This document shows, in pieces, positions 1 to 64,000 of a DNA stretch of 64,000 nucleotides. The notes under the pieces are model-generated. The model searched no databases. It had not been told where the DNA came from and saw only the letters and a program-made list of their open reading frames with translations. This DNA is from Streptomyces tsukubensis. GTDB lineage: Bacteria > Actinomycetota > Actinomycetes > Streptomycetales > Streptomycetaceae. The stretch spans positions 7,648,501 to 7,712,500 of the forward strand of contig NZ_CP020700.1 in NCBI RefSeq assembly GCF_003932715.1. Direction: 5' to 3'. The translations under genes and the position numbers were made by a program. Numbering within the stretch: position 1 is the stretch's first letter; every line of letters starts with the position of its first letter.

Positions 1-96
1 AGCGCCGCCGCGCGCGATGCCGGTCTGGCCCTGGTCACCGCGGTTCGCAAGGACCTTCCGAACGCCGTCGTCCGGGCGGCCGGGGCGGGAGGCTGA
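1..96 (+). CDS. 3' end of an unidentified gene (C-terminal 31 residues)
   Basis: An open frame enters from the left edge and stops at TGA 94-96. About 25 of its 31 codons end in G or C, as in the real genes of this window, so I take it as the tail of a gene that starts outside. The visible residues end in a short Gly-rich tail, with an amphipathic stretch (AVRKDLPNAVVRAAG) before it. Nothing identifies the family. A strong hairpin follows at 175-200. Confidence 0.5.
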   Translation, partial: SAAARDAGLALVTAVRKDLPNAVVRAAGAGG

Positions 97-174
97 CCCC
101 CGTGCGGCACGCCTGTCGCAGTCGCAGTCGCTGCAGCGGACGGCCGTACCGCCGTCAGTACGGTGGACGGCCGA

Positions 175-200
175 GGCCCGCCGGTGGGTACCGGCGGGCC
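175..200. terminator. bidirectional hairpin terminator
   Basis: Perfect 11-bp inverted repeat (GGCCCGCCGGT / ACCGGCGGGCC) around a 4-nt loop. It lies between two converging genes, the partial gene ending at 96 and the small secreted protein ending at 224, and could serve both. Confidence 0.7.
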
Positions 201-223
201 CGGGGGAAAGCGCCCGAAGAGAC

Positions 224-496
224 TCAGATCCTGGCCCAGAGGGCGTAGCCACCCGAGCTGTGGGGGGAACACCACCACACCTTCCCCCAGATGACCTCGC
301 CCGCGGTTCCCGCTGCCTTGCAGGACTCCTCGGTGGGGTAGTAGCCGTGGACGATCCACGGCCATTCGGCGGCGGCCGCCTTCACGGCAGCCGCTTCTGC
401 GGTGGGGGCCGCCGCTGCGGACGGGGTCGCGGTCAGGGCGAGTGCCCCCGCCGTCAGAGCGGCTGAGCCGAGAACGATTCCGATGCGTCTGATCAT
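224..496 (-). CDS. small secreted protein, 90 aa, function unknown
   Basis: The ATG at 496 is chosen because GAGGGAG stands just upstream; a longer reading to 610 has no such site. The protein opens with a classical Sec signal (MIRRIGIVLG, then an Ala/Leu-rich core and an Ala-rich region with likely cleavage near residues 26-30). The mature part is about 60 residues and rich in Trp and Tyr, with two cysteines (after EES and in WWCS) that could form one disulfide. It ends in ALWARI. Small secreted proteins of this kind are common in Streptomyces and mostly uncharacterised; inhibitor, signal or structural roles are all possible. The next genes to the right are secreted proteases, which makes an inhibitor role a fair guess but no more than that. 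Confidence 0.75.
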   Translation of the reverse strand: MIRRIGIVLGSAALTAGALALTATPSAAAAPTAEAAAVKAAAAEWPWIVHGYYPTEESCKAAGTAGEVIWGKVWWCSPHSSGGYALWARI

Positions 497-1186
497 GACG
501 TACTCCCTCGGAGACGGAAGAGAGTGAGACAGAGCGGAGAGAACGTTCGGTACGGGCCGTCCGGCCGACGGCCAAGGGAGAACGTAGCGACGGCCTCCGA
601 GGCCGGACAAGAGGTCTACACCAACGAAACGTCACGTGTCAGTGAATGTCGGTCTCCCCTGCCGCATACGTCCCGCGCGACCCTGACGTCACCCCGTGAC
701 CGAGCGTCCGGCCCCGGGAGAGGGCCGACGAGCGCGGCGGCCGCGCATACGGAAACCGGCGGGCAGCGCGGGACGGTCCCGCCAACAGGCCCTGGAAAAG
801 GCTCGCGTGGCGCGACAGTATGCCCAATCAGTCATGAGCATTTCAACCGTGGTCAAAGGCCGGTCAAGCCGGTAAGTTGTCGCACGCACAGCGGACACGG
901 AGGTCCGGAAAGCGGCGATCCCGCCGGGACCACCGACCCGGTGTGTGCCCGACGCCCTGTCATGACGAGCAGGGTGACCGGGCCCGGGCGGTACTCGTCG
1001 CCGTCCGTACCCCCGCTGTGTCCAGCGCACCACTCACGCCGCATCCGTGCGGCGAGCTGTTCCACCTTCCGCGCCCCGGCCCCCCCGTTCATCGGGTGTT
1101 CCCCCCTTCCGCCGGGCCCGGGCGCGTTCCCCCACACACCGGCCGGCGGCATGCCCCGGCCGGACGACGAAAGGTGTCAGCCCCTC
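497..1186. other. 690-bp divergent intergenic region, no gene seen
   Basis: Lies between the start of the small secreted protein and the start of the first subtilisin. Long open frames run through it on both strands, but they lack ribosome-binding sites and the regular GC-rich third positions of the flanking genes. It should contain the promoters of both divergent genes. TCAA-type repeats occur around 842-870, but I could not identify a convincing -35/-10 pair. Confidence 0.5.
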
Positions 1187-2353
1187 ATGCGCAAGACCCA
1201 TATCTCCGGTATCGCCGCCGGAGCCCTCGGGCTCGCCCTGCCGATCGCCCTCGTTCCCGCCACCGGATCCGCCGCCCCCGTCCCCACGCCGCTGGTCTCG
1301 GTCGCCCAGGCCCCGGCGGAGAGCGAAATCAAGGGTCAGTACATCGTCACCGTGAAGGCCGGCAACGACGCCGCGGCCGTCGCCCAGGCCAAGTCGGTCA
1401 GAACGGACTATGTCTACGACGAGGTCATCAACGGCTTCGCCGCCTCCCTGACCTCGTCGCAGCTGGCCGCGCTCCGCGCCGACAAGCGCATCGCGTCCAT
1501 CGAGGAGGACCAGAAGGTCGTCTCCAAGGCGACCCAGAACAACGCGCCCTGGGGCCTGGACCGAATAGACCAGCGCTCCGGGCGCAACACCACGTACACC
1601 TACAACGGCACCGGCGCCGGGGTCACCGCGTACATCATCGACTCCGGTATCTACACGGCCCACCCCGACTTCGGGAACCGCGCCCGCAACGTCTTCGACG
1701 CCTTCGGCGGGAACGGCCAGGACTGCAACGGCCACGGCACCCATGTCGCGGGCACCGTCGGCGGCTCCGTCCACGGCGTGGCCAAGGGCGTCCAGCTCCG
1801 CGGGGTGAAGGTCCTCAACTGTCAGGGCTCGGGCTCCTTCTCGGCCATCATCGCGGGCTTCGACTGGGTCCGGCAGAACGCGGTGAAGCCCGCCGTCGCC
1901 AACGCCTCTCTCGGCGGTGGCTACTCGGCCGCCCTCAACAACGCGGCCACGGCGCTGGCCAACTCCGGCGTCCACACCACCGTGGCCGCGGGCAACAACA
2001 ACCAGAACGCCTGCAACTACTCCCCGGCCAGCGCCCCCGGCGCCCTCTCCATCGCCGCTTCGGACTCCGCCGACAACAAGGCGAGCTTCAGCAACTTCGG
2101 CAACTGCACCGACCTGTACGGTCCCGGTGTCGGTGTCGTCTCCACCCGGATGGGCGGGGGCACCACCAGCATGAGCGGTACGTCGATGGCCGCGCCGCAC
2201 GTCGCGGGCGTCGCCGCGCTCTACAAGGGCGCCTACGGTGAGGCCTCCAGCACCACCGTCAACAACTGGATCATCAACAACAGCACCGCCAACGCGATCC
2301 GCGGCAACGTCACCGGTACGCCCAACCGCCTGCTGTTCAAGTCCACGCTCTAG
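1187..2353 (+). CDS. secreted subtilisin-like serine protease (peptidase S8, with I9 propeptide)
   Basis: Extracellular endopeptidase of 388 aa. A signal peptide (residues 1-30, MRKTHISGIAAG start) is followed by an inhibitor-I9 propeptide (about 48-113) carrying the GQYIVTV motif that acts as a folding chaperone and is removed on maturation. The S8 catalytic domain follows from about 120. Triad residues are Asp152 (IIDSG), His183 (GHGTHVAG) and Ser333 (GTSMAAPH), with Asn270 as the oxyanion residue (AAGNN). Length and order match the proteinase-K-like secreted subtilases of Streptomyces. The start at 1187 is preferred because the hydrophobic signal begins there and AAAGGTG lies upstream; the frame is open much further left but not coding-like. 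A paralogue lies at 5170-6396. A hairpin terminator follows at 2413. Confidence 0.93.
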   Translation: MRKTHISGIAAGALGLALPIALVPATGSAAPVPTPLVSVAQAPAESEIKGQYIVTVKAGNDAAAVAQAKSVRTDYVYDEVINGFAASLTSSQLAALRADKRIASIEEDQKVVSKATQNNAPWGLDRIDQRSGRNTTYTYNGTGAGVTAYIIDSGIYTAHPDFGNRARNVFDAFGGNGQDCNGHGTHVAGTVGGSVHGVAKGVQLRGVKVLNCQGSGSFSAIIAGFDWVRQNAVKPAVANASLGGGYSAALNNAATALANSGVHTTVAAGNNNQNACNYSPASAPGALSIAASDSADNKASFSNFGNCTDLYGPGVGVVSTRMGGGTTSMSGTSMAAPHVAGVAALYKGAYGEASSTTVNNWIINNSTANAIRGNVTGTPNRLLFKSTL

Positions 2354-2412
2354 CGGCGGCGCCGCCCACGCGGCGCACGGACCGGGAGTGATACCGCTCC
2401 CCACGGCCGAAA

Positions 2413-2439
2413 GGGCCCGGCCGGACTCCGGCCGGGCCC
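2413..2439. terminator. bidirectional hairpin terminator
   Basis: Perfect 12-bp stem (GGGCCCGGCCGG / CCGGCCGGGCCC) with a 3-nt loop, between the converging S8 and S1 protease genes. Confidence 0.8.
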
Positions 2440-2455
2440 CCTGCGTGCCGGTTCG

Positions 2456-3178
2456 TCAGACGCCGGCGATCGACTGGATCCAGGGACGGTACGCCGTCAC
2501 ATTGGTGTAGGCGGTCGTGGTCTGCCGGTCACTGGTGGAGGCGACGCCGACCTGGATGCCGTTGGCCATCATCGGGCCGCCGGAGTCGCCGCCCGCGGTG
2601 ATGCCGTCGCCGCGGCGGGCGCAGATCGCGGAGCCGTTGTAGGCGTCGCGGCAGCCGCCGGTCACGACGACCCTGGCGACCTTCAGGAACTGGGACTGGC
2701 AGTTGATCTCCGAACCGCACTGGGAGGTGGCTCCCCAGCCGTACACCTGGACGGTCTGGTTCACCGAGACCGACCCCGGCTGTCCGAGGCGCGAGTAGGT
2801 CGCCGACACCGAGCGGTCCAGCTTGACCAGCGAGAGGTCGGAGGAGGCGTGGTTGTACACGCCGGAGGCGTTGGCCACGGTGCCGCCGCTGGTCTGGTCG
2901 AGGCTGCCGATGCGGAACGACAGCCCGCCGCCGCCCACGCAGTGCCGGGCGGTCAGAATCCAGGTCGGCGCGATGATCGTGGCGCTGCACGTCTGGCGGC
3001 CGTTGGAGAACAGCCGGGCCGCCCACGGGGCGTCGGTGGCATAGCCGCCGCCGATGATCGGCAGGGCCGCTGTACCGACCGGGGTCGGGGCCGGGGTGGC
3101 AGCGGTGGCTGTGGGGGCCAGCGCGACAAGGGTGGCCGCCGCGGTCGCGAGGGCGGGTATGACTCGGGTGATGCGCAT
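2456..3178 (-). CDS. secreted trypsin/chymotrypsin-family serine protease (peptidase S1)
   Basis: 240-aa precursor. Signal peptide at residues 1-27 (MRITRVIPAL...TATAA), a short propeptide, then the mature N-terminus around IIGGGYA (41-47). Triad: His79 (TARHC), Asp114 (SSDLSL), Ser199 (GGDSGGP). Four cysteines (64/80 and others) fit the usual disulfides. The S1-pocket position six residues before the Ser is Ile193 rather than Asp, so trypsin-like Arg/Lys specificity is not expected; a chymotrypsin-like or other preference is more likely. ATG 3178 has GGAGAAACCAC directly upstream, which fixes the start although the frame stays open to 5122. It belongs to the protease group with the two flanking S8 enzymes but has its own promoter region. 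Confidence 0.92.
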   Translation of the reverse strand: MRITRVIPALATAAATLVALAPTATAATPAPTPVGTAALPIIGGGYATDAPWAARLFSNGRQTCSATIIAPTWILTARHCVGGGGLSFRIGSLDQTSGGTVANASGVYNHASSDLSLVKLDRSVSATYSRLGQPGSVSVNQTVQVYGWGATSQCGSEINCQSQFLKVARVVVTGGCRDAYNGSAICARRGDGITAGGDSGGPMMANGIQVGVASTSDRQTTTAYTNVTAYRPWIQSIAGV

Positions 3179-3526
3179 GTGGTTTCTCCATTGTGTGGGG
3201 GATGGAGCCCTGCCGGGTGTGGCAGGAGACGCACACGCCGGGGTGGTACGGCATATGCGTGACGTGTTCATGACATGTAGAGCCGCGGGGAGAATCTGAC
3301 AGACGGCGCGCCGTCGGCGCAAGGGGGCGGCGGAGGCGACCTCACCGGCGGGCACTGCGTCCCGCGACACCGCTGGAGACCCCCCGGGACGGCCCCCGCA
3401 CTCCCTGAGGGCCCGGATTCCCCCGTACCCGCGCCGCGCCCTGCCCGTCGACCCCGCCGTCCACCGCCTTCCCCGGCCCGGCGTGGTAGGGATCGTCCGT
3501 ACCACCCGCACACCTCGGAGGCCCCC
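3179..3526. promoter_or_regulatory. divergent promoter region, S1 protease / NAD(P)-binding protein
   Basis: A 348-bp gap between two divergent gene starts. It must hold promoters in both directions, but I found no convincing consensus boxes or strong inverted repeat. No gene seen. Confidence 0.4.
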
Positions 3527-5104
3527 ATGAGCCCGGAACCCACGCCGCCGGGCGGCGGACTGCACTGCCTGGTCACCGGCGCCACCGGCTATATCGGCGG
3601 CCGCCTCGTCCCCGAACTGCTCACGGCCGGACACCGCGTCCGGGCCCTGGCCCGCTCGCCCCTGGCCTTGCGCGACCACGCCTGGACCGACCGCGCCGAA
3701 GTGGTCCGCGGCGATGTCACCGACGCTGCGTCCGTCGCCGCCGCCATGGACGGCATCGACGTCGCGTACTACCTCGTCCATGCGCTGGGGACCGGCAAGG
3801 GATTCGAGGAGACCGACCGCCGCGCCGCACGGATCTTCGGCGAACAGGCCCGCGCTGCGGGCGTCCGGCGCATCGTCTACCTCGGCGGGCTCACCCCCGC
3901 CGGGGTCCCGGAGCGGGAACTCTCCCCGCATCTGCGCTCCCGCGCCGAAGTCGGCCGCATCCTCCTGGACTCCGGCGTCCCCACCACCGTCCTGCGGGCC
4001 GCCGTCATCATCGGCTCGGGCTCCGCCTCCTTCGAGATGCTCCGCTATCTCACCGAACGGCTGCCGGTCATGATCACCCCCCGCTGGGTCCGCACCCGGA
4101 TCCAGCCCGTCGCCGTCCGCGATGTGCTGCGCGCGCTCACCGCGAGCGCCGACATGCCCCCGGACATCAACCGGACCTTCGACATCGGCGGCCCGGACGT
4201 CCTGACGTACCGCGAGATGATGCTCCGTTACGCGGCGGTCGCCGGACTCCCGCGGCGGCTGATCCTGCCCGTCCCCGTCCTCACCCCCAGGCTCTCGGCG
4301 CTCTGGGTCGGGCTGGTCACCCCCGTCCCCGGCGCGCTCGCCCGCCCGCTGGCCGAGTCGCTCCGCCACGAGGTGGTGTGCCGGGAGAACGACATCGCCC
4401 GCCATGTCCCCGAGGTGCCGGGACACCCGCTGGACTTCGACACCTCGGTGGCGCTGGCGCTGCGCCGCGTACGGGAGGCCAGGGTCACCACCCGCTGGTC
4501 CTCCGCCTCGGTACCGGGCACCCCCAGCGATCCGCTGCCCACCGACCCCGACTGGGCGGGCGGCAGCCTCTACACCGACGAACGGGAACGGACGGTGGAC
4601 GCACCCGTCGAAGAGCTGTGGCGGGTCGTCGAGTCCATCGGCGGCGACAACGGCTGGTACTCCTTTCCGCTCGGCTGGGCCGTCCGCGGCCAAATCGACC
4701 GGCTGGCGGGCGGTGTCGGACTCCGCCGGGGCCGCCGGGACGCCACCAGGCTGCGGATCGGTGACTCCCTCGACTTCTGGCGGGTGGAGGAGATCGAACC
4801 GGGCAGCCTGCTGCGGCTCCGCGCCGAGATGCGGCTGCCCGGTCTGGCCTGGCTGGAGCTGCGCTGCGAACCGCTGGGGGAGCGGCGGGCCCGCTACCGG
4901 CAGCGGGCCCTCTTCCATCCGCACGGACTGCTCGGGCAGGCGTACTGGTGGAGCGTCGCGCCCTTCCACGCGTTCGTCTTCGGCGGAATGGTCCGCAACA
5001 TCACCCGCGCCGCGGCCGCCGGAGCGGGCGAGCCGGAGCGGTCCGACGACGCCCGGAAGACCGGGCGGGCCGCCGATCGGGGGACCCCGCCCTCCACACA
5101 CTGA
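3527..5104 (+). CDS. NAD(P)-binding epimerase-like protein with C-terminal DUF2867 domain
   Basis: 525 aa. The N-terminal Rossmann fold (about 13-230) has the atypical/extended SDR nucleotide motif TGATGYIGG at 17-25 and resembles NmrA/complex-I-type NAD(P)H-binding proteins, which bind nucleotide but often lack the catalytic Tyr-Lys pair; YLGGL marks the central strand. From about residue 345 a DUF2867 domain follows (DERERTVDAP, GGDNGWYSFPLGWAVRGQIDRL style, then LLRLRAEMRLPG), a ligand-binding-like fold related to the START/SRPBCC group. This two-domain arrangement is common in actinobacteria and cyanobacteria, with no firmly established reaction. The start is supported by CTCGGAGG before ATG 3527. 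It ends 65 bp before the second S8 protease and could share a transcript with it. Confidence 0.85.
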   Translation: MSPEPTPPGGGLHCLVTGATGYIGGRLVPELLTAGHRVRALARSPLALRDHAWTDRAEVVRGDVTDAASVAAAMDGIDVAYYLVHALGTGKGFEETDRRAARIFGEQARAAGVRRIVYLGGLTPAGVPERELSPHLRSRAEVGRILLDSGVPTTVLRAAVIIGSGSASFEMLRYLTERLPVMITPRWVRTRIQPVAVRDVLRALTASADMPPDINRTFDIGGPDVLTYREMMLRYAAVAGLPRRLILPVPVLTPRLSALWVGLVTPVPGALARPLAESLRHEVVCRENDIARHVPEVPGHPLDFDTSVALALRRVREARVTTRWSSASVPGTPSDPLPTDPDWAGGSLYTDERERTVDAPVEELWRVVESIGGDNGWYSFPLGWAVRGQIDRLAGGVGLRRGRRDATRLRIGDSLDFWRVEEIEPGSLLRLRAEMRLPGLAWLELRCEPLGERRARYRQRALFHPHGLLGQAYWWSVAPFHAFVFGGMVRNITRAAAAGAGEPERSDDARKTGRAADRGTPPSTH

Positions 5105-5169
5105 GACAGCGACGCAAATCACCCCATACGGTGATGGAATTGTCGATCATGGTTTGTCAGGGTCGGGCC

Positions 5170-6396
5170 ATGAAAATCCACTCCAGGCTCCGTGCCTGCG
5201 CCGCGGCGGCCGCCGCGCTGCTCACGGCCGTCGCAGCCCTGTCGGCGGCGGGCAGCGCGGCCGCCGCACCCGAACCCGGGCTGCCCGCCAACGGCATCAC
5301 GAGCGCCGACCCCGCGCCCTTGCGGAAGACGTCCGCGCCCATCCCCGGCCAGTACATCGTGACGCTGCACAAGGGAACGAAGCCGGGCGCCTTCGTCAAG
5401 CAGACGCTGCCCGGCCTCAAACCGCTCTTCACCTATGCGGCGGTACTGAACGGCTTCGCGGCCAAACTCACCCCCGCACAGCTCAGGGCCGTACGGGCCG
5501 TACCGGCCGTCAAGGTGGTCGAGGAGGACGGCACCGCCTCCGCCCGCCCCGTCACCTCCCGGCAGGACCGCTTCCAGGCCTTCAGCTGGGGCCTCGACCG
5601 GATCGACCAGCCGTACCTCCCGCTCAACCAGAAGTTCAACATCGAGGGCACCGGGGTCGGTGCCACCGCCTATATCGTCGACACGGGCATCGACTACAGC
5701 CATCCCGAGTTCGGCGGCCGGGCCGTCCCCGGCTTCGACGCCGTGAACGACGGCCGCAACGGCCAGGACTGCAACGGCCACGGCACCCATGTCGCGGGCA
5801 CGGTCGGCGGCACCGACTTCGGCGTCGCCCGCCAGGCGAAGCTGGTCAGTGTCCGTGTCCTCGGCTGCGACGGCAGAGGTCCCTGGTCGGGAATCATCGC
5901 GGGCTTGGACTGGGTCGCGCAGAACGCCCGCCGGCCCGCTGTCATCAATGCCTCCCTCGGCGGCGACCGCAACCAGGCCGTCAACAACGCGGTCACCAAC
6001 ATCGCGCTGCGGGGGACCCTTCCGGTCGTCGCGGCGGGCAACGACGCCCGCGACGCCTGTGACGTCTCACCCGCGAGCGCCCAGCGCACGGTCACCGTCG
6101 GAGCGACCGACCACCTCGACAAGGAGACCGACTTCAGCAATTTCGGTCCCTGCCTGTCGCTCTACGCCCCCGGCAAGGCCATCTTCTCGGCCAAACTGGG
6201 CGGCGGCAGCATCGCGCTGGACGGTACGTCGATGGCCAGCCCCCACGTCGCCGGGGTCGCGCTCCTCTACCAGGCCGCCAACCCCGCGGCCACCCCGGAG
6301 CAGATCGCGGACTGGCTGGTCCTGCAGTCCACCAAGGACATCCTGACGGTCAGCAAGACGTCGCCCAACCGTCTGCTGTACACCGGCGGTCTGTAA
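5170..6396 (+). CDS. second secreted subtilisin-like protease (peptidase S8, with I9 propeptide)
   Basis: 408-aa paralogue of the protease at 1187-2353. Signal peptide 1-35 (MKIHSRLRACAAAAAALL), I9 propeptide with GQYIVTL, then the catalytic domain with Asp171 (IVDTG), His204 (GHGTHVAG) and Ser354 (GTSMASPH). The ending SPNRLLYTGGL parallels TPNRLLFKSTL of the first enzyme. The ATG at 5170 starts the signal sequence; an in-frame ATG at 5149 would add seven residues and cannot be excluded. The propeptide is somewhat longer than in the paralogue, with an extra Pro/Ala segment. The gene converges with the GerMN lipoprotein (34-bp gap). Confidence 0.92.
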   Translation: MKIHSRLRACAAAAAALLTAVAALSAAGSAAAAPEPGLPANGITSADPAPLRKTSAPIPGQYIVTLHKGTKPGAFVKQTLPGLKPLFTYAAVLNGFAAKLTPAQLRAVRAVPAVKVVEEDGTASARPVTSRQDRFQAFSWGLDRIDQPYLPLNQKFNIEGTGVGATAYIVDTGIDYSHPEFGGRAVPGFDAVNDGRNGQDCNGHGTHVAGTVGGTDFGVARQAKLVSVRVLGCDGRGPWSGIIAGLDWVAQNARRPAVINASLGGDRNQAVNNAVTNIALRGTLPVVAAGNDARDACDVSPASAQRTVTVGATDHLDKETDFSNFGPCLSLYAPGKAIFSAKLGGGSIALDGTSMASPHVAGVALLYQAANPAATPEQIADWLVLQSTKDILTVSKTSPNRLLYTGGL

Positions 6397-6430
6397 CCGC
6401 CGACGCGACCGGCCCACCGCGCCGGGGCCG

Positions 6431-7033
6431 TCACCCCGCTCCGCTCGGCGCGGGCGGCGGCTCCGGTACCGGGCTGGTCGTCGGCCGGGTCGGGGCGAGG
6501 TCGACGGCCAGCTCGCAGCCGGCCGGTTCCCTGGCTCCGTCCGTGCCGGTGACGACCACCCGGGCCCGGCCGTTCCGGTCCCTCGTGTACGCCATGGTGC
6601 ACACCAGCTGCTGTACGGCGGTGTCGTCGAGGTTCCGCACGGGAACGGGCAGATCGACGCCGAGCATGCCGTTCTCCGTCTCCCGGGGCGTCCCGGGCCG
6701 TACCTTCGGAAGCGCGGTGGACAGGCCGGTGGCGCGATCCGTCGCCGACGGGCCCGCGAGCAGGTCTTCGACGGCTTCCGCCAGCAGAACGGGCGTCGGA
6801 ACTCTGTTCGTGAACGGATCGCGTACCCGCAGCACGGGAACCGGGCGGCCCGTGGGGGACAGGAAGAAGAGCATCTTCCAATCCTGCGGCCGGGCCCCGA
6901 GCGCGAAGACCGCGGGACCGCCCGCCTCGACAGGTTCCGTGGCGCCGACTCCGCAACCCGTGAGCAGTACGGCGGCCACCGCCGCCGCGCAGGCTCGCCG
7001 TCCGCCGCGTACCGCCGGACCTCTCCCGGTCAT
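6431..7033 (-). CDS. GerMN-domain lipoprotein, third gene of the two-component operon
   Basis: 200 aa. A basic N-terminus and hydrophobic segment end in a lipobox (LLTGC, Cys27), so it is predicted to be lipid-anchored on the outer face of the membrane. Residues about 55-150 form a GerMN-type domain (LFFLSPTGRPVPVLRVRD, LLAGPSATDRATGLSTALP, LDDTAVQQLVCTM), named after the spore-germination protein GerM. The C-terminus is a Pro/Ser/Thr-rich tail. Its ATG overlaps the kinase stop by 4 nt (ATGA), so translation is coupled to the sensor kinase. Lipoproteins with this domain often sit beside MtrB/AfsQ2-type sensors in actinobacteria and are thought to modulate sensing; that role is inferred here. 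Confidence 0.85.
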   Translation of the reverse strand: MTGRGPAVRGGRRACAAAVAAVLLTGCGVGATEPVEAGGPAVFALGARPQDWKMLFFLSPTGRPVPVLRVRDPFTNRVPTPVLLAEAVEDLLAGPSATDRATGLSTALPKVRPGTPRETENGMLGVDLPVPVRNLDDTAVQQLVCTMAYTRDRNGRARVVVTGTDGAREPAGCELAVDLAPTRPTTSPVPEPPPAPSGAG

Positions 7034-8700
7034 GTCTCCTCCTCCGGGGCCCGCCCGCGCGGTCCGCCGTCGAGGGGCAGCGCGACCGTGAAGACGGCGC
7101 CCCGCCCGCCGGGTGCGTTGGCGGCCCGGATCGTACCCCCGTGCAGTGCGACGTTCTCCGAGGTGATGGCCAGCCCCAGCCCGCTGCCCGCCGACCGGGT
7201 CCGGGCCTGGTCCGCCTTGAAGAAGCGGTCGAAGACGTACGGCAGCACCTCCGGCCGGATCCCGGGGCCGCCGTCGGTGACCTCGGCAACCAGCAGCGGA
7301 CTGCCGTCGTCGGCCGTGCCCCGGCGCAGTGTCACCGTCACCGGGTCCCCGCCGTGCCGCAGCGCGTTGCCGACCAGATTGGCCATCACCACGTCGAAGC
7401 GGCGCGGGTCGAGCCGGGCCCGGATCCCGTCCGGGAGCTCCGTGCCGACCCGGCCGGTCCAGTGCCGGATCGCCAGGGTGCGGCGGATGGTCTCGGCGAC
7501 GTCGACCTCGTCCGTGTTGAGTTCGGCCGCGCGGGCGTCGAAGCGGGAGATCTCCATCAGATCCTCGACCAGTACGGCCAGCTTCTCCGTCTCGGTGCTG
7601 ATCAGCCGCACCGCACGGGCCGTATCGGGGTCGAGACCGGCCGTGGCCGCGTCCTCGTCCAGCAGCTCGGTGACCGCGAGCATTCCCGCCAGCGGAGTGC
7701 GCAGTTCATGGGAGACGTCGGACGCGAAGCGGCGGGCGCGTGCCTCCGCCTCGCGCAGTCCGGTCACCGACCGTTCCAGCTCGGCCGCCGTATCGTTGAA
7801 GGTCCGGGCGAGGTCCGAGAGTTCGTCGCCGCCCCGGACGGCGATCCGGGTGTCCAGTCTGCCGCTGCCCATGCTGAGGGCGGCCCGCCGCAGCTCCCGC
7901 ACCGGACGCAGGACGCTGCGGGCCGCCAGCAGGGCGGGTATCAGCGCGATCGCCAGCCCCGGGACTGCGCCGTTGCGGGCGGCGGTGACCAGGGCGTCGA
8001 CCTGCGCCCCCTCCTCCTCCAGCGGAACGACGGCATAGAGCACCATGCCGGTGTCGAGGCCGGTGTCCAGCAGGCCCATCCGCAGCACCATGGGCATGGC
8101 GATGACGAGATACGGCACCCCGTTCTTGACGACCCGCTGGAAGCTGCCGGTGGGACGGTCCGCCGCCTGCCGCCGGAGTTCGTCGGTGATCACCGTGGAG
8201 ACGGGGCTCGTTCCCGACGATTCGCGCACCGTCGTCCCGTACTCGGCGAAGACGTGCCAGTGGCGGGGCTTCCCCCGCCGCGCGAAGCCCTCCAGCCGTC
8301 CTTTCAGATCGTCGGGACCGGGGGGCAGGTCGTATGCGGACTCGCTGACCACTTCGCGGAAGCTGGACACGGCGAGGTCCTGGGACGCCTGGAGCACCGA
8401 GTTGCGTGCCTCGCGGTAGGTGAGCGTGGCGGTCGATCCCGCGGTGACGGCTGCGACCAGCAGAAACGCAAACACCATCCGGGTCCGGAGCCCCAGGGAC
8501 GAGCGGTGGGCCCGCCGCCGGGAACCGGCCGCCGCACGGGTCTGCCCCGCCGCAGGGGCGGATCCGTGCGGCGGCCCGTTCTCGCGGACCCGGCGCCGCA
8601 GCAGGCGGCCCGTACCCGAATGCCGTCCTCCGGCCCCCGTAACGCTTCGTCCATCCGCCCCGCCGGTACGTTTCCGCAGTCGGGATACGACCCCGCTCAC
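7030..8700 (-). CDS. sensor histidine kinase, AfsQ2-like
   Basis: 556 aa. A GTG start at 8700 overlaps the response-regulator stop (GTGA); the frame stays open to 8943 but that stretch duplicates regulator sequence. A basic Arg-rich cytoplasmic lead precedes TM1 (MVFAFLLVAAVTAG), then an extracytoplasmic sensor of about 150 residues, TM2 (VPGLAIALIPALLA), a HAMP linker, HisKA with His331 (SDVSHELRTPLAG) and HATPase_c with the N box (NLVGNALRHGG), G1 (DGGPGI) and G2 (GSGLGLAI). All catalytic elements are intact. The partner is the regulator encoded immediately upstream. The extracytoplasmic domain has no motif I recognise. Operon order is regulator, kinase, GerMN lipoprotein. Confidence 0.9.
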   Translation of the reverse strand: MSGVVSRLRKRTGGADGRSVTGAGGRHSGTGRLLRRRVRENGPPHGSAPAAGQTRAAAGSRRRAHRSSLGLRTRMVFAFLLVAAVTAGSTATLTYREARNSVLQASQDLAVSSFREVVSESAYDLPPGPDDLKGRLEGFARRGKPRHWHVFAEYGTTVRESSGTSPVSTVITDELRRQAADRPTGSFQRVVKNGVPYLVIAMPMVLRMGLLDTGLDTGMVLYAVVPLEEEGAQVDALVTAARNGAVPGLAIALIPALLAARSVLRPVRELRRAALSMGSGRLDTRIAVRGGDELSDLARTFNDTAAELERSVTGLREAEARARRFASDVSHELRTPLAGMLAVTELLDEDAATAGLDPDTARAVRLISTETEKLAVLVEDLMEISRFDARAAELNTDEVDVAETIRRTLAIRHWTGRVGTELPDGIRARLDPRRFDVVMANLVGNALRHGGDPVTVTLRRGTADDGSPLLVAEVTDGGPGIRPEVLPYVFDRFFKADQARTRSAGSGLGLAITSENVALHGGTIRAANAPGGRGAVFTVALPLDGGPRGRAPEEET

Positions 8701-9380
8701 AGCGGGCCGAAGCGGTAGCCGAAGCCCCGCAGCGTCTGGATGTAGCGGGGCGAACCCGGCACATCCTCTATCTTGTTGCGCAGCCGCCGCACACAGGCGT
8801 CCACCAGCCGGGCGTCCCCGTGGTAGCCGTGCTCCCACACCTGCTCCAGCAACTGCTGGCGGCTGAACACCTGCTCCGGTGCCGCGCTCAGATACAGCAG
8901 CAGCTTCAGCTCCGACGGCGCCAGCGCCAGTTCCTGCCCGCACTTGGTGACGGTCAGCCCCGAACGGTCGAGGGCCAGATCGCCGTGCCGCTCCACCGTC
9001 GGCCGGCCGGCGCCCGGCTCTTCGATCCGCCGCAGCACCGCCCGGATCCGGGCTTCGATGACCTCCGTACGGGCCGGTTTGACGATGTAGTCGTCGGCGC
9101 CCGCCTCCAGCCCGATGACGATGTCGAAATCGTCACCGCGAGCGGTCAGCATGATGATCGGCAGCTGGCCGGCCTCCCGGATCCGGCGGCACACCTCCAC
9201 CCCGTTGACCCCGGGCAGCATCAGGTCCAGCAAAACCAGATCCGGCCGGAACTCCGGCAGCGCCGCGAGCCCCTCCTCGCCGGTGGCCGTCGCCGTGACC
9301 TCGTGGCCGCGGCGCCGCAGCCCCAGCTCCACCCCCTCACGGACCGACGGATCGTCTTCGATCAGCAGTACGCGTGGCAT
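8697..9380 (-). CDS. OmpR-family response regulator, AfsQ1-like
   Basis: 227 aa. Receiver domain at residues 1-120 with acidic pocket Glu9-Asp10-Asp11 region (LIEDD), phospho-acceptor Asp52 (LVLLDLMLPG), conserved Thr (MLTARGDD) and Lys (DYIVKPAR). C-terminal winged helix (about 135-227) has the OmpR signature SRQQLLEQVWEHGYHGD, LVDACVRRLRNKIED and a final GFGYRFGPL. By remembered sequence it is closest in style to AfsQ1 of S. coelicolor, but AfsQ1 is paired with a divergent sigQ, which is absent here, so this is more likely a paralogue. ATG 9380 has AGAGGGG upstream. Three TTCCCC repeats at 9391-9418 lie just upstream. The flippase gene ends only 53 bp before the start, so readthrough from femX-like/murJ-like genes is plausible. 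Confidence 0.9.
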   Translation of the reverse strand: MPRVLLIEDDPSVREGVELGLRRRGHEVTATATGEEGLAALPEFRPDLVLLDLMLPGVNGVEVCRRIREAGQLPIIMLTARGDDFDIVIGLEAGADDYIVKPARTEVIEARIRAVLRRIEEPGAGRPTVERHGDLALDRSGLTVTKCGQELALAPSELKLLLYLSAAPEQVFSRQQLLEQVWEHGYHGDARLVDACVRRLRNKIEDVPGSPRYIQTLRGFGYRFGPL

Positions 9381-9390
9381 CACACCCCTC

Positions 9391-9418
9391 TTTCCCCAGC
9401 GTTCCCCAGTGTTTCCCC
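9391..9418. repeat. three TTCCCC direct repeats at 10-11 bp spacing
   Basis: TTCCCC occurs at 9392-9397, 9402-9407 and 9413-9418 (GGGGAA on the coding strand), in phase with the DNA helix, directly in front of the response-regulator ribosome-binding site. It may be an operator, or only a run of SD-like sequence. Confidence 0.35.
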
Positions 9419-9433
9419 GGTTCGCTCCCGCGG

Positions 9434-11167
9434 TCAGCCGCGCGCGGGACGCCTGCGCAGTCGTCGTACGGCACCGGAGACGGCGGCGTCGAGTTCGGTG
9501 AGCCGCAGCGGCCGGGCGAGGGCCGCGAAGACCACTCCGACCACCAGGGCACCCGCCGCGCCCGCCGCCGGAGCCCCCGCCGCTCCGCCCGTCACCCGGG
9601 CCGTCACGTAACCGAGACCGGCGGCCGGTACCGCCGCCACCAGCAGCCTGGCCACCGCCCCCGCGGACGCCGAGCGCCACAGCGGCTCCGGACGGCGGCG
9701 CCGCGACCGGCGGCCGTGCCGGCCCCGCTGCCCCGGCACCGTCGCCGACGGCGGCGGCAGCAGCCTGCGCCGCAGCACCAGCGCCGTCACCACCCAGCCC
9801 GCGAACAGCGCCACCGAGTACGCCCCGGCCAGCCCGGTGACCACCCAGCGCGCGGGCAGCAGCCAGTACGCCGTCACCGCGAGCCCCGCGTTCACCGCCA
9901 CGATCACCAGATTGAGGAAGAACGGGGTCCGGGTGTCGGAGAGCGCGTAGAACGCCCGCGACAGCACGTACTGCCCGGAGAAGGCGATCAGCCCCGGAGC
10001 GAAAGCCATCAGGATGCCCGCCATCAGCGCCACATCACCCGGATCGGTCTGCCCGTACCCGTACACCACCGTCATCACCGGCTGCGCCAGCGCCAGCAGG
10101 GCACAGGCGGCGGGCACGATCATCGACGCGCTCGTCCGCAGGGCATAGGAGACGTCCCGGCGCACCGCCAGGGGATCGCCGTCGGCCGCAGCCCGGCTCA
10201 TCCGCGGCAGCAGCGCGGTCACCAGGGAGACCGTGATGATGCCGTGCGGCACCGCCCAGAGCGTATAGGCGTTGCTGTACGCGCTGAAGCCCGCACCGCC
10301 GTCGATGCCCAGCTCCGCGGCCCGCCGCCCGGCCGCCGTCGCCAGCCGCGTCACGACCCAGTAGGCGGCCTGGTTGGACAGGACCAGCAGCACCAGCCAG
10401 CCCGCGGCACGCAACGGCCGGGTCAGCCCGCTGCCCCGCCAGTCGAACCGCGGCCGCCAGGAGAAACCCGCGCGGCGCAGCGACGGGGCGAGCGCCAGAG
10501 CCTGTACGGCGATGCCCGCCGTGGTGCCCCAGCCCAGCAGCGCCCGCTCCGCGGAGCTGAGCGCGCCGCCGTCACCGACCACCAGATACAGCCCGAACAC
10601 GGAGATGACGACGATGTTGTTGAGGACCGGCGTCCACATCATCGCGCCGAACCTGCCGCGGGCATTGAGCACCTGCCCGAGCACGGTGAACACCCCGAGG
10701 AAGAAGATCTGGGGCAGGCAGTAGCGGGCGAAGGCCACCGTCATCTCCGCCTGCGCACCGCTGTAGCCCGTGTACAGCTCCACGATCTGCGGGGCGGCGG
10801 CGACCGCCGCTCCGGTGATCACCAGCAGGGCGACGGCGCACACGGTCAGCAGCCGCTGGGTGTACGCGATACCGCCGTCCGCGTGCTCCTTCGCGGCCCG
10901 CACCAGCTCGGGCACGAAGACGGCGTTGAGGGCCCCGCCGACCAGCAGCATGTAGAGGATCATCGGCACGGCGTTGGCCACCGCATAGCCGTCGGCGGTC
11001 AGCCCGATGCCGAGGGCGGCGGCGACGACCGCCGAGCGGACGAAACCGGTGGCCCGGGAGACGATCGACCCGGCGGCCATCAGGGCGCCGCTGCGCGCGA
11101 CCGAGGCGGCCTTCTGCTCCCCGGCCCCCGGCTCCGCGGGCGCGGTGGCCGCGGGCGCCGGACTCAA
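9434..11167 (-). CDS. murJ: MurJ/MviN-family lipid II flippase
   Basis: 577 aa, multi-pass membrane protein of the MOP superfamily. The first core helix carries MAAGSIVSRATGFVRS, the hallmark of MviN/MurJ, and about 13-14 hydrophobic helices follow. MurJ moves lipid-linked peptidoglycan precursor across the membrane. A TTG at 11167 overlaps the stop of the FemAB gene (TTGA); an internal ATG at 11080 would start exactly at MAAGS but would cut the preceding amphipathic segment, so I prefer the TTG. A basic linker (about 480-505, many Arg) and an Ala/Gly-rich C-terminal pair of helices complete the protein. Streptomyces genomes carry several MviN homologues; this one lacks the long cytoplasmic kinase-like tail of mycobacterial MviN. 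Sitting behind a bridge-peptide transferase argues for a cell-wall role. Confidence 0.85.
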   Translation of the reverse strand: MSPAPAATAPAEPGAGEQKAASVARSGALMAAGSIVSRATGFVRSAVVAAALGIGLTADGYAVANAVPMILYMLLVGGALNAVFVPELVRAAKEHADGGIAYTQRLLTVCAVALLVITGAAVAAAPQIVELYTGYSGAQAEMTVAFARYCLPQIFFLGVFTVLGQVLNARGRFGAMMWTPVLNNIVVISVFGLYLVVGDGGALSSAERALLGWGTTAGIAVQALALAPSLRRAGFSWRPRFDWRGSGLTRPLRAAGWLVLLVLSNQAAYWVVTRLATAAGRRAAELGIDGGAGFSAYSNAYTLWAVPHGIITVSLVTALLPRMSRAAADGDPLAVRRDVSYALRTSASMIVPAACALLALAQPVMTVVYGYGQTDPGDVALMAGILMAFAPGLIAFSGQYVLSRAFYALSDTRTPFFLNLVIVAVNAGLAVTAYWLLPARWVVTGLAGAYSVALFAGWVVTALVLRRRLLPPPSATVPGQRGRHGRRSRRRRPEPLWRSASAGAVARLLVAAVPAAGLGYVTARVTGGAAGAPAAGAAGALVVGVVFAALARPLRLTELDAAVSGAVRRLRRRPARG

Positions 11168-12360
11168 CGGCGTGCCAGATATGCCTGGAACGCCCGGTAC
11201 AGCGCGTGGTTGGTGGCCCCGCCCAGCGGTTTCTCCCATTCCCCCAGCGTCTCCACAACATGCCCCCCGGTGCCGAGCTTCCAGCGCAGAAGCCCGTACG
11301 AACGGTCCGAGGGGTCGAGTGTGGAGGGTACCCCGCGCATGTCGTACACCTGTGCGCCGCAAGCGTGGGCGTCCATCAGCATCCGCCACTGGAGCGCGTT
11401 CGACGGCCGGACCTCGCGGCGGTGGTCGGCGGAGGCGCCGGTCTGGTACCAGACCCGCCGTCCCACGGTCACCATGGTGTGCGCGGCCAGGATCTCGCCC
11501 CGGTGCCGGGCCAGACAGAGCTTCATCCGGCCCGGCTCCTCGGCGTTCAGGGCCGCGTACTGACGCTGGTAGTACGCCAGGGAGCGGCCCAGCCGGAAAC
11601 CGTCGCGCCGTTCGGTCACCTCAAGCAGCCGGAAGAAGTCGGGCAGCTCGGCCGCGCTGCCGACGACCACCTCCACACCCTCCTTGCGGGCCCGCCGCAC
11701 ATTGCGCCGCCACTCCTGGTTGAGCCCGTCCCACAGCTCCTCCGGGGACCGCCCGGCGAGCGGCACCCGGAAGACGTGACGCGGCTGGGCATCGCCGTCG
11801 TCGGCACCGCCGCAGCGCCGCCAGCCCCGGGCGCGCAGCCGCTCCGCCACGGCCGTACCCAGCGGATCGACCTCGCAGTCGAGGACGTCGGCCAGCCTCC
11901 GGCCCGGCCCCGTACCCGCTTTGAGGGCCCCGCCCCGCCAGGTCCGGTAGGCGGGGGAGGGGCCGATACGCACCGCGAAGACACCCGCGCCGCGGAGATG
12001 CTCCAGCAGCGGTTCGAGCCAGGCGTCCGGCTCCGGGTCCGACCAGTCGACCACCGGCCCCTCGGGCAGATAGGCGAAGCAGCGCCGGGTGCCCGGGAAC
12101 TGGCGCAGCAGCACCAGGGCGACCCCGGTCAGCCCGGCCGGGCCCGCCGCCGGATCCGGCCCCCAGCCCAGCAGCAGGGACCGCCAGCCCTCCTTGACCT
12201 CGGCCCAGGAAGGGCACTGGAGGAAACCGGCGCCAAGCGCCACACCGCGGGCGGAGCCGAGGAACGCGCGATACGTGACCGCGTCGAGGGGCGCGAGCCG
12301 GATACGCGGGCCGGTGGAGTCCTCTCGTCCGTCCCGGCCTGTCACAAGAAGTGCTGACAC
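11164..12360 (-). CDS. FemAB-family peptidyltransferase (FemX-like, lipid II glycyl transfer)
   Basis: 398 aa. FemABX proteins use aminoacyl-tRNA to add bridge residues to the peptidoglycan stem peptide. Two GNAT-like halves are visible: the first about 20-190, the second about 205-390 with LNQEWRRNVRRARKEGVEV, RLLEVTERRDGFRLGRSLAYYQ and a terminal YDMRGVPSTLDPSDRSYGLLRWKLG, all typical of the family. In Streptomyces the cross-bridge is a single Gly, and FemX adds it. GTG 12360 is preferred (GGAAGG about 12 nt upstream); a GTG at 12444 has no ribosome-binding site. It is the first gene of the minus-strand envelope block and is translationally coupled to the flippase. Confidence 0.85.
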   Translation of the reverse strand: MSALLVTGRDGREDSTGPRIRLAPLDAVTYRAFLGSARGVALGAGFLQCPSWAEVKEGWRSLLLGWGPDPAAGPAGLTGVALVLLRQFPGTRRCFAYLPEGPVVDWSDPEPDAWLEPLLEHLRGAGVFAVRIGPSPAYRTWRGGALKAGTGPGRRLADVLDCEVDPLGTAVAERLRARGWRRCGGADDGDAQPRHVFRVPLAGRSPEELWDGLNQEWRRNVRRARKEGVEVVVGSAAELPDFFRLLEVTERRDGFRLGRSLAYYQRQYAALNAEEPGRMKLCLARHRGEILAAHTMVTVGRRVWYQTGASADHRREVRPSNALQWRMLMDAHACGAQVYDMRGVPSTLDPSDRSYGLLRWKLGTGGHVVETLGEWEKPLGGATNHALYRAFQAYLARR

Positions 12361-12712
12361 GGTGTGAGCCGCCTTCCGATCGTGGTCCTGGTGCCCGCCG
12401 GACGACGGGGACGGCAGGATGCTCACAGCGGCCCATGACCGCACCGCGCGAGGAATGTGACAGAACGATGACCGTTCCTCACCAGAGGCCGTTACATCGG
12501 GGTTAGGGCGTTCACCTGCCGGTTTTCGGCATTAGGGTCAGGGATGTCCCCATGGAACGTTTGAGCGGTGGACGGGTGTTGCGTTCGAACGCGCTGTGCC
12601 CCCGCCGCCTCGACACCGGACGGACACCACCGACAACCGCCGAATCCCGGATTCGCCGAACCCGCCGGACCCTGCCGGCGGGCTCGAATCCCCGCTCCCC
12701 ACGGAGGATCCG
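12361..12712. promoter_or_regulatory. divergent promoter region, FemX-like / L,D-transpeptidase
   Basis: 352 bp between two divergent envelope genes. It contains a 12-bp perfect palindrome GCGTTCGAACGC at 12581-12592, two TTAGGG copies (12503-12508 and 12532-12537), and GGAAC motifs on both strands (plus at 12553; minus around 12474) that resemble -35 elements of sigma-E-type promoters. The matching -10 boxes are not convincing. No gene seen. Confidence 0.4.
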
Positions 12713-13927
12713 TTGCGCCCGATATCCGCGCGCCCCGCTCGTCACCCGGCCACACGCCTCGCGGTGGCGGCCGCCGTGCTCGCTCCCCTCGCCCTCGCCG
12801 GCTGCTCCTCCGACGGTTCGGGCGGCGACGGCAAGGCGGGCTCGGCCAAGGCGGCGGACAAGCCGGCGACGGTGGCGGTGACCCCGAGCGGCAGCGGCGT
12901 CAAGGCCGGTCAGCCCATCAAGGTGACCGCCCAGGGCGGCAAACTGACCTCCGTACAGGTCACCGACGGCGACGGCGGTGCCGTCACCGGCAAACTGTCG
13001 GCGAACGACACGCTCTGGACCTCGGACCGCAAGGCGGGAGCGGGAGCCTCCTACCGGATCACCGCGGCCACCAGGACCGAGAGCGGCACCGCAGGCAGCA
13101 CGAACGCCGCCTTCACCACCGCCAAGGCCGAGAAGAAGAACCTGGTCACCTGGTGGCCCGGCAAGAACACCACCGTCGGCATCGGCCAGCCGATCTCCCT
13201 CGTCTTCGACTACCCCGTCGGGACCGAGAGCCGCGCCGAGGTGGAAAAGGCCCTCAAGGTCACCACCTCCAACAACACCGTGGGGTCCTGGGGCTGGCTG
13301 AAGCACTACGACGGCAAGGACCGCATCGACTGGCGGCCCAAGGAGTACTGGAAGCCGGGCACCCAGGTCACCGTCGACGCCCCGCTGAACGGCATCGCCA
13401 CGTCCAAGGAGCGGATGTTCGCCCGCGACTACGCGACGAAGTTCACCATCGGCGCCCAGGAGGTCGTCAAGGTCGACCTCGACCGGAAGAAGCTCGTCCT
13501 GGAACGGAACGGCAGCCCCGTCCGTACCATCCCGGTCTCCGGCGGCACACCCGGCGGCGACAAGCGGTCCTGGGGCGGGACCACGGTGCTCATCTCCAAG
13601 GAGGGCACCATCAACATGAACTCCGAGACCGTGGGCCTGGGCGACGCCTACAACAAGATGGTCGACTACTCGATGCGGCTGACCTGGTCGGGGATGTACG
13701 TCCACGCCGCGCCGTGGAACGCCGCGTACTTCGGCAGGGCCAACAAGAGCTCCGGCTGCATCGGCATGAGCACCGCCGAGGCCTCCTCCTTCTACAAGGA
13801 CATCAAGGTCGGCACGCCGTTCGAGACCACCGGCAAGGACCACAAGGGCATCCCGGTCCAGGGCAACGGCTTCAGCAACTGGAACGAGACCTGGGAGCAG
13901 TGGCAGAAGCGCAGCGCCCTGAGCTGA
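12713..13927 (+). CDS. lipoprotein L,D-transpeptidase with Ig-like domains (YkuD)
   Basis: 404 aa. The TTG at 12713 is preceded by GGAGG at ideal spacing. Signal II peptide with lipobox LALAGC (Cys31) anchors it outside the membrane. Residues about 50-270 form two Ig-like domains of the LdtMt2 type (VSVTPSG-like strands, WWPGKNTTVGIGQPISL, DRIDWRPKEYWKPGTQV). The YkuD catalytic domain (about 275-395) has His331 (GMYVHAAPW) and Cys349 in SSGCIGMS. These enzymes make 3-3 cross-links in peptidoglycan. A C-terminal WNETWEQWQ extension matches the tail of mycobacterial-type enzymes. The divergent neighbours FemX and MurJ act in the same pathway. A strong terminator follows. Confidence 0.93.
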   Translation: MRPISARPARHPATRLAVAAAVLAPLALAGCSSDGSGGDGKAGSAKAADKPATVAVTPSGSGVKAGQPIKVTAQGGKLTSVQVTDGDGGAVTGKLSANDTLWTSDRKAGAGASYRITAATRTESGTAGSTNAAFTTAKAEKKNLVTWWPGKNTTVGIGQPISLVFDYPVGTESRAEVEKALKVTTSNNTVGSWGWLKHYDGKDRIDWRPKEYWKPGTQVTVDAPLNGIATSKERMFARDYATKFTIGAQEVVKVDLDRKKLVLERNGSPVRTIPVSGGTPGGDKRSWGGTTVLISKEGTINMNSETVGLGDAYNKMVDYSMRLTWSGMYVHAAPWNAAYFGRANKSSGCIGMSTAEASSFYKDIKVGTPFETTGKDHKGIPVQGNGFSNWNETWEQWQKRSALS

Positions 13928-13942
13928 CCCGCCCCACGGCAC

Positions 13943-13984
13943 AACACCGCACCGGCGGGCGCTCTCGCCCGCCGGTGCGGTGTT
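13943..13984. terminator. strong bidirectional terminator
   Basis: Perfect 19-bp stem (13943-13961 with 13966-13984) around the loop CTCT, flanked by A and T runs. It separates the converging transpeptidase and TPR genes and is the strongest hairpin I found in the window. Confidence 0.9.
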
Positions 13985-13997
13985 TCCCTACCCTGCT

Positions 13998-14333
13998 TCA
14001 GTCGCCGTTCATCACGGCCGCCATCCGCAGATGCGGGGCCGCCTCAGCCGTCCGTCCCTGCCGCTCCAGGGTCCGCCCCAGCATCAGCCGGGCGTAGTAC
14101 TCGGAGGGGTTCTGCTCCAGGACGGCCCGCAGCTCGGTCTCGGCCGGCCCCAGCCGGGCGGAGTGGTAGTACGCCCGGGCGAGCAGCAGACGCGCCGCCA
14201 GCTGCTCCGGCGCCTCCTCGACGAGTCCGTGCAGGATCCGCGCGGCGGTCAGGTATTCCTTGCTGTCGAAGAACATCTGCGCCCGGTCCCACCGCTCGGC
14301 GGGGGTGCCGAACTCGTAGTACGTCTCGCTCAC
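13998..14333 (-). CDS. small tetratricopeptide-repeat protein, 111 aa
   Basis: GTG 14333 is chosen because AGAGGAAA lies directly upstream; an ATG at 14459 would add 42 Pro-rich residues with no such site. The protein is almost entirely TPR helices: AERWDRAQMFFDSKEYLTAARILHGL, then APEQLAARLLLARAYYHSARLGPAETELRAVL, then PSEYYARLMLGRTLERQGRTAEA. That gives about three repeats, enough for a protein-binding groove. No signal peptide, so cytoplasmic. Small TPR proteins like this are widespread in Streptomyces with no assigned partner. It is divergent from the pirin gene (173 bp between starts). Confidence 0.85.
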   Translation of the reverse strand: MSETYYEFGTPAERWDRAQMFFDSKEYLTAARILHGLVEEAPEQLAARLLLARAYYHSARLGPAETELRAVLEQNPSEYYARLMLGRTLERQGRTAEAAPHLRMAAVMNGD

Positions 14334-14506
14334 GGCTTTCCTCTCTCGGGTGGTTTCGGGCGGCTCCGGCGCCGCTGTCCCTGCCAACCCGAGCAGCTCG
14401 TTCAATATTCCACCAGATGGTTCCGGGTGCGGCCGCTCCGGCATCCGGCCGGTCGGCAAGGCGTGGGGGCTGCCCGGTGCGCCCCCGCGGGAATAGGTTG
14501 AGCGTC

Positions 14507-15472
14507 ATGAGCAATCTCGATCGTCAGGCCGCCCTCTCCGTCTGCGGCGGTCGTGGATTCGTCGTCGCCGAGCCGGTACGCGAACTCCTCAGCCCCCGTA
14601 CGGTCCGGCTCGGGGAGTCCACGGAGGTCCGCAGGCTGCTGCCCAACCTGGGCCGCCGCATGGTGGGCGCCTGGGCCTTCGTCGACCACTACGGCCCCGA
14701 CGACATCGCCGACGAGCCCGGTATGCAGGTACCGCCCCACCCCCATATGGGCCTCCAGACCGTGAGCTGGCTCCACGAGGGCGAGGTGCTGCACCGCGAC
14801 AGCACCGGCAGCCTCGCCACCATCCGCCCCCGTGAACTGGGCCTGATGACCTCCGGCCGGGCGATCAGCCACTCCGAGGAGACCCCCCGCTCCCACGCCC
14901 GCTATCTCCACGGCGCCCAGCTCTGGGTCGCGCTCCCGGACGCCCACCGCCAGGTGGACCCCCAGTTCGAACACCACCCCGACCTGCCCGCCGTCACCGC
15001 CCCCGGTCTGACCGCCACGGTGATCCTGGGCAGCCTCGACGGCGCCACCTCACCGGGCACCGCCTACACCCCCATCGTCGGCGCCGACCTCACGCTCAGT
15101 GACGGCGCGGATGTGCGCCTCCCCCTCGACCGTGACTTCGAGTACGCGGTCCTGGCGATGTCGGGAGAGGCCGTGGTCGACGGCGTTCCCGTCCTCCCCG
15201 GCTCCATGCTCTACCTCGGCTGCGGCCGGACCGAGCTCGCCCTGCGCGCCGAGTCCGACGCCGCTCTGATGCTCCTCGGCGGGGAGCCCTTCGAGGAGGA
15301 GCTGATCATGTTCTGGAACTGGATCGGCCGCTCGCAGGAGGAGATCGCCGAGGCCCGCCGGGACTGGATGGAAGGCACACGCTTCGGCGAGGTAAAGGGT
15401 TACGACGGCGATCCCCTGCCTGCCCCCGAACTCCCCCCGGGGCCGCTGAAGGCGCGCGGACGCGTACGCTGA
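14507..15472 (+). CDS. pirin family protein
   Basis: 321 aa bicupin. The N-terminal cupin holds the metal site region PPHPHMGLQTVSWLHEGEVLHRDSTG with the expected His residues, and ISHSEETP supplies later ligands; the C-terminal pirin_C domain includes AVLAMSGEAVVDG and ALMLLGGEPFEE. Bacterial pirins are Fe-binding proteins; some (YhhW) have quercetinase activity and others modulate pyruvate dehydrogenase, so the substrate here is open. ATG 14507 follows AGGTTGAG. The protein is slightly longer than YhhW-type pirins because of a C-terminal acidic/Pro-rich tail. Confidence 0.9.
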   Translation: MSNLDRQAALSVCGGRGFVVAEPVRELLSPRTVRLGESTEVRRLLPNLGRRMVGAWAFVDHYGPDDIADEPGMQVPPHPHMGLQTVSWLHEGEVLHRDSTGSLATIRPRELGLMTSGRAISHSEETPRSHARYLHGAQLWVALPDAHRQVDPQFEHHPDLPAVTAPGLTATVILGSLDGATSPGTAYTPIVGADLTLSDGADVRLPLDRDFEYAVLAMSGEAVVDGVPVLPGSMLYLGCGRTELALRAESDAALMLLGGEPFEEELIMFWNWIGRSQEEIAEARRDWMEGTRFGEVKGYDGDPLPAPELPPGPLKARGRVR

Positions 15473-15796
15473 AATGGGCTTCTGTGTCGGCGGGCGGACT
15501 GGAACCCTGTGACTCGGGCGGCTCCTCGGAAAGACCGGCAGCGGGCGGAGCGTCCTCTCCCCAGAGGGGCGAACGAAGGTCGTTCTCTACCAACCCGACT
15601 ACTTCACCAGCACCGGATCGCCGGGACACCGTCGTACGCGCCCCATCTGGTAACCGAGCATCCGGGCCCGGTGCCCAGACGGGAGTCCGCGTCCGACAGC
15701 GGCGGTAATGGTGCCCCTGTCGAGCCGGGGCCTGTGCCGGACGGCCGGTACGGCTCCCGTGGTCCGGATTCGTGTGAGGGCGTGAGTCGTCGCGGG
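15473..15796. other. 324-bp convergent intergenic region with a short coding-like fragment
   Basis: Between the pirin stop and the lectin stop. A 9-codon-spaced small hairpin GAACGA/TCGTTC sits at 15571-15585. One plus-strand frame, from a TGA at 15510-15512 to TAA 15651-15653, has GC-rich third positions and includes a P-loop-like GKTGSGRS, but it has no start codon. It might be the relic of a lost gene. No terminator hairpin of note. Confidence 0.3.
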
Positions 15797-16375
15797 TCAG
15801 GCGGGGGTGAGGTGGAAGGTGTCGTTCAGGATCCCGTCTCCGTGCAGGTTGCAGGGGTGCTGGATCAGCGTGGCGTCGTCGGCGGTGGATGCGTCGCGGA
15901 TGTGGAGGCAGTTCCAGTACTTGGGGCGGGTGGTGTGAGTACGCAGGATGTACCCGTCCCAGGGGTGGTGGTCGCCGTAGGCGGTGAACACCTCGTTCAT
16001 GGCGCGGCTACAGGGCCACTGGATGATGGGGACGCCGACGTGGTGGATGTTGTCCTTGACGTTCCAGCACAGACCGGTGGAGGTGCGGAAGAAGAAGCTG
16101 TTCGCGGGGATGTCGCCCCGGGCGGTGATCAGCGTGACCTTCTGGGAAGGGCGTCCGTCGCAGGGCTGCTGCACGATCACCACTCCTTCCGCCGTACTGT
16201 CGTCCCGGGGGCCCAGGCACTTGCCTGAGTGCGCGACCCGCACGGTGTACTTACCGGCCGTCGGGGGTGGAGTGGCCGCGGACGCCGGCGGGACCGTCAC
16301 GGCTGCCAGCAGCGCCGCGACAGCGGCCGCCAGGGCGCCGCGCGCGCCGGCGCGGCGGGGGAAGGGAATTCTCAC
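15797..16375 (-). CDS. secreted ricin-type beta-trefoil lectin-like protein
   Basis: 192 aa from GTG 16375 (AAGGACG upstream). Signal peptide at about 1-38 ([20 protein letters not shown]...PPASA). The mature protein is one trefoil of three related repeats, each a cysteine-rich unit: GKCLGPRDD...QQPCDG, GLCWNVKDN...IQWPCSR and NCLHIRDAS...IQHPCN. These match the Q-x-W pattern of ricin B domains, with Trp kept only in degenerate form (WPC in the second), so carbohydrate affinity may be weak or altered. No catalytic domain is attached. Such stand-alone lectins are secreted by Streptomyces and may bind cell-surface glycans. Confidence 0.8.
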   Translation of the reverse strand: MRIPFPRRAGARGALAAAVAALLAAVTVPPASAATPPPTAGKYTVRVAHSGKCLGPRDDSTAEGVVIVQQPCDGRPSQKVTLITARGDIPANSFFFRTSTGLCWNVKDNIHHVGVPIIQWPCSRAMNEVFTAYGDHHPWDGYILRTHTTRPKYWNCLHIRDASTADDATLIQHPCNLHGDGILNDTFHLTPA

Positions 16376-16437
16376 GAGGGCGTCCTTGTCCGGAGCGCTG
16401 GACGCGGGCCCGGCGCCCCGGGGCGGCGGTCGGCCGG

Positions 16438-16821
16438 TCAGCGCGGCCAATGGTCGAAGTCGTACGGTGTAGCGGTCCGAGTGCGGGGGCGCGGCGGGCC
16501 GAGGAGCCTGCGACGGCACGCGGTGTCTGCGCCGGACGGGACGGCCGCTCCCGCCATGGTCGTCATGGTGATCAGCACAGAACGCTGCACGACCGTACCG
16601 GGCCCAGGGGTGAGTGACGATCCCCCTTGGGGGTGATGCGGGCCGTACTGGTTCAGGGTCCGGTTGACCTGTTCGGTGATCTGTTGGACGTCGTCCGCGA
16701 CGATGTTGTTGATGTTGACCGAGACGGCCTCGCCGTTGCCGTTCTGAGTGATTCCTCGTACTGCGGGCGGGCCAGCCGAACCCAGCGGTGAAGCTCTGCT
16801 TTCCTTCCGAGAACGGGGCAT
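16438..16821 (-). CDS. possible small protein, 127 aa, doubtful
   Basis: An open frame just upstream of the lectin gene on the same strand. Its middle part (SVNINNIVADDVQQITEQVNR, about residues 33-53) reads like real protein and has GC-rich third positions, but the first 30 codons and the last 50 do not. ATG 16821 has no good ribosome-binding site. Either only part is coding and frameshifted at both ends, or it is a relic. The stretch on to 17105 holds no gene I can support. Confidence 0.3.
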   Translation of the reverse strand: MPRSRKESRASPLGSAGPPAVRGITQNGNGEAVSVNINNIVADDVQQITEQVNRTLNQYGPHHPQGGSSLTPGPGTVVQRSVLITMTTMAGAAVPSGADTACRRRLLGPPRPRTRTATPYDFDHWPR

Positions 16822-17105
16822 TCGAAGCGATGGCGATCGCGCGTCGTTCCTCGCACTCGGTCAATACGTGGACCAGCGGTTTCGCGCGCCCGCCTTGTCA
16901 AGGCCCTCCCGACACGGCCATGACCGCGGGTTCGTGATCCTGCACGAGCGGGCGTGGACGACGTCCGCCGAGGGGCCGAAGGCGCTGTTCGGCCACCCGG
17001 TGGACCGGCCGGGCGGGCAGTCCATGGCACATCGGGAGCGCACACCAGCGGTCCCGGGCTCGTGAGGGGCCCTGCCCTACGCTGCCGCCCCGCTGGTCCC
17101 GTCCG

Positions 17106-17690
17106 CTACGAGGCAACCGTCCTCGTCGCGACCATCAATGACCGGCTCCGACCGGCATCGTCGAGAGTGATCCAGTAGCGGCGCTTGACCCCGGCTTCGG
17201 TGCTGCGCACGTCTTCGAGGACGCCACCGTTGTTTTCGATGGTGCGCGTCGAGCCGGCGTTGCCGTCGTCACAGGTGAGGAGGACCCGGTCCAGACCGAG
17301 CGCCGGCGCCTTGAGCAGAACCGCTCCCAGCGCCCACGAGGCCAGCCCGCGTCTCCTGGCAGAAGGCCGAACGCTGTAGCCGATGTGTCCGCCGCCTTCC
17401 AGCAGAACGGCGTTCAGGTAGTGCCGAAGGTCGATGGCCCCGAGGTACATCTCACCGTCCGCGATCCACCAGTGGGTGGCGTGGACGCGCCCTTCCCCGA
17501 CAGGCAGCGACCGGTCCGATTGCTGCCGCAGTCGCTCGGTCCATGATGCGAACCCTTCCGGGTGGTCGAGGTCATCGTCACCGGCCAGACGCAGGCCGGC
17601 CCCGTCCTGATGAGCACCGGGCTGCCACTCGTCACGCGCCGTGAGCCACGAGGAATGCAACCGTCCCGTGGGAGTGATCAGTTCAGGCAT
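17106..17690 (-). CDS. GNAT family N-acetyltransferase
   Basis: 194 aa from ATG 17690 (MPELITPT); an ATG at 17723 would add 11 residues. The acetyl-CoA motif A is seen as GGHIGYSVRPSARRRGLASWALGAVLLKA, with the R-R-G-L-A pyrophosphate loop, preceded by a YLGAIDLRHYLN strand. The overall pattern is close to predicted acetyltransferases of the RimJ/RimL type that act on small molecules or peptides. The gene lies 126 bp downstream of the PKS gene on the same strand, so it could be the last gene of that transcript and acetylate the product, but the gap leaves room for its own promoter. Confidence 0.75.
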   Translation of the reverse strand: MPELITPTGRLHSSWLTARDEWQPGAHQDGAGLRLAGDDDLDHPEGFASWTERLRQQSDRSLPVGEGRVHATHWWIADGEMYLGAIDLRHYLNAVLLEGGGHIGYSVRPSARRRGLASWALGAVLLKAPALGLDRVLLTCDDGNAGSTRTIENNGGVLEDVRSTEAGVKRRYWITLDDAGRSRSLMVATRTVAS

Positions 17691-17816
17691 GCGAGGGACG
17701 ATAACAGCCGCATCCCAGCGCATGCCCTGCCGAGCACGGCCTGACGCCGGGGAGCGCTCGGACTGGCGCCGGAGTCGGTGCTGTTGTCCTGCAAGGGGGT
17801 GGTGGCGGCCGGGGCT

Positions 17817-20800
17817 TCAGGCGGTGTTCGGGTCGCTCAGGCGGTTGATCCAGTCCTCGACGGCGTGGGCGGTCGTCTCGGCGTGCTCCCGCATCATGGT
17901 CAGATGGTCGCCGGGTGTGATGGTGCTCGGGACGAGAGGGAATTCGGCCCTCAGACCGAGAATCGGTGCCTCCGCCGCCACGAGGAGAGCGGGTAGCCGC
18001 GGGTGGTCCGGGCTCCATGCGGTGAACAGGTCGAAGTAGTGGCTCATCGCGGTGAGGCCGGCGGTGTCGAGGAGGTCCGCCTCACCGGTGTGCTCCCAGG
18101 AGCGCCAGGTCACTTCGGCCGCGAGGCCGGGCGTGATCTTACGGCCGACGCCGGTGTCCAGGAGGACGACTCCGAGGGGTGGGTTCGGGTGGCCGGAGAG
18201 CTGCTGCGCTGTGGCGTAGGCGACCCAGCCGCCGCTGGAGTGTCCCAGGAGGACGTACGGTTCGCCCTGCGACGCCTCCCGTACGGCTTCTGCCATGGTG
18301 CCGACGAGCGCTTCCCGTGTCGGCGGCAGGGGTTCGCCATCGGTGTAGCCCGGGAGCGGGAGTACGGTCACGCCCCGGTGCGGGGGCAGGTGCCGGGCCA
18401 GTGTCCGGTACTGGAGCGGGTCGGCCGGGGCGGGCAGCGCGGGGACGCAGATGATGCGGGGCGCCCACCCTCCCGGGGCCAGGACTGTGGGCCGGGCCGC
18501 TGCCACCCGGGTCTTCCCATGGCACTCCGCGGCCAGACGCGCCCTGGTGGCGGCGCGTGCCGTCGTCGTGGCCTCGGCCGGGTCGCCCGCCCGTCGCGCG
18601 GCGTGGTACCGGGCGACGGAGTTGTCCGACTCCTCGGCATCGGTGTCGGCTGGGGCGCTCGTGGGGGACAGCAGCGTGGTGAGGTGCTCGGCCAGCTTCC
18701 GGGGGGTGGGGTGGTCGAAGACCGCGGTCGTGGCCAGGCTGATGCCTGTCGCGATGTTGAGGCTGTTGCGGAGCTGGACGGACGCGAGGGAGTCGAATCC
18801 GGCGGCGCGGAAGCCGCCGTCCGGGTCGACGGCGTCCCTGTCGGTGTGTCCGAGCGCCGTGGCGGCGCGGTCCAGCACCAGGTCGAGCAGTGCGATTCGC
18901 TGCTTCTCGGCGCTGAGGCCGGCCAGTTGAACGGCGGTGGAGGGTTCGGTGTCCGGTGTGGGGCGGATGGGCCGGTTTCGCGGCCGGACGAGGTCGCGCA
19001 GCAGTGGTGATGTGCTGTCCCCGACGGCGTGCGCGATACCGAGGGCGGCGACGGCGAGGAGGGGCTCCTCGGACCCGGCCGCCGCGTCGTAGAGGGCCAG
19101 ACCGTCCTGGTCGGTGAGGGACCGCAGGCCCTGACTCCGGATCCGGGCCCGGTCGGTGTGGCCCAGATGGCCGGTCATGCCGCTGTCCTGTTCCCAGTGG
19201 CCCCAGGCGAGGGAGATGCCCGGCAGGCCCTGGGCGCGGCGGTGGTACGCGAGGGCGTCCAGGAAGGTGTTGGCCGCGGCGTAGTTGGCCTGCCCGCCGG
19301 TGCCGAGCTGCCCGGCCATGGAGGAGTAGAGCACAAAGGCCGAGAGGTCCATGCCACGGGTGAGTTCGTGGAGGTTGAGGGCGGAGTCGGCCTTCGCGCG
19401 CAGGACGCGGTCCACCTGTCCGGGGGTCAGGGACGCGAGGGTGGCGTCGTCGAGGACACCTGCGGTGTGGACGACGGAGGTCAGCGGGTGCGCGGAGGGC
19501 ACGGTATCGAGGAGACGGCCCAGCGCGTCGCGGTCCGCGGTGTCGCAGGCAGCGATGGAGACCCGGGCGCCGAGTGCGGTCAGGTCGTCGCGCAGAGCGG
19601 CGGCTCCCGGTGTGTCGGGCCCTCGTCGGCTGGTGAGCAGGAGATGGCGGGTGCCGTGTTCGGTGACCAGATGGCGGGCGAGGAGGCTGCCCAGGGTTCC
19701 GGTGCCGCCGGTGATGAGGACGGTGCCGTCGGGGTCCGGAGTGCGGGGTGCGATCAGGACGTTCTTGCCGGTATGCCTGGCCTGGCTCATATGGCGGAAC
19801 GCCTCGGGAGCGCGACGGGCGTCCCACGCGACCACGGGGAGGGGGGTGACGACCCCCTGCCGGATCAGGTCGGGGAGCTCGGTGACCAGGGCGTGCCAGC
19901 GGCCGGTGTCCGCCGACGACAGGTCGATGACCCGGTAGTCCACACCGGGGTGATCGTTTGCGACGGTCGCGGGGTCGCGGGGGTCGGTCTTCCCCAGCTC
20001 GACGAAGTGTCCGCCGCGGGGCATCAGGCGCAGTGAGGCGTCGATGAACTCCTGGGCCAGGCAGTTCAGTACGACATCCACCCCTGCCCCATCGGTCCGC
20101 TGGAGGAAGGCACGCTCGAAGTCGAGGGTGCGGGAGGACGCGAGGTGGGTGTCGGGGATCCCCATGGCCCGGAGGGTGTCCCATTTGGCGGGGCTCGCGG
20201 TGGCGTACACCTCGGCGCCCAGATGTTGGGCGAGCCGGACGGCTGCCATGCCGACCCCGCCGGCCGCGGCGTGGATCAGGACCTTGGCGTCCTTCTTGAG
20301 GCCGACAAGGCGTACCAGGGCGTCATAGGCGGTGAGGTACGCCACCGGAACGGTGGCCGCCTGGGGGAAGGACCAGCCTTCCGGGACGGGCAGCAGGCGC
20401 CGCTGGTCGGTGATCGGATCGGTGGCGAACACGGTGTAGCCGGGCAGCAGCCCCATGACCCGGTCGCCGGGGGCGAGGCCGGTGACACCCGGCCCGGTCC
20501 CGGTCACCACACCGGCCGCCTCGGCGAAATGGGCATTGCGGTCCAGGACGATCCCGAGAGCCATCAGGACAAAGCGGAAGTTGATGCCGGTCGCGCGTAC
20601 GGAGACCCGGACCTCCCCGTCGCCGAGCGGACGGTCCGACTCGGGTGCGGGAATCAGCCGGATGCCGTCGAAGGTGTTCGTGGTGCCGAGGTCCAGTTTC
20701 CACGGGGCCCGGAGGTCCAGTGGTGCCGGCGCGGCGGCCGGGGCGAGCCGGGGCGCGCGCAGGGTGCCGTCGCGCAGGGCGAATTGGGGTTCGCCGGTGG

Positions 20801-23800
20801 CCAGTGCGGCGGGCAGGGCCCGGAACGAGGTTTCCAGGCCGTCGAGGTCGGCGAGGGTGAACTGTCCGGGGTGCTCGTTCTGGGCGGAACGCAGCAGTCC
20901 CCAGAGTGCGGCCTGCCCGGGGGAGCGAAGCTCCTCGCCTGCCTCGGTGGTCACCGCGCGGTGGGTGACCACCAGCAGACGGGTGTCGGTGGTCCGGTCG
21001 TCGGCCAGCCACGCCTGGAGTCGTCCGACGGTCTCCCGGACGAGGGCGCGCACTCCGGACGCGGTGAGGTTCTCGCCGTGCTGGAGCGGAGGGACCAGGA
21101 CGGCGGTCTCCGGGATCGGCGCCCCGGCGGCGAGAGCCTGCCGGAGGGCCGCGAGATCCGGATGGCAGAGGCCGGGCGGTACGAGACCGGCCGTCACCGC
21201 GCGCAGCGCCGTAACGGAGCCCGCCCAGACCCAGCCGGTGCCGCCCGCGTCGTCGGCCGGGACGAGCGGCTTCGGGGGCCAGGCGATACGGTGCAGAGCC
21301 GTCTCGGCGACGGCCGACGACCGCAGGGCGTTCCCGCTGACGGGCCGCAGTACCAAGGACCGGGCCTCGGCCACCGGGGCACCGGAGGCATCGCTCACCG
21401 TGACGGCGACCGTGCCGTCCGGTGCGCGGACGAGACGGGCCCGCAGGCGGGTGGCCCCCGCGGTGTGGAGCCGGACGTCGTGCCAGGAGAAGGGCAGCAT
21501 CAGCCCGTCCGTACCGCTGCCGGACTCCGCGAGCAGCGCGTGCAGTACGGCGTCCAGCAGAGCGGGATGCAGGGCGAAACGGGCGGCGTCGGCGTGGTGT
21601 TCACGGCCGAGTCCCGCCTCGGCCAGGATCGTGTCGCCGTCGCGCCGTACGGCTGTCAGATTGCGGAAGGCGGGACCGTACTCGTAGCCGGTGTCCGCCA
21701 GCCGCGGATACAGGCCGTCGATGTCGACGGGGAGCGCCCCGGACGACGGCCAGGGCCGGCCGGTGGGCGCGGCAGGAGCCGCGGGGGACCCGGCGGACAG
21801 CACCCCGGAGGCATGACGGGTCCACGGAGTGCCGTCGGCGGTGTTCTCGGCGCGCGAGTGGATGCGCAGGGTGTACGTACCGTCGGAAGAGGGTGCGGCG
21901 GCGATCTGGATGCGGACGGCGTCGTACCCGGGCAGGACGAGCGGCTGTTCCAGGACGAGTTCGCCGACGCGGTCGCAGCCCAGCAGGGCAGCGGTGTGCA
22001 GGGCCAGATCCAGGAAGGCGGTACCGGGCAGCAGTACCGTCCCGCGTACGGCGTGGTCGGCCAGCCAGGGGTGGGTGGGCCGGGACAGCCGCCCGGTCAG
22101 CAGCAGTTGCCCCGAATCGGCGAGGAAGGTCTGCGCGCCGAGCAGCGGATGGCCGGAGGCGTCCTGGCCGCTGATGGCCGCGCCGGAGCGCCTGCCCGAG
22201 GTTTCGTCCAGCCAGAACCGCTCGTGCTGGAAGGCGTACGTCGGCAGATCCACCGGCCGCGCGCCGGTTCCGGTGAACACCATCGCCCAGTCGGTCGGGA
22301 CCCCGTGGACATGGGCCTCGGCGAGCGCCCGATGGAAGCGGTCCATGCCGCCGTCGTCGCGTCGCAGCGTCGACAGCACGGTGGCCGGGGAGCCCGCGGT
22401 CTCGGTGATCTCCAGCATGCCCATGGCGAGTACCGGATGCGGACTGATCTCGACGAGGGCGGTGTGCTCGTCGCGCAGGAGGGAGGCCAGGGCGGGCGCG
22501 AACCGGACCGGCCGGCGCAGATTGCGGAACCAGTAGGAGGCGTCGAGCCCGCCGGTTTCGATGATGCCCCCGGTGACGGTGGAGCAGAACGGGAGCGTGC
22601 CCTGCCGGGGCCGGATATCGGAGAGTTCGGCCGAGAGCCGTTCCCGGAGGCGGTCGACGTGCGGGGAGTGCGAGGCGTAGTCGACGGCGATCCGCCGGGC
22701 CCACACCCCGCGCTCATCGCACAGGGACAGCAGCTCCGCGAGCGCCTGCGCGTCGCCGGACACGACCGTACTGCCGGGACTGTTGTGAGCCGCGACGGAC
22801 AGCCGTCCCTCCCAGCGCTCGGCCAGTTCCCCGGCCTCCTCGGCGCACAGCGCCAGGGTCGCCATACCGCCGGTGCCGGAGAGTTCGAGGAGTGCCCTGC
22901 TGCGGAGCGCGACCACCTTCGCCGCGTCCTCCAGGCTCAGGGCACCGGCGACACAGGCAGCGGCGATCTCGCCCTGACTGTGGCCGATGACGGCGTCGGG
23001 CTCGACTCCGTGGGCCCGCCACAGCGCGGCGAGCGACACCATGACGGCGAACAGCACCGGCTGCACCACATCCACCCGGTCGAGACCGGGGGAGTCCGGC
23101 GCACCGCGCAGGACGTCCGTCAGCGACCACTCCACATGCGGGGACAGGGCCCGCTCACATGCCTCCATCCGCCGGGCGAAGACCGGCGACGACGCCAGCA
23201 GGTCGACGGCCATACCCGGCCACTGGGAGCCCTGGCCGGGAAAGACGAAGACCGTGCGCGCCGGGGCGTGCGCCGTGCCCCGTACGACATCCGGTGCTTC
23301 GACGCCGTCCGCCAGTCGTCGCAGCGCTGCGGTCAGCTGCTCGTGGTCGGTGCCCAACACCGCCGCGCGGTGCTCGAACCGTGCCCGGGTGGCGGCCAGC
23401 GACCAGCCCACGTCGACGGGGACGAGGGTCTTCTGCTCCCGCAGGTGTGTCAGCAGTCGCCGGGCCTGGGCCCGCAACGCCTCGGCAGTCCTGGCCGACA
23501 GGATCCAGGGCCTCATGGACTCGGGTGCGACCGGTTCACCGGCGGGTGGCACCGGTTGCCGGGGCACGGCCGGCGGCGGAGGAGCCTCCTCCACGATCAC
23601 ATGGACGTTGGTGCCGCTCACTCCGTAGGACAGGACCCCGGCCCGGCGCGGCCGCCCGAACCCGGGCCAGGGGATCGACTCGGTGAGCAGCCGCAAATGT
23701 CCGCTGTCCCAGTCGATTTCGGGGTTCGGTGTCCCGGCGTGCAGGGTCTTGGGCAGGGTGCGGTGCCGGATGGCCTGGATCACCTTGATCAGACCGGCCG

Positions 23801-24950
23801 GACCCGCCGCGGCCAGGGTGTGCCCGATATTGGACTTCACCGAACCCACATGGACCGGCCGCTCCGCCGGCCGGTCCTGCCCGTAGGTGGCGAGCAGAGC
23901 ACCTGCCTCGACCGGATCGCCCAGCCGGGTCCCCGTGCCGTGGGCCTCCACCAGATCCACGTCCCCGGGCGTGAGCCGGCCGTCGGCCAGGGCCTCCCGG
24001 ACGACACGCTGCTGTGCGGCTCCGCTCGGGGCGGACAGACCCTGGCTCGCGCCGTCCTGGTTCCAGGCCGTACCCCGGATCACCGCCAGGACCGGGTGCC
24101 CGTGGCGCCGCGCGTCCGAGAGCCGCTCCAGCATCACCATCGCGGCGCCCTCGGCCACGCCGAACCCCCGGGCCCCGCTGCCGAACGCGCGGCTGCGGCC
24201 GTCGTCGGCGAGTACCCCCTGCCGGCTGAAGTCCACCAGCAGACCGGGTGTCCCGTGGACCGATGCCCCGCCGGCCAGGGCCAGCGGGCACTCGCCCGAC
24301 CGGAGCGACCGGACGGCCAGATGCACCGCCGCGAGGCCGGACGAACAGGACGTGTCGACGACGGTCGCCGGGCCTTCGAGCCCGAGAAAGTAGGAGAGGC
24401 GCCCGGCGGCGACACCGGTCGACCCGATCAGCAGATGCCCCTCCGACTCGCATCCCTCGTCCATCCGCGGGCCGTAGTCGGTGTGGAACGCGCCCACGAA
24501 CGATCCCGCGCCGGTGCCCCGGAGCGATCCCGGGACGATACCGGCGCGTTCGCACGCCTCCCAGGCGGTCTCCAGCAGCAGCCGCTGATGCGGGTGCATG
24601 GCCGCGGCCTCGCGCGGCCCGATGCCGAAGAACCGGGCGTCGAAGCCGGCCGGATCGTCGAGGAAGCCGCCCTGCCGGATATAGAAGGTGCCCCGGCTCT
24701 GCCGGTCCGTGTCGTACAGCGCATCAAGGTCCCAGCCGCGGGAGGTGGGCAGTTCCCCGATCACCTCCCCGCCGGAGGCCACCAGTTGCCAGAGCTCCTC
24801 CGGAGTGGAGATTCCCCCGGCAAAGCGGCATGCCGTCCCGATCACGGCGACCGGCTCGTCCTGATACTGCGGCCGGGCCGACGCCTCCCGGGGACCGTTC
24901 ACGGGGGAAGTTCCGTCGTCGGACGGGGCGGCTGTGGTGAAGGTGCTCAT
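17817..24950 (-). CDS. one-module reducing type I polyketide synthase, KS-AT-DH-ER-KR-ACP-TE
   Basis: 2377 aa; ATG 24950 follows AAGGAACATC. Domains: KS about 35-455 with Cys202 (DTSCSS), EAHGTGT and KSNIGH; AT about 560-870 with Ser658 (GHSQGE); DH about 930-1200 with His966 ([10 protein letters not shown]); ER about 1430-1740 with the nucleotide loop [11 protein letters not shown] about 1745-1925 with GGTGTLG and Tyr1890; ACP with Ser2054 (GFDSLAS); TE with Ser2238 (GHSSGG) and a late GDH. AT motifs RVDVVQ and YASH (from 758) predict methylmalonyl-CoA. The KR has the LDD motif of B-type reductases. ER has Val where Tyr would predict a 2S methyl. All domains look active, so each round should give a fully reduced alpha-methyl unit, followed by release. 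No loading domain is present; the facing operon may supply the starter. Confidence 0.95.
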
Positions 24951-25629
24951 CACGATGTTCCTTCAGGCCACGCCGCCCGGGGCGCGCTTGGCCGTGGTTC
25001 GGTAAGGGAATGGAGGAGCGGGAGTGGCTTCGCCCTGTGCACCGGCGGCGGCAAGCGTCTTCCTCGTGGCGCTGCGGGCATCGACGACCGCCATACCCGT
25101 GGCACAGCGCTCGCAGGGGGATCCACCCCGCCGTCTGCGGGGCTGATGCGAAAATATGGCGAAGAAGCCCTGTCGAAGAAGGGCGTTGGGCGATCCCGTT
25201 CGAGTGGATCCGGAGACAGGTGTACGGCCCCGCGGCCTCCCTGGGAGGGCGGGACACCGGGCCGTCGGCGCCGATGACGGGACCGGCTCCGCTACCGACC
25301 CTGGTCACCATGGCCGACAGCGGCCCCGGACCGCCGCCGGGCCGTTCCATGACGCCCCGCAGCCGCGAGGTTCCCCGAAATGGGTCCTGGTGCATCAAGT
25401 CGACGTGCCTCGCCATCCCGTTCAACCTGCCACTCGGACGGCTCCCCGGTACCATCAACCAAGGCGACAAAAAAGGGCATAAGGGGCATTTCTCAACCGG
25501 GCCTTGCCGTCCAGCACGTCGGCCCCTGGGGCCTCACCGCAGGACAGCGCGCAGCGGCTTGCAACGCCTTCGGCAGCGCCGACGACGACCTGGCCCGCGC
25601 CTTCCGCGACCAAGGGAGCAGCCAATGCT
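24951..25629. promoter_or_regulatory. divergent control region between the PKS and the KAS III/mutase operon
   Basis: About 680 bp with no supported gene. It contains rare AT-rich spots: AAAATAT near 25150, whose minus-strand reading TATTTT could be a -10 box for the PKS, and CAAAAAAGG near 25467 on the plus side. No pathway regulator gene is present, so the bidirectional promoter here is the likely control point. I found no strong operator palindrome. Confidence 0.4.
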
Positions 25630-25821
25630 GTGAATCCGCAGAGACGTGCCGATCGACAAGGTGAGAACGAAGGAGCCGGCCCCCTCGCTCCCGAGGCCGT
25701 ACAAGCCCGGGCAGCCTTCGACTCCCTCGCCGATACCGCCGCTCCGGCGGCGGCGGCAATCCAGCGGGGCAGCCGGAATGCGGCAGCCGACGGGAACGGC
25801 CGACAAGCGGAGGAGCTATGA
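25630..25821 (+). CDS. possible leader/small protein, 63 aa, coupled to KAS III
   Basis: GTG 25630 follows GGGAGCAGCC, and the stop overlaps the KAS III start (ATGA), the same coupling used by most of the other junctions in this operon. The product is hydrophilic and Ala/Gln-rich with one likely amphipathic helix (PEAVQARAAFDSLADTAAPA). Third-position GC is about 70 percent, lower than neighbours, so coding status is moderate. No domain recognised. It might be a real small component, or just an upstream frame that helps load ribosomes. Confidence 0.4.
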   Translation: MNPQRRADRQGENEGAGPLAPEAVQARAAFDSLADTAAPAAAAIQRGSRNAAADGNGRQAEEL

Positions 25822-26825
25822 AGCACGCAGCGAAACCCTTGAACCGCGGTTCACACATCCTGTCCGTGGGGGCGTATCAGCCGGCTCGCGAGGTGAGCAA
25901 CGCCGAGATCTGCGAGCGTATCGACTCCAGTGACGAGTGGATCCGCCGCCGCTCCGGCATCAGCACACGCCGCTGGGCGGGCGCGGACGAGACCGTCGCA
26001 GACATGGGCGTACAGGCCGGGTCCCGGGCTCTGACCACCGCCGGTCTTGAAGGGGGCTCCGTCGACACGCTTCTCGTGTCGACCGTGACTCATCCGTACC
26101 AGACCCCGGCGGCAGCGCCGGAGATCGCCGAACGCCTGGGCATGCGATCGGTTCCGGCGTTCGACGTGTCCGCCGCCTGCGCCGGATTCGGCTACTGCGT
26201 CGCCCTGGCCGACTGCGCGATCCGTGCGGGGGACGCACAGTGTGTGATGGTGGTGGCAGCCGAGAAGCTCACCGACATCACGGACCCGGACGACCGGACC
26301 TCGGCCTTCCTGTTCGCCGACGGCGCGGGAGCGGTCGTCGTCTCGGCCACCTCGGCGCCCGGCCACTACGGCATCGGACCCGTGGCGTGGGGCAGCGACG
26401 GATCACGGCTCTCGGTCGTCGGCCAGCAACCGTCCTGGGCCGCCTTCCACCCTGACAACCCCGGGCCGCGGCCCGCGCTCCGCATGCGCGGGCAGGAACT
26501 GTACCGGTGGGCCGTGAGCGAGCTGACGAAGGTCTGCACCCGTGCCGTCACGGCAGCCGGAGTGGATCTCTCCGAGCTGAGTGCGTTCATCCCCCACCAG
26601 GCCAACGCCCGCATCACCGACGCGCTCGCCAAGGCCCTCGGAATACCCGGCCACGTCGTGTGCGCACACGACATCGAACACTCCGGCAACACGTCGTCCG
26701 CGTCGATCCCGCTCGCCATGGAGCACCTGCTCTCCACCGGGGCGGTACGCAGCGGCGACCTCGCCCTGCTGCTGGGCTTCGGCGCCGGACTCACCTACGC
26801 CGCCCTGGTGGTGGAACTGCCATGA
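25818..26825 (+). CDS. beta-ketoacyl-ACP synthase III-like enzyme (KAS III / FabH family)
   Basis: 335 aa. KAS III enzymes condense an acyl-CoA with malonyl-ACP or transfer acyl groups to prime synthesis. The triad is complete: Cys121 (SAACAGF), His260 (IPHQAN), Asn291 (HSGNTSS). The N-terminus SVGAYQPAREVSN and SDEWIRRRSGI is typical. ATG 25818 has GGAGGAGCT upstream. Its location at the head of an operon with an acyl-CoA mutase and an ACP-bearing protein suggests a dedicated role in starter-unit loading rather than housekeeping fatty-acid synthesis. It overlaps the mutase by 4 nt. Confidence 0.9.
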   Translation: MKHAAKPLNRGSHILSVGAYQPAREVSNAEICERIDSSDEWIRRRSGISTRRWAGADETVADMGVQAGSRALTTAGLEGGSVDTLLVSTVTHPYQTPAAAPEIAERLGMRSVPAFDVSAACAGFGYCVALADCAIRAGDAQCVMVVAAEKLTDITDPDDRTSAFLFADGAGAVVVSATSAPGHYGIGPVAWGSDGSRLSVVGQQPSWAAFHPDNPGPRPALRMRGQELYRWAVSELTKVCTRAVTAAGVDLSELSAFIPHQANARITDALAKALGIPGHVVCAHDIEHSGNTSSASIPLAMEHLLSTGAVRSGDLALLLGFGAGLTYAALVVELP

Positions 26826-28408
26826 CCGACGAACTCCGCTACACCGCCGCCCGGATCCCGCTGGCGTCGTACTACACCGCTCTGCCGCCCGGTACCGATG
26901 CCGAGACCCTGGGCAAGCCCGGCGAGCCGCCGTACACCCGCGGCCCCTACGGCTCCATGTACCGCGACGTCCCCTGGACTGTGCGCCCTCTCGCCGGATT
27001 CGGCACCGCCTCCGACACCAACGCGCGGCTGCGGATGCTGCTGGAAGAAGGAGCCACCGCGGTCAACACGGTCTTCGACTATCCGACGAACCGCGGCTAC
27101 GACAGCGACGATCCGGTCGCGAGTGCCGACGCCGGGCTGGGGGGAGTGGCCGTCGACAGCGTCGACGACGTCCTCGAACTCTACGAAGGCATCGACCTGG
27201 AGTCGGTGAGCGTCTCCCTCGTGCTCTCCCACCCCGTCGCCGCCGGGGTGATCCTCGCCATGTACTTCGCCGCGGCGCAGGAGCGGGGCATCCCGCTCGA
27301 AGCACTGCGCGGCACGCTCCAGAACGACTTCATGATGGAAACCGTCGTACTGACGGCTCCCCAGGTACTCGACCCCGGATTCGCCCTGCGGCTCGCCGTG
27401 GACGTCGTCGAATACTGCACCGCGGCAGCGCCGCGCTGGCATCCGGTCAGCTTCGCCGGATACAACTACCGCGAAGCCGGAGCCGACGCAGTACTCGAAA
27501 TCGCGTTGGTCGTGGCCAACGCCATCGCCACAGCCCAGTGCATGGAAGCCCGCGGCCACCCCTTCGACTCGTACGCCCGCAGGCTGTCCGGCTTCCTGGC
27601 GGCGGGCAACGACCTCATCGAGGAGACGGCGAAGTTCCGCGCCGCGCGCCGCGTCTACCACAGGGAACTGAGCCGGCGCTTCCGGCCGCTGGACCCGGCG
27701 AGCACGCGTCTGCGGTTCCATGTGCAGACGAGCGGCTCCACCCTCACCTCCCGCCAACCGCTGAACAACATCATCCGGGCCACCGTGCAGGCACTCGCCG
27801 CCGTACTCGGCGGTGCCCAGTCCCTGCACGTCAGTGCCTACGACGAGGCCGTGGGCATCCCCACACCCGAGGCGGCGCTCACCGCCCTGCGCACCCAGCA
27901 GATCCTGCTCAAGGAGAACGGCCTGGCCCACAGCGTGGACCCGTTGGCCGGCTCGTATCTCATCGAGCACGTGACGGACGAGCTCGATGCCCGCGCCACC
28001 GCGGTGCTCGACGAGATCGAAGGGCAAGGCGGGCTCGTCGCGGCCGTCGAATCGGGGTGGGTCCACGCCCGCCTCCTCGACCAGGCCTACAACACCACCT
28101 GCATGACCGACAGCGGCGAACTCCCGGTAGTCGGCGTCAACTGCTGCGTTACGTCCGGTGAGCCGCCCCTTGAAGTCTTCACGCCTCCGCACGCGGCGGA
28201 ACGACAGGCACACAAACTGGCCCGGCTGCGGGCCCGACGTGACCACCGTGCGGTCGCCGCGGCACTCGACGACCTGACGGCATGCGTGAAGCGGGGAGAC
28301 AGCACCATGCCCGCACTGCTCGCGGCAGCCGCCGCGCGGGCGACCGTCGGCGAATGCGCCCAGGTCTTCCGGACCGCCCACGGCCACTGGCACCAGCCGC
28401 TGAGTTGA
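26822..28408 (+). CDS. B12-dependent acyl-CoA mutase large subunit, divergent active site
   Basis: 528 aa, methylmalonyl-CoA-mutase family, which performs 1,2-rearrangements through the 5'-deoxyadenosyl radical. Family landmarks: GPYGSMYRDVPWTVRPLAGFG, TLQND, EYC.., AGYNYREAG, AKFRAARR, NIIRATVQALAAVLGGAQSLH. Aligned by eye to the P. shermanii enzyme, three active-site residues differ. Tyr89 is Leu57, Arg207 (which binds the methylmalonyl carboxylate) is Leu177, and the conserved His244 is Asn215. Isobutyryl-CoA mutase has Phe and Gln at the first two sites, so this protein matches neither. The substrate is presumably a nonpolar acyl-CoA. It lacks the B12 domain, which the next gene supplies. 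ATG 26822 overlaps the KAS III stop. Confidence 0.9.
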   Translation: MTDELRYTAARIPLASYYTALPPGTDAETLGKPGEPPYTRGPYGSMYRDVPWTVRPLAGFGTASDTNARLRMLLEEGATAVNTVFDYPTNRGYDSDDPVASADAGLGGVAVDSVDDVLELYEGIDLESVSVSLVLSHPVAAGVILAMYFAAAQERGIPLEALRGTLQNDFMMETVVLTAPQVLDPGFALRLAVDVVEYCTAAAPRWHPVSFAGYNYREAGADAVLEIALVVANAIATAQCMEARGHPFDSYARRLSGFLAAGNDLIEETAKFRAARRVYHRELSRRFRPLDPASTRLRFHVQTSGSTLTSRQPLNNIIRATVQALAAVLGGAQSLHVSAYDEAVGIPTPEAALTALRTQQILLKENGLAHSVDPLAGSYLIEHVTDELDARATAVLDEIEGQGGLVAAVESGWVHARLLDQAYNTTCMTDSGELPVVGVNCCVTSGEPPLEVFTPPHAAERQAHKLARLRARRDHRAVAAALDDLTACVKRGDSTMPALLAAAAARATVGECAQVFRTAHGHWHQPLS

Positions 28409-28425
28409 GGCAGAGGTGAGCCGAT

Positions 28426-28845
28426 ATGCCTATCCGGGTCGTCATGATCAAGCCGGGACTCGACAGCCACTACCGCGGAGCCCTCGCCGTCTCACGGTAT
28501 CTCTCCGCACACGGCATGGAGGTCGTCTACGCGGGCCACCAGAGCGCCGACGGTGCCGCAGCCGTCGTCGAGCAGGAGGACGCCCATGTTCTCGGCATCT
28601 CCAGCCTGTCAGGAAACCACCTGCGCACCGTCCCCCGGATCCTCCGGGCACTGCGCGAGCACTCACTCGGCCATGTCCTGGTGCTCGTCGGCGGCGTGAT
28701 TCCGGAGCCGGACCGCGCCCTTCTGCACGACGCCGGAGTCGCCGAGATCTTCAGCCCCGGCACCCCCCTGCACCGCATCTCCGAATTCATCGAACATGCC
28801 CTGCCTCCAGACGACACCGACGACGTTCCCAGGCGGATGCCATGA
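28426..28845 (+). CDS. B12-binding small subunit of the acyl-CoA mutase
   Basis: 139 aa; ATG 28426 follows GAGGTGA. The cobalamin signature is intact: DSHYRG (D-x-H-x-x-G, where His binds cobalt), SSLSGNH and GGVIPE, then AEIFSPGTPLH. Usual form is DGHDRG, so the two variable positions differ. Size matches IcmB-type small subunits (about 136 aa). It is separated from the large subunit by only 17 nt and overlaps the next gene by 4 nt, so the three are made together. Confidence 0.92.
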   Translation: MPIRVVMIKPGLDSHYRGALAVSRYLSAHGMEVVYAGHQSADGAAAVVEQEDAHVLGISSLSGNHLRTVPRILRALREHSLGHVLVLVGGVIPEPDRALLHDAGVAEIFSPGTPLHRISEFIEHALPPDDTDDVPRRMP

Positions 28846-30944
28846 CCTACGGACCCGACATCACCGAATCCCTCGCTCTCCAGCCCGCGGCCGAACCGGT
28901 GCTGAGGCCCCGCCGTGACGCGCCGGTCGCGGTTGTGGGCGCCGCCTGCCGGGTCCCCGGCGCGAACGATCCCTCCGAGCTCTGGAAACTCGTATGCAGG
29001 GGGGAAACCATGATCAGCCGCGTCCCGGCGGAAAGGATTCCCGGCTACGACGCGGACACCGCTCGCACGGCCGAGGTCCACGCGGGACTGCTGGAGCGCA
29101 TCGACACCTTCGACGCGGAATTCTTCGGCATCCGGCCCCGCGAGGCCGCTGCTATGGACCCGCAGCACCGCCTTCTGCTCGAAGAGGCGTGGCACGCCTG
29201 CGAGGCCGCGGGCATCGCGCCCGGTGACCTCGCCGGAAGCCGGACGGGAGTGTTCATGGGAGTCAACGCCTCCGAGTACCGCGAACGCCTGGCGGCCTCG
29301 ACGATCGACGCCTTCTCCGCCACGACCGTACCGGGTGCGTTCGCGGCCAACCGGATCTCCCGGCAGTTCGACCTGCGCGGACCGAGCATCACCGTCGACA
29401 CCGCCTCCGCCAGCGGCATGACCGCCCTCGCCCTGGCCGTGGCCGCACTGCGCGCCGGCGAGTGCGCAGCCGCGTTCGTCGGCGGCGTGTTCGTCCTGTG
29501 CAACGGGGTCGGTGAAACGGTCTACCGGAGGGCACGCATGCTCTCCCCGGGAAACCGGGCCAGGCCACTGGATGCCGCTGCCGACGGATACCTGCGCGGC
29601 GAGGGCGTCGTCTGCCTCCTGCTCAAACCGCTGGAGACAGCCCTGGCCGACGGCGATCCCGTCTTCACCGTCATCCGCGATGCCGGCACCGGCCACGACG
29701 GCCGCCGAGGCGGTCTGACGTCCGCCGATGCCTCCGCGCTCGCCGAGCTCGTCATACGCACCGTCAGAGGCGCGGGCCTGGAGATGACGGACCTCGGCTA
29801 TGCCGAGTGCCACTCCGGCGGAAATCCGGTGACCGACCTCGCCGAAGCCGCCGCCCTGGCCCTCGCAGTGCGGCAGGACGGTGCCGGAGCCCGGGGCGCG
29901 GGCCCCGACGGTGCGCTGTGGCTGGGGTCCCTGAAAGGCACCATCGGCCACCTCGAAGCCGCCGCCGGTCTCGTCAGCCTGACGAAAGCGGCCCTGGTGT
30001 TGCAGCACGGCCTCCTGCCACCGGTCACCGGACTGGACACCGTCGCCCCCGGGCTCAAGGAGCTCGCACCGGCCGTCCGACCGGTCGAACACGCAACACC
30101 CTGGCCCGCCGCGCCGACGCCGCATCGCGCCTGCGTGACCACCTTCGGTGTCGGCGGGTCCACCGTCTGCGCCGTCCTCGAACAACCCCCTCGGTCCGCG
30201 TCAGCACCGTCGGCCGTGCACCACGGCCGGTTCCTCGTCCCGCTGTCGGCGGCCACCCCCGCCGCCCTCGACCGGCTTCGCCGCCGGCTCCGCGACCATC
30301 TCGTCGGCCGTACACCGGCCCCCGGTATCGCGGCCGTGGCCTGGACACTGCAGGCCGGCCGCGCACCGCTCCCCGCCCGCCTGCTGCTCGCCGCCACCGG
30401 CATCGACGAGCTCATCGACGGACTGACCCGACCGGCCGGTGAACAGGAGCACGACGGTCCCCCGGCCGGACTGACCGGCCATCAGCAGGCGCTGGCGGTC
30501 TCATGGACGGCCGGACAGGACGTCGACTGGTCGACGCTGTGGCCGCACGGCACGCCCCGCAGGATCCCGCTGGCCCCGTATCCGTTCGAGCCCGCCGGCC
30601 ACTGGCTGCCCGGCTGCGACGCACCGACCGGACCGGCCGCCCGTCCCGTACGGTCACAGCAGACGGCGACACCCGCCCTGCTCCCGGAACCGGGACCGTA
30701 CGACGAGGGCGCGCTGCGGGACACCGTCCTGCGCATCCTCGCGACAGCCCTGCGCTGCGAGCCGGAAGCCCTCGACCCGCACGCGCAACTGCGGGACCTC
30801 GGCCTCAATTCCCTGCTCGTCGCCGAACTGTCGATCGCACTCGCAGACCGGCTCGGCCGCGACGTCCAACCGGAGCTGATCTACCGTCATGCGACGGCCC
30901 AGAACCTCATCACCGCCCTCGAAGCCGACAGGAACCCGGCATGA
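28842..30944 (+). CDS. ketosynthase-like protein with Ser for Cys, fused to a C-terminal ACP
   Basis: 700 aa. Residues about 28-450 are a type I PKS ketosynthase (VAVVGAACRVPGA, FDAEFFGIRPREAAAMDPQHR). The nucleophile position, normally DTACSSS, reads DTASASG, with Ser189 replacing Cys. The two histidine motifs persist in altered form (AECHSGG for EAHGTGT; KGTIGH for KSNIGH). The usual post-KS linker follows, with no AT, KR or TE. Residues about 615-695 are an ACP (DLGLNSLLVAEL, phosphopantetheine Ser in LNSL). A Cys-less KS cannot form the normal acyl thioester; it could decarboxylate an extender, transfer acyl groups, or act as a chain-length factor-like partner. The ACP could carry the substrate for the P450. 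ATG 28842 overlaps the mutase small subunit. Confidence 0.9.
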   Translation: MTYGPDITESLALQPAAEPVLRPRRDAPVAVVGAACRVPGANDPSELWKLVCRGETMISRVPAERIPGYDADTARTAEVHAGLLERIDTFDAEFFGIRPREAAAMDPQHRLLLEEAWHACEAAGIAPGDLAGSRTGVFMGVNASEYRERLAASTIDAFSATTVPGAFAANRISRQFDLRGPSITVDTASASGMTALALAVAALRAGECAAAFVGGVFVLCNGVGETVYRRARMLSPGNRARPLDAAADGYLRGEGVVCLLLKPLETALADGDPVFTVIRDAGTGHDGRRGGLTSADASALAELVIRTVRGAGLEMTDLGYAECHSGGNPVTDLAEAAALALAVRQDGAGARGAGPDGALWLGSLKGTIGHLEAAAGLVSLTKAALVLQHGLLPPVTGLDTVAPGLKELAPAVRPVEHATPWPAAPTPHRACVTTFGVGGSTVCAVLEQPPRSASAPSAVHHGRFLVPLSAATPAALDRLRRRLRDHLVGRTPAPGIAAVAWTLQAGRAPLPARLLLAATGIDELIDGLTRPAGEQEHDGPPAGLTGHQQALAVSWTAGQDVDWSTLWPHGTPRRIPLAPYPFEPAGHWLPGCDAPTGPAARPVRSQQTATPALLPEPGPYDEGALRDTVLRILATALRCEPEALDPHAQLRDLGLNSLLVAELSIALADRLGRDVQPELIYRHATAQNLITALEADRNPA

Positions 30945-32212
30945 ACCCGATCCTCTCCTTCGACGACACCGATCTCGGCGCCCCGGACACCTACGCGACC
31001 GGCCCGCCCCACACCGCCTGGGCCCGACGGCGCACGGCCGGTCCGGTGGTACGGGACGGCTCCCCGGCCCTCGGCCGGCGCTTCTGGTCGGTCACCGGCT
31101 GGTCAGCGGCGCGCGAACTGCTCGGCCGGCCCGAGGACTTCTCCAGCAGGTACGGCATGGTCCTCGGCTACGGCCCCGACTGCCCCGACCCCGCCGGGCA
31201 GCAGATGATCTCCGCCTGCGACGCACCGCAGCACACGCACCTGCGCGCCCTCATGCACGGGTACTTCACCCCCCGCTGGGCCCGCACCACGGCCCAGGCC
31301 CTGGAGGACGCGCTGCGCACCCGGCTGGCACCCCTTCTCCGCACCGGGGAACCGTTCGACTTCGCCCGCGATATCGCCGGCCATCTGCCGATGGAAGCCG
31401 CTTGCCTGATACTCGGCCTGCCACCACACGACCGGGACGAACTCTATGCCCTGGCAACCTCGACTCTCAGCGGCACGGACCCCGACTCCGCCCGCGACCA
31501 CGGAGTGCTCACCACCGCGACCGCCCACGCCGAACTCTTCACCTACTTCCTGCGCCTGACCCGCGTACGCCGCGGAGCGGGGGACGACGACATGATCCGG
31601 GCCCTGGCCACGGCCAGGGCGCCCGAGCCGCTCACGGACCAGGAGGTCGCCGCGAACTGCGTCGGTGTACTGATCGCGGCCACCGAGACGACACGGCTCG
31701 CTCTGGCCGGGGCGGGCACGATCCTGGCGGCCCACCCCGACATCCGGGCGCTTCTCAGCGGCAGCGCCGAGCAGCTGCGAACCACGGGGGAGGAGATCCT
31801 GCGATGGACCTCTCCGGCCACCCATGTACTGCGTACCGCGACACACGACACCACACTGGCCGGCTACCCGATCGCCGCCGGTGACCTGGCCGTCGCATGG
31901 CTGGGGGCAGCGAACCGGGACGCGCACGCGTTCGACCGGCCCGGCGTCTTCGACCCGGCCCGCACACCGAACCGGCACATGGCCTTCGGCCACGGTCCCC
32001 ATCACTGCATCGGCGCCACCGTCGCCCGGATCGAACTGGCCACCACCCTGCGCATCCTGCACACCGAGACCACGGGCGTCGAACTCCTCGGCCCGCCCAC
32101 CCATCTGCGGTCGATCCACACCTCCGGATACAAGAGCCTCCCCCTCAGACTCCTCGCCCGCCGACCGGACCGGGCGCGCCTGCGCCCGCCGTCCACGACA
32201 GGACTGCCATGA
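30941..32212 (+). CDS. cytochrome P450
   Basis: 423 aa, soluble bacterial class. Heme ligand Cys356 in FGHGPHHCIG, EEILRW as the ExxR motif, and an I-helix IAATETT in which the usual A-G-x-E-T has Ala for Gly. RHMAFGHGPHH is close to P450s that act on carrier-bound chains, in line with the ACP encoded immediately upstream; this is inference. No ferredoxin gene is nearby, so it must borrow a redox partner. ATGA overlaps at both ends couple it to the KS-ACP and the oxidase. Confidence 0.92.
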   Translation: MNPILSFDDTDLGAPDTYATGPPHTAWARRRTAGPVVRDGSPALGRRFWSVTGWSAARELLGRPEDFSSRYGMVLGYGPDCPDPAGQQMISACDAPQHTHLRALMHGYFTPRWARTTAQALEDALRTRLAPLLRTGEPFDFARDIAGHLPMEAACLILGLPPHDRDELYALATSTLSGTDPDSARDHGVLTTATAHAELFTYFLRLTRVRRGAGDDDMIRALATARAPEPLTDQEVAANCVGVLIAATETTRLALAGAGTILAAHPDIRALLSGSAEQLRTTGEEILRWTSPATHVLRTATHDTTLAGYPIAAGDLAVAWLGAANRDAHAFDRPGVFDPARTPNRHMAFGHGPHHCIGATVARIELATTLRILHTETTGVELLGPPTHLRSIHTSGYKSLPLRLLARRPDRARLRPPSTTGLP

Positions 32213-33372
32213 GCACGCTGTACGCGGGATACCAGGACCAGATCTACCGCTCCGGGACCGCCGGCCGCCGCCCGCCCTTCACCACGGACCACAGCCGCCT
32301 GGAGCGCGCGGCCCGCGACGTCATGGCGCCACAGGCGTACGGCTATATCGCCGGCGCGGCCGGTTCGGAGGCGACGATGCGCGCCAACAGGGCCGCCTTC
32401 GACCACCACGGACTCGTACCACGTGTGCTGCGGGACGTATCCGAACGGGATCTGTCCATCGAACTGTTCGGCTCACGGCTTCCCACGCCGCTGCTGCTCG
32501 CTCCCGTCGGCGCCCTCGGACTCGCCCACCCGGACGGAGAGATCGCCGCGGCCCGGGCGGCTGAGGAAACAGGAGTGCCCCTGGTGCTGAGCACGGTTTC
32601 GAGCCACAGCATCGAGGAGGTCGCCGCGGCCGCGCCCCGCGCCCGGCGCTGGTTCCAGCTGTACTGGCCGAACGACACGGAGCTCACCCTCAGCCTGCTC
32701 GAACGCGCGGTGGCCAACAGGTACGAGGTCCTGGTCGTGACCCTCGACGCGTTCGCACTGGCCTGGCGCCCCCGCGACCTGGACAGGGGATACCTGCCCT
32801 TTCATCGCCTGCACGGGCTGGCGAACTACCTGACCGACCCTGCCTTCCGGCATCTGCTGCCCAAGCCCGCCGAGACCGATCCGGCCGGAGCAGTGCAGCG
32901 GTGGTCCGAGTTGTTCAACGACGCCTCGCGCACCTGGGCGAGCATCCCGTTCCTCCGGGAGCACTGGCACGGCCCACTCGTCCTCAAAGGAATCTGCCAC
33001 CCCGGCGACGCGCGCGCCGCTGTCGACTCCGGGGCGGACGCGATCGTCGTCTCCAACCACGGCGGCAGGCAGATCGACGGCGGAGTGGCCGCGCTCGACG
33101 CGCTGGAAGCGGTGGTGGCGGCCGTGGGAGACAGGACCACGGTGCTCTTCGACAGCGGTATCCGCACCGGTGCCGACACGGTCAAGGCGTTGGCTCTCGG
33201 CGCCCGTGCCGTGCTCCTGGGCCGCCCCTACGTCTATGGTCTGGCGCTGGGCGGAACGAAGGGGGTGATCCATGTACTCCGCGGTCTGCTGGCGGAACTG
33301 GACCTGACCCTGGCGATGACCGGGCATCGCACTCCTGCGGCACTCGACCCATCGGTCCTGGTCCGCACCTGA
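32209..33372 (+). CDS. FMN-dependent 2-hydroxy-acid oxidase (lactate monooxygenase/oxidase family)
   Basis: 387 aa TIM-barrel flavoprotein. Residues near PQAYGYIAGAAGSEATMRANR and LLLAPVGALGLAHPDGE match the lactate 2-monooxygenase-like branch, as does the PFTTDHSRLE lead. Catalytic His and Arg are in SNHGGRQIDGG, and FQLYWPND supplies the active-site Tyr; the phosphate site is DSGIRTGAD / GRPYVYGLALGG. The family oxidises alpha-hydroxy acids to alpha-keto acids or, in monooxygenases, decarboxylates them. A P450 that hydroxylates and this enzyme that oxidises would together convert an alpha position to a keto acid; this is a guess from gene order. It is the last gene of the operon, before a terminator. 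Confidence 0.88.
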   Translation: MSTLYAGYQDQIYRSGTAGRRPPFTTDHSRLERAARDVMAPQAYGYIAGAAGSEATMRANRAAFDHHGLVPRVLRDVSERDLSIELFGSRLPTPLLLAPVGALGLAHPDGEIAAARAAEETGVPLVLSTVSSHSIEEVAAAAPRARRWFQLYWPNDTELTLSLLERAVANRYEVLVVTLDAFALAWRPRDLDRGYLPFHRLHGLANYLTDPAFRHLLPKPAETDPAGAVQRWSELFNDASRTWASIPFLREHWHGPLVLKGICHPGDARAAVDSGADAIVVSNHGGRQIDGGVAALDALEAVVAAVGDRTTVLFDSGIRTGADTVKALALGARAVLLGRPYVYGLALGGTKGVIHVLRGLLAELDLTLAMTGHRTPAALDPSVLVRT

Positions 33373-33431
33373 TCGTCGCAGCAGCGATGCTGCCGGACGG
33401 CGAAGCAGCAGACTCGTCGGCCTTGGGAAGG

Positions 33432-33472
33432 GCGGGGGCATCGGACGGATGGTCTCCGGCCGATGCCCCCGC
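33432..33472. terminator. terminator of the polyketide operon
   Basis: 13-bp perfect inverted repeat (GCGGGGGCATCGG at 33432-33444 with CCGATGCCCCCGC at 33460-33472), 15-nt loop, between the oxidase gene and the converging hydrolase gene. Confidence 0.75.
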
Positions 33473-33505
33473 TCCCGTGCCTGCCCGTGTGTCGGCCCTT
33501 CCTGA

Positions 33506-34366
33506 TCAGCGCGTGGCGCGGTCGGCGGTCTTGATGAGCTTCTCCACCGCACCGGGGTGGCTGACCATGACGGAGTGCGAAGCCCCCCGTACCTCGACCT
33601 GGCCCCGCATGTTCGCGCGGTCGTACTCCCAGCGCTGCAGGGCGGGCGGTATGGCCTTGTCCGCGGCGGCGACCAGACCCCAGGACGGAATGCTCCGCCA
33701 GGCGGCGGTCCGGGTGGGGTCGGTGAGGTGCGTGGCGGCGGCGGGCCGCTGCGTGGCGTGCATGACGTCGGTGACCGGCCTGGGCAGGTCCGCGGCGAAC
33801 GCGCTGCGGAACTTGTCGGCCTTGAGGTAGATATCGGTTCCGGTGGCGCCACCCGGGCCGGTGAACGGTACCTCGTTGATCGCGTCCGGGATCTCGCTGC
33901 CGGGGTACTTGCCGAGCAGACCGATGAGCTGCTCGCCCTCGGCCGGCACGAACGCGGCGACGTAGACCAGCGCCTTGACGTGGGGATTGCCTGCGGCGGC
34001 GTTGGTGATGACCGCGCCGCCGTAGGAGTGACCGGCGAGGATGACCGGGCCCTTGACGGACTTCAGGAGGCTTGCGAGGTAGGGCGCGTCTCCGGCCAGG
34101 CCGCGCAGCGGATTGGCGGGCGCGATCACCGGGTAGCCGTCGCGCTGGAGCCGCTTGACGACACCGTTCCAGCTCGCCGAGGCGTCGGCGAAACCTCCGT
34201 GGACGAGGACGACCGTCGGCTTGGCGGCTCCGCCGGCTTCCTTTGTGGCCCGATGGCCGCTGGTGGATACCGCGTTGGCCGTGGTCGTCAGCACCGCCGC
34301 CGCTGTGGCAGCCGTCGCGGCGACGGCGGCGATCAGCGCACGCCGTGTGGTCGTGGTCCGTTGCAT
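33506..34366 (-). CDS. secreted alpha/beta hydrolase
   Basis: 286 aa. A signal sequence with TTTTRRALIAAVAAT and a long Ala-rich core suggests export (twin Arg present, Tat possible). The hydrolase core has the oxyanion HGGFADAS, nucleophile Ser in GHSYGG, and a late His in ASHSVMV; it resembles EstA/salicylate-esterase-like alpha/beta hydrolases (about 230-aa core). The substrate is unknown. It lies 61 bp downstream of a frameshifted secreted Rid-family gene on the same strand, and the pair is divergent from an AsnC regulator, which may control both. Confidence 0.85.
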   Translation of the reverse strand: MQRTTTTRRALIAAVAATAATAAAVLTTTANAVSTSGHRATKEAGGAAKPTVVLVHGGFADASASWNGVVKRLQRDGYPVIAPANPLRGLAGDAPYLASLLKSVKGPVILAGHSYGGAVITNAAAGNPHVKALVYVAAFVPAEGEQLIGLLGKYPGSEIPDAINEVPFTGPGGATGTDIYLKADKFRSAFAADLPRPVTDVMHATQRPAAATHLTDPTRTAAWRSIPSWGLVAAADKAIPPALQRWEYDRANMRGQVEVRGASHSVMVSHPGAVEKLIKTADRATR

Positions 34367-34427
34367 GGTGGGAGCCTTGTCCTTTCGAAGGGGTGGCCCT
34401 GGGGAGTTTCTTGCGGATCAGGCCGGA

Positions 34428-34990
34428 TCAGCGCACCGCGGTCGCCTCGATCTCGATGAGCACACCGGGCCGGGCAAGACGCTCGACGCCGATCGCCGCG
34501 CTCGTGGGTTTGATGCCAGCCTTGTCCAGCCGCTCGATGACCTGGTCGAAGTGCCGGAAGAAAAGGTCCTCGTCGGTCACCGAGTACCGCAGATTGGTGA
34601 TCTCGCCCGGCCGGTAGCCCGCGTCCTCGACGTACTGCTCCACCTGGTCGAAGACGCGATGGATCTGCTTCTCCATGTCCCACAGGTGCAGGTACGTGTT
34701 GTTCCGGTCCTTCGCCGTCTGCCCGGCCACGAACAGGATGCCGCGCGGGTCCTTCACCTCGTGCGTCTGGTACAGGGCGGTCCTGCCGTCGTACTTCCAG
34801 GGCTCGCCCAGCCTTCTTCGGCCGTCGGCCTTCTGCGGCGCCGCGTCGGCCGCCGGAGCCGCCGTGGATGCGTCGGCCGGGCTCGGCCGTGGACCTCTCC
34901 GGCGGCCGGCTGAACACCCAGTAACAGGGCCGCGGAGGCCAGGCCGCCGACCAGAGCGGTGGCGAGGTGCGCGGAACGATGGGTCGTCAT
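34428..34990 (-). pseudogene. secreted Rid (YjgF/YER057c/UK114) family protein, frameshifted
   Basis: The 5' part, from ATG 34990, encodes a clear signal peptide (MTTHRSAHLATALVGGLASA, then LLLGVQPAAG). The Rid domain (QTHEVKDPRGILFVAGQTA, EDAGYRPGEITNLRY, PGVLIEIEATAVR) lies in another frame of the same strand, and its coding-like sequence continues upstream through PADASTAAPAADAAP and GEPWKYDGRTALYQ with no start. The two parts meet near 34875-34900. One extra C in the CCC run at about 34880 would give an uninterrupted protein of about 187 aa. As read, only a fragment from an internal ATG at 34757 (109 aa, lacking the first strand of the fold) could be made. Rid proteins hydrolyse reactive enamines; exported forms are of unknown role. 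It may be a true mutation or a base-calling error. Confidence 0.7.
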
Positions 34991-35253
34991 GGTCGGGCCT
35001 CTTTCCGGGGATCGACGGTGTGCGGTCACGGGGCGTGCCGGCGACACGTCCTGCCGGATCGCCGTCACGACACCTGGTGGCGAGGGCCAGTGAAGACCCT
35101 CACCCGCCTACCGGGCCCCGTCCCGGGCTCCACCCGCCCGTATCTGCGGGATTCCGCCATCCGCCTACCACCCGGCTGTGGAATTCCGTCACCATGGCCC
35201 TTGATCACGACCAGGGTCGGAGCCACGGCCCGAGACACCCCGGAGGCGCCGCC

Positions 35254-36231
35254 ATGGACGACACGGACAAGCTCGTGGTCTCCGCGCTGCTGGCCAACGG
35301 GCGCGCCTCGTGGACGGCGATCGCCGAGGCCCTGGACCTCGCCGAGAGTACGGTCCGCAGACGCGGCACCCGGCTGATGGAGTCCGGCCTGCTCGCGGTC
35401 ACCGCTCTGGAGAACCCCTACCGCGCCTGGGGCGGCTGGCCCCTGCTCCTCCTGCCGCGTGCCCGTCCCGACCGAACCCTGCGGCTCGCACACCAACTCG
35501 CCCGCATGTATCCGGTGAAGACGGTCTGGGTGCTCGACAACGGCGAGATCTTCGCCCTGGTCCACCCCCGCCACCGCGCCGAACGCAATGACCTGACATT
35601 ACGTCACCTCCCGCTGATCGGCGATCTCCTCGATCTGCGGACCCTGCCCGTGCTGCGCGCCTACACCCTGGCCGGCCCTCCTCAGCCGCCCCTGCTGACC
35701 GCCGCCCAGACGGACCTCGTCCGGCACCCCTACGGCGCGCCCGGCCTCGCCCCCGGTCCCCGCCTCGACGCGGACGAACAGCACCTGGTGGAAGCGCTCG
35801 CCGTGGACGGCAGGATGAGCTTCGGCCGGCTCGCGGCGGCGACCCGTACCTCCGCCGCGACGGCCCAGCGCCGTCTCGACCGCCTCAGGCGCTGCGGCGG
35901 TGCCGAGATCGCCACCGTCGTGGACCGCTGCCAGGTGGGACTGGACGTCCAGGCGGTGTTCTTCATCCAGTGCGACCCGGTCAGCCTGGCCGACACGGTG
36001 AAGCAGTTCACCTCCCGTACGGCGGTGCATCTCGCCGCCGCGGTGACCGGCCCCGACCATCTGATCGCCGCGGTGGCCGTGCCCCACACCGACGACGTCC
36101 ACCGCCTCCAGACCGACGTACTCCCCGGTCTGCCCGGCTACCGCCACGCCCGCGTCCAGCTCGTCACCACGTTCATCAAGGAAAGCGGCATGGTCTACCG
36201 CGACGGCCACTGGCAGCTCGTCGAGCCCTGA
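35254..36231 (+). CDS. Lrp/AsnC-type regulator with two HTH domains
   Basis: 325 aa from ATG 35254, with GGAGG upstream. An N-terminal AsnC-like helix-turn-helix (DKLVVSALLANGRASWTAIAEALDLAESTVRRR) is followed by a divergent sensor-like region, then a second HTH (DEQHLVEALAVDGRMSFGRLAAATRTSAATAQRR) and a C-terminal RAM-like domain. This is a duplicated Lrp arrangement found in actinobacteria, about twice the length of classic AsnC. The ligand is unknown; amino acids are typical. Divergent from the Rid/hydrolase pair over a 263-bp gap, so that pair is the likely target. Confidence 0.88.
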   Translation: MDDTDKLVVSALLANGRASWTAIAEALDLAESTVRRRGTRLMESGLLAVTALENPYRAWGGWPLLLLPRARPDRTLRLAHQLARMYPVKTVWVLDNGEIFALVHPRHRAERNDLTLRHLPLIGDLLDLRTLPVLRAYTLAGPPQPPLLTAAQTDLVRHPYGAPGLAPGPRLDADEQHLVEALAVDGRMSFGRLAAATRTSAATAQRRLDRLRRCGGAEIATVVDRCQVGLDVQAVFFIQCDPVSLADTVKQFTSRTAVHLAAAVTGPDHLIAAVAVPHTDDVHRLQTDVLPGLPGYRHARVQLVTTFIKESGMVYRDGHWQLVEP

Positions 36232-36249
36232 CCGCCGGCCGGCCGGCGG
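36232..36249. terminator. 18-bp perfect palindrome after the AsnC gene
   Basis: CCGCCGGCC/GGCCGGCGG directly follows the AsnC stop, facing the converging MarR gene. With no loop bases it may fold less readily than the other hairpins here. Confidence 0.45.
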
Positions 36250-36353
36250 GAATCCCTGTGGCCTGTGTGGGCATTGCGGATGCTCCGGCTCGTACGGTGG
36301 CGACGGTCGTGGGGCGGGGGAGGGGCGACGGCACTTCCCGCCCCCGGTCCCGC

Positions 36354-36830
36354 TCAGCCGGGTCTCTTGGCCGCCGCGCTCTGGGCCCGCGCCACCTGTC
36401 CGAGTGCCTTCTTGAAGGCGGCGTAGGTCTCCTCGCCCAGTGACTGCGCGTGCCGTTCCTCGATCGCGCGCATGATGGCGGCGGCGGTCTCCATCTGGAG
36501 CAGACCTCGTTCGGTGGGGCGGACCAGCTTGGCGCGGCGGTCGGCGGGGTCCGGGACGCGTTCGACGTAGTCGAGGCGTTCCAGATCGTCGACGAGTGTG
36601 CCGACCACCTGCTTGTGCTGGCCGGACAGCCGGGCCAGTTCACTGGCGCGGATGCCCTCGGGGCGCAGATGGGCCAGGACGGCCCCCGAGCGCGGCAGGA
36701 TGTCGTCGAAGCCCCGCTCGGCGAGCGTGGCGAACAGCTCGCGCTGGACGGAGAACAGGACCCGGGCGGCGAGCACCCCCAGATCCGGTCCCGGTCCCGG
36801 CCCCGGTCCCGTCTGCCGGTCGCCGCTCAT
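36354..36830 (-). CDS. MarR-family transcriptional regulator
   Basis: 158 aa from ATG 36830 (AAGGCGTGGGGC upstream). The frame stays open to 36980 and another ATG at 36875 is possible. Winged helix: LPRSGAVLAHLRPEGIRASELARLSGQHKQVVGTLVDDLERLDYVERVPDPADRRAKLVRPTERG matches the MarR fold including the wing D-P-A-D-R-R. The first 18 residues are a Gly/Pro-rich lead. It is divergent from a cysteine hydrolase gene, with an AT-rich palindromic operator between them, so it probably represses that gene and itself. Confidence 0.9.
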   Translation of the reverse strand: MSGDRQTGPGPGPGPDLGVLAARVLFSVQRELFATLAERGFDDILPRSGAVLAHLRPEGIRASELARLSGQHKQVVGTLVDDLERLDYVERVPDPADRRAKLVRPTERGLLQMETAAAIMRAIEERHAQSLGEETYAAFKKALGQVARAQSAAAKRPG

Positions 36831-36975
36831 GCCCCACGCCTTCCTCGTCCGTCCTGCCTCCGCCGTTCCGTTCATGGCGGTCCGACCGGCGAGTTTAGCC
36901 GCCGGGCCGGTCCGCGCCCCGCGCCGCTCCAACTCCCGCTTGCCATCCGGGCGATGGTCGCCTAGATTCAAAGTC

Positions 36976-37006
36976 GTCACTGAAATTGACTATCACGATT
37001 AGTGAC
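36976..37006. promoter_or_regulatory. MarR-type operator overlapping a promoter-like element
   Basis: GTCACT at 36976 and AGTGAC at 37001 form an inverted repeat in a conspicuously AT-rich stretch. It overlaps TTGACT (36986-36991) and lies near TAAAAT (37007-37012), a possible -35/-10 pair with a short 15-bp spacer, just ahead of the cysteine hydrolase ribosome-binding site. Confidence 0.5.
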
Positions 37007-37026
37007 TAAAATTCGAGGAGAAGATC

Positions 37027-37653
37027 ATGAGTGAGCGCAGCAAGTACCTGGAGCCGGTCACCCGCGACAACGCCGCCGTGGTCCTGGTGGACCACCAGGT
37101 CGGTCTGCTCTCGGGCGTCCGGGACATCCCGGTGGCCGAGTTGAAGCACAATGTGGCGGCGCTGGCGCGGGCCGCGACCGCGCTGGACATCCCGCTGGTG
37201 GTGACCACCACCGCGGCCGACAGCATGTGGGGACCGACCGCGCCCGAACTGGTCGAAGCACTTCCCGTCGGACAGAAGATCATCGACCGCAGCTCCGTCA
37301 ACGCCTGGCACGACGACCGGGTCCGCGAGGCCGTCGAGGCCACCGGCCGCCGGAAGCTGATCTTCGCCGGGGTGTCCCTGGAGGTCTGCGCCGCCCTGCC
37401 CGCGTACGCCGCCACCGCCGCGGGCTACGACGCCTATGTGGCGGTGGACGCCTCCGGCACCTTCAGCCGGACCAAGCGGGAGGCCGGGCTGGCGCGCATG
37501 CAGCAGGCGGGCATCATCCTCAGCGACTACGCCACCCTCATCGTCGAGGCCCTCGGGGACAACGCCGCCCCCGAGGCGGGTGCCGTCTATGCCGCGCTCG
37601 ACATGCCGTTCGCCGTCCTGGTCGGCCAGATCGCGGCGGCCCACCAGTCCTGA
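37027..37653 (+). CDS. isochorismatase-like cysteine hydrolase
   Basis: 208 aa; ATG 37027 follows GAGGAGAAG. The triad is seen as Asp in VLVDHQVGL, Lys in the middle region and the nucleophile Cys in GVSLEVCAALPAY. Family members hydrolyse isochorismate, nicotinamide or small amides; this one resembles the YcaC group of unknown natural substrate (VDHQ..., WHDDRVREAVEATGRRKLI). Its probable regulator is the divergent MarR. Confidence 0.9.
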   Translation: MSERSKYLEPVTRDNAAVVLVDHQVGLLSGVRDIPVAELKHNVAALARAATALDIPLVVTTTAADSMWGPTAPELVEALPVGQKIIDRSSVNAWHDDRVREAVEATGRRKLIFAGVSLEVCAALPAYAATAAGYDAYVAVDASGTFSRTKREAGLARMQQAGIILSDYATLIVEALGDNAAPEAGAVYAALDMPFAVLVGQIAAAHQS

Positions 37654-37715
37654 CGGTCACGAGGAACGGCCCCGGTCCAGCGGTCGAGGGTGACGTCCGC
37701 GCGCTTCGTCAGGGG

Positions 37716-38630
37716 TCAGGTCGCGATCGGGGCGGGTTCCGGGAACGTGACACCGGTCAGTTCTTCCGAGACCGCCCACAAGCGCCGGGCCGCCACGGGA
37801 TCGCTGGCCGCGGCGGAGCGGCCGACGAGGGTGGGGCGGCCGCGTATCTCGCCGCGGCCGTCCGGGCCGACGTAGCTTGCGCCGGGGAGGTCCTGGACGG
37901 CGGCGTACAGGGTCGGCAGCGCGCCGGCCCGGCTGTCCTGGGCGACGATCCGCATGACGGCGCGGCTCAGGGCGCCCCAGCCGTGGCGCTGCAGGTTCGT
38001 GGCGGCCCAGCCGGGGTGTGCGGCCAGGGCCCGCACGGATGAGCGTGCGGCGGCGAGGCGTCGCTGGAGTTCCAGGGTGAACAGCAGGTTGGCCAGTTTG
38101 GACTGGCTGTACGCCGCCCTGGGCCGGTACTCCCCGGCAAGGCCGAGGTTGTCGAAGTGGATACGCGGCGCGCCCGGCTTCTTGTGCGCCTCGGAGGACA
38201 CGGTCACCACGCGGTCGGTGATGTGCGGCAGCAGCAGGTTGGTCAGGGCGAAGTGGCCCAGGTGATTGGTTCCGAACTGCGTCTCGAAGCCGTCCTTGGT
38301 ACGGGACTCCGAGGTGTTCATCACGCCCGCGTTGTTGACGAGTACATCGAGGGTGCCCCGCCAGCCGGCGGCGAACTCGCGCACGGAGGCGAGGTCGGCC
38401 AGGTCGACGCGGCGTACTTCCACGCTGCCGTCGACATCCGCGGCGGCGGCCTCGCCGCCTTCGGGGTCCCGTACCGCGAGCACCACATGGGCGCCCGCGG
38501 CGGCCAGCGCCCGGACGGTGGCGAGGCCGATCCCGCTGTTGCCCCCGGTGACGACGGCGGTACGGCCGCTCTGGTCGGGGATGTCGGCGATGTTCCACTC
38601 GCCGGGTGCGGTGTGGAGTGCAGTAGTCAT
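37716..38630 (-). CDS. short-chain dehydrogenase/reductase
   Basis: 304 aa from ATG 38630. NADP-binding TGGNSGIG, the structural NNAGVM motif and the active-site Y-x-x-x-K (AAYSQSKLAN) are all present, so it should be active. The sequence is of the retinol-dehydrogenase/oxidoreductase type common in actinobacteria (substrate unknown). It has a divergent TetR gene and a clear operator array between the two starts. Confidence 0.9.
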   Translation of the reverse strand: MTTALHTAPGEWNIADIPDQSGRTAVVTGGNSGIGLATVRALAAAGAHVVLAVRDPEGGEAAAADVDGSVEVRRVDLADLASVREFAAGWRGTLDVLVNNAGVMNTSESRTKDGFETQFGTNHLGHFALTNLLLPHITDRVVTVSSEAHKKPGAPRIHFDNLGLAGEYRPRAAYSQSKLANLLFTLELQRRLAAARSSVRALAAHPGWAATNLQRHGWGALSRAVMRIVAQDSRAGALPTLYAAVQDLPGASYVGPDGRGEIRGRPTLVGRSAAASDPVAARRLWAVSEELTGVTFPEPAPIAT

Positions 38631-38651
38631 ACCTTCGAGTGTGGGCGATGC

Positions 38652-38698
38652 CCACATTGTTGTCAACGTCAACAATGTGGTCGTAGTCAACAATGTGG
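38652..38698. promoter_or_regulatory. operator array between SDR and TetR genes
   Basis: Left half-site CCACATTGTTG (38652-38662) is the exact inverse of CAACAATGTGG at 38670-38680, and the latter is repeated exactly at 38688-38698, 18 bp on. That gives an 11-bp inverted repeat plus a direct repeat in a 100-bp gap, typical of TetR-family autoregulation. Confidence 0.8.
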
Positions 38699-38730
38699 TC
38701 GTTGCGAACATGGCCGCTACACTGATCGCC

Positions 38731-39339
38731 ATGCAGACCCGCCCCCGCCCCTACCACCACGGAGATCTGCGCGCCGCCCTGCTGGCCCGCGCCGAGGAGA
38801 CCCTCAGGGAACGAGGACCCGCCGCCCTGTCGCTGCGCGAACTCGCCCGCGACCTCGGCGTCAGCCACAACGCGCCCAGCCGCCACTTCAAGGACAAGGA
38901 GGCGCTGCTCGACGCGCTCGCCCTGGGCGGCTACGAGCGGATGACCGAGACCATGCTGGCGTCGCAGGAGGGTGCGGAGGAGCCGTACCGCCGGAAGCTG
39001 GAGGCGGTGGTCCGCGCCTATGTGGGCTTCAGCCTGGAGAACGCCGCGCTCCTCGACCTGATGTGCTCGGTCAAGAAGGATGCGCAAGCCTCGGCGGCCC
39101 TGCTGGAGGCCGGCAGACGCTGGTCCGAACTCATCGAGGGCCTGATGCTGGAGGGGCAGCGCCGGGGCGAGGTGCGCGAGGGCCCCCTGGAGTGGATCGG
39201 TGTGCCGGTCTTCGCGACCCTGCACGGCTTCGCCGACCTGGCCGCGACCGGAATGATCCCCCCGGAGGCGGCGGAACGCGGGCTGGACGAGGCGATCGCG
39301 TTCATCCTGCGGGGCTGCGCACCGGACGCACGGGCCTGA
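38731..39339 (+). CDS. TetR-family transcriptional regulator
   Basis: 202 aa from ATG 38731 (an ATG at 38710 would add 7). N-terminal HTH: YHHGDLRAALLARAEETLRERGPAALSLRELARDLGVSHNAPSRHFKDKEALLDAL. The ligand domain has no conserved motif beyond the TetR_C fold. It sits opposite the SDR gene across the operator array and most likely represses both. Confidence 0.92.
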   Translation: MQTRPRPYHHGDLRAALLARAEETLRERGPAALSLRELARDLGVSHNAPSRHFKDKEALLDALALGGYERMTETMLASQEGAEEPYRRKLEAVVRAYVGFSLENAALLDLMCSVKKDAQASAALLEAGRRWSELIEGLMLEGQRRGEVREGPLEWIGVPVFATLHGFADLAATGMIPPEAAERGLDEAIAFILRGCAPDARA

Positions 39340-39430
39340 CCGGCATTCACCTCGTCCTGTCCCATACGGCATCGGGCTGCGCACTTCCCCGATAGCGTGT
39401 AGAGGGAGACCGAGGTGATGAGGAGGGCGC

Positions 39431-40348
39431 GTGCGATTCGCGCTGGACGCACTGCTCGCTGACGTACCCGCGGAGCAGGTCGCAGAAGCTCGTGACTTCT
39501 ACAAGTCGAGGGCGGCAGCCCGTGGCCCCGGCACACTGGAGGGCCTCAAAGAGGCCCGAGTGAAGAGGGCTGCTCTTCATGCCGCCGATCCGTCTGCAAT
39601 CGAAGCGACCGTCGAAGGCGCGACAGCGCGTGTCCCGGTCAGGATCTTCACCCCTGTCGACGGTCCGCCACGGGGCGTCTACCTGGACATACACGGCGGA
39701 GGCTTCTACATGGGCTCCGCAGCGGAAGGAGACCGACGCAACCGCGAGCTTGCAGACGCCCTGCAGCTCGCCGTTGTCAGCGTCGACTACCGGCTGGCCC
39801 CCGAGCACCCCTGGCCGGCGGCCCCCGACGACTGTGAAGCGGCGGCGCTCTGGCTCGTCGAAGAAGCCGGTGCCCGCTTCGGCACGTCCCGACTCGCGAT
39901 CGGCGGGAGCTCCGCGGGAGCCACCCTCGCCCTGGCGACCCTGCTCCGGCTGAGAGACAGAGGTGTCGTCGGCCGATTCACCGGCGCTGCGCTCCAGTTC
40001 GGGGCCTACGACTTGAGCGCACAAACCCCGGCCGGTCGCCGCATCGCGGACGAGTACTTCATCCGGGCGTACACCGGCCATGTGGAAGACCGCACGGCTC
40101 CAGATATCTCTCCCGTCTACGGCGTTCTGCGCGGGCTTCCCCCAACGCTGCTGATCATCGGAAGCGCGGACGTGCTGCTGGAAGACAATCTGGCACTGGC
40201 AGGTGGGTTGTCGGCGGCCGGCAATGACGTCGAGCTCCGGGTCTACCCCGACTCACCCCACGGCTTTACGGGCCACCCCACGGCGATGGCCAGGACGGCG
40301 CTCAGCGGCATCGAGTCCTGGCTGCAGGACCGGATTGCGCAAGCGTAG
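39431..40348 (+). CDS. alpha/beta hydrolase of the hormone-sensitive-lipase (HSL) family
   Basis: 305 aa, GTG 39431 (GAGGAGG upstream). The HSL signature HGGGFYMGS forms the oxyanion hole; the nucleophile is in GGSSAGAT, and a late ADVLLEDN Asp and SPHGFTG His complete the triad. No signal peptide, so a cytoplasmic esterase; substrate unknown. Its third-position GC is slightly lower than its neighbours. Only 91 bp separates it from the TetR gene on the same strand. Confidence 0.9.
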   Translation: MRFALDALLADVPAEQVAEARDFYKSRAAARGPGTLEGLKEARVKRAALHAADPSAIEATVEGATARVPVRIFTPVDGPPRGVYLDIHGGGFYMGSAAEGDRRNRELADALQLAVVSVDYRLAPEHPWPAAPDDCEAAALWLVEEAGARFGTSRLAIGGSSAGATLALATLLRLRDRGVVGRFTGAALQFGAYDLSAQTPAGRRIADEYFIRAYTGHVEDRTAPDISPVYGVLRGLPPTLLIIGSADVLLEDNLALAGGLSAAGNDVELRVYPDSPHGFTGHPTAMARTALSGIESWLQDRIAQA

Positions 40349-40522
40349 GTCGTCGCCCTCGGGGCCGTGACCGGTCTTCGGGACCGCAACTCCGTGCGGC
40401 CGTCCGTGCAGCACCCCTGTGTGATCCGAGCGCCGTAGGCGAAGGGGGACCGAGGGCGAGCACCTGTCCTTCGGGCCTCCTCGGCCGGGTGGGTCCGTAT
40501 CGTAGGACCGAGGGTTGCTCAT

Positions 40523-41716
40523 ATGTCCGGGGGTTGGGTGCGCATCGCAGCTCACGCCACGTGGGGCCGGGGCTTTCCGGTGAAGTACCTCCTGGTTCAG
40601 GAGGATGACGAGGGCGTGGAACAGCTCTGGGGAAGGTGCGTCGGCGTCGAAGGGCTGTTCGTCGACCCGGTTCCGCCGCCGCGGGAGGTTCTCACGCTCC
40701 GCGGATGCCGCCCCGACGGTCTTCTGAGCGAGGTCCTGGCCGAGCCCGATGTCCTGCCGCGGGGTCTGGGCGATGTGCGCGTGGAGGTCCGGGACGGGGA
40801 AGAGGCCGTGCAGTGGTGGACTCTCGTCGATGCGGTCGTGGTGGCCCATCGGCCTCACTCGGCCGATCCGGCACGGTACGACATCGTGCTCGGCGCGGGT
40901 GTCAGAAGCGAGGAGAGCCTCTCCGAGCTGCCTGCGGCGCCACGCTTCGAGCTCTTCGCGGGAACAACGACCGCTGCGGCGAGTGCGGGCCGGTGCTCCG
41001 CCGTGGACGGCTTGTTCACGGCGCGAGCGGACCCGGCTCCCGTTCCCCTGGAGCTGATCGGCTGCGAGCCCGCGGAGCCCCTGCTCGCGGTCCTGCGGCG
41101 ACCCCGCCGGTGGGAGCGGGACTGGGCCTGCCTTCTGGTTCTGGATCGCCATGGCGCTGTGACGGCCTCCCGCACTGTGGGCCTGGCCGTCACCGGAGCG
41201 CGGCCGTCCGTGCTCGGCGGGACGCTCGTCGACATCACTCTCACCGATGGCGGCGACGATCGGCCGTCGTCGGCGGTCCGTCCGGTCTGGGCCCAGTGGT
41301 ATCAGGGCCCGCCTGCAGAGCCCAACCTGTGGGCGCCGCACGACTCACCAGGCAGGGCCGCGTGGCTGGACCTCACCGCACGAGCCTGGCGGGAGCCCGT
41401 GCACCGGCCGGACCGGTTCGGCGGTGAGTACGATCTCGACGGCCGCTTCGTCACGGACGTTCCCGGGCTGCACTGCGCGATCGCCGAGGCCCTGCTCGGA
41501 CCCGGCCGCTACTTCGGCCGGGAGTGGAACGCGTTCAAGGACTGCCTGGGCGGCGGATTCGGAGTGGCGCCGCCCTTCACCTTGAACTGGCACGACTCCG
41601 AAGTCGCCCGTCGCGCCCTGGCGGCCGTTGCGGAGGATCCGGAGGACGGACTCCCCTACTTCGAGGACATCGTGCGGCTCCTCGAACGGCGCGGCGTCAC
41701 CGTCGTGCTCCGGTGA
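40523..41716 (+). CDS. barstar-domain protein with duplicated N-terminal module
   Basis: 397 aa. The C-terminal about 85 residues (from LHCAIAEALLGPGRYFG, REWNAFKDCLGGG, to RRGVTVVLR) match the barstar/ribonuclease-inhibitor fold, including the helix-plus-strand layout and a Trp/Asp at the inhibitor face. The N-terminal part has two related units (WGRCVGVEGLFVDPVPPPREVLTLRGC and RCSAVDGLFTARADPAPVPLELIGC), so an older duplication is likely. Barstar family proteins neutralise barnase-like toxins; a stand-alone immunity protein with a large N-terminal extension is unusual and no toxin gene is visible nearby. Start ATG 40523 lies in a short AT-rich stretch. Confidence 0.7.
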   Translation: MSGGWVRIAAHATWGRGFPVKYLLVQEDDEGVEQLWGRCVGVEGLFVDPVPPPREVLTLRGCRPDGLLSEVLAEPDVLPRGLGDVRVEVRDGEEAVQWWTLVDAVVVAHRPHSADPARYDIVLGAGVRSEESLSELPAAPRFELFAGTTTAAASAGRCSAVDGLFTARADPAPVPLELIGCEPAEPLLAVLRRPRRWERDWACLLVLDRHGAVTASRTVGLAVTGARPSVLGGTLVDITLTDGGDDRPSSAVRPVWAQWYQGPPAEPNLWAPHDSPGRAAWLDLTARAWREPVHRPDRFGGEYDLDGRFVTDVPGLHCAIAEALLGPGRYFGREWNAFKDCLGGGFGVAPPFTLNWHDSEVARRALAAVAEDPEDGLPYFEDIVRLLERRGVTVVLR

Positions 41717-41789
41717 CGACGCGCGTGGCTCTGTTCACGTCGCTACCACCACCCCCCTCACCAACGGCGAACACGCCGCGTGTCGCGTC

Positions 41790-43652
41790 CTACGGCTGCC
41801 ATGTCGCCCGGACCAGGGCTCGTTCGGTGTCGGCGAGGTAGACGGCCGCGGCGAGCCACGCGCTTGCGTACGCGTCGGGATCGGCCTCCTCGGTGCGGCC
41901 GAAGACGTCACGGCCGCGCCGGTCCGCTTCCGTGGTCAGCTCCGTCAACAGGTCCGCTGCCGTACGGAACCCGACCCGGCGCAGAGCCGCGGCGTCTCTG
42001 GCACGGTCGCCGTCGCGCGCGGGCTGGGCGACGGCTCGGCGGCCCCCCGACACGGCGACCTCGACCAGCCGCCGCAGCCGCCACAGCGGGGCCTCTGCCA
42101 CCGGGTCCGGCGGTACGCCGGGGAGCCCGGTCGGCTCCGGCAGTGCGTCACCGGGCGGCAGATGGACGCCTTCGAGACGGTCGTAGCCCAGGTCGGCATG
42201 GCCCAGCCACTCCTCCGGCAGGCGCAGGGTCGCCGTGTCGTCGTCCGGGAGCGGTCCGACGGCCAGGGGCCGGAGCGTGGCGGCGCGGTCGGGATCCGGA
42301 CGGCCGACGACACGCAGCCGCAGCCCGGGGCGGGACGCCAGCCGGCGAAGGTTCGCGGTGTGCGCCAGGTCGGGATGGCCGTGGGCCGGCAGCAACCGGA
42401 TCAGCAGGCCTTCCCGGTCCGTCCCGCCGGGCAGCAGCTCCCGTGCGAGTACGTGGTCGTCGGATGCCCCGACGATGACCAGATCGCAGCCGATCAGTTC
42501 ACCGGCCTGCTGCCGCGCCTGCTCGGGGTCGCTCACCGGAGCGTTCCCGGGACCACCGCCCACGGAGTCGGAGAGAGGCCGAGCGAACAGGGCGGCCAAG
42601 GGCCCCGAGGTCCAGGACCGGCCCGGGACCGGTGTCGCCCGGACTCCCTTGCCTGCTCCGAGGCGGCCGTCCGACGACAGGGTCGCCCCCGAGACCAGCA
42701 GCCCACCGCGCGACAGCCGGGCGTGGTCGAGACTTCCGGAGCCCAGCGCGACCGTGGCCGTCGCGGCACCGCGCGCACGGGCGGCACCGCCAGGTTTGAC
42801 GTCGGCGACGGTGAACCAGCGTCCGTCGTCGGAGACGACGTGCGTGACCACCCCGCCGTACCCGGTGGCCGCGATCACCGGCTCCCGGCACACGCCGTGC
42901 ACGCGCAGTGCGCCTTCCGGGCGGTAGGCGCGGCGGGCGGACCCGACCCAAGCCGGGTCCGGCTCGGCCGAGGCCAACCGGGCCGTGGTCAACAGGAGTT
43001 CCCGCAGATTGGCGACCAGGTCGGCCAGCCGGTGGCCGTCATGGCGGGAGCGGACGCCCCGCAGACCGCGCACCACACGCAGGGCCGCACCTTCCGCGCG
43101 GTACAGCCCGGCGAGCCGCGCCGAGTGCGAGGCCCGCAGCAGCTCCGCCTGTGCGACCGCACCCGCCGCGGGTATCCCGGCGGCGAGTGCCGCCACCGCG
43201 GCGCCCCACAGGGCACGTGCGGCGGCCAGCTGCGTCTCCGTGAGCTCTGCCCGCGACGAGGGGCCGACGCCGTCCGTTCCCGGTACGCCGGCGACCGAGA
43301 CGTCCGGTGTCACGGTGTCCGAGGAGGATCCCACTGCTGGCGTGGCCGATGCGATGTCCGCGTCGGCCACCGGGCAGGCGCTCAGCACGGCGGCACGGTG
43401 AAGGCATCGCGGCGCCAGCAGACAGCTGCACACCGCCTGCTCGGCTTCCGTAACCGCTCCGGAAGGACCGGGAGTGAGGACGACGTCCGCGTCCGCACCG
43501 CACCGCACCCGCCGCTCGGCGCCCTCCACGACGACGGGAACGGCCGCGAAGGTCTCCACAGCGGCGTCCAGCTTCTTGCGCAGCCGGGAGGTCAGACCCG
43601 CCACGGCGGCAGCGGTCACCTCGGGGGCGACGGGGGGAAGTTCGGGACTCAT
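41790..43652 (-). CDS. SWIM zinc-finger protein (YehQ-like), last gene of the MoxR/VWA operon
   Basis: 620 aa. The SWIM motif C-x-C...C-x-H is seen as CSCLLAPRCLH in the first 110 residues, a zinc-binding unit associated with nucleic-acid or protein contact. The rest is Ala/Gly-rich with no catalytic motif. ATG 43652 overlaps the VWA-protein stop (ATGA). E. coli YehQ has the same SWIM feature in the corresponding operon. The function of the family is not established. Confidence 0.8.
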   Translation of the reverse strand: MSPELPPVAPEVTAAAVAGLTSRLRKKLDAAVETFAAVPVVVEGAERRVRCGADADVVLTPGPSGAVTEAEQAVCSCLLAPRCLHRAAVLSACPVADADIASATPAVGSSSDTVTPDVSVAGVPGTDGVGPSSRAELTETQLAAARALWGAAVAALAAGIPAAGAVAQAELLRASHSARLAGLYRAEGAALRVVRGLRGVRSRHDGHRLADLVANLRELLLTTARLASAEPDPAWVGSARRAYRPEGALRVHGVCREPVIAATGYGGVVTHVVSDDGRWFTVADVKPGGAARARGAATATVALGSGSLDHARLSRGGLLVSGATLSSDGRLGAGKGVRATPVPGRSWTSGPLAALFARPLSDSVGGGPGNAPVSDPEQARQQAGELIGCDLVIVGASDDHVLARELLPGGTDREGLLIRLLPAHGHPDLAHTANLRRLASRPGLRLRVVGRPDPDRAATLRPLAVGPLPDDDTATLRLPEEWLGHADLGYDRLEGVHLPPGDALPEPTGLPGVPPDPVAEAPLWRLRRLVEVAVSGGRRAVAQPARDGDRARDAAALRRVGFRTAADLLTELTTEADRRGRDVFGRTEEADPDAYASAWLAAAVYLADTERALVRATWQP

Positions 43653-46600
43653 CGGGACTCTCCGCGGAGGCGATCGCCCACCCAACGGGCCAGGGCGAGA
43701 GGACTGAGGGCGGCGACGGGCATACCGGCCGCGACCAACTGCTGCGCGATGGGCACGGAGTAGCGCGGGCTGCCGCCGTCGTCCAGCGCGGCACAGCCCA
43801 ACAGGTGCACCCCCGAACTCGCGAGGGCCCGTACCTCGCCGAGCAGCCCGCCGAGGGGATAGCCCTCCTCGAAGTCGCTCACCACCACCACAAGGGTCCG
43901 GCTCGGCACCGTCACCAGAGAGCGGGCGTGGGCCAGACCGGCCGCGATATGGGTGCCGCCGCCCACACGGACCTCCAGCAGCAGCGACAACGGGTCGTCG
44001 ACCCGGTCCGTCAGGTCGATCACGTCCGTCGAGAACGCCAGGAAGTGCGTGCTGAGCGTGGGCACACCACCCAGTACGGCCGCGGTCAGCGCCGACCAGA
44101 TCACGGAAGCCTCCATGGACCCGGACACGTCGACCACCAGGATCAGCCGCCAGTCCGCCTCCTTGCGCGAACGGGTGCTGAACACCGGCCGTTCCGGAAC
44201 CACCAGGACGCCGCCGTCGGGTCTCCTGCGGGCGTGGACGAGGTTGGCCCGCAGGGTGCGCGGCAGGTCGATCCGGCCTCCCGGACGGCGGGTCGGGCGA
44301 GGGGTGGCGAGACCGGTCAGCGCCGGACGCATCCGGGTGGCCAGCTCCTTGGCCAGTTCGTCGACCAGCCGGCGTACCAGCGGGCGCAGCCGGGCCAGCT
44401 GCTGCTCCGGCATCCCGCCCGCCAGCGTCAGCACGGATGTCAGCAGATCGACGGACGGGCGCACCGCCTCCGGGTCGAGCTCGGCCAGCACATCACGGCG
44501 TCCCTGGTCGGCCGCGCGCGCCAGAACCTCCTCACGTACCTCCGCGCCGAACAGCGCCTGGAGTTCCTCGGCCCATTCGCGCGCGGTCGGGAAGGAGGCG
44601 TCCTGTCCGCCACCGCGACCGTCGTCCCGGCCCAGGTCCGCGGAGCCCTCCCCGCGGCCCGCTCCGTACAGCTCGTCGAGGGCGTGCGCGTAACGACGCG
44701 CGTCCGCCGGGAGCCGGTCGTGTTCCCTGCCGAGCAGCAGACGCCACCGGTCCGTCGCCGAGAGACGCGGTACGCCGCCGTGCGGCGTGTCCGCGACGGA
44801 CCCGCGCGGTATCGCCGCGGGGGTCGGGCCGGCCGGTGCCTCGGTGGGCTGGTGCGGCAGGGGCGTCGGCCGCAGGGAGGCCACCGCCGCACGGCCGACC
44901 TCGTCCGCCGCCGTCCACAGGGCCAGCAGCTGCGGGGAGGCGCCCAGCGAGAGGTCGAGACGGTTGCCCAGCCGTTCCGTCACCGTGTGCAGCAGCCGGT
45001 CGCGGCCTGCCGGGGTGAGCGTGTCGAAGCCACCGCGCAGCGCCGGCAGCCGGTCCAGGAAACCCCGGTCGTCGAGCGACTCGATCCGGTCGAGCAGCGG
45101 GTCGAGGGCGGCCGGCGCCGACTGGAGCAGCGGCGCGGCCCCGGTCAGCAGTCCGGCGAGCCGGCGGGCCAGCGCGCGCCGTGCGTCGGGACCGCCGGCC
45201 GTGTCGATCCAGCCGGCGGCCCTGGCACCGAGCGTCTCCGCGTCCTCCAGATCGAACAGGACCCGGCAGGCGAGAGCGGCGCCCTGGACGAGGGGGGACG
45301 CCGAGTCCACGAGGTCGGCCAGGGCCTGGTCCATCCGCAGCCCCAGGCGGAGTTCACCGGCGCGCGCCGCCAGGGCGACCAGCGCCGCTGCCTCCTCCGG
45401 ATCGTCGCTGCCCGCCAGCCCCGGCAGGGACCGTACCGCCGACTCCAGAAGGTCGGCGGCCAGCGAACCCGCCGCCTGCCTGCCCGCAGGCGTGGTGCCG
45501 GGCAGATGCCCCCGGCGCAGCGCCTCCAGCAGGTCCAGTCCGGTGAGGATCTCGGGGATCGTCGCGGACGCGGGCAGCACCTCGGCGGCCTCGGCCAGCC
45601 GCTGGGCGACCAGCGCGGGCAGATCGCAGCGCGCGGCGTCCCGAAGCCCCGTCAGGACGAGGGCGCAGGTGGGGCCGCCGTCGGCCGACTCCCTGCGGAA
45701 GGTCTCCCGCAGGGTGCCCTCCGCCGCGAGCGCGGCGGTCACGCCGCGCACCCCGGCCAGGTCCAGCCGGACCGGCACGGCGGGCGCCCACGACAGCCGC
45801 CACCGTGAGGAGAGGGCTGCGGCGTCGCCCGTACCGGCCACCGCCACCGGCTCGCCGTACCCCACCCCGCACACCTCCAGCCGTCGCAGGAGGATTTCGC
45901 GGCGGTTGTCGAGGGCCGAACGCAGCGGGTCGAGACGGAGTTCGCGCGGCGCGGGCTCGTCCGGGCCCGGCAGCCGCAGCGCGGTGAGTTCGGCCTCGAC
46001 GGACGGGCCGAGCCCGGAGCGCGGTGTGCCCGGCGCGACCCGGCCGCGCTCGGTGCCGACCAGGACCACTTCCAGGGCCCGGGCCAGAGCCCGGCCCCGG
46101 CCGAGCGGTTCGCCCTGCCCCAGCACGACGGTGACGGCTTCGAGGATCTCGCCGCGGCCCGGGGCGGGGAGCCCGCGCAACCGGGCCAGGTCGCAGGCCA
46201 CGCGCAGCGTCTCACGGGCCTCGCCCGTCCCGGCGGTGTGCCCGGCCGCCCGCAGCTCCCGGCACACTCTCGTGATCGCCCCGGCAGCGGCGTCGTGCAG
46301 CAGTTCGGGATCGCCCCCGGCGCCGAAGACCGCCTGCTGCCAGCGCGGATCGCGGATCCCGGCGGGATAGCCGGACCGGGAGTCCAGCAGATCGAAGGCG
46401 TACGGGACGAGGGAGGTGACGACGGGGGAGGGGTCCCCCGGGAGCACTGCTCCCGTCGAAGCCGCACTGCGCGCCGCCGCCCCGTCGGCGGTCGGCGCCC
46501 CCTGCGCGGCCGTGCCGTCGGCCGGGGGCTGCTCCCGCCCGGCCGTCGTGTCGGCCAGCGCCGGGGCGTGGAAGGCGCCGATCACCGCCGCGACCCGGCG

Positions 46601-47281
46601 TCCGTCCGCCGCCGCGCGGGCGATCGTGTCCCGCATGTACGCCTCACGCGCCAGGTCCACGGCGGACACCCCGGCGGACGATTCGGCGTCCCGACGCAGT
46701 GCCCAGCCGACGCTCAGCGCGGCCCGGCGCAGCAACTCGGGAGCAGAGCCCGGGGCCCGTACCTCCACACTGCGGTCCCACAGGTCGTCCCCGGCACGGC
46801 CGGTCCCGGCTGCGGTGAGCGCCTGCGCGAAGGAGGTGGGTGCGGGTCCGGCGCCCTCCTCGCGGGAATCCCCGGCCTCGGGGGAGGCCGCGCCGTCCCA
46901 GCGCGCGTCGCCCATCGGCAGATCGCAGCACACGACCTCCGCGCCCCGCTCCCGCGCCCAGCGGACCGCGGCGAGTTCGGGGGAGAAGTCGGCGAACGGG
47001 TAGAAACCGAGCCGCCCGTCCTGCCCGGCGCCCGCGAGCGCGACCGGCGCGACCGTACCGGGCGCGCCGAGGTGGGCGAGCCACGGCTGGAAGTCGGCGG
47101 GCAGCTCCACGCACACCACATCGGCGCCGGCCGCGTCCAGGAGCGCGGGCACGGCCGCGGCGAGCGCGGGGCTGTGGTGCCGTACGCCCAGTAGGTACGG
47201 CACCGTGGAGCCGGCGAGAGCGTCGAGCGCCGCCCGCGGATCCTGGACGGCTGTCACCTTCGAGTCCTGGGCGCGTGTCAC
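43649..47281 (-). CDS. DUF5682-VWA fusion protein (YehM plus YehP equivalent)
   Basis: 1210 aa from GTG 47281, which overlaps the MoxR stop. Residues about 1-790 are DUF5682: LLGVRHHSPALAAAV is its hallmark, and CVELPADFQ and GAFHAPAL also fit. Residues about 980-1210 are a von Willebrand A domain with a complete MIDAS: Asp1051, Ser1053 and Ser1055 (VDVSGSM), the Thr in GGGTHIAAG and Asp in VVVSDFEEG. In E. coli these two are separate proteins, so the single frame here is a fusion. VWA proteins work with MoxR ATPases as chaperone-like remodelling pairs. Confidence 0.88.
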   Translation of the reverse strand: MTRAQDSKVTAVQDPRAALDALAGSTVPYLLGVRHHSPALAAAVPALLDAAGADVVCVELPADFQPWLAHLGAPGTVAPVALAGAGQDGRLGFYPFADFSPELAAVRWARERGAEVVCCDLPMGDARWDGAASPEAGDSREEGAGPAPTSFAQALTAAGTGRAGDDLWDRSVEVRAPGSAPELLRRAALSVGWALRRDAESSAGVSAVDLAREAYMRDTIARAAADGRRVAAVIGAFHAPALADTTAGREQPPADGTAAQGAPTADGAAARSAASTGAVLPGDPSPVVTSLVPYAFDLLDSRSGYPAGIRDPRWQQAVFGAGGDPELLHDAAAGAITRVCRELRAAGHTAGTGEARETLRVACDLARLRGLPAPGRGEILEAVTVVLGQGEPLGRGRALARALEVVLVGTERGRVAPGTPRSGLGPSVEAELTALRLPGPDEPAPRELRLDPLRSALDNRREILLRRLEVCGVGYGEPVAVAGTGDAAALSSRWRLSWAPAVPVRLDLAGVRGVTAALAAEGTLRETFRRESADGGPTCALVLTGLRDAARCDLPALVAQRLAEAAEVLPASATIPEILTGLDLLEALRRGHLPGTTPAGRQAAGSLAADLLESAVRSLPGLAGSDDPEEAAALVALAARAGELRLGLRMDQALADLVDSASPLVQGAALACRVLFDLEDAETLGARAAGWIDTAGGPDARRALARRLAGLLTGAAPLLQSAPAALDPLLDRIESLDDRGFLDRLPALRGGFDTLTPAGRDRLLHTVTERLGNRLDLSLGASPQLLALWTAADEVGRAAVASLRPTPLPHQPTEAPAGPTPAAIPRGSVADTPHGGVPRLSATDRWRLLLGREHDRLPADARRYAHALDELYGAGRGEGSADLGRDDGRGGGQDASFPTAREWAEELQALFGAEVREEVLARAADQGRRDVLAELDPEAVRPSVDLLTSVLTLAGGMPEQQLARLRPLVRRLVDELAKELATRMRPALTGLATPRPTRRPGGRIDLPRTLRANLVHARRRPDGGVLVVPERPVFSTRSRKEADWRLILVVDVSGSMEASVIWSALTAAVLGGVPTLSTHFLAFSTDVIDLTDRVDDPLSLLLEVRVGGGTHIAAGLAHARSLVTVPSRTLVVVVSDFEEGYPLGGLLGEVRALASSGVHLLGCAALDDGGSPRYSVPIAQQLVAAGMPVAALSPLALARWVGDRLRGESR

Positions 47282-48438
47282 CGAAGGTTCTCCCGCAGAT
47301 CCCACAGACGGCGCCAGGTCGGAGAGCCGTCCTCCGCGCGGCGGCGCACGGGGCCGTCCCAGTAGCCCAGCAGGCGCGCGTGGTCACCGGGATCGTCCTT
47401 GCGGACCACGCCCAGGAGATGACCGGGGACCAGGTCGAGGGAGTCCCCGGCGGGCAGATAGGCGGCGGCCACTCCGAGGGAGACGGCGACCTGCACCGCC
47501 TCCGCGGTGGACATCACCGTGCCGGGGCGCTCCACGTCCCAGCCCTCGGCCGAACGCCCGGCCCGCAGGTCCCGGAAGACGGTCACCAGGACGTCGAGCA
47601 CCGAGTCGTCGACGCCGAAGGCCGCGCCCGCCCGCTCGACGCCCGCGACGGCCTGCCGCTTGACGAGCGCGGTCTCGGCCTCGACGTCCGCAATCGGGTG
47701 CACGGTCTCGAAGTTGAAGCGGCGCTTGAGCGCGGCGGACATCTCCGACACACCGCGGTCGCGGAGGTTGGCGGTGGCGATGACGGTGAACCCGGGAGCT
47801 GCGGCCACCTGCGCCCCGGCCGTACCGGACAGTTCGGGCACGCTCATCCGGCGGTCGGAGAGGATCGACACGAGCGCGTCCTGCACCTCGGGCAGGCAGC
47901 GGGTGATCTCCTCGACGCGCGCCACCCGTCCGGAGCGCATCGCGCTGAGGACCGGTGAGTCCACCAGGGCCTGGGGGGTGGGTCCCTGGGCCAGGAGCAG
48001 GGCGTAGTTCCAGCCGTAGCGCAGGGCGTCCTCGGTGGTGCCCGCGGTGCCCTGCACGGTCAGTGCGCTGGTGCCGCAGACGGCCGCCGACAACAGCTCC
48101 GACAGCATCGACTTGGCCGTACCCGGCTCACCCACCAGCAGCAGGCCGCGTTCCCCGGCGAGCGTGACCACGCACCGTTCCACCAGGGCGCGTTCGCCGA
48201 CGAACTTCGGGGCTATGACGAGCCGGCGGGGCAGCGTCCCGTGGGGCTCGGACAGTTCGAGTGGTTCGCCGGCGCTGCCGCAGACGAAGGTGATGACGGA
48301 GCGGGGCGTCAGCCGCCAGCCGGGCGGACGCGGGCCTTCGTCATGGGCGGCGAGGAAGGCGAGTTCAGTGATGTGACGCTCTTCGGCGGGCAGGGTCTGC
48401 CGGGGCGGAAGTGCCGTCGCCGTGTCGGTAGGGGGCAT
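47278..48438 (-). CDS. MoxR-type AAA+ ATPase (YehL-like)
   Basis: 386 aa from ATG 48438 (AAGGAC upstream). Walker A is GEPGTAKS (residues 103-110) and the Walker B position reads ARVEEITR (Glu177-Glu178), where canonical MoxR has DE; sensor 1 is TANLRD. MoxR ATPases load or activate VWA-domain partners, encoded by the next gene. It begins 140 bp after the big upstream gene, with a hairpin in the gap. Confidence 0.88.
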   Translation of the reverse strand: MPPTDTATALPPRQTLPAEERHITELAFLAAHDEGPRPPGWRLTPRSVITFVCGSAGEPLELSEPHGTLPRRLVIAPKFVGERALVERCVVTLAGERGLLLVGEPGTAKSMLSELLSAAVCGTSALTVQGTAGTTEDALRYGWNYALLLAQGPTPQALVDSPVLSAMRSGRVARVEEITRCLPEVQDALVSILSDRRMSVPELSGTAGAQVAAAPGFTVIATANLRDRGVSEMSAALKRRFNFETVHPIADVEAETALVKRQAVAGVERAGAAFGVDDSVLDVLVTVFRDLRAGRSAEGWDVERPGTVMSTAEAVQVAVSLGVAAAYLPAGDSLDLVPGHLLGVVRKDDPGDHARLLGYWDGPVRRRAEDGSPTWRRLWDLRENLR

Positions 48439-48515
48439 GGGTGTCCTTGCCGGGTAGGTCTGGTCGGTATCGGGAATCCGGTGATCGTCGACGAGCGGGG
48501 GAGCCGGGCCGGGCA

Positions 48516-48541
48516 GGGGCACCGGTGGTGTCCGGTGCCCC
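48516..48541. terminator. hairpin inside the operon, possible attenuator
   Basis: Perfect 10-bp stem GGGGCACCGG/CCGGTGCCCC with a 6-nt loop and a C-run, in the 140-bp gap between the 1633-aa gene and the MoxR gene on the same strand. It could reduce expression of the MoxR-VWA-SWIM half. Confidence 0.55.
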
Positions 48542-48578
48542 CCCCGCGATATCCGCCGACGGTGGCGCTTCGGGTCGG

Positions 48579-51500
48579 TCAGCGGCGGCGGCCCCGTCGC
48601 ACCTTCAGCTCTTCGAACCGGGGCCGGTCGCCGTCGAGGACCCGCTGCCAGACCCTGCGATACAGATCGGCGACCGGTTCCGCCGGCACGATCACGCCGA
48701 ACGAGGAGTTCTCGCCGTGGACCATGTCGAACAGAGGCAGCTTCCAGCGCTCCAGCGGGACCCGGGGCGCCGGCTGTTCGGCCCAGCTGCCGGGCAGGAA
48801 GAGGGAGCGGCCCGCCCTGGTCCGCGTGGCTCGGACCACCAGATCGGTGGCGGCCAGTTCGGCACGGGCCGCCTTGAGGCGGGCCGGCTTCCAGCCCGTC
48901 CACCGGGCCGTGGACCGGTCGGTCGGGTCGGGCATGGCGAGCAGCATCAGATACAGCGTGGCCGCGTCCTCACCGAGGCCGTACTCCTTCGCCGCCGCGG
49001 CGACCAGGTCGGGCACGGAGCGGCCCGGGTCCTGCGGCCACCAGGTGCCTGCCTGGTCGCGGTCGCCCGCTATCGGCTCCCCGGGGTCGGCCAGCAGGGC
49101 CGCGAAACGGGGGTCGCGCACCAGCCGCAGGGCGACCTCCGCCGGGTACGGGTGCTCGTCGACGCGAGTGGCGGGCAGATGGGGGTCCTGGCCTGCCTCG
49201 TCGAGGAGGTCGACGCGGATGCCCGGGGCGGGCTGGTTGTCGTAGGTGGAGAGGACGACGGCGCCGTAGCGCTCGAATCCCGGGCCGGTCTCGGTGGGCG
49301 CACCCGCCGCCTTCCGGAACTCGGGAAGGCTGATGTAGCGGCCGAGGTCGAGCATGAGGCCGGGGCCCGCCAGCCGGGCACGTACGGCGGTGATCGCGGG
49401 CGGCAGGGCGGCGCGGATCGGGTCGCCCGCGGGCAGCCGGTGGGCCAGCCAGGCCGTCAGGGCCACCGTCCCGACCAGGGTCGCCGCGGTGAACCCGGGC
49501 CCGTCGTCGCCTTCGGGCCGCACCCGGTCGCCCTTGACCTCCCAGCGGAGATCCCGGCTCAGCTGCGGGGACGCTGCCGGGTCCAGCAGCGCGGGCAGGG
49601 CTTCCCGTACGGTCCACGCCGAGTGCTTGAGGGCGCGGACGGCGTCCCCGAGCAACTCCTCGGGCACGGCGGGACGCCTGCCGATCCTGGCATTCCAGAC
49701 GGCGGCACCCGCGGCCACGTCCGGGCCCTCGGTCCACAGCCGCACCGGATCGGAAGGCAGCAGGGCGCCCACGACCGCGGCGCGCACGGCGCCGTCGATG
49801 CCGCGCAGTTCGTCCTTGGCGACCGCCGCGGGAGCGGCCTTCACCCCGATGGCGTTGCGGGCCTCGGTGGTGAGGAAGGTCCGCTCGTAGACGTCGATTC
49901 CCGGCAGCCCGGCGACGACGAGCCGGGCCGCCGTCTCGGTGATGCCGGTCAGCCGGGCGAACTCCTCGGCGGCCGCGGGGAACCACGGCGCGGGACCGCG
50001 CGCGGCGAACTCGGCCAGGAACTCCCGGAGCCGGAAACCGTGTTCGCCCTCGTCGATCGGTTCGCAGGACAGCACCTGGTAGGGCTCCGGTACGGAGAAC
50101 AGGCCCGCGGGGTCGTGGCAGAGGCCGGTGAAGTCGCAGCCGTCGTCGTTCAGCGACCCGTGCCTGGTGACCGCGAGGAAGGCGCCGCCCGCCAGCGGCA
50201 GCAGGCCGTTCCAGGAGCCCTCCCGCCCGTCGCCCGAGGCGATACGGAGCCGGTGCGCGTCCAGATGCAGGGACACCTTGCGCCAGCGGCCGGACTCCCC
50301 CGCCCCGCCCATACCCAGCCGGTCGAATCCGGCCAGGAGGTGCCGCAGTGCCTCGCGGTGCTCCTCGGTGGTGGTGCCGGCGGCGGCCCGGAAGGCGAGA
50401 GCCGGCATCCGGGCGATCAGGGGAAGCAGCTCCGGCTGTCCGGTGGGCACTTCCTGACCGTCGAGGTGCAGCCGTCCGGCGGCCCGGTCCGGCTCGGTGT
50501 CGGTGGCCTCGGCGGCACGGGTCAGCAGGCGCAGGGCACGGAAGACGGTGTCGGACTGGTCGCCGCGGCTCCACCAGTAGCCGCTCGACGCGCCGATACC
50601 GTTGATCGCCTCGCGCAGCAGCTCGTCCACCGGACCGGCCGGGCCCTCGTCCTCCGGGACGCCCTCCAGGGCCCGGGTCAGCCGGGTCGCGGCCGCGTCC
50701 AGTACGCCCTGCTGGGCCGCCGCGTAGCGCACGACTCCCGCGATGCCCTTCAGCAGGGCGGGGTCGGTGACGGGCAGCAGGGTACGGATCGCGCCGTGCA
50801 GGGCCTCGGCGTCCTGGTCGCCGGCGGCCGCCAGCAGGGCGGCGGCGGTGTCGCGGTCGATGCGCCGCAGTCCTGCCGAGCCCTCCGGGTCACGCGGGGT
50901 CAGACACTCCCAGTACTGCACCGGCGGCAGCAGCAGGGTGCCCTCGCCGAAGGAGCCCGCCGTACGGTCGGTCTTCCCCCAGGCGGTGACGACACCCTCC
51001 GCGTCCACGAGGTCGAGCTGCCAGCCGTTGCGCACGACCGCGGTGGGCCGCTCGGCGCCGGGGAACATCACCAGGGTGTACGGCAGGCCGGCGTCGGCCG
51101 GGAGCGTGAGGGTGTGCCCGGCGAGGTCCTCGACCCGCGTGGAACCGTCGGGGAGCTTCACCCTGCGCAGGCCGACGAGCCCGTGCACGGGTGCGCAGGC
51201 GGGGGCGGCACCGGCCGTGGGGGAGGGGCGCAGCCGGCCGCCCGCGAAGCTGCTGCCCTCGGGGGCGTTCCGCAGCGCGTCGGCGAGGAAGGCGGGCCGG
51301 CTCATGCGGCCACGGGCGCCGGTGGCCGGGTCGTACTCGTACCAGCCGTGCGCCGCGCGGTCCTCGGAGTCCGCGTGCCACACCCAGTAGGAGGAGCCGT
51401 CGAAGAGCAGTCGGCTCTCCTCGGGCACGGTGGTGTCGCCCGCGTGCACGACACCTCCGCCGGTGGTCCGGCCGCCGCCGGGCAACGGCAGGGTGATCGG

Positions 51501-53480
51501 GAAGTCGCCCTTGTACCAGTCCATTTCGGTGCCGCGAGTGGAGCGCGGGCCCTCCAGCGTCTCGACGCGGTCGGCCCTGCTGTGCCAGTAGCCCCGCAGC
51601 CCGCCGTTGCTGCTGCTCCAGTAGACGAGGAGTTCGCCGTCGACGTGGTGGAAGCCCGGGTCGCCACGGCGCTCGCCCGTGGGAATGCGCAGGTCGTGGG
51701 TGAGGAGGGTGCCCTCGGCGCCGATCACCCGGGCCTGGGCCGTACCGGCGACCACGAGGTGGGGCCAGGCGTCGGCGACGATCAGATCCTCGACATCGGA
51801 CTTCGGTACGAGGCCGGCCACCGCCTCCTCCCAGGCGGGCCAGCCGAGCTCGTCGAAGAGACCGGCCCGCAGGGTGCGTACCAGCACGGGCGCGAGGTCG
51901 GTGGCGACGGCCTCGCGCACCTCGTCCTCGGCGAGCGCCAGCGCCTCGGAGGGCAGCCACTTCAGCCGGCCCAGCGCGTCGGGCAACTGGGGCAGACCGG
52001 CCACGGTGAAGCGCTGGACGGCCGCCGCGACCCACCGGGCCAGCAGCGGGCGGCCGCCCGGGGACGCGGCCAGCAGGCGGATGGCCCGCAGCGCCGGGTC
52101 GTGGTTGCCGAACTGATCGGCGCCCTTCAGGAAGGCGCTGTGGAACCGGGCATCGGCACCCAGCAACAGCAGGTCCCGGTGTCCCTCGCCCTGCGCCCAC
52201 TGGGCCAGCGGCAGCGCGTCGTCGCCCTCGGGGGCGGCCACCGGGACGTCCAGGGACAGCAGCAGGTCGATCAGGTCGATGTCGTGCGTGACCCGCAACG
52301 CGGCACCGGGAGCGCGGAGTTCGGCCCGCAGACAGTCCACGGCCCGCTCCACCAGCGGATACAGCTCGGGCATCCGGGTCGAGCCACGCCAGGAGCGCGC
52401 CCGCTCGCGGAAGGTGAGGAAGCGTCCCAGCCAGCCCGCCGTGCCGTCCCTGGGCCGCTCCTCCTCGGGCAGCGAGGTGTCCCACAGGCCCGCGACGGCG
52501 CCGGAGTCCTCCAGCACCTTGAGCCAGAGCGCGGGCATCTCGTCGTCGTAGCCCGCCGGAACCATGTCCAGCAGGGTGCCGCGGACCCGCCGGTCCCGGG
52601 TGGCCAGCGCCACCAGCGCGGCCCGGTGGCCCTTCCACCAGCCGGCCGCGGCCCGCAGGGTGGCCGGCAGACCGATAAGCTCGGAGAGGTACTCCTGCTC
52701 GGCGAGTTCGGCGTCCCGGTCGGCGGCGCGGGCCAGCTTGCGCAGGTCGCCCGCCATCTGCGCGGACGGCGGGAGCCCGCCCGCGGTGCGGCGCAGACAG
52801 AGCCGGGTGAAGCGCCGCAGCGCCTCCTCGGCCGGAACCCGGGCGGCCAGCTCCCTGCCGTAGGCGGACAGCACCTTCACCGGCAGCGCGCCCGCCAGGG
52901 CGAATTCGAGGAACACCGCGTCGAGGCGGTCCTCCTCGATGACCAGCCCGTGCTCCGACTCGGCCTTGCGGGCCCGGGTGAACAGCTGCGCCGCGTACGT
53001 GGCGTTCTCCTCGGCCAGGAAGACCCGGCCCGCCTGCTCGTAGAAGGTCGGCAGGAAGTGCGGGACGGAGGCCGCCAGCCGCGCGCCGATCTCCGCATAG
53101 GCGTCCATGGCGGCCTTGGGCCGGGACCGCACCTGCCGGGCCGCCCGCTCCAGGTCCGGTACGACACCGAGCGCGTGGTGCCCGTCCGCGGGGTGGTTCA
53201 CCAGCACCCACTCCGGGAAGCCCAGCGACTGGCGCAGCCCCAGACCCACCACGGCCGGTTCCCCGTCCCGCTCCAGCCCGAGGTATCCGGCGGCGAGATC
53301 CTCCGCCGCGCCCAGCTCACCGGCGACCAGCCGCACCACCACACGGTCGTCGAGCCCCGGGTGGCGGTAGCTGCGCGCCGTCAGCGGAACAGCCCGCTCG
53401 CCCGCGTCCCCCGTGTCCGGCGGCAGCACCGCGCCCGCCGCGAGCATGTCCTCGTACGACACCTGCGTCCCCCCGCTCAT
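48579..53480 (-). CDS. 1633-aa protein of unknown function in the MoxR/VWA operon
   Basis: ATG 53480 overlaps the upstream DUF4132 stop. The protein is long and without signal or membrane segments; it is mostly alternating hydrophobic/charged sequence that looks like helical repeats, with Trp-rich patches (WWKGHRAAL, YWHSRADRVETL, GWYEYDPATG). I saw no catalytic motif. Its size and place suggest the large scaffold or substrate-facing subunit of the operon's machinery. E. coli YehI (DUF4132 plus WGR, about 1210 aa) is the closest positional counterpart, but here DUF4132 is separate. Confidence 0.7.
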   Translation of the reverse strand: MSGGTQVSYEDMLAAGAVLPPDTGDAGERAVPLTARSYRHPGLDDRVVVRLVAGELGAAEDLAAGYLGLERDGEPAVVGLGLRQSLGFPEWVLVNHPADGHHALGVVPDLERAARQVRSRPKAAMDAYAEIGARLAASVPHFLPTFYEQAGRVFLAEENATYAAQLFTRARKAESEHGLVIEEDRLDAVFLEFALAGALPVKVLSAYGRELAARVPAEEALRRFTRLCLRRTAGGLPPSAQMAGDLRKLARAADRDAELAEQEYLSELIGLPATLRAAAGWWKGHRAALVALATRDRRVRGTLLDMVPAGYDDEMPALWLKVLEDSGAVAGLWDTSLPEEERPRDGTAGWLGRFLTFRERARSWRGSTRMPELYPLVERAVDCLRAELRAPGAALRVTHDIDLIDLLLSLDVPVAAPEGDDALPLAQWAQGEGHRDLLLLGADARFHSAFLKGADQFGNHDPALRAIRLLAASPGGRPLLARWVAAAVQRFTVAGLPQLPDALGRLKWLPSEALALAEDEVREAVATDLAPVLVRTLRAGLFDELGWPAWEEAVAGLVPKSDVEDLIVADAWPHLVVAGTAQARVIGAEGTLLTHDLRIPTGERRGDPGFHHVDGELLVYWSSSNGGLRGYWHSRADRVETLEGPRSTRGTEMDWYKGDFPITLPLPGGGRTTGGGVVHAGDTTVPEESRLLFDGSSYWVWHADSEDRAAHGWYEYDPATGARGRMSRPAFLADALRNAPEGSSFAGGRLRPSPTAGAAPACAPVHGLVGLRRVKLPDGSTRVEDLAGHTLTLPADAGLPYTLVMFPGAERPTAVVRNGWQLDLVDAEGVVTAWGKTDRTAGSFGEGTLLLPPVQYWECLTPRDPEGSAGLRRIDRDTAAALLAAAGDQDAEALHGAIRTLLPVTDPALLKGIAGVVRYAAAQQGVLDAAATRLTRALEGVPEDEGPAGPVDELLREAINGIGASSGYWWSRGDQSDTVFRALRLLTRAAEATDTEPDRAAGRLHLDGQEVPTGQPELLPLIARMPALAFRAAAGTTTEEHREALRHLLAGFDRLGMGGAGESGRWRKVSLHLDAHRLRIASGDGREGSWNGLLPLAGGAFLAVTRHGSLNDDGCDFTGLCHDPAGLFSVPEPYQVLSCEPIDEGEHGFRLREFLAEFAARGPAPWFPAAAEEFARLTGITETAARLVVAGLPGIDVYERTFLTTEARNAIGVKAAPAAVAKDELRGIDGAVRAAVVGALLPSDPVRLWTEGPDVAAGAAVWNARIGRRPAVPEELLGDAVRALKHSAWTVREALPALLDPAASPQLSRDLRWEVKGDRVRPEGDDGPGFTAATLVGTVALTAWLAHRLPAGDPIRAALPPAITAVRARLAGPGLMLDLGRYISLPEFRKAAGAPTETGPGFERYGAVVLSTYDNQPAPGIRVDLLDEAGQDPHLPATRVDEHPYPAEVALRLVRDPRFAALLADPGEPIAGDRDQAGTWWPQDPGRSVPDLVAAAAKEYGLGEDAATLYLMLLAMPDPTDRSTARWTGWKPARLKAARAELAATDLVVRATRTRAGRSLFLPGSWAEQPAPRVPLERWKLPLFDMVHGENSSFGVIVPAEPVADLYRRVWQRVLDGDRPRFEELKVRRGRRR

Positions 53481-54343
53481 GCGTTCTTGCCCTTCTCGAT
53501 GTCGCGCCCGGCGTACAGCGCCGCGGCCATCCGCATCCCCTCGGACCAGGCCACCGGGCCCACCTCGCGCAGCGGCACGGCACGGCCGTTCTGACCGCGC
53601 CAGGTGAGGGCGCCGGTCTCCACCGAGTCCTCCCAGTACGGCTCGCCGATCCACACGGAGGCCTCGACGGTGCGTCCGCCGTCGCTCACCCTCGCCGTGG
53701 AGTAGCCGCCTGTGACGCGGTAGCCCAGGGAGCCGGCGCGGGCGGCGAGGGCGAAGCGCGAGCGGAAGGAGCCGCCGGCGAACTCGCGTATCTCGGTGGC
53801 CTCGGGGTCGAGGTCGCCGGGCCGCTGCCAGGTCGCCCGGTGGATCTGCTCGACGCGCTGGACGACGCCCAGCTCCGCGGCGAACTCCCGGATGTCGTCC
53901 AGGTCGGGCAGCAGGACCGGATGCGGCAGGGTCACCGTGCGCGGGGAGAGGCGGACGGTTTCGCCGTCGAGGTTCACCAACCGCAGTTCGCCGTCCTCGG
54001 TGGCACCCCGCAGGAGACCGACCTCGTCGGGGTCGTCGCCGACCACGGCCAGATCGCGCAGGGCCGACTGCCAGGCCTCGTCCGGCCACACCCGGGCCAG
54101 CAGGCCGGTGGGCACGGGCAGCGACGACACCATCCACGAATCCACCTGCGCCACACACCTCGCGGCGTGCCGATCCAGCCATTCCGCGAACCGCCGCAGC
54201 CGGTCCACCTCGGGGTGGTCCTTGAGGGCCCGCGGCAGGGACTTCAGCTGCCGCCCCGCCGCCCTTCCCGAGGTGGCACGTGCTGCCACCCGTCCTTCCA
54301 CCAGAGTGACTTCGTACCCGTCACCCGCCGACAGCCAGCCCAC
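53477..54343 (-). CDS. DUF4132-domain protein, first gene of the MoxR/VWA operon
   Basis: 288 aa, GTG 54343 with GAGGCGGG upstream. Residues about 30-260 match DUF4132 in outline: KSLPRALKDHPEVDRLRRF at the start, a central DDLDD/LPHPVLLPDLDDIREFA block, and a YRVTGGYSTARVSD-VEASVW strand region. Family function is unknown; it is the C-terminal half of E. coli YehI. Being short and alone, it looks like a split version of that protein. Confidence 0.7.
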   Translation of the reverse strand: MGWLSAGDGYEVTLVEGRVAARATSGRAAGRQLKSLPRALKDHPEVDRLRRFAEWLDRHAARCVAQVDSWMVSSLPVPTGLLARVWPDEAWQSALRDLAVVGDDPDEVGLLRGATEDGELRLVNLDGETVRLSPRTVTLPHPVLLPDLDDIREFAAELGVVQRVEQIHRATWQRPGDLDPEATEIREFAGGSFRSRFALAARAGSLGYRVTGGYSTARVSDGGRTVEASVWIGEPYWEDSVETGALTWRGQNGRAVPLREVGPVAWSEGMRMAAALYAGRDIEKGKNA

Positions 54344-54751
54344 GATTCCCGCCTCACGCGTCAGGACAGCAAGAAGAATGCACAGTTCAGCCGGGAATTG
54401 CCGGCATCAGTGCGACGACAAGCGGAACGTTAGCGGCGATCACTGACAATGGGCCGGGGAAGCTGTGGACGGACCGCCGCAAGCGGCCTGCGAGAGCGGT
54501 CCCGGATGCAGTCCGGAACGCGCTTCACTGCTGATCACCGCCGGTCAATGCCGGACACCGCCGGTGAACGAGGCCGCGGGCCCGTGCCGGGGTACCGGTT
54601 CCGGCCACTCGCCCGGTACGGGCTCCCGCGAGCGGAGGTGCGGACGGCCGGGACGGCGTGGCCCTTTGACAACCGCGGTGCCCGGTGGACATGTGGCTGA
54701 CAGCGCCGCATACGGCGCGGCTCGCCATGTCACCGCAAACCGGGAGCAACC
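54344..54751. promoter_or_regulatory. divergent promoter region, MoxR/VWA operon / acylase
   Basis: 408 bp without a gene. TTGACA at 54666-54671 followed after 17-18 bp by ACATGT is a fair HrdB-type promoter for the acylase. Nothing equally clear faces the operon. Confidence 0.4.
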
Positions 54752-57184
54752 TTGCCCGTCCGTGCCCGTACGAGACGGTTCGCGGTCACCGGAACCGTAC
54801 TGCTGATCGCCGCTGCCGTGCTGCCGCACACCGCCGGAGCGGACCTGAACGGCCACCGCCCCGTCGAGCGCGGCCTGTCCGCCGTCATCCGGTACACCGA
54901 GTACGGCATCCCCCACATCGTCGCGCAGGACTACGCGAGTCTCGGCTTCGGCAACGGCTGGGCACAGGCCGAGGACGCGGTCTGTGCCCTCGCCGACGCG
55001 TTCGCCACCGTACGCGGCGAGCGTTCCCGCTTCTTCGGAGCGCAGGCCGCGCCCAACCCGTTCGCGTCCTCGGCCACCACCAACCTTGCGAGCGATCTCT
55101 ACTACCGGGGCGTACGGGACACCGGCACCGTCGAACGGCTCATGGCGACGCCCGCACCCGCCGGACCCGGTCGGGAGGCGGCCGAACTGAGACGTGGCTG
55201 GGCCGCCGGGTACAACGCCTGGCTGCGGCGGAGGACGGTCACCGATCCCCTGTGTGCGGACGCTGCCTGGGTCCGGCCGGTGACCGCGGTGGACGTCGCG
55301 GCTCTCGAATTCTCCTCGGGGGTACTGGGCGGGCAGGGACGCGGCATCGACGGCATCACCGCCGCCGCCCCGCCCCGTACCCGCTCTCCCCTCGGCCCGG
55401 AAACGAAGGCCCCCGGCAGCAGCGCGACGGCCGGGTCCGTACGCGCGCTCCCCGCCCCCGCCCCGCCCGGCGCGGCAGCGGGAAGGGGGTCGAACGCCGT
55501 GGCCTTCAGCGGCTCCACCACGGCAAACGGACGTGGTCTCCTCCTCGGCAATCCGCACTTCCCCTGGCAGGGCGAACAGCGCTTCTGGCAGTCCCAGCAG
55601 ACCATTCCGGGCGAGCTGAACGCCATGGGCGGATCGCTGCTCGGCTCCGTGACCCTGTCCATCGGATTCAACTCCCGTATCGCCTGGAGCCAAACCGTCG
55701 CCACCGGCGTCGCAATGAACCTCCACCAGCTGGCCCTGGACCCCGCCGACCCCACCGTCCACCTCGTGGACGGGCAACGGGAACGCATGACCCGGCGCAC
55801 CGTCACCGTGCCGGTCGCAGAGGGCCCCCCGGTGACCCGCACCCAGTGGTGGACCCGTTACGGCCCCGTCCTCGACGCGCTCCCCGGCGGCCCGGCGCTG
55901 CCCTGGACCGCCACCACGGCGTATGCGCTGAACGACCCCAACGCGGCCAACCTCCGGGGCACGGACACGGCGCTGGCCCTGTCCGGCGCCCGCAGCACCG
56001 AGGAGATCCTGGACGCCCTGCGCCGTACCCAGGGGCTTCCCTGGACCAACACCATCGCGGCCGATTCCGGCGGGCACACGCTCTTCACCCAGTCCCAGGT
56101 ACTGCCCAGGATCACCGACGACCTGGTCCGCCGCTGCTCGACACCGCTGGGCCGGGACACCTATCCCGCTTCGGGACTGGCCGTCCTGGACGGTGCCCGC
56201 AGCGCATGCACACCCGGTACGGACCCGGACGCCGTTCAGCCGGGGATCTTCGGCCCCGCCGCCCTTCCGGTACTGAAGGACGCCCCGTACGCCGAGAACT
56301 CCAACGACAGCGCGTGGCTCACCAACGCCGACCGGCCGATCACCGGCTACCCGCGGATCTTCGGCGAGTCCGGCACACCACGCTCCCTGCGCACCCGCGG
56401 TGCGATCGAAGACGTTTCGGCGCTGGCCCACCGGGGCGGGCTGACGGTCGCGGACCTCCAGCGGCTGCAGTTCGCGAACCGCGCACCCGCGGGAGATCTG
56501 GCCGCAGCCGACACGGCCCGCGCCTGCGCGGAGCTGCTGGGCGGCAGCGCGCCGAACAGTGCGGGCCGTACGGTCGACGTCGGCGCCGCCTGCCCCGTCC
56601 TGGCCCGCTGGGACCGCACCATGAACACCGGCAGCCGTGGGGCGCTGCTCTTCGACCGCTTCTGGCGCAGGCTCCTCGCGACCGTACCGGCGGCGGACCG
56701 CTGGAAGGTGCCCTTCTCTCCCGCCGATCCGGTCAGGACCCCGAACACGCTGAACACCGCCGCGCCGGGATTCTCCCGGGCCCTGGCCGACGCCGTCACC
56801 GAACTCCGCGCCGCGAAGATCCCCCTGGACTCGGAGTTGGGCGCACACCAGTCCGTCACCCGCGACGGGCAGCGCATCCCGCTCCCGGGAGGCGCGAACG
56901 CCCTGGGCGTCTGGAACACGGTCGAGCCGGAGTGGAACCCGGTGACCGGCGGATACACGGAGGTGCCGTACGGCTCCAGCCATCTCCAGGCGGTGGGCTG
57001 GGACGGCAGCGGCTGCCCCGTGGCCCGTACCCTGCTGGCCTACTCGCAGTCACCGAACCCGCGCTCCCCGCACTACAGCGACCAGACCGAGCTGTTCTCC
57101 ACCGGGCACTGGGTCACCGCGCGCTTCTGCGAACAGGACATCCTCGACTCACCCGAACTGCGGACGGTGACGGTACGCGAGTGA
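54752..57184 (+). CDS. secreted penicillin-acylase-family Ntn hydrolase
   Basis: 810-aa precursor; TTG 54752 follows GGGAG. Signal peptide at about 1-30 (TRRFAVTGTVLLIAAAVLPHTAGA). An alpha-chain with YTEYGIPHIVAQDYASLGFGNGWAQAEDAVC is followed by a Pro/Ala linker and the beta-chain, which starts at the autocatalytic nucleophile Ser247 (GSNAVAFSGS); NPHFPWQGEQRFWQ and the later GFNSRIAWSQT are typical. This family includes aculeacin A acylase and AHL acylases (PvdQ), so lipopeptide or acyl-homoserine-lactone hydrolysis is more likely than beta-lactam cleavage. Length and order match the family. Confidence 0.92.
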   Translation: MPVRARTRRFAVTGTVLLIAAAVLPHTAGADLNGHRPVERGLSAVIRYTEYGIPHIVAQDYASLGFGNGWAQAEDAVCALADAFATVRGERSRFFGAQAAPNPFASSATTNLASDLYYRGVRDTGTVERLMATPAPAGPGREAAELRRGWAAGYNAWLRRRTVTDPLCADAAWVRPVTAVDVAALEFSSGVLGGQGRGIDGITAAAPPRTRSPLGPETKAPGSSATAGSVRALPAPAPPGAAAGRGSNAVAFSGSTTANGRGLLLGNPHFPWQGEQRFWQSQQTIPGELNAMGGSLLGSVTLSIGFNSRIAWSQTVATGVAMNLHQLALDPADPTVHLVDGQRERMTRRTVTVPVAEGPPVTRTQWWTRYGPVLDALPGGPALPWTATTAYALNDPNAANLRGTDTALALSGARSTEEILDALRRTQGLPWTNTIAADSGGHTLFTQSQVLPRITDDLVRRCSTPLGRDTYPASGLAVLDGARSACTPGTDPDAVQPGIFGPAALPVLKDAPYAENSNDSAWLTNADRPITGYPRIFGESGTPRSLRTRGAIEDVSALAHRGGLTVADLQRLQFANRAPAGDLAAADTARACAELLGGSAPNSAGRTVDVGAACPVLARWDRTMNTGSRGALLFDRFWRRLLATVPAADRWKVPFSPADPVRTPNTLNTAAPGFSRALADAVTELRAAKIPLDSELGAHQSVTRDGQRIPLPGGANALGVWNTVEPEWNPVTGGYTEVPYGSSHLQAVGWDGSGCPVARTLLAYSQSPNPRSPHYSDQTELFSTGHWVTARFCEQDILDSPELRTVTVRE

Positions 57185-57373
57185 CCGAACGGCGCAGGAG
57201 CGGCCGTACGCGGTACGCCACTCGTGCGAGTGAACAGGTTTCGGCTTCCTCCGTGGTCACAGCAGTCTCCGATGCCGGCACCCACCGGGCGGGGAAGAAA
57301 TTCTGGTCAACTGTGCTCAGTAGCGTCATTTCACTCCATGAGCTGCTGGGTCGACCTTGGAGGGACAGTGCCG

Positions 57374-57658
57374 ATGATGGAACTGGTTGCCGGTGCCGTG
57401 GCCGCGGGGCTGGCGGGTGGGCTGACGGAGACGGGCCAACGGGTGGCACGGGGCGCATGGGGCCGGCTGGCCTCCCTGACCGCACGACGAGACGCCCCGG
57501 CCGAGGGTACGGAACCCATCACCGACCAGGGCGAGGAGAGCGCGTCGCCCGATGGAGCCGTCCGTGCGGCCGAGCCGGGCGCCTGGAACGTGGTGGTGAA
57601 CGGCGGCCAGGGCATCGCCTGCGGCAACAACATCACCCAGAGCAACTACTTCCGCTGA
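57374..57658 (+). CDS. small protein with N-terminal hydrophobic helix and Gly/Asn amyloid-like tail
   Basis: 94 aa; ATG 57374 follows GGAGGG. Residues 1-35 form an Ala/Gly-rich helical region (MELVAGAVAAGLAGGL, then a charged WGRLASLTARR), a flexible acidic linker spans about 40-68, and the last 25 residues end in WNVVVNGGQG-IACGNNITQS-NYFR (position 71 on). The tail resembles the short Gly/Asn/Gln motifs of bacterial amyloid signalling sequences, which in Streptomyces are found at the ends of small Bell-domain and NLR-type proteins. A related motif starts the next gene. Function inferred only. Confidence 0.55.
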   Translation: MMELVAGAVAAGLAGGLTETGQRVARGAWGRLASLTARRDAPAEGTEPITDQGEESASPDGAVRAAEPGAWNVVVNGGQGIACGNNITQSNYFR

Positions 57659-57684
57659 CGGTGCCGGGGAAGAGGTGTTCCGGC

Positions 57685-58353
57685 GTGTGCGCGGGCAAGC
57701 AGTGCACCATCCGGGGAAACGGCAATCTCGTCGGGGAAGGCAACCAGTACAACTGCTTTTCCCATCCGCCGGACCGGTCAAGGGGCCGGAGTGCGACGGT
57801 CGCCGTGCTGATGGCCCTGGGATTCGTTGTCTTCAGCGGCCAGGACACCGTGGACCGCGACCGGCCCGTCGCCTCGAATCCTGTGGCGCCGACGACAGCA
57901 CCGACGACAGCGCCGACGACGGCGCCGCAGGCTGCACCGAGTGCAGCTCCGCTGCCACCGCGGCGATCCACCAGGATCGTCGCGTCCGACCGCTCGCCCG
58001 CCCCACAGGCGCCACCGTCGAGGCCCTCGCCGACCCTTCGCGCCCCGAGCCCGCCTTCCGTACCCGATGCGGTGTCGGCGGATCCGGTTCCCCGGCCGTC
58101 GCCGAAGCGGGTCTGTTCACTGCGGCAGCAGTATCGCGTGAACAAGAAGGGGCAGATCTGGGATGCCCGGGGGAACCGCATCGGCGACGTTGCCCCGGGG
58201 ACCCTGTTCTTCCGGCAGGAGCCCGCAAACTACCCCTCGCCCGTCGACGACCGCTACTACGGAACCGTCGACGAAGTCATTTCCGGCAGCGCGACCGGCT
58301 ACGTCCTGAGAAAGAAACTCGACTACGTCGGCCGCGTCGAGATCTGCGGCTGA
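57685..58353 (+). CDS. membrane protein with N-terminal amyloid-like motif and C-terminal SH3-like domain
   Basis: 222 aa. GTG 57685 is preferred (GGGGAAGAGG 9 nt upstream); GTG 57661 would add eight residues. Residues 7-25 carry CTIRGNGNLVGEGNQYNCF, similar to the tail of the preceding protein, then a TM helix (about residues 36-52, SATVAVLMALGFVVFSG), a Pro/Ser/Thr-rich spacer, and a C-terminal domain (RVNKKGQIWDARGNRIGDV, GTLFFRQEPANYPSP, GYVLRKKLDYVG) with the look of a bacterial SH3-type fold. If oriented N-in, the motif is cytoplasmic and the SH3-like part outside, as in a sensor that nucleates assembly inside. Adjacent and 26 nt from the small protein. Confidence 0.6.
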   Translation: MCAGKQCTIRGNGNLVGEGNQYNCFSHPPDRSRGRSATVAVLMALGFVVFSGQDTVDRDRPVASNPVAPTTAPTTAPTTAPQAAPSAAPLPPRRSTRIVASDRSPAPQAPPSRPSPTLRAPSPPSVPDAVSADPVPRPSPKRVCSLRQQYRVNKKGQIWDARGNRIGDVAPGTLFFRQEPANYPSPVDDRYYGTVDEVISGSATGYVLRKKLDYVGRVEICG

Positions 58354-58438
58354 GGGTTGTCCGACGCGCCCTCCCGCTGGACGACACGTTGCCGTGGACG
58401 GCTCGGTGTCCGGCGTGGTGCCAGTAGCGTCGCGGACC

Positions 58439-59038
58439 ATGAGGAAGTCGGCAGTTGTGGGCGTGTTCATTCTCGCGGCGATGAGTCTCGGGTCGGCTGC
58501 CGAGGGATCCGGCCAGGTCCCCCCGGCAGCCGGAGGGGACGGACTGGACCGGTTCCGGAACCAGCCCGTCGGCTGGGCCGCCTGCCGGGACACCGCACTG
58601 GCCGCAAGCGGGACGGAGTGCGCACGGATCACCGTCCCCCTCGACTACAACAGGCCGCGGGGGCGGACCATCGAGGTCGCCGTCTCCCGGATCAAGTCGG
58701 CGGACCCGAAGCGGCGGCGTGGCATTCTCCAGACCAATCCGGGCGGCCCCGGGGCCCGGGGTCTGGGGATGCCGGCCGAACTGCGGAAGGTCATGGGCGC
58801 CGGGCCGGCCGCGGCGTACGACGTCATCGGCATGGACACCCGCGGTCTCGGCGAGAGCACCCCGATCGACTGCCGGCTCACCCGCAGCACCTGGCTGCTG
58901 CACGCCCCGGGGACGGACCGGGCGGGGTTCGACCGGAGCGTACGGCTCTCCCGGGACGACGCCCGCGCATGCGGGGGCCGGATGGCGCCGTGTGCGATCG
59001 TGCTCGTCACCGCGTATCCGTGGACCAGACCGGGGTAG
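58439..59038 (+). pseudogene. truncated secreted tripeptidyl-aminopeptidase-like alpha/beta hydrolase
   Basis: ATG 58439, signal sequence (MRKSAVVGVFILAAMSLGSA), then the start of an SlpD/SlpE-type peptidase: CARITVPLDYNRPRG, RGILQTNPGGPGARG, YDVIGMDTRGLGESTP, RDDARAC. Family members are about 500 aa; this stops looking like the family at residue about 178 (near 58973) and runs 21 more meaningless residues to a stop. The nucleophile elbow (GxSxG), Asp and His are all missing, so it cannot be active. Confidence 0.75.
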
Positions 59039-59158
59039 GAGTAGTCGGCGCCGTAGGTGGCGCGGCCGGTCACTTTGAGGGGCCGTCCACCCGGCTGTGG
59101 GGACGGCCGATGACGGGCGCCCCGGTGGCCGGTACCCGTCGCGTTGAGGTGCCTGCAT
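58976..59158 (-). pseudogene. 5' remnant of a xanthine-dehydrogenase-type molybdopterin subunit
   Basis: Reading minus, RRVPATGAPVIGRPHSRVDGP and VTGRATYGADYSYPGLVHG (with TSTIAHGAI after) are the N-terminal sequence of aldehyde/xanthine dehydrogenase molybdenum subunits. The two stretches are in different frames, fixed by one more C in the CCCC run near 59088. Only about 55 codons remain of a gene that should be about 700; the left end butts against the truncated peptidase at about 58976-58986. Ends are approximate. Confidence 0.65.
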
Positions 59159-59824
59159 GACCACTCCGCCGTTCCAGCGTGCCCGCAGACCGGAGCACAA
59201 GGAGCAACGCCGGCAGCACATCCTGCAGGCCGCCGCCGTGCTGGGACGGCGCGACGGTGTACGCCCGGTCACCCTCACCGACATCGCCGCCGGGGCCGGC
59301 GTCCACAAGTCCGCCGTCCTGAGGTATTTCGCCTCACGGGAAGCGGTGTTCCTGCTGCTGACCGCGGACGGCTGGCAGGACTGGGCCGACGCGGTCGACG
59401 AGGCGCTGCGGGGACCCGAGGAGCCCCGCGCGGTAGCGGCCGTCCTCGCCGCCACGCTCGGGGACCGCCCCCTCTTCTGCGACCTGCTGGGGCACGCACA
59501 GCTCAACCTCGAACGCGGGGTGACCCGGCAACAGGTCCGTGACTTCAAGGTCACGACCCTCGACGCCGTCGACCGCATCGCCCGGGCCCTGACCACCGCG
59601 CTGCCGTGGATGGGCCGAGGGCAGGCGGTCGACGTGATCGCCGGGACGACCGCGATGGCGGCCCAGCAGTGGCAGACCTCGAACCCCCCCCGGAAACCCT
59701 CGCGGGTCTCTACGCCGAGGATCCACTCCTCGCCCATGCGGCCTCCGCGTTCGTCCCCCGCCTCACGCGGCTCGTGACCCTGCTGCTGGCCGGGGCCGCG
59801 ACAACGTCGCAGGGCGAGGCGTAG
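59157..59824 (+). pseudogene. TetR-family regulator, frameshifted at a poly-C tract
   Basis: ATG 59157 follows GAGGTGCC. The HTH (HILQAAAVLGRRDGVRPVTLTDIAAGAGVHKSAVLRYFASREAVF) and most of the ligand domain read normally to GTTAMAAQQWQTSNPP. The tract of eight C (59684-59691) then throws the frame. The expected ending (ETLAGLYAEDPLLAHAAS, FVPRLTRLVTLLLAG) continues in the next frame to 59824. One extra C restores a 222-aa protein. As read, 59157-59777 gives 206 aa with a wrong tail. The frameshift lies in the C-terminal part, so DNA binding may survive. Confidence 0.75.
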
Positions 59825-60169
59825 CGGGGTCCATGAGCACCGGGCGCCGAACGCGGTGGGGCGGGGGCGCCGAACCCGCGCGGAAGAGGTGGCGCGCTCT
59901 GTACGTCCGGGCCCCTGGTGCGACACCGGGCCCGGCTCCCCGGCTTGTCCGAGTACCGCGCTCCCGCGATCCGGAGAGCCGGATACCGTATGAGAAGTGC
60001 CCGGGCGGCAATGACCGGTTGGTCAGGGGGTGACGATACGAGGGCGGGGGCGGGGTGACACCTCCGATACCCCGTGGCCTGCCCCGGGGCGCGCACCGTG
60101 TTCCGCGCCTTCGTCCGTGTCGGGGTCGGCCCGGCCGCAGGACGAGGCCGACTCGTGGGAGTGGGGCCC
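59825..60169. other. 345-bp gap with a terminator-like hairpin
   Basis: After TetR. CGGGCCC/GGGCCCG (59908-59914 and 59928-59934) with an inner GGTG/CACC forms a hairpin that can end the TetR transcript. No gene seen; the promoter of the next gene should lie near the right end. Confidence 0.45.
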
Positions 60170-61394
60170 ATGGCACGCAAACAGCCCAATCGTCGCCTCG
60201 CGGCCCTGATGGACGAAGCCGACTGGAACGCCGCTGAACTGGTGCTGGCGGTCAACGAGGGCGGCAGGCTGGAGGGCCTGACCCTGTGTTACGGCCGGAC
60301 CTCGGTCGCCCGGTGGCTGACGGGGTCCCGGCCCAAGCCGCCGGTCCCGGACCTGGTCGCTGCGGCTTTCAGCCGCCGTATCGGACGGATGGTCGCCGCG
60401 GAGGACACCGGCCTCGCCCGCCCCGGGCGGGAGACCGGATGGTCTGCGCCTTCCGTCAGGGCCGCATCGGGCGACGCGGCCGACCAGTTGACGGCGCTGA
60501 GCCGCGCCGATGTCGACCCCGGACGCCGTATGCGGTTGGGCAAGTCGACGTACGATCCGGCTGTCGACGCCGTACCCGCCTGGGAACCCCGGTGCCCCGA
60601 CCGTGCCGTGTCCCGGGGCTCGGGCTCCCGTGCGACTGCTGAGGAGATCCGGACGCTCCGGGAGATGTCCCGGCTCTTCGCGGATCTCATGGAGCGCTAC
60701 GGGGGAGCGCACGCGCGCTCTGCCCTGGTCGCCTACCTCACCGACGACACCGGTCGTCTCCTGGCGGCGCTGGCCGGCCCCGCCGAGCGCCGGGAACTGC
60801 TCACCGCCACCGGCCAGCTCACCCATCAACTGGCCCGGATGACCATGGACGCCGGACACCCCGGACTCGCCCAGCGCTACTTCACCATCGCCCTCGGCCT
60901 CGCCCGGGAGGCGGACGACCGGCGTCTCTACGCGATCACTCTGCGCGCGATGAGCGTCCAGGCGCTGCACTTGGGATTCCACCAGCAGGCAGGGCAACTC
61001 GCCGACTCCGCGATCACCACGGCGGGTCCCTCCACCGACCCCTCGACGCTCGCCTTCCTGCTGAGTCAGCGAGCCGTAGCCTGTGCCTACACCGGGCAGC
61101 GGCGTCAGGCCCTCCTCGACCTCGCCGCGGCCGAGGCGCGGCACGAGCAGTCGACGAGCCCTCCCGGGCCGTTCAGTTCCTACCCCCGCCCCGGACTCGA
61201 CTTCCAGCGGGGTCTGGCACTGCACGCGCTCGGGGAGTCGACCCGCGCCGTACACGCCTTCGCAGCCTCGGTCGCCGCCCGGGCCGCGGACCGGCACCGC
61301 TCCAGGGCCCTCACCCATGCACGGCTCGCCGCGACCCTGCTGCCCCTGGGCCGTCTGGAGGAGTCGTGCCTCCACTGGCACGCCTTCCTCCGGC
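60170..61394 (+). pseudogene. HTH-TPR transcriptional regulator with lost 3' end
   Basis: ATG 60170 with GGGAG upstream. N-terminal HTH-like region typical of a large Streptomyces family (NRRLAALMDEADWNAAELVLAVN, GRTSVARWLTGSRPKPPVPDLVAAAFSRR), then a TPR domain (RYGGAHARSALVAYLTDD, AGHPGLAQRYFTIALGLAREADD, RLEESCLHWHAFL). The family should finish with a DYPGLRSARA-type end (as in the gene at 62909), but after HWHAFL (about 61390) the sequence changes and the frame runs on as Arg-rich nonsense to 62227, antisense to the next gene. The family ending is lost, by deletion or fusion. Confidence 0.7.
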
Positions 61395-61526
61395 GGGTTC
61401 TTCGTCCACCTCGCCGTCGGCACGGAAGGCCGCTCACCGCCGGGCACCCATCTCACCCGGGCCGGCGCCCTCCTCGTCGCCGCAGCCCTCGTCGCCCTCG
61501 GTATCGGCCTCATCCAGAGCCTCTGA
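61386..61526 (+). pseudogene. C-terminal remnant of a membrane protein
   Basis: In the next frame from about 61386 the sequence is coding-like and ends in GALLVAAALVALGIGLIQSL, a transmembrane helix, and a stop at 61524-61526. Upstream it is joined without a start to the TPR gene, so it is the 3' end of an unrelated membrane-protein gene, left after a deletion that removed both the regulator's end and this gene's beginning. Family unknown. Confidence 0.6.
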
Positions 61527-61570
61527 CCCGGCCGCGCCGGCTGCGGCGAGGCAGGTGCGGCCGGGTCCCG

Positions 61571-61605
61571 GGGCCGGCCGCCTTTTCGCGGACCGCGGCC
61601 GGCCC
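61571..61605. terminator. hairpin terminator
   Basis: Perfect 11-bp stem (GGGCCGGCCGC/GCGGCCGGCCC) with a 13-nt T-rich loop, between the remnant and the converging phosphatase gene. A weaker 9-bp hairpin precedes it. Confidence 0.7.
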
Positions 61606-61621
61606 TGGGGCACGTACCCGC

Positions 61622-62716
61622 TCAGCGTGTGGCCACCCGGAAGGTGCTGAGGACGGCCTTGTGATCGGTCGGCCAGGTCCAGGTGGGCACCCAGAACCTG
61701 TCCCGGCCCGACTCCTGCACCCGCTCGTTGCGCACGATGCTGCTGGACGGGCCGACGACCACGCTGTCGAGCAGCCGGATCCGCCGGTCCGGGTGGTAGA
61801 AGACGAAGTCGATCCGGTCCCGCTCGTCGGCCTTCGGCGCCCAGGTGAGCTGACCGACGTCGGCGCCCGGATTGTCGCTCGGCCAGGTGAAGCCCGGCTT
61901 GCGGACGGGGTCCGGGTGGATCACGCGATAGCTGTCGCGGAAACCGGCGTCCTCGATGGCCTTCGTCGTCGCCCAGGGGACAACGGTGCCGTTGTGGTCG
62001 AACAGATTCCGGGTCCGGTGGTTCCAGTCCCGGTGGGAGGGCTCGTTGAAGTCGCCGCCCAGCAGCGTCAGCCGGCCCTTGGCGCGCTCCTTCGCGGCGT
62101 CCGCGAGTACCGTTCTCGTCACCTTGGTCCGCCCCGAGGCCGCGTTGAGCCGGTTGATCAGGCCGACATCGGTGATCGGACCGGTCGGGATCTCGCCCCA
62201 CCCGTACTCGGAGGTCTCCAGCGGTGACGGCGTGCCGCCGCCGTAGCCACGCGGCAGGTAGTTGACGTAGTAGCGGTACTCCAGATGTCCGGAGTAGGCG
62301 GCGACCTCGGTGCCGTGGACCGAGACGACCGCCTTCGACCAGTACGGGAACGACGCGTGCTCGATGATCGGATAGCGCGAGATCACCGCAGGGTCGACCG
62401 GGTTCGCGTTGTCGAAGTAGGTCAGCCCGCGTTCGGAGAGATCCGCCAGGAGATGGGCCACCCGCTCGGGGTTCGACTCGCTGAGCATCACCACATCCGG
62501 CTCGACCGCGGCGATGGTGTCGGCGATACCCGCCCGGCCCCCCGGCACCCGGCTGCCGCCCAGCCAGATATTGAACTGCATGACCTTGAGCGTTCGGTGG
62601 GAGGGCCTGCGGTGCTTCCACGAATCCTGCGGGGCGGCCTCCGCCGTGCCCATCGCCAGCACTCCCGCGCCGACGGTCGCGCCGACCATCCCGAGCAGCT
62701 CTCGACGCCTGACCAT
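61622..62716 (-). CDS. exported endonuclease/exonuclease/phosphatase-family protein
   Basis: 364 aa; ATG 62716 with an excellent GGAGGTCACTG. Tat-type signal VRRRELLGMVGATVGAGV. The EEP fold has its metal and catalytic residues: QFNIW, LSESN, SGHLEY, GGDFNEPSH, DRIDFVFYH and TDHKAV. This family includes sphingomyelinases, DNases and phospholipases; the exported form is likely a phosphodiesterase on lipids or nucleic acid. Neighbour genes give no further hint. Confidence 0.9.
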   Translation of the reverse strand: MVRRRELLGMVGATVGAGVLAMGTAEAAPQDSWKHRRPSHRTLKVMQFNIWLGGSRVPGGRAGIADTIAAVEPDVVMLSESNPERVAHLLADLSERGLTYFDNANPVDPAVISRYPIIEHASFPYWSKAVVSVHGTEVAAYSGHLEYRYYVNYLPRGYGGGTPSPLETSEYGWGEIPTGPITDVGLINRLNAASGRTKVTRTVLADAAKERAKGRLTLLGGDFNEPSHRDWNHRTRNLFDHNGTVVPWATTKAIEDAGFRDSYRVIHPDPVRKPGFTWPSDNPGADVGQLTWAPKADERDRIDFVFYHPDRRIRLLDSVVVGPSSSIVRNERVQESGRDRFWVPTWTWPTDHKAVLSTFRVATR

Positions 62717-62843
62717 CAGTGACCTCCAGAAATTGCCTGCATCCACGGCCCGCTCACGGTTCGAAACGGGCCGGGATCCAGCGTCGAGGCCTCTCGTGTA
62801 TATGACATGAACCCGCGCGCAACGTCGGATGTCGCCGTCAAGG

Positions 62844-62869
62844 CTCCCCCGGCCCCGGGGCCGGGGGAG
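62844..62869. terminator. 26-bp perfect palindrome
   Basis: CTCCCCCGGCCCC/GGGGCCGGGGGAG lies 40 bp after the stop of the TPR gene on its right (minus strand) and in front of the phosphatase gene, so it can terminate that transcript. Confidence 0.65.
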
Positions 62870-62908
62870 GAACGGCATTGCCTCAGGTGCCAGGGGAGTG
62901 CCGGTCTC

Positions 62909-63955
62909 TCAGAGGGAAGCGGCCTCCTCCTCCAGCAGCGCCGCCTCGGGATGGGCGCTGTAGGGACGCAACACCCGGCGCATCGTGGTGAGAGAGGCGG
63001 TGGCGCGGGCCGAGCGCAGCCCCGGGTAGTCGATCAGGAAGCGTCTCCAGGTGGTGATGGACTCCTCCAGGTTTCCCTGGCGGAGTTGTGATTCGGCCAG
63101 GAGCGCCGTGGTCAGGGCCCGGGCCCGTCGTGCCTGCGGGGCACGGGCGTCCAGGGAGTCCCGGAAGGCGATATCGGCCGCCTGGTGGTCCTTGAGCGCG
63201 CTCGGGGTGCGGGCCCGCTGGTAGTGGAGGGCGGCGGTCGGATAGCTGCCGAAGGGGTCGGAGGGCGCCTGGTCCGCTTGGCTGTGGAGGACCTCCGCGT
63301 CGTGCAGCGCGAGGAGCGCCCGGGGACGGTCCTTGGCCCGTGCGTGGGCCAGGGCCAGGAGGGACTGGGTGTAGGACCGGGTGAGGGGCGAGGCATGGCG
63401 GGTCGCGGTGGCGGCGGCCCGCTCTGCCAGCGTGAGGGCGGGCTCCTCGTGTCCCAGGTCAAGCGCATGGGCGGCGAGTGCCCGGACGGCGATGGTGTAG
63501 GTGTGGGGGTCTTCGGCCTCGGCGGCGAGGTGGGCGGCGTTGCGGTGGTAGTGCTGGGCCAGGGCGTGGGCGTCGTCGTCGGCGCACATGTTGCCCAGGA
63601 GGACGGTGAGCTGGGCTGCGTACGTGAGGAGCCGGCGGTGCACCTGGTCGCCGGCGCCGGCGCGGAGCCAGGGCGTGACGTCGTCGGCGATGTGGGCGGT
63701 GAGCGCGGCGCGGGCGTGCCCGCCACCGAAGGACCCGGTCGAGGCGGCAAAGAAGGCGGTCGTACTTTTGAGGGCCTCCACTTCCGCGTGGCCCACCCGT
63801 CCGGTTCTGACGTCGGTACGGCGGGCCGCGGCCGGTCTGAACAGGTCCTCCCAGTCGGGGACGGCCAGCGCGGGAAGGCTGTAGCCCGCTGTTCCGACGG
63901 GTTCACCTCGGCTGGGGTCGAGTTGGCTGTGGATGAGCTTGGCCAGATGGTGCAC
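62909..63955 (-). CDS. TPR-containing regulator-like protein without its HTH
   Basis: 348 aa from GTG 63955; an in-frame TGA at 63968-63970 fixes this as the first start, and GAGAGG lies upstream. It matches the TPR half of the regulator at 60170 (NLEESITTWRRFLIDYPGLRSARATASLTTMRRVLRPY), with repeats LTYAAQLTVLLGNMC, AQHYHRNAAHLAAEAEDPHTYTI and so on. It has no N-terminal HTH. Either the HTH is a separate gene beyond the right edge or it has been lost; its function cannot be said from this window. Confidence 0.75.
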   Translation of the reverse strand: MHHLAKLIHSQLDPSRGEPVGTAGYSLPALAVPDWEDLFRPAAARRTDVRTGRVGHAEVEALKSTTAFFAASTGSFGGGHARAALTAHIADDVTPWLRAGAGDQVHRRLLTYAAQLTVLLGNMCADDDAHALAQHYHRNAAHLAAEAEDPHTYTIAVRALAAHALDLGHEEPALTLAERAAATATRHASPLTRSYTQSLLALAHARAKDRPRALLALHDAEVLHSQADQAPSDPFGSYPTAALHYQRARTPSALKDHQAADIAFRDSLDARAPQARRARALTTALLAESQLRQGNLEESITTWRRFLIDYPGLRSARATASLTTMRRVLRPYSAHPEAALLEEEAASL

Positions 63956-64000
63956 AGGGTCTGCCTCTCAGGACCGGTCCGGTATGCGGGCGACGGCCGG

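What the first reader, a model, noticed from the sequence alone, without database searches (positions are those of the whole stretch)
17106..33372. Unfamiliar polyketide locus: one-module reducing PKS facing a KAS III, B12 mutase, Cys-less KS-ACP, P450, hydroxy-acid oxidase operon
Seen: the seven-domain PKS (17817-24950) and, divergently, a chain of overlapping genes from 25630 to 33372. Known: KAS III primes chains; acyl-CoA mutases rearrange carbon skeletons; P450s hydroxylate; LMO-type enzymes oxidise alpha-hydroxy acids. Inferred: a branched or rearranged acyl starter is made by the mutase, loaded by KAS III onto the ACP of the KS-like protein, oxidised by the P450 and oxidase, extended with methylmalonyl units and released by the TE. 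I do not recall a characterised cluster with this set.
Basis: partly seen in the sequence, partly recalled or inferred. Interest (0 to 1): 0.9.

Follow-up and report, generated by a model that had tools for sequence, protein, structure and literature searches.

The report
B12-mutase acyl-building operon beside a PKS
Next to a one-module polyketide synthase, a Streptomyces genome carries a rare six-gene operon that appears to rearrange a small branched acid with vitamin B12, attach it to a carrier protein and oxidise it; the two neighbours are probably not one pathway, and the B12 enzyme belongs to a distinct branch for which no characterised member was found here.

Summary
The genes are real and as described, with small coordinate changes. 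Six tightly coupled + strand genes encode a FabH-type KAS III, a two-subunit B12 acyl-CoA mutase, a trans-AT-style KS-ACP whose active Cys is Ser, a P450 closest among solved structures to OxyD (carrier-bound hydroxylase), and a lactate-2-monooxygenase-type FMN enzyme. The one-pathway reading is weakened: close relatives of the PKS (81-93%) form seven other sequence clusters, only one of which shares a species label with a close relative of the operon, and the KAS III-mutase unit occurs elsewhere without this PKS. The mutase is the interesting part. Its branch has Leu and Asn where methylmalonyl-CoA mutase has Tyr and His, which argues against the known mutase types. In two type II PKS-like clusters it sits beside 2-isopropylmalate synthase, a 2-oxoacid dehydrogenase E1 pair and KAS III; in a third locus it is coupled to a 2-oxoacid:ferredoxin oxidoreductase. 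That hints at a leucine-derived (isovaleryl) substrate, hence a possible pivaloyl (tert-butyl) starter. This is inferred, not shown, and the E1 alpha gene is named pyruvate dehydrogenase. New variant of a known kind.

The parts
25818..26825 (+). KAS III (FabH type), Cys-His-Asn triad intact
   Evidence: Above the NCBIfam fabH cut-off (344.8 vs 292.1 bits); AACAGF, HQAN and GNTSS motifs
26822..28408 (+). acyl-CoA mutase large subunit (mutL), of the branch with Leu and Asn at the Tyr89 and His244 places
   Evidence: PF01642 513.9 bits; best solved relative 4r3u; residue table; tree
28426..28845 (+). B12-binding small subunit (mutS) with DxHxxG
   Evidence: PF02310 and TIGR00640 over cut-off; DSHYRG at residue 13
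28842..30944 (+). KS-linker-ACP protein without AT; active Cys replaced by Ser189, His324 and His370 kept; ACP Ser present
   Evidence: PF00109, PF02801, PF22336, PF00550; residue table; motifs
30941..32212 (+). cytochrome P450, nearest solved structure OxyD (3mgx)
   Evidence: ExxR, I-helix and heme motifs present
32209..33372 (+). FMN alpha-hydroxy-acid oxidase of lactate 2-monooxygenase type
   Evidence: PF01070 416.3 bits; aligns over residues 5-377 with lactate 2-monooxygenase including its long loop
17817..24953 (-). one-module fully reducing type I PKS (KS-AT-DH-ER-KR-ACP-TE); AT with YASH and GHSQGE, read as methylmalonyl type (recalled rule); membership in the same pathway doubtful
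   Evidence: relatives
24954..25817 (.). divergent intergenic region between PKS and operon; no gene called here by the composition-based caller

Best explanation
The six + strand genes are a self-contained cassette that makes one unusual, oxidised acyl unit on a carrier protein. Shown by sequence: gene order, coupling, families, which active sites are intact and which are changed. Inferred: (1) the two-subunit mutase rearranges an apolar branched acyl-CoA, most likely isovaleryl-CoA to pivaloyl-CoA or a close analogue; (2) KAS III uses that acyl-CoA, condensing it with malonyl held on the ACP of the KS-ACP, or simply loading it; (3) the Ser-KS does not condense, but decarboxylates malonyl-ACP or serves as docking scaffold; (4) the P450 hydroxylates the ACP-bound acyl group; (5) the lactate-2-monooxygenase-type enzyme oxidises the resulting alpha-hydroxy acid, perhaps with loss of CO2. 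The neighbouring PKS may be an unrelated resident.
For: Operon structure with 4-base overlaps at 4 of 5 junctions. KAS III-mutL-mutS in the same order at 51-60% identity in G240 and G691. In G691, 2-isopropylmalate synthase (815.8 vs cut-off 697.4), two E1 subunits of a 2-oxoacid dehydrogenase and a separate AT flank the unit; G240 has the same ten genes at 62-82% identity. In G847 mutL-mutS is followed, overlapping by 4 bases, by a fused 2-oxoacid:ferredoxin oxidoreductase. So 3 of 4 other loci examined carry part or all of an enzyme that turns a 2-oxo acid into an acyl-CoA. Of the 120 listed mutase hits, the window's own included, 119 have Leu at the Tyr89 place and Asn at the His244 place. 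The 49 rows with Leu at the Arg207 place as well form one branch at 100/100 in a 73-row tree. P450: OxyD 251.9 bits against 218.1 for the next chain; OxyD and P450sky are aminoacyl-PCP hydroxylases (PMC5238595, passages). The flavoenzyme's loop is aligned to that of lactate 2-monooxygenase; over the same stretch of 344 query residues lactate oxidase is 13 residues shorter.
Against: The window has no 2-isopropylmalate synthase, E1 or oxidoreductase gene of that kind, so the substrate is argued from other loci. The E1 alpha of G691 is over the cut-off of a model named pyruvate dehydrogenase (acetyl-transferring) E1 alpha (432.9 vs 411.35), and E1 beta matches a pyruvate dehydrogenase model below its cut-off: a branched-chain substrate is my inference. 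The other loci lack the P450 and oxidase, and only G847 has KS matches to the KS-ACP, at up to 40%. G756 has mutL-mutS with a distant thiolase-fold protein (23% to our KAS III) and no match to the 2-oxo-acid enzymes. KAS III of G240 and G691 is closer to our genome's FabH-like copy L090 (55-57%) than to our KAS III (51-52%). Pivalyl-CoA mutase as I recall it has Leu and His, here Leu and probably Leu; the alignment near Arg207 is uncertain by one residue (one search sets our Leu against a gap in 4r3u, against Arg in human mutase). The His-to-Asn change could mean different chemistry. OxyD may top the list only because few relatives have solved structures.
Confidence: 0.33

Rival explanations
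1. One reading: the operon makes a starter that the divergent PKS extends with methylmalonyl, reduces fully and releases through its TE.
For: Divergent neighbours 0.86 kb apart; AT with methylmalonyl-type motifs and a TE serine motif; relatives of both halves carry the label S. tsukubensis elsewhere.
Against: 6 of 7 PKS relative clusters at 81-93% identity carry names with no comparably close mutL or KS-ACP listed. In the shared label the two are on contigs of different length, and divergence differs: PKS 93% over 80% of its length, mutL 86%, KS-ACP 74%. The mutase unit occurs elsewhere without this PKS.
Confidence: 0.2
2. The mutase handles another apolar acyl-CoA, such as butyryl/isobutyryl, 2-methylbutyryl/valeryl or an arylacyl group, and the cassette builds a different unit from the one proposed.
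For: The nearest solved relative is 2-hydroxyisobutyryl-CoA mutase; the partner in G847 is named indolepyruvate ferredoxin oxidoreductase family, which would suit aryl groups; the E1 alpha of G691 is named pyruvate dehydrogenase; IcmF acts on both isobutyryl/butyryl and pivalyl/isovaleryl (PMC10481361, passage).
Against: 2-Isopropylmalate synthase in G691, with a 72% identical copy in G240, points to leucine-type carbon; isobutyryl-CoA is available from valine (recalled); the genome has another mutase with Phe and His at these places, as I recall for isobutyryl-CoA mutase.
Confidence: 0.32
3. The cassette is decaying or silent: the Ser-KS is a dead domain and no product is made.
For: Rare: 2 of 392 Streptomyces genomes searched have a close mutL, the window included; Cys lost in the KS; catalytic His of the mutase replaced.
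Against: All six frames are open. Motifs of KAS III, mutS, P450 and oxidase are present. The KS Ser is shared with P0010 (74%) and P0011 (41%). The mutase Asn is shared by 119 of 120 listed hits, self included. Full-length relatives exist for KS-ACP and mutL.
Confidence: 0.1

Closest known systems
2-hydroxyisobutyryl-CoA mutase (HcmA, PDB 4r3u) and members of its subclass in actinonin and matlystatin biosynthesis (ActD, MatB)
   Same: separate large and B12-binding subunits, best solved-structure match, use in natural-product clusters (PMC5719088, outline and passages)
   Different: the Ile, Asp and His of 4r3u align to Leu, Val and Asn here; no carboxylase-reductase or epimerase among the operon proteins
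Pivalyl-CoA/isovaleryl-CoA mutase activity (IcmF and the native enzyme)
   Same: proposed reaction; Leu at the first pocket position as I recall for the native enzyme
   Different: not a fused GTPase protein; second position probably Leu rather than the His I recall; Asn for the conserved His
Type II PKS starter units with KAS III and AT
   Same: KAS III-mutL-mutS order in G240 and G691
   Different: here no type II KS in the operon; the acceptor is probably the ACP of a KS-ACP
OxyD and P450sky carrier-bound hydroxylases
   Same: closest solved sequence is OxyD
   Different: carrier would be a PKS-type ACP, not a PCP; substrate unknown
Ser-type KS decarboxylases of beta-branching cassettes (CurC, PksF; recalled, one paper search found nothing)
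   Same: Cys to Ser with both His kept
   Different: fused to an ACP and without HMG synthase or enoyl-CoA hydratase genes in the operon
Lactate 2-monooxygenase
   Same: near full-length alignment including the long loop
   Different: substrate here unknown

Membership tests
methylmalonyl-CoA mutase | Tyr89, Arg207, His244 (numbering recalled) | tested here: not met
   Leu, Leu, Asn against human mutase
2-hydroxyisobutyryl-CoA mutase | Ile and Asp of 4r3u (importance recalled) | tested here: not met
   Leu and Val at the aligned positions
2-hydroxyisobutyryl-CoA mutase | two-subunit B12 mutase | tested here: met
   mutL and mutS adjacent, DxHxxG present
isobutyryl-CoA mutase | Phe and Gln in the pocket (recalled), His kept | tested here: not met
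   Leu and Asn; own paralog at 5660371 has Phe and His
pivalyl-CoA mutase | Leu and His in the pocket (recalled) | tested here: inconclusive
   first matches; second probably Leu, alignment uncertain by one residue; no reference sequence was at hand
pivalyl-CoA mutase | isovaleryl/pivaloyl interconversion | not testable with these tools
   needs enzyme assay
KAS III | Cys-His-Asn triad and fabH model over cut-off | tested here: met
KSQ loading ketosynthase | Gln for Cys | tested here: not met
   Ser189
beta-branching Ser-KS decarboxylase | Ser for Cys, both His kept | tested here: met
   S189, H324, H370
beta-branching Ser-KS decarboxylase | HMG synthase cassette beside it | tested here: not met
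   among the operon proteins only weak HMG-CoA synthase matches of the KAS III itself, far under their cut-offs, and no enoyl-CoA hydratase
carrier-protein P450 (OxyD/P450sky) | closest to these by sequence | tested here: met
   OxyD first of the solved structures; P450sky only fifth, after CYP125- and CYP126-type chains
carrier-protein P450 (OxyD/P450sky) | acts on carrier-bound substrate | not testable with these tools
   needs assay
lactate 2-monooxygenase | extended active-site loop | tested here: met
lactate 2-monooxygenase | decarboxylating oxidation | not testable with these tools
   needs assay

The most novel reading that the evidence does not exclude
The mutases with Leu/Val/Leu/Asn are a biosynthetic family of B12-dependent isovaleryl-CoA to pivaloyl-CoA mutases that supply tert-butyl starters to polyketide pathways, paired with KAS III; in the window the pivaloyl unit is placed on a Ser-KS-ACP and oxidised there by a carrier-specific P450 and a monooxygenase-type flavoenzyme.
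Probability: 0.2. Interest if true: 0.75.

Novelty: new variant of a known kind. Interest (0 to 1): 0.5.

Why it matters
Experimental evidence for how a polyketide gets a tert-butyl end is scarce: the butyrolactol A study (2017, PMC5355916, passages) called itself the first to identify the precursor by experiment, and there it is valine plus C-methylation. A B12 rearrangement of isovaleryl-CoA would be a different, methyltransferase-free route, testable in vitro with two purified proteins. It would also give a function to a mutase branch in which the conserved His is replaced by Asn and for which no characterised member was met in these searches.

Tried and rejected
Filing the mutase as 2-hydroxyisobutyryl-, isobutyryl- or methylmalonyl-CoA mutase: not done, for the residues tested. 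A KSQ loading domain: rejected (Ser). Tight co-evolution of KAS III with mutL: not supported, since the G240 and G691 copies are closer to the genome's FabH-like copy L090 than to ours. Seeing the DNA context of PKS relatives in S. qinzhouensis and others: not achieved. In one search, 71 of 120 relatives (the window among them) matched the PKS DNA at E<=1e-100, but the best listed hits other than self were partial, at 65-76% identity. In one search, 222 of 392 genomes were not scored, and the 3 hits among the 170 scored were the window and two partial matches at 68-69%. Plasmid records: no match. Papers: ten searches listed no paper that I recognised as describing this gene set; the 2012 annotation paper of this strain's PKS genes is not held, so prior mention cannot be excluded. 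An aromatic substrate by analogy to benzylmalonyl-CoA mutase (PMC8360864, passages) is kept only as part of a rival. Structure prediction was not used.
Full report
What was checked. The window lies on a contig of 7,963,742 bases, the exact corrected length of the S. tsukubaensis NRRL 18488 scaffold (CP020700) in PMC7018776 (passages). All reported genes are present. The operon is KAS III 25818-26825, mutL 26822-28408, mutS 28426-28845, KS-ACP 28842-30944, P450 30941-32212, FMN oxidase 32209-33372, with 4-base overlaps at four of five junctions. The PKS on the other strand is a reducing module with TE.

KS-ACP. It has a KS, a RhiE-like linker and an ACP but no AT, as in trans-AT enzymes. The active Cys is Ser189; His324 and His370 remain. 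Of the 120 listed homologues (of 237 found; the window's own included), 105 have Cys with both His, 3 Cys with His-Asn, 7 Gln and 5 Ser (P0009 self, P0010, P0011, P0022, P0031). From recalled biochemistry, Ser-type KSs with both His act as malonyl-ACP decarboxylases; that is an inference here.

Mutase. phmmer against solved structures puts 4r3u (2-hydroxyisobutyryl-CoA mutase) first at 407.9 bits, then methylmalonyl-CoA mutases at about 350. In the printed alignments the pocket residues differ: Leu where 4r3u has Ile and human methylmalonyl-CoA mutase Tyr; Val where they have Asp and Ala; Asn for His; and Leu where the human enzyme has Arg207. In 4r3u that last Leu faces a gap, so this column is uncertain by one residue. 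Among 120 listed protein relatives (of 3910; self included), 48 read Leu-Val-Leu-Asn, 1 Leu-Ile-Leu-Asn, 70 have Leu first and Asn last with another residue at 207, and 1 is of the Tyr/His type. In a 73-row tree the 49 rows with Leu at 207 form one branch at 100/100. Four of the window genome's five other PF01642 matches, all with His, fall outside; the fifth was not examined, and the tree program warns of long branches among those four. Names in this branch include Streptomyces, Kitasatospora, Phytohabitans and Brevibacillus.

Rarity. Close mutL: 2 of 295 Streptomyces at E<=1e-180 and 2 of 392 at 1e-140 (overlapping draw), window included both times; 1 of 396 genomes of the phylum, the window itself; 2 of 70 genomes of the genus of L036, a Kitasatospora; 1 of 300 in the family of L008, a Dactylosporangium; 0 of 8 chosen genomes. 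In some searches only 3 to 5 candidates per genome were scored.

Neighbours of the mutase elsewhere. G691: AsnB, glutamine-synthetase-like, E1 beta, E1 alpha, 2-isopropylmalate synthase (815.8 vs cut-off 697.4), then KAS III-mutL-mutS, a regulator, and AT. G240 has these ten genes at 62-82% identity. G756: mutL-mutS with a distant thiolase-fold protein, and FabF-like ketosynthases some 9 kb away. G847: mutL-mutS overlapping a fused indolepyruvate-ferredoxin-oxidoreductase-family protein (1390.3 bits vs cut-off 816), near PKS genes. That G240, G691 and G756 are type II PKS clusters is my reading of translations and families; the minimal KS genes of G240 and G691 lie outside the stretches read or were not identified. 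A dedicated 2-isopropylmalate synthase plus E1 suggests extra flux to 2-oxoisocaproate and isovaleryl-CoA. Against this, the E1 alpha scores over the cut-off of a pyruvate dehydrogenase model (432.9 vs 411.35), which allows a plain acetyl-CoA supply. An acyl-CoA mutase acting on isovaleryl-CoA would give pivaloyl-CoA, an activity reported for IcmF (PMC10481361, passage). This is the basis of the tert-butyl proposal; no product was seen.

P450 and oxidase. The best solved P450 is 3mgx, which PMC5238595 (passages) identifies as OxyD, an aminoacyl-PCP hydroxylase; P450sky (4l0e) scores 201.1 bits, after CYP125- and CYP126-type chains. The flavoenzyme aligns over residues 5-377 with lactate 2-monooxygenase, long loop included; fused L-lactate oxidases rank first in the list by whole-chain score because two copies add up (179 bits each). 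Lactate 2-monooxygenase turns lactate into acetate and CO2 (recalled). Together they suggest hydroxylation on the carrier and then alpha-hydroxy-acid oxidation, order unproven.

PKS and operon. PKS relatives besides self: P0250-P0256, 81-93% identical: S. qinzhouensis, NPDC000594, NPDC094448, CAU 1734, S. yaizuensis, NPDC058953 (partial) and S. tsukubensis (1925 aa, out of frame near its end) (alignments). Only the S. tsukubensis label recurs among close operon relatives (mutL 86%, KS-ACP 74%, both on a 16,286-base contig). The next mutL is 66%, the next KS-ACP-like protein 45% or less. The PKS is not common either: DNA searches of 120 relatives and of 170 scored Streptomyces gave no close full-length match beside the window's own.

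Verdict. The single-pathway reading is weakened. The best reading is a stand-alone acyl-unit cassette around an unusual B12 mutase branch. Confidence in the whole mechanism is 0.33 and the novel reading 0.20, both lowered slightly (from 0.35 and 0.22) on checking, because of the pyruvate dehydrogenase naming and the uncertain column at 207; the rival with another acyl substrate rose from 0.30 to 0.32. The gene anatomy is secure.

Noticed in passing
window 41790-54289: A minus-strand run of large genes: DUF5682 plus VWA_CoxE protein (1210 aa), AAA_5/MoxR-like ATPase, 620-aa and 1633-aa proteins without Pfam match, and a DUF4132 protein: looks like an uncharacterised MoxR-VWA system.
   Followed up: no
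window 40580-41716: Protein with a C-terminal barstar domain.
   Followed up: no
window 524-2353 and 4948-6396: Two subtilisin-like proteases near one another (translations, by eye).
   Followed up: no
P0256 (S. tsukubensis, contig of 211,020 bases): The PKS relative in this record stops matching near residue 1902 and ends at 1925 with an unrelated tail, so it may be broken or a sequencing error.
   Followed up: partly
G240 contig C14 (L076/L077) and G691 contig C153 (L083/L084): Two related clusters combining asparagine-synthase-like, glutamine-synthetase-like, 2-isopropylmalate synthase, E1, KAS III, mutase and AT genes; candidates for an unusual starter unit.
   Followed up: partly
P0178-P0248: Mutase relatives of about 50% identity, some labelled Syntrophales, Desulfobacteraceae or Peptococcaceae, share Leu and Asn but mostly have Thr at the 207 place; function unknown to me.
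   Followed up: no
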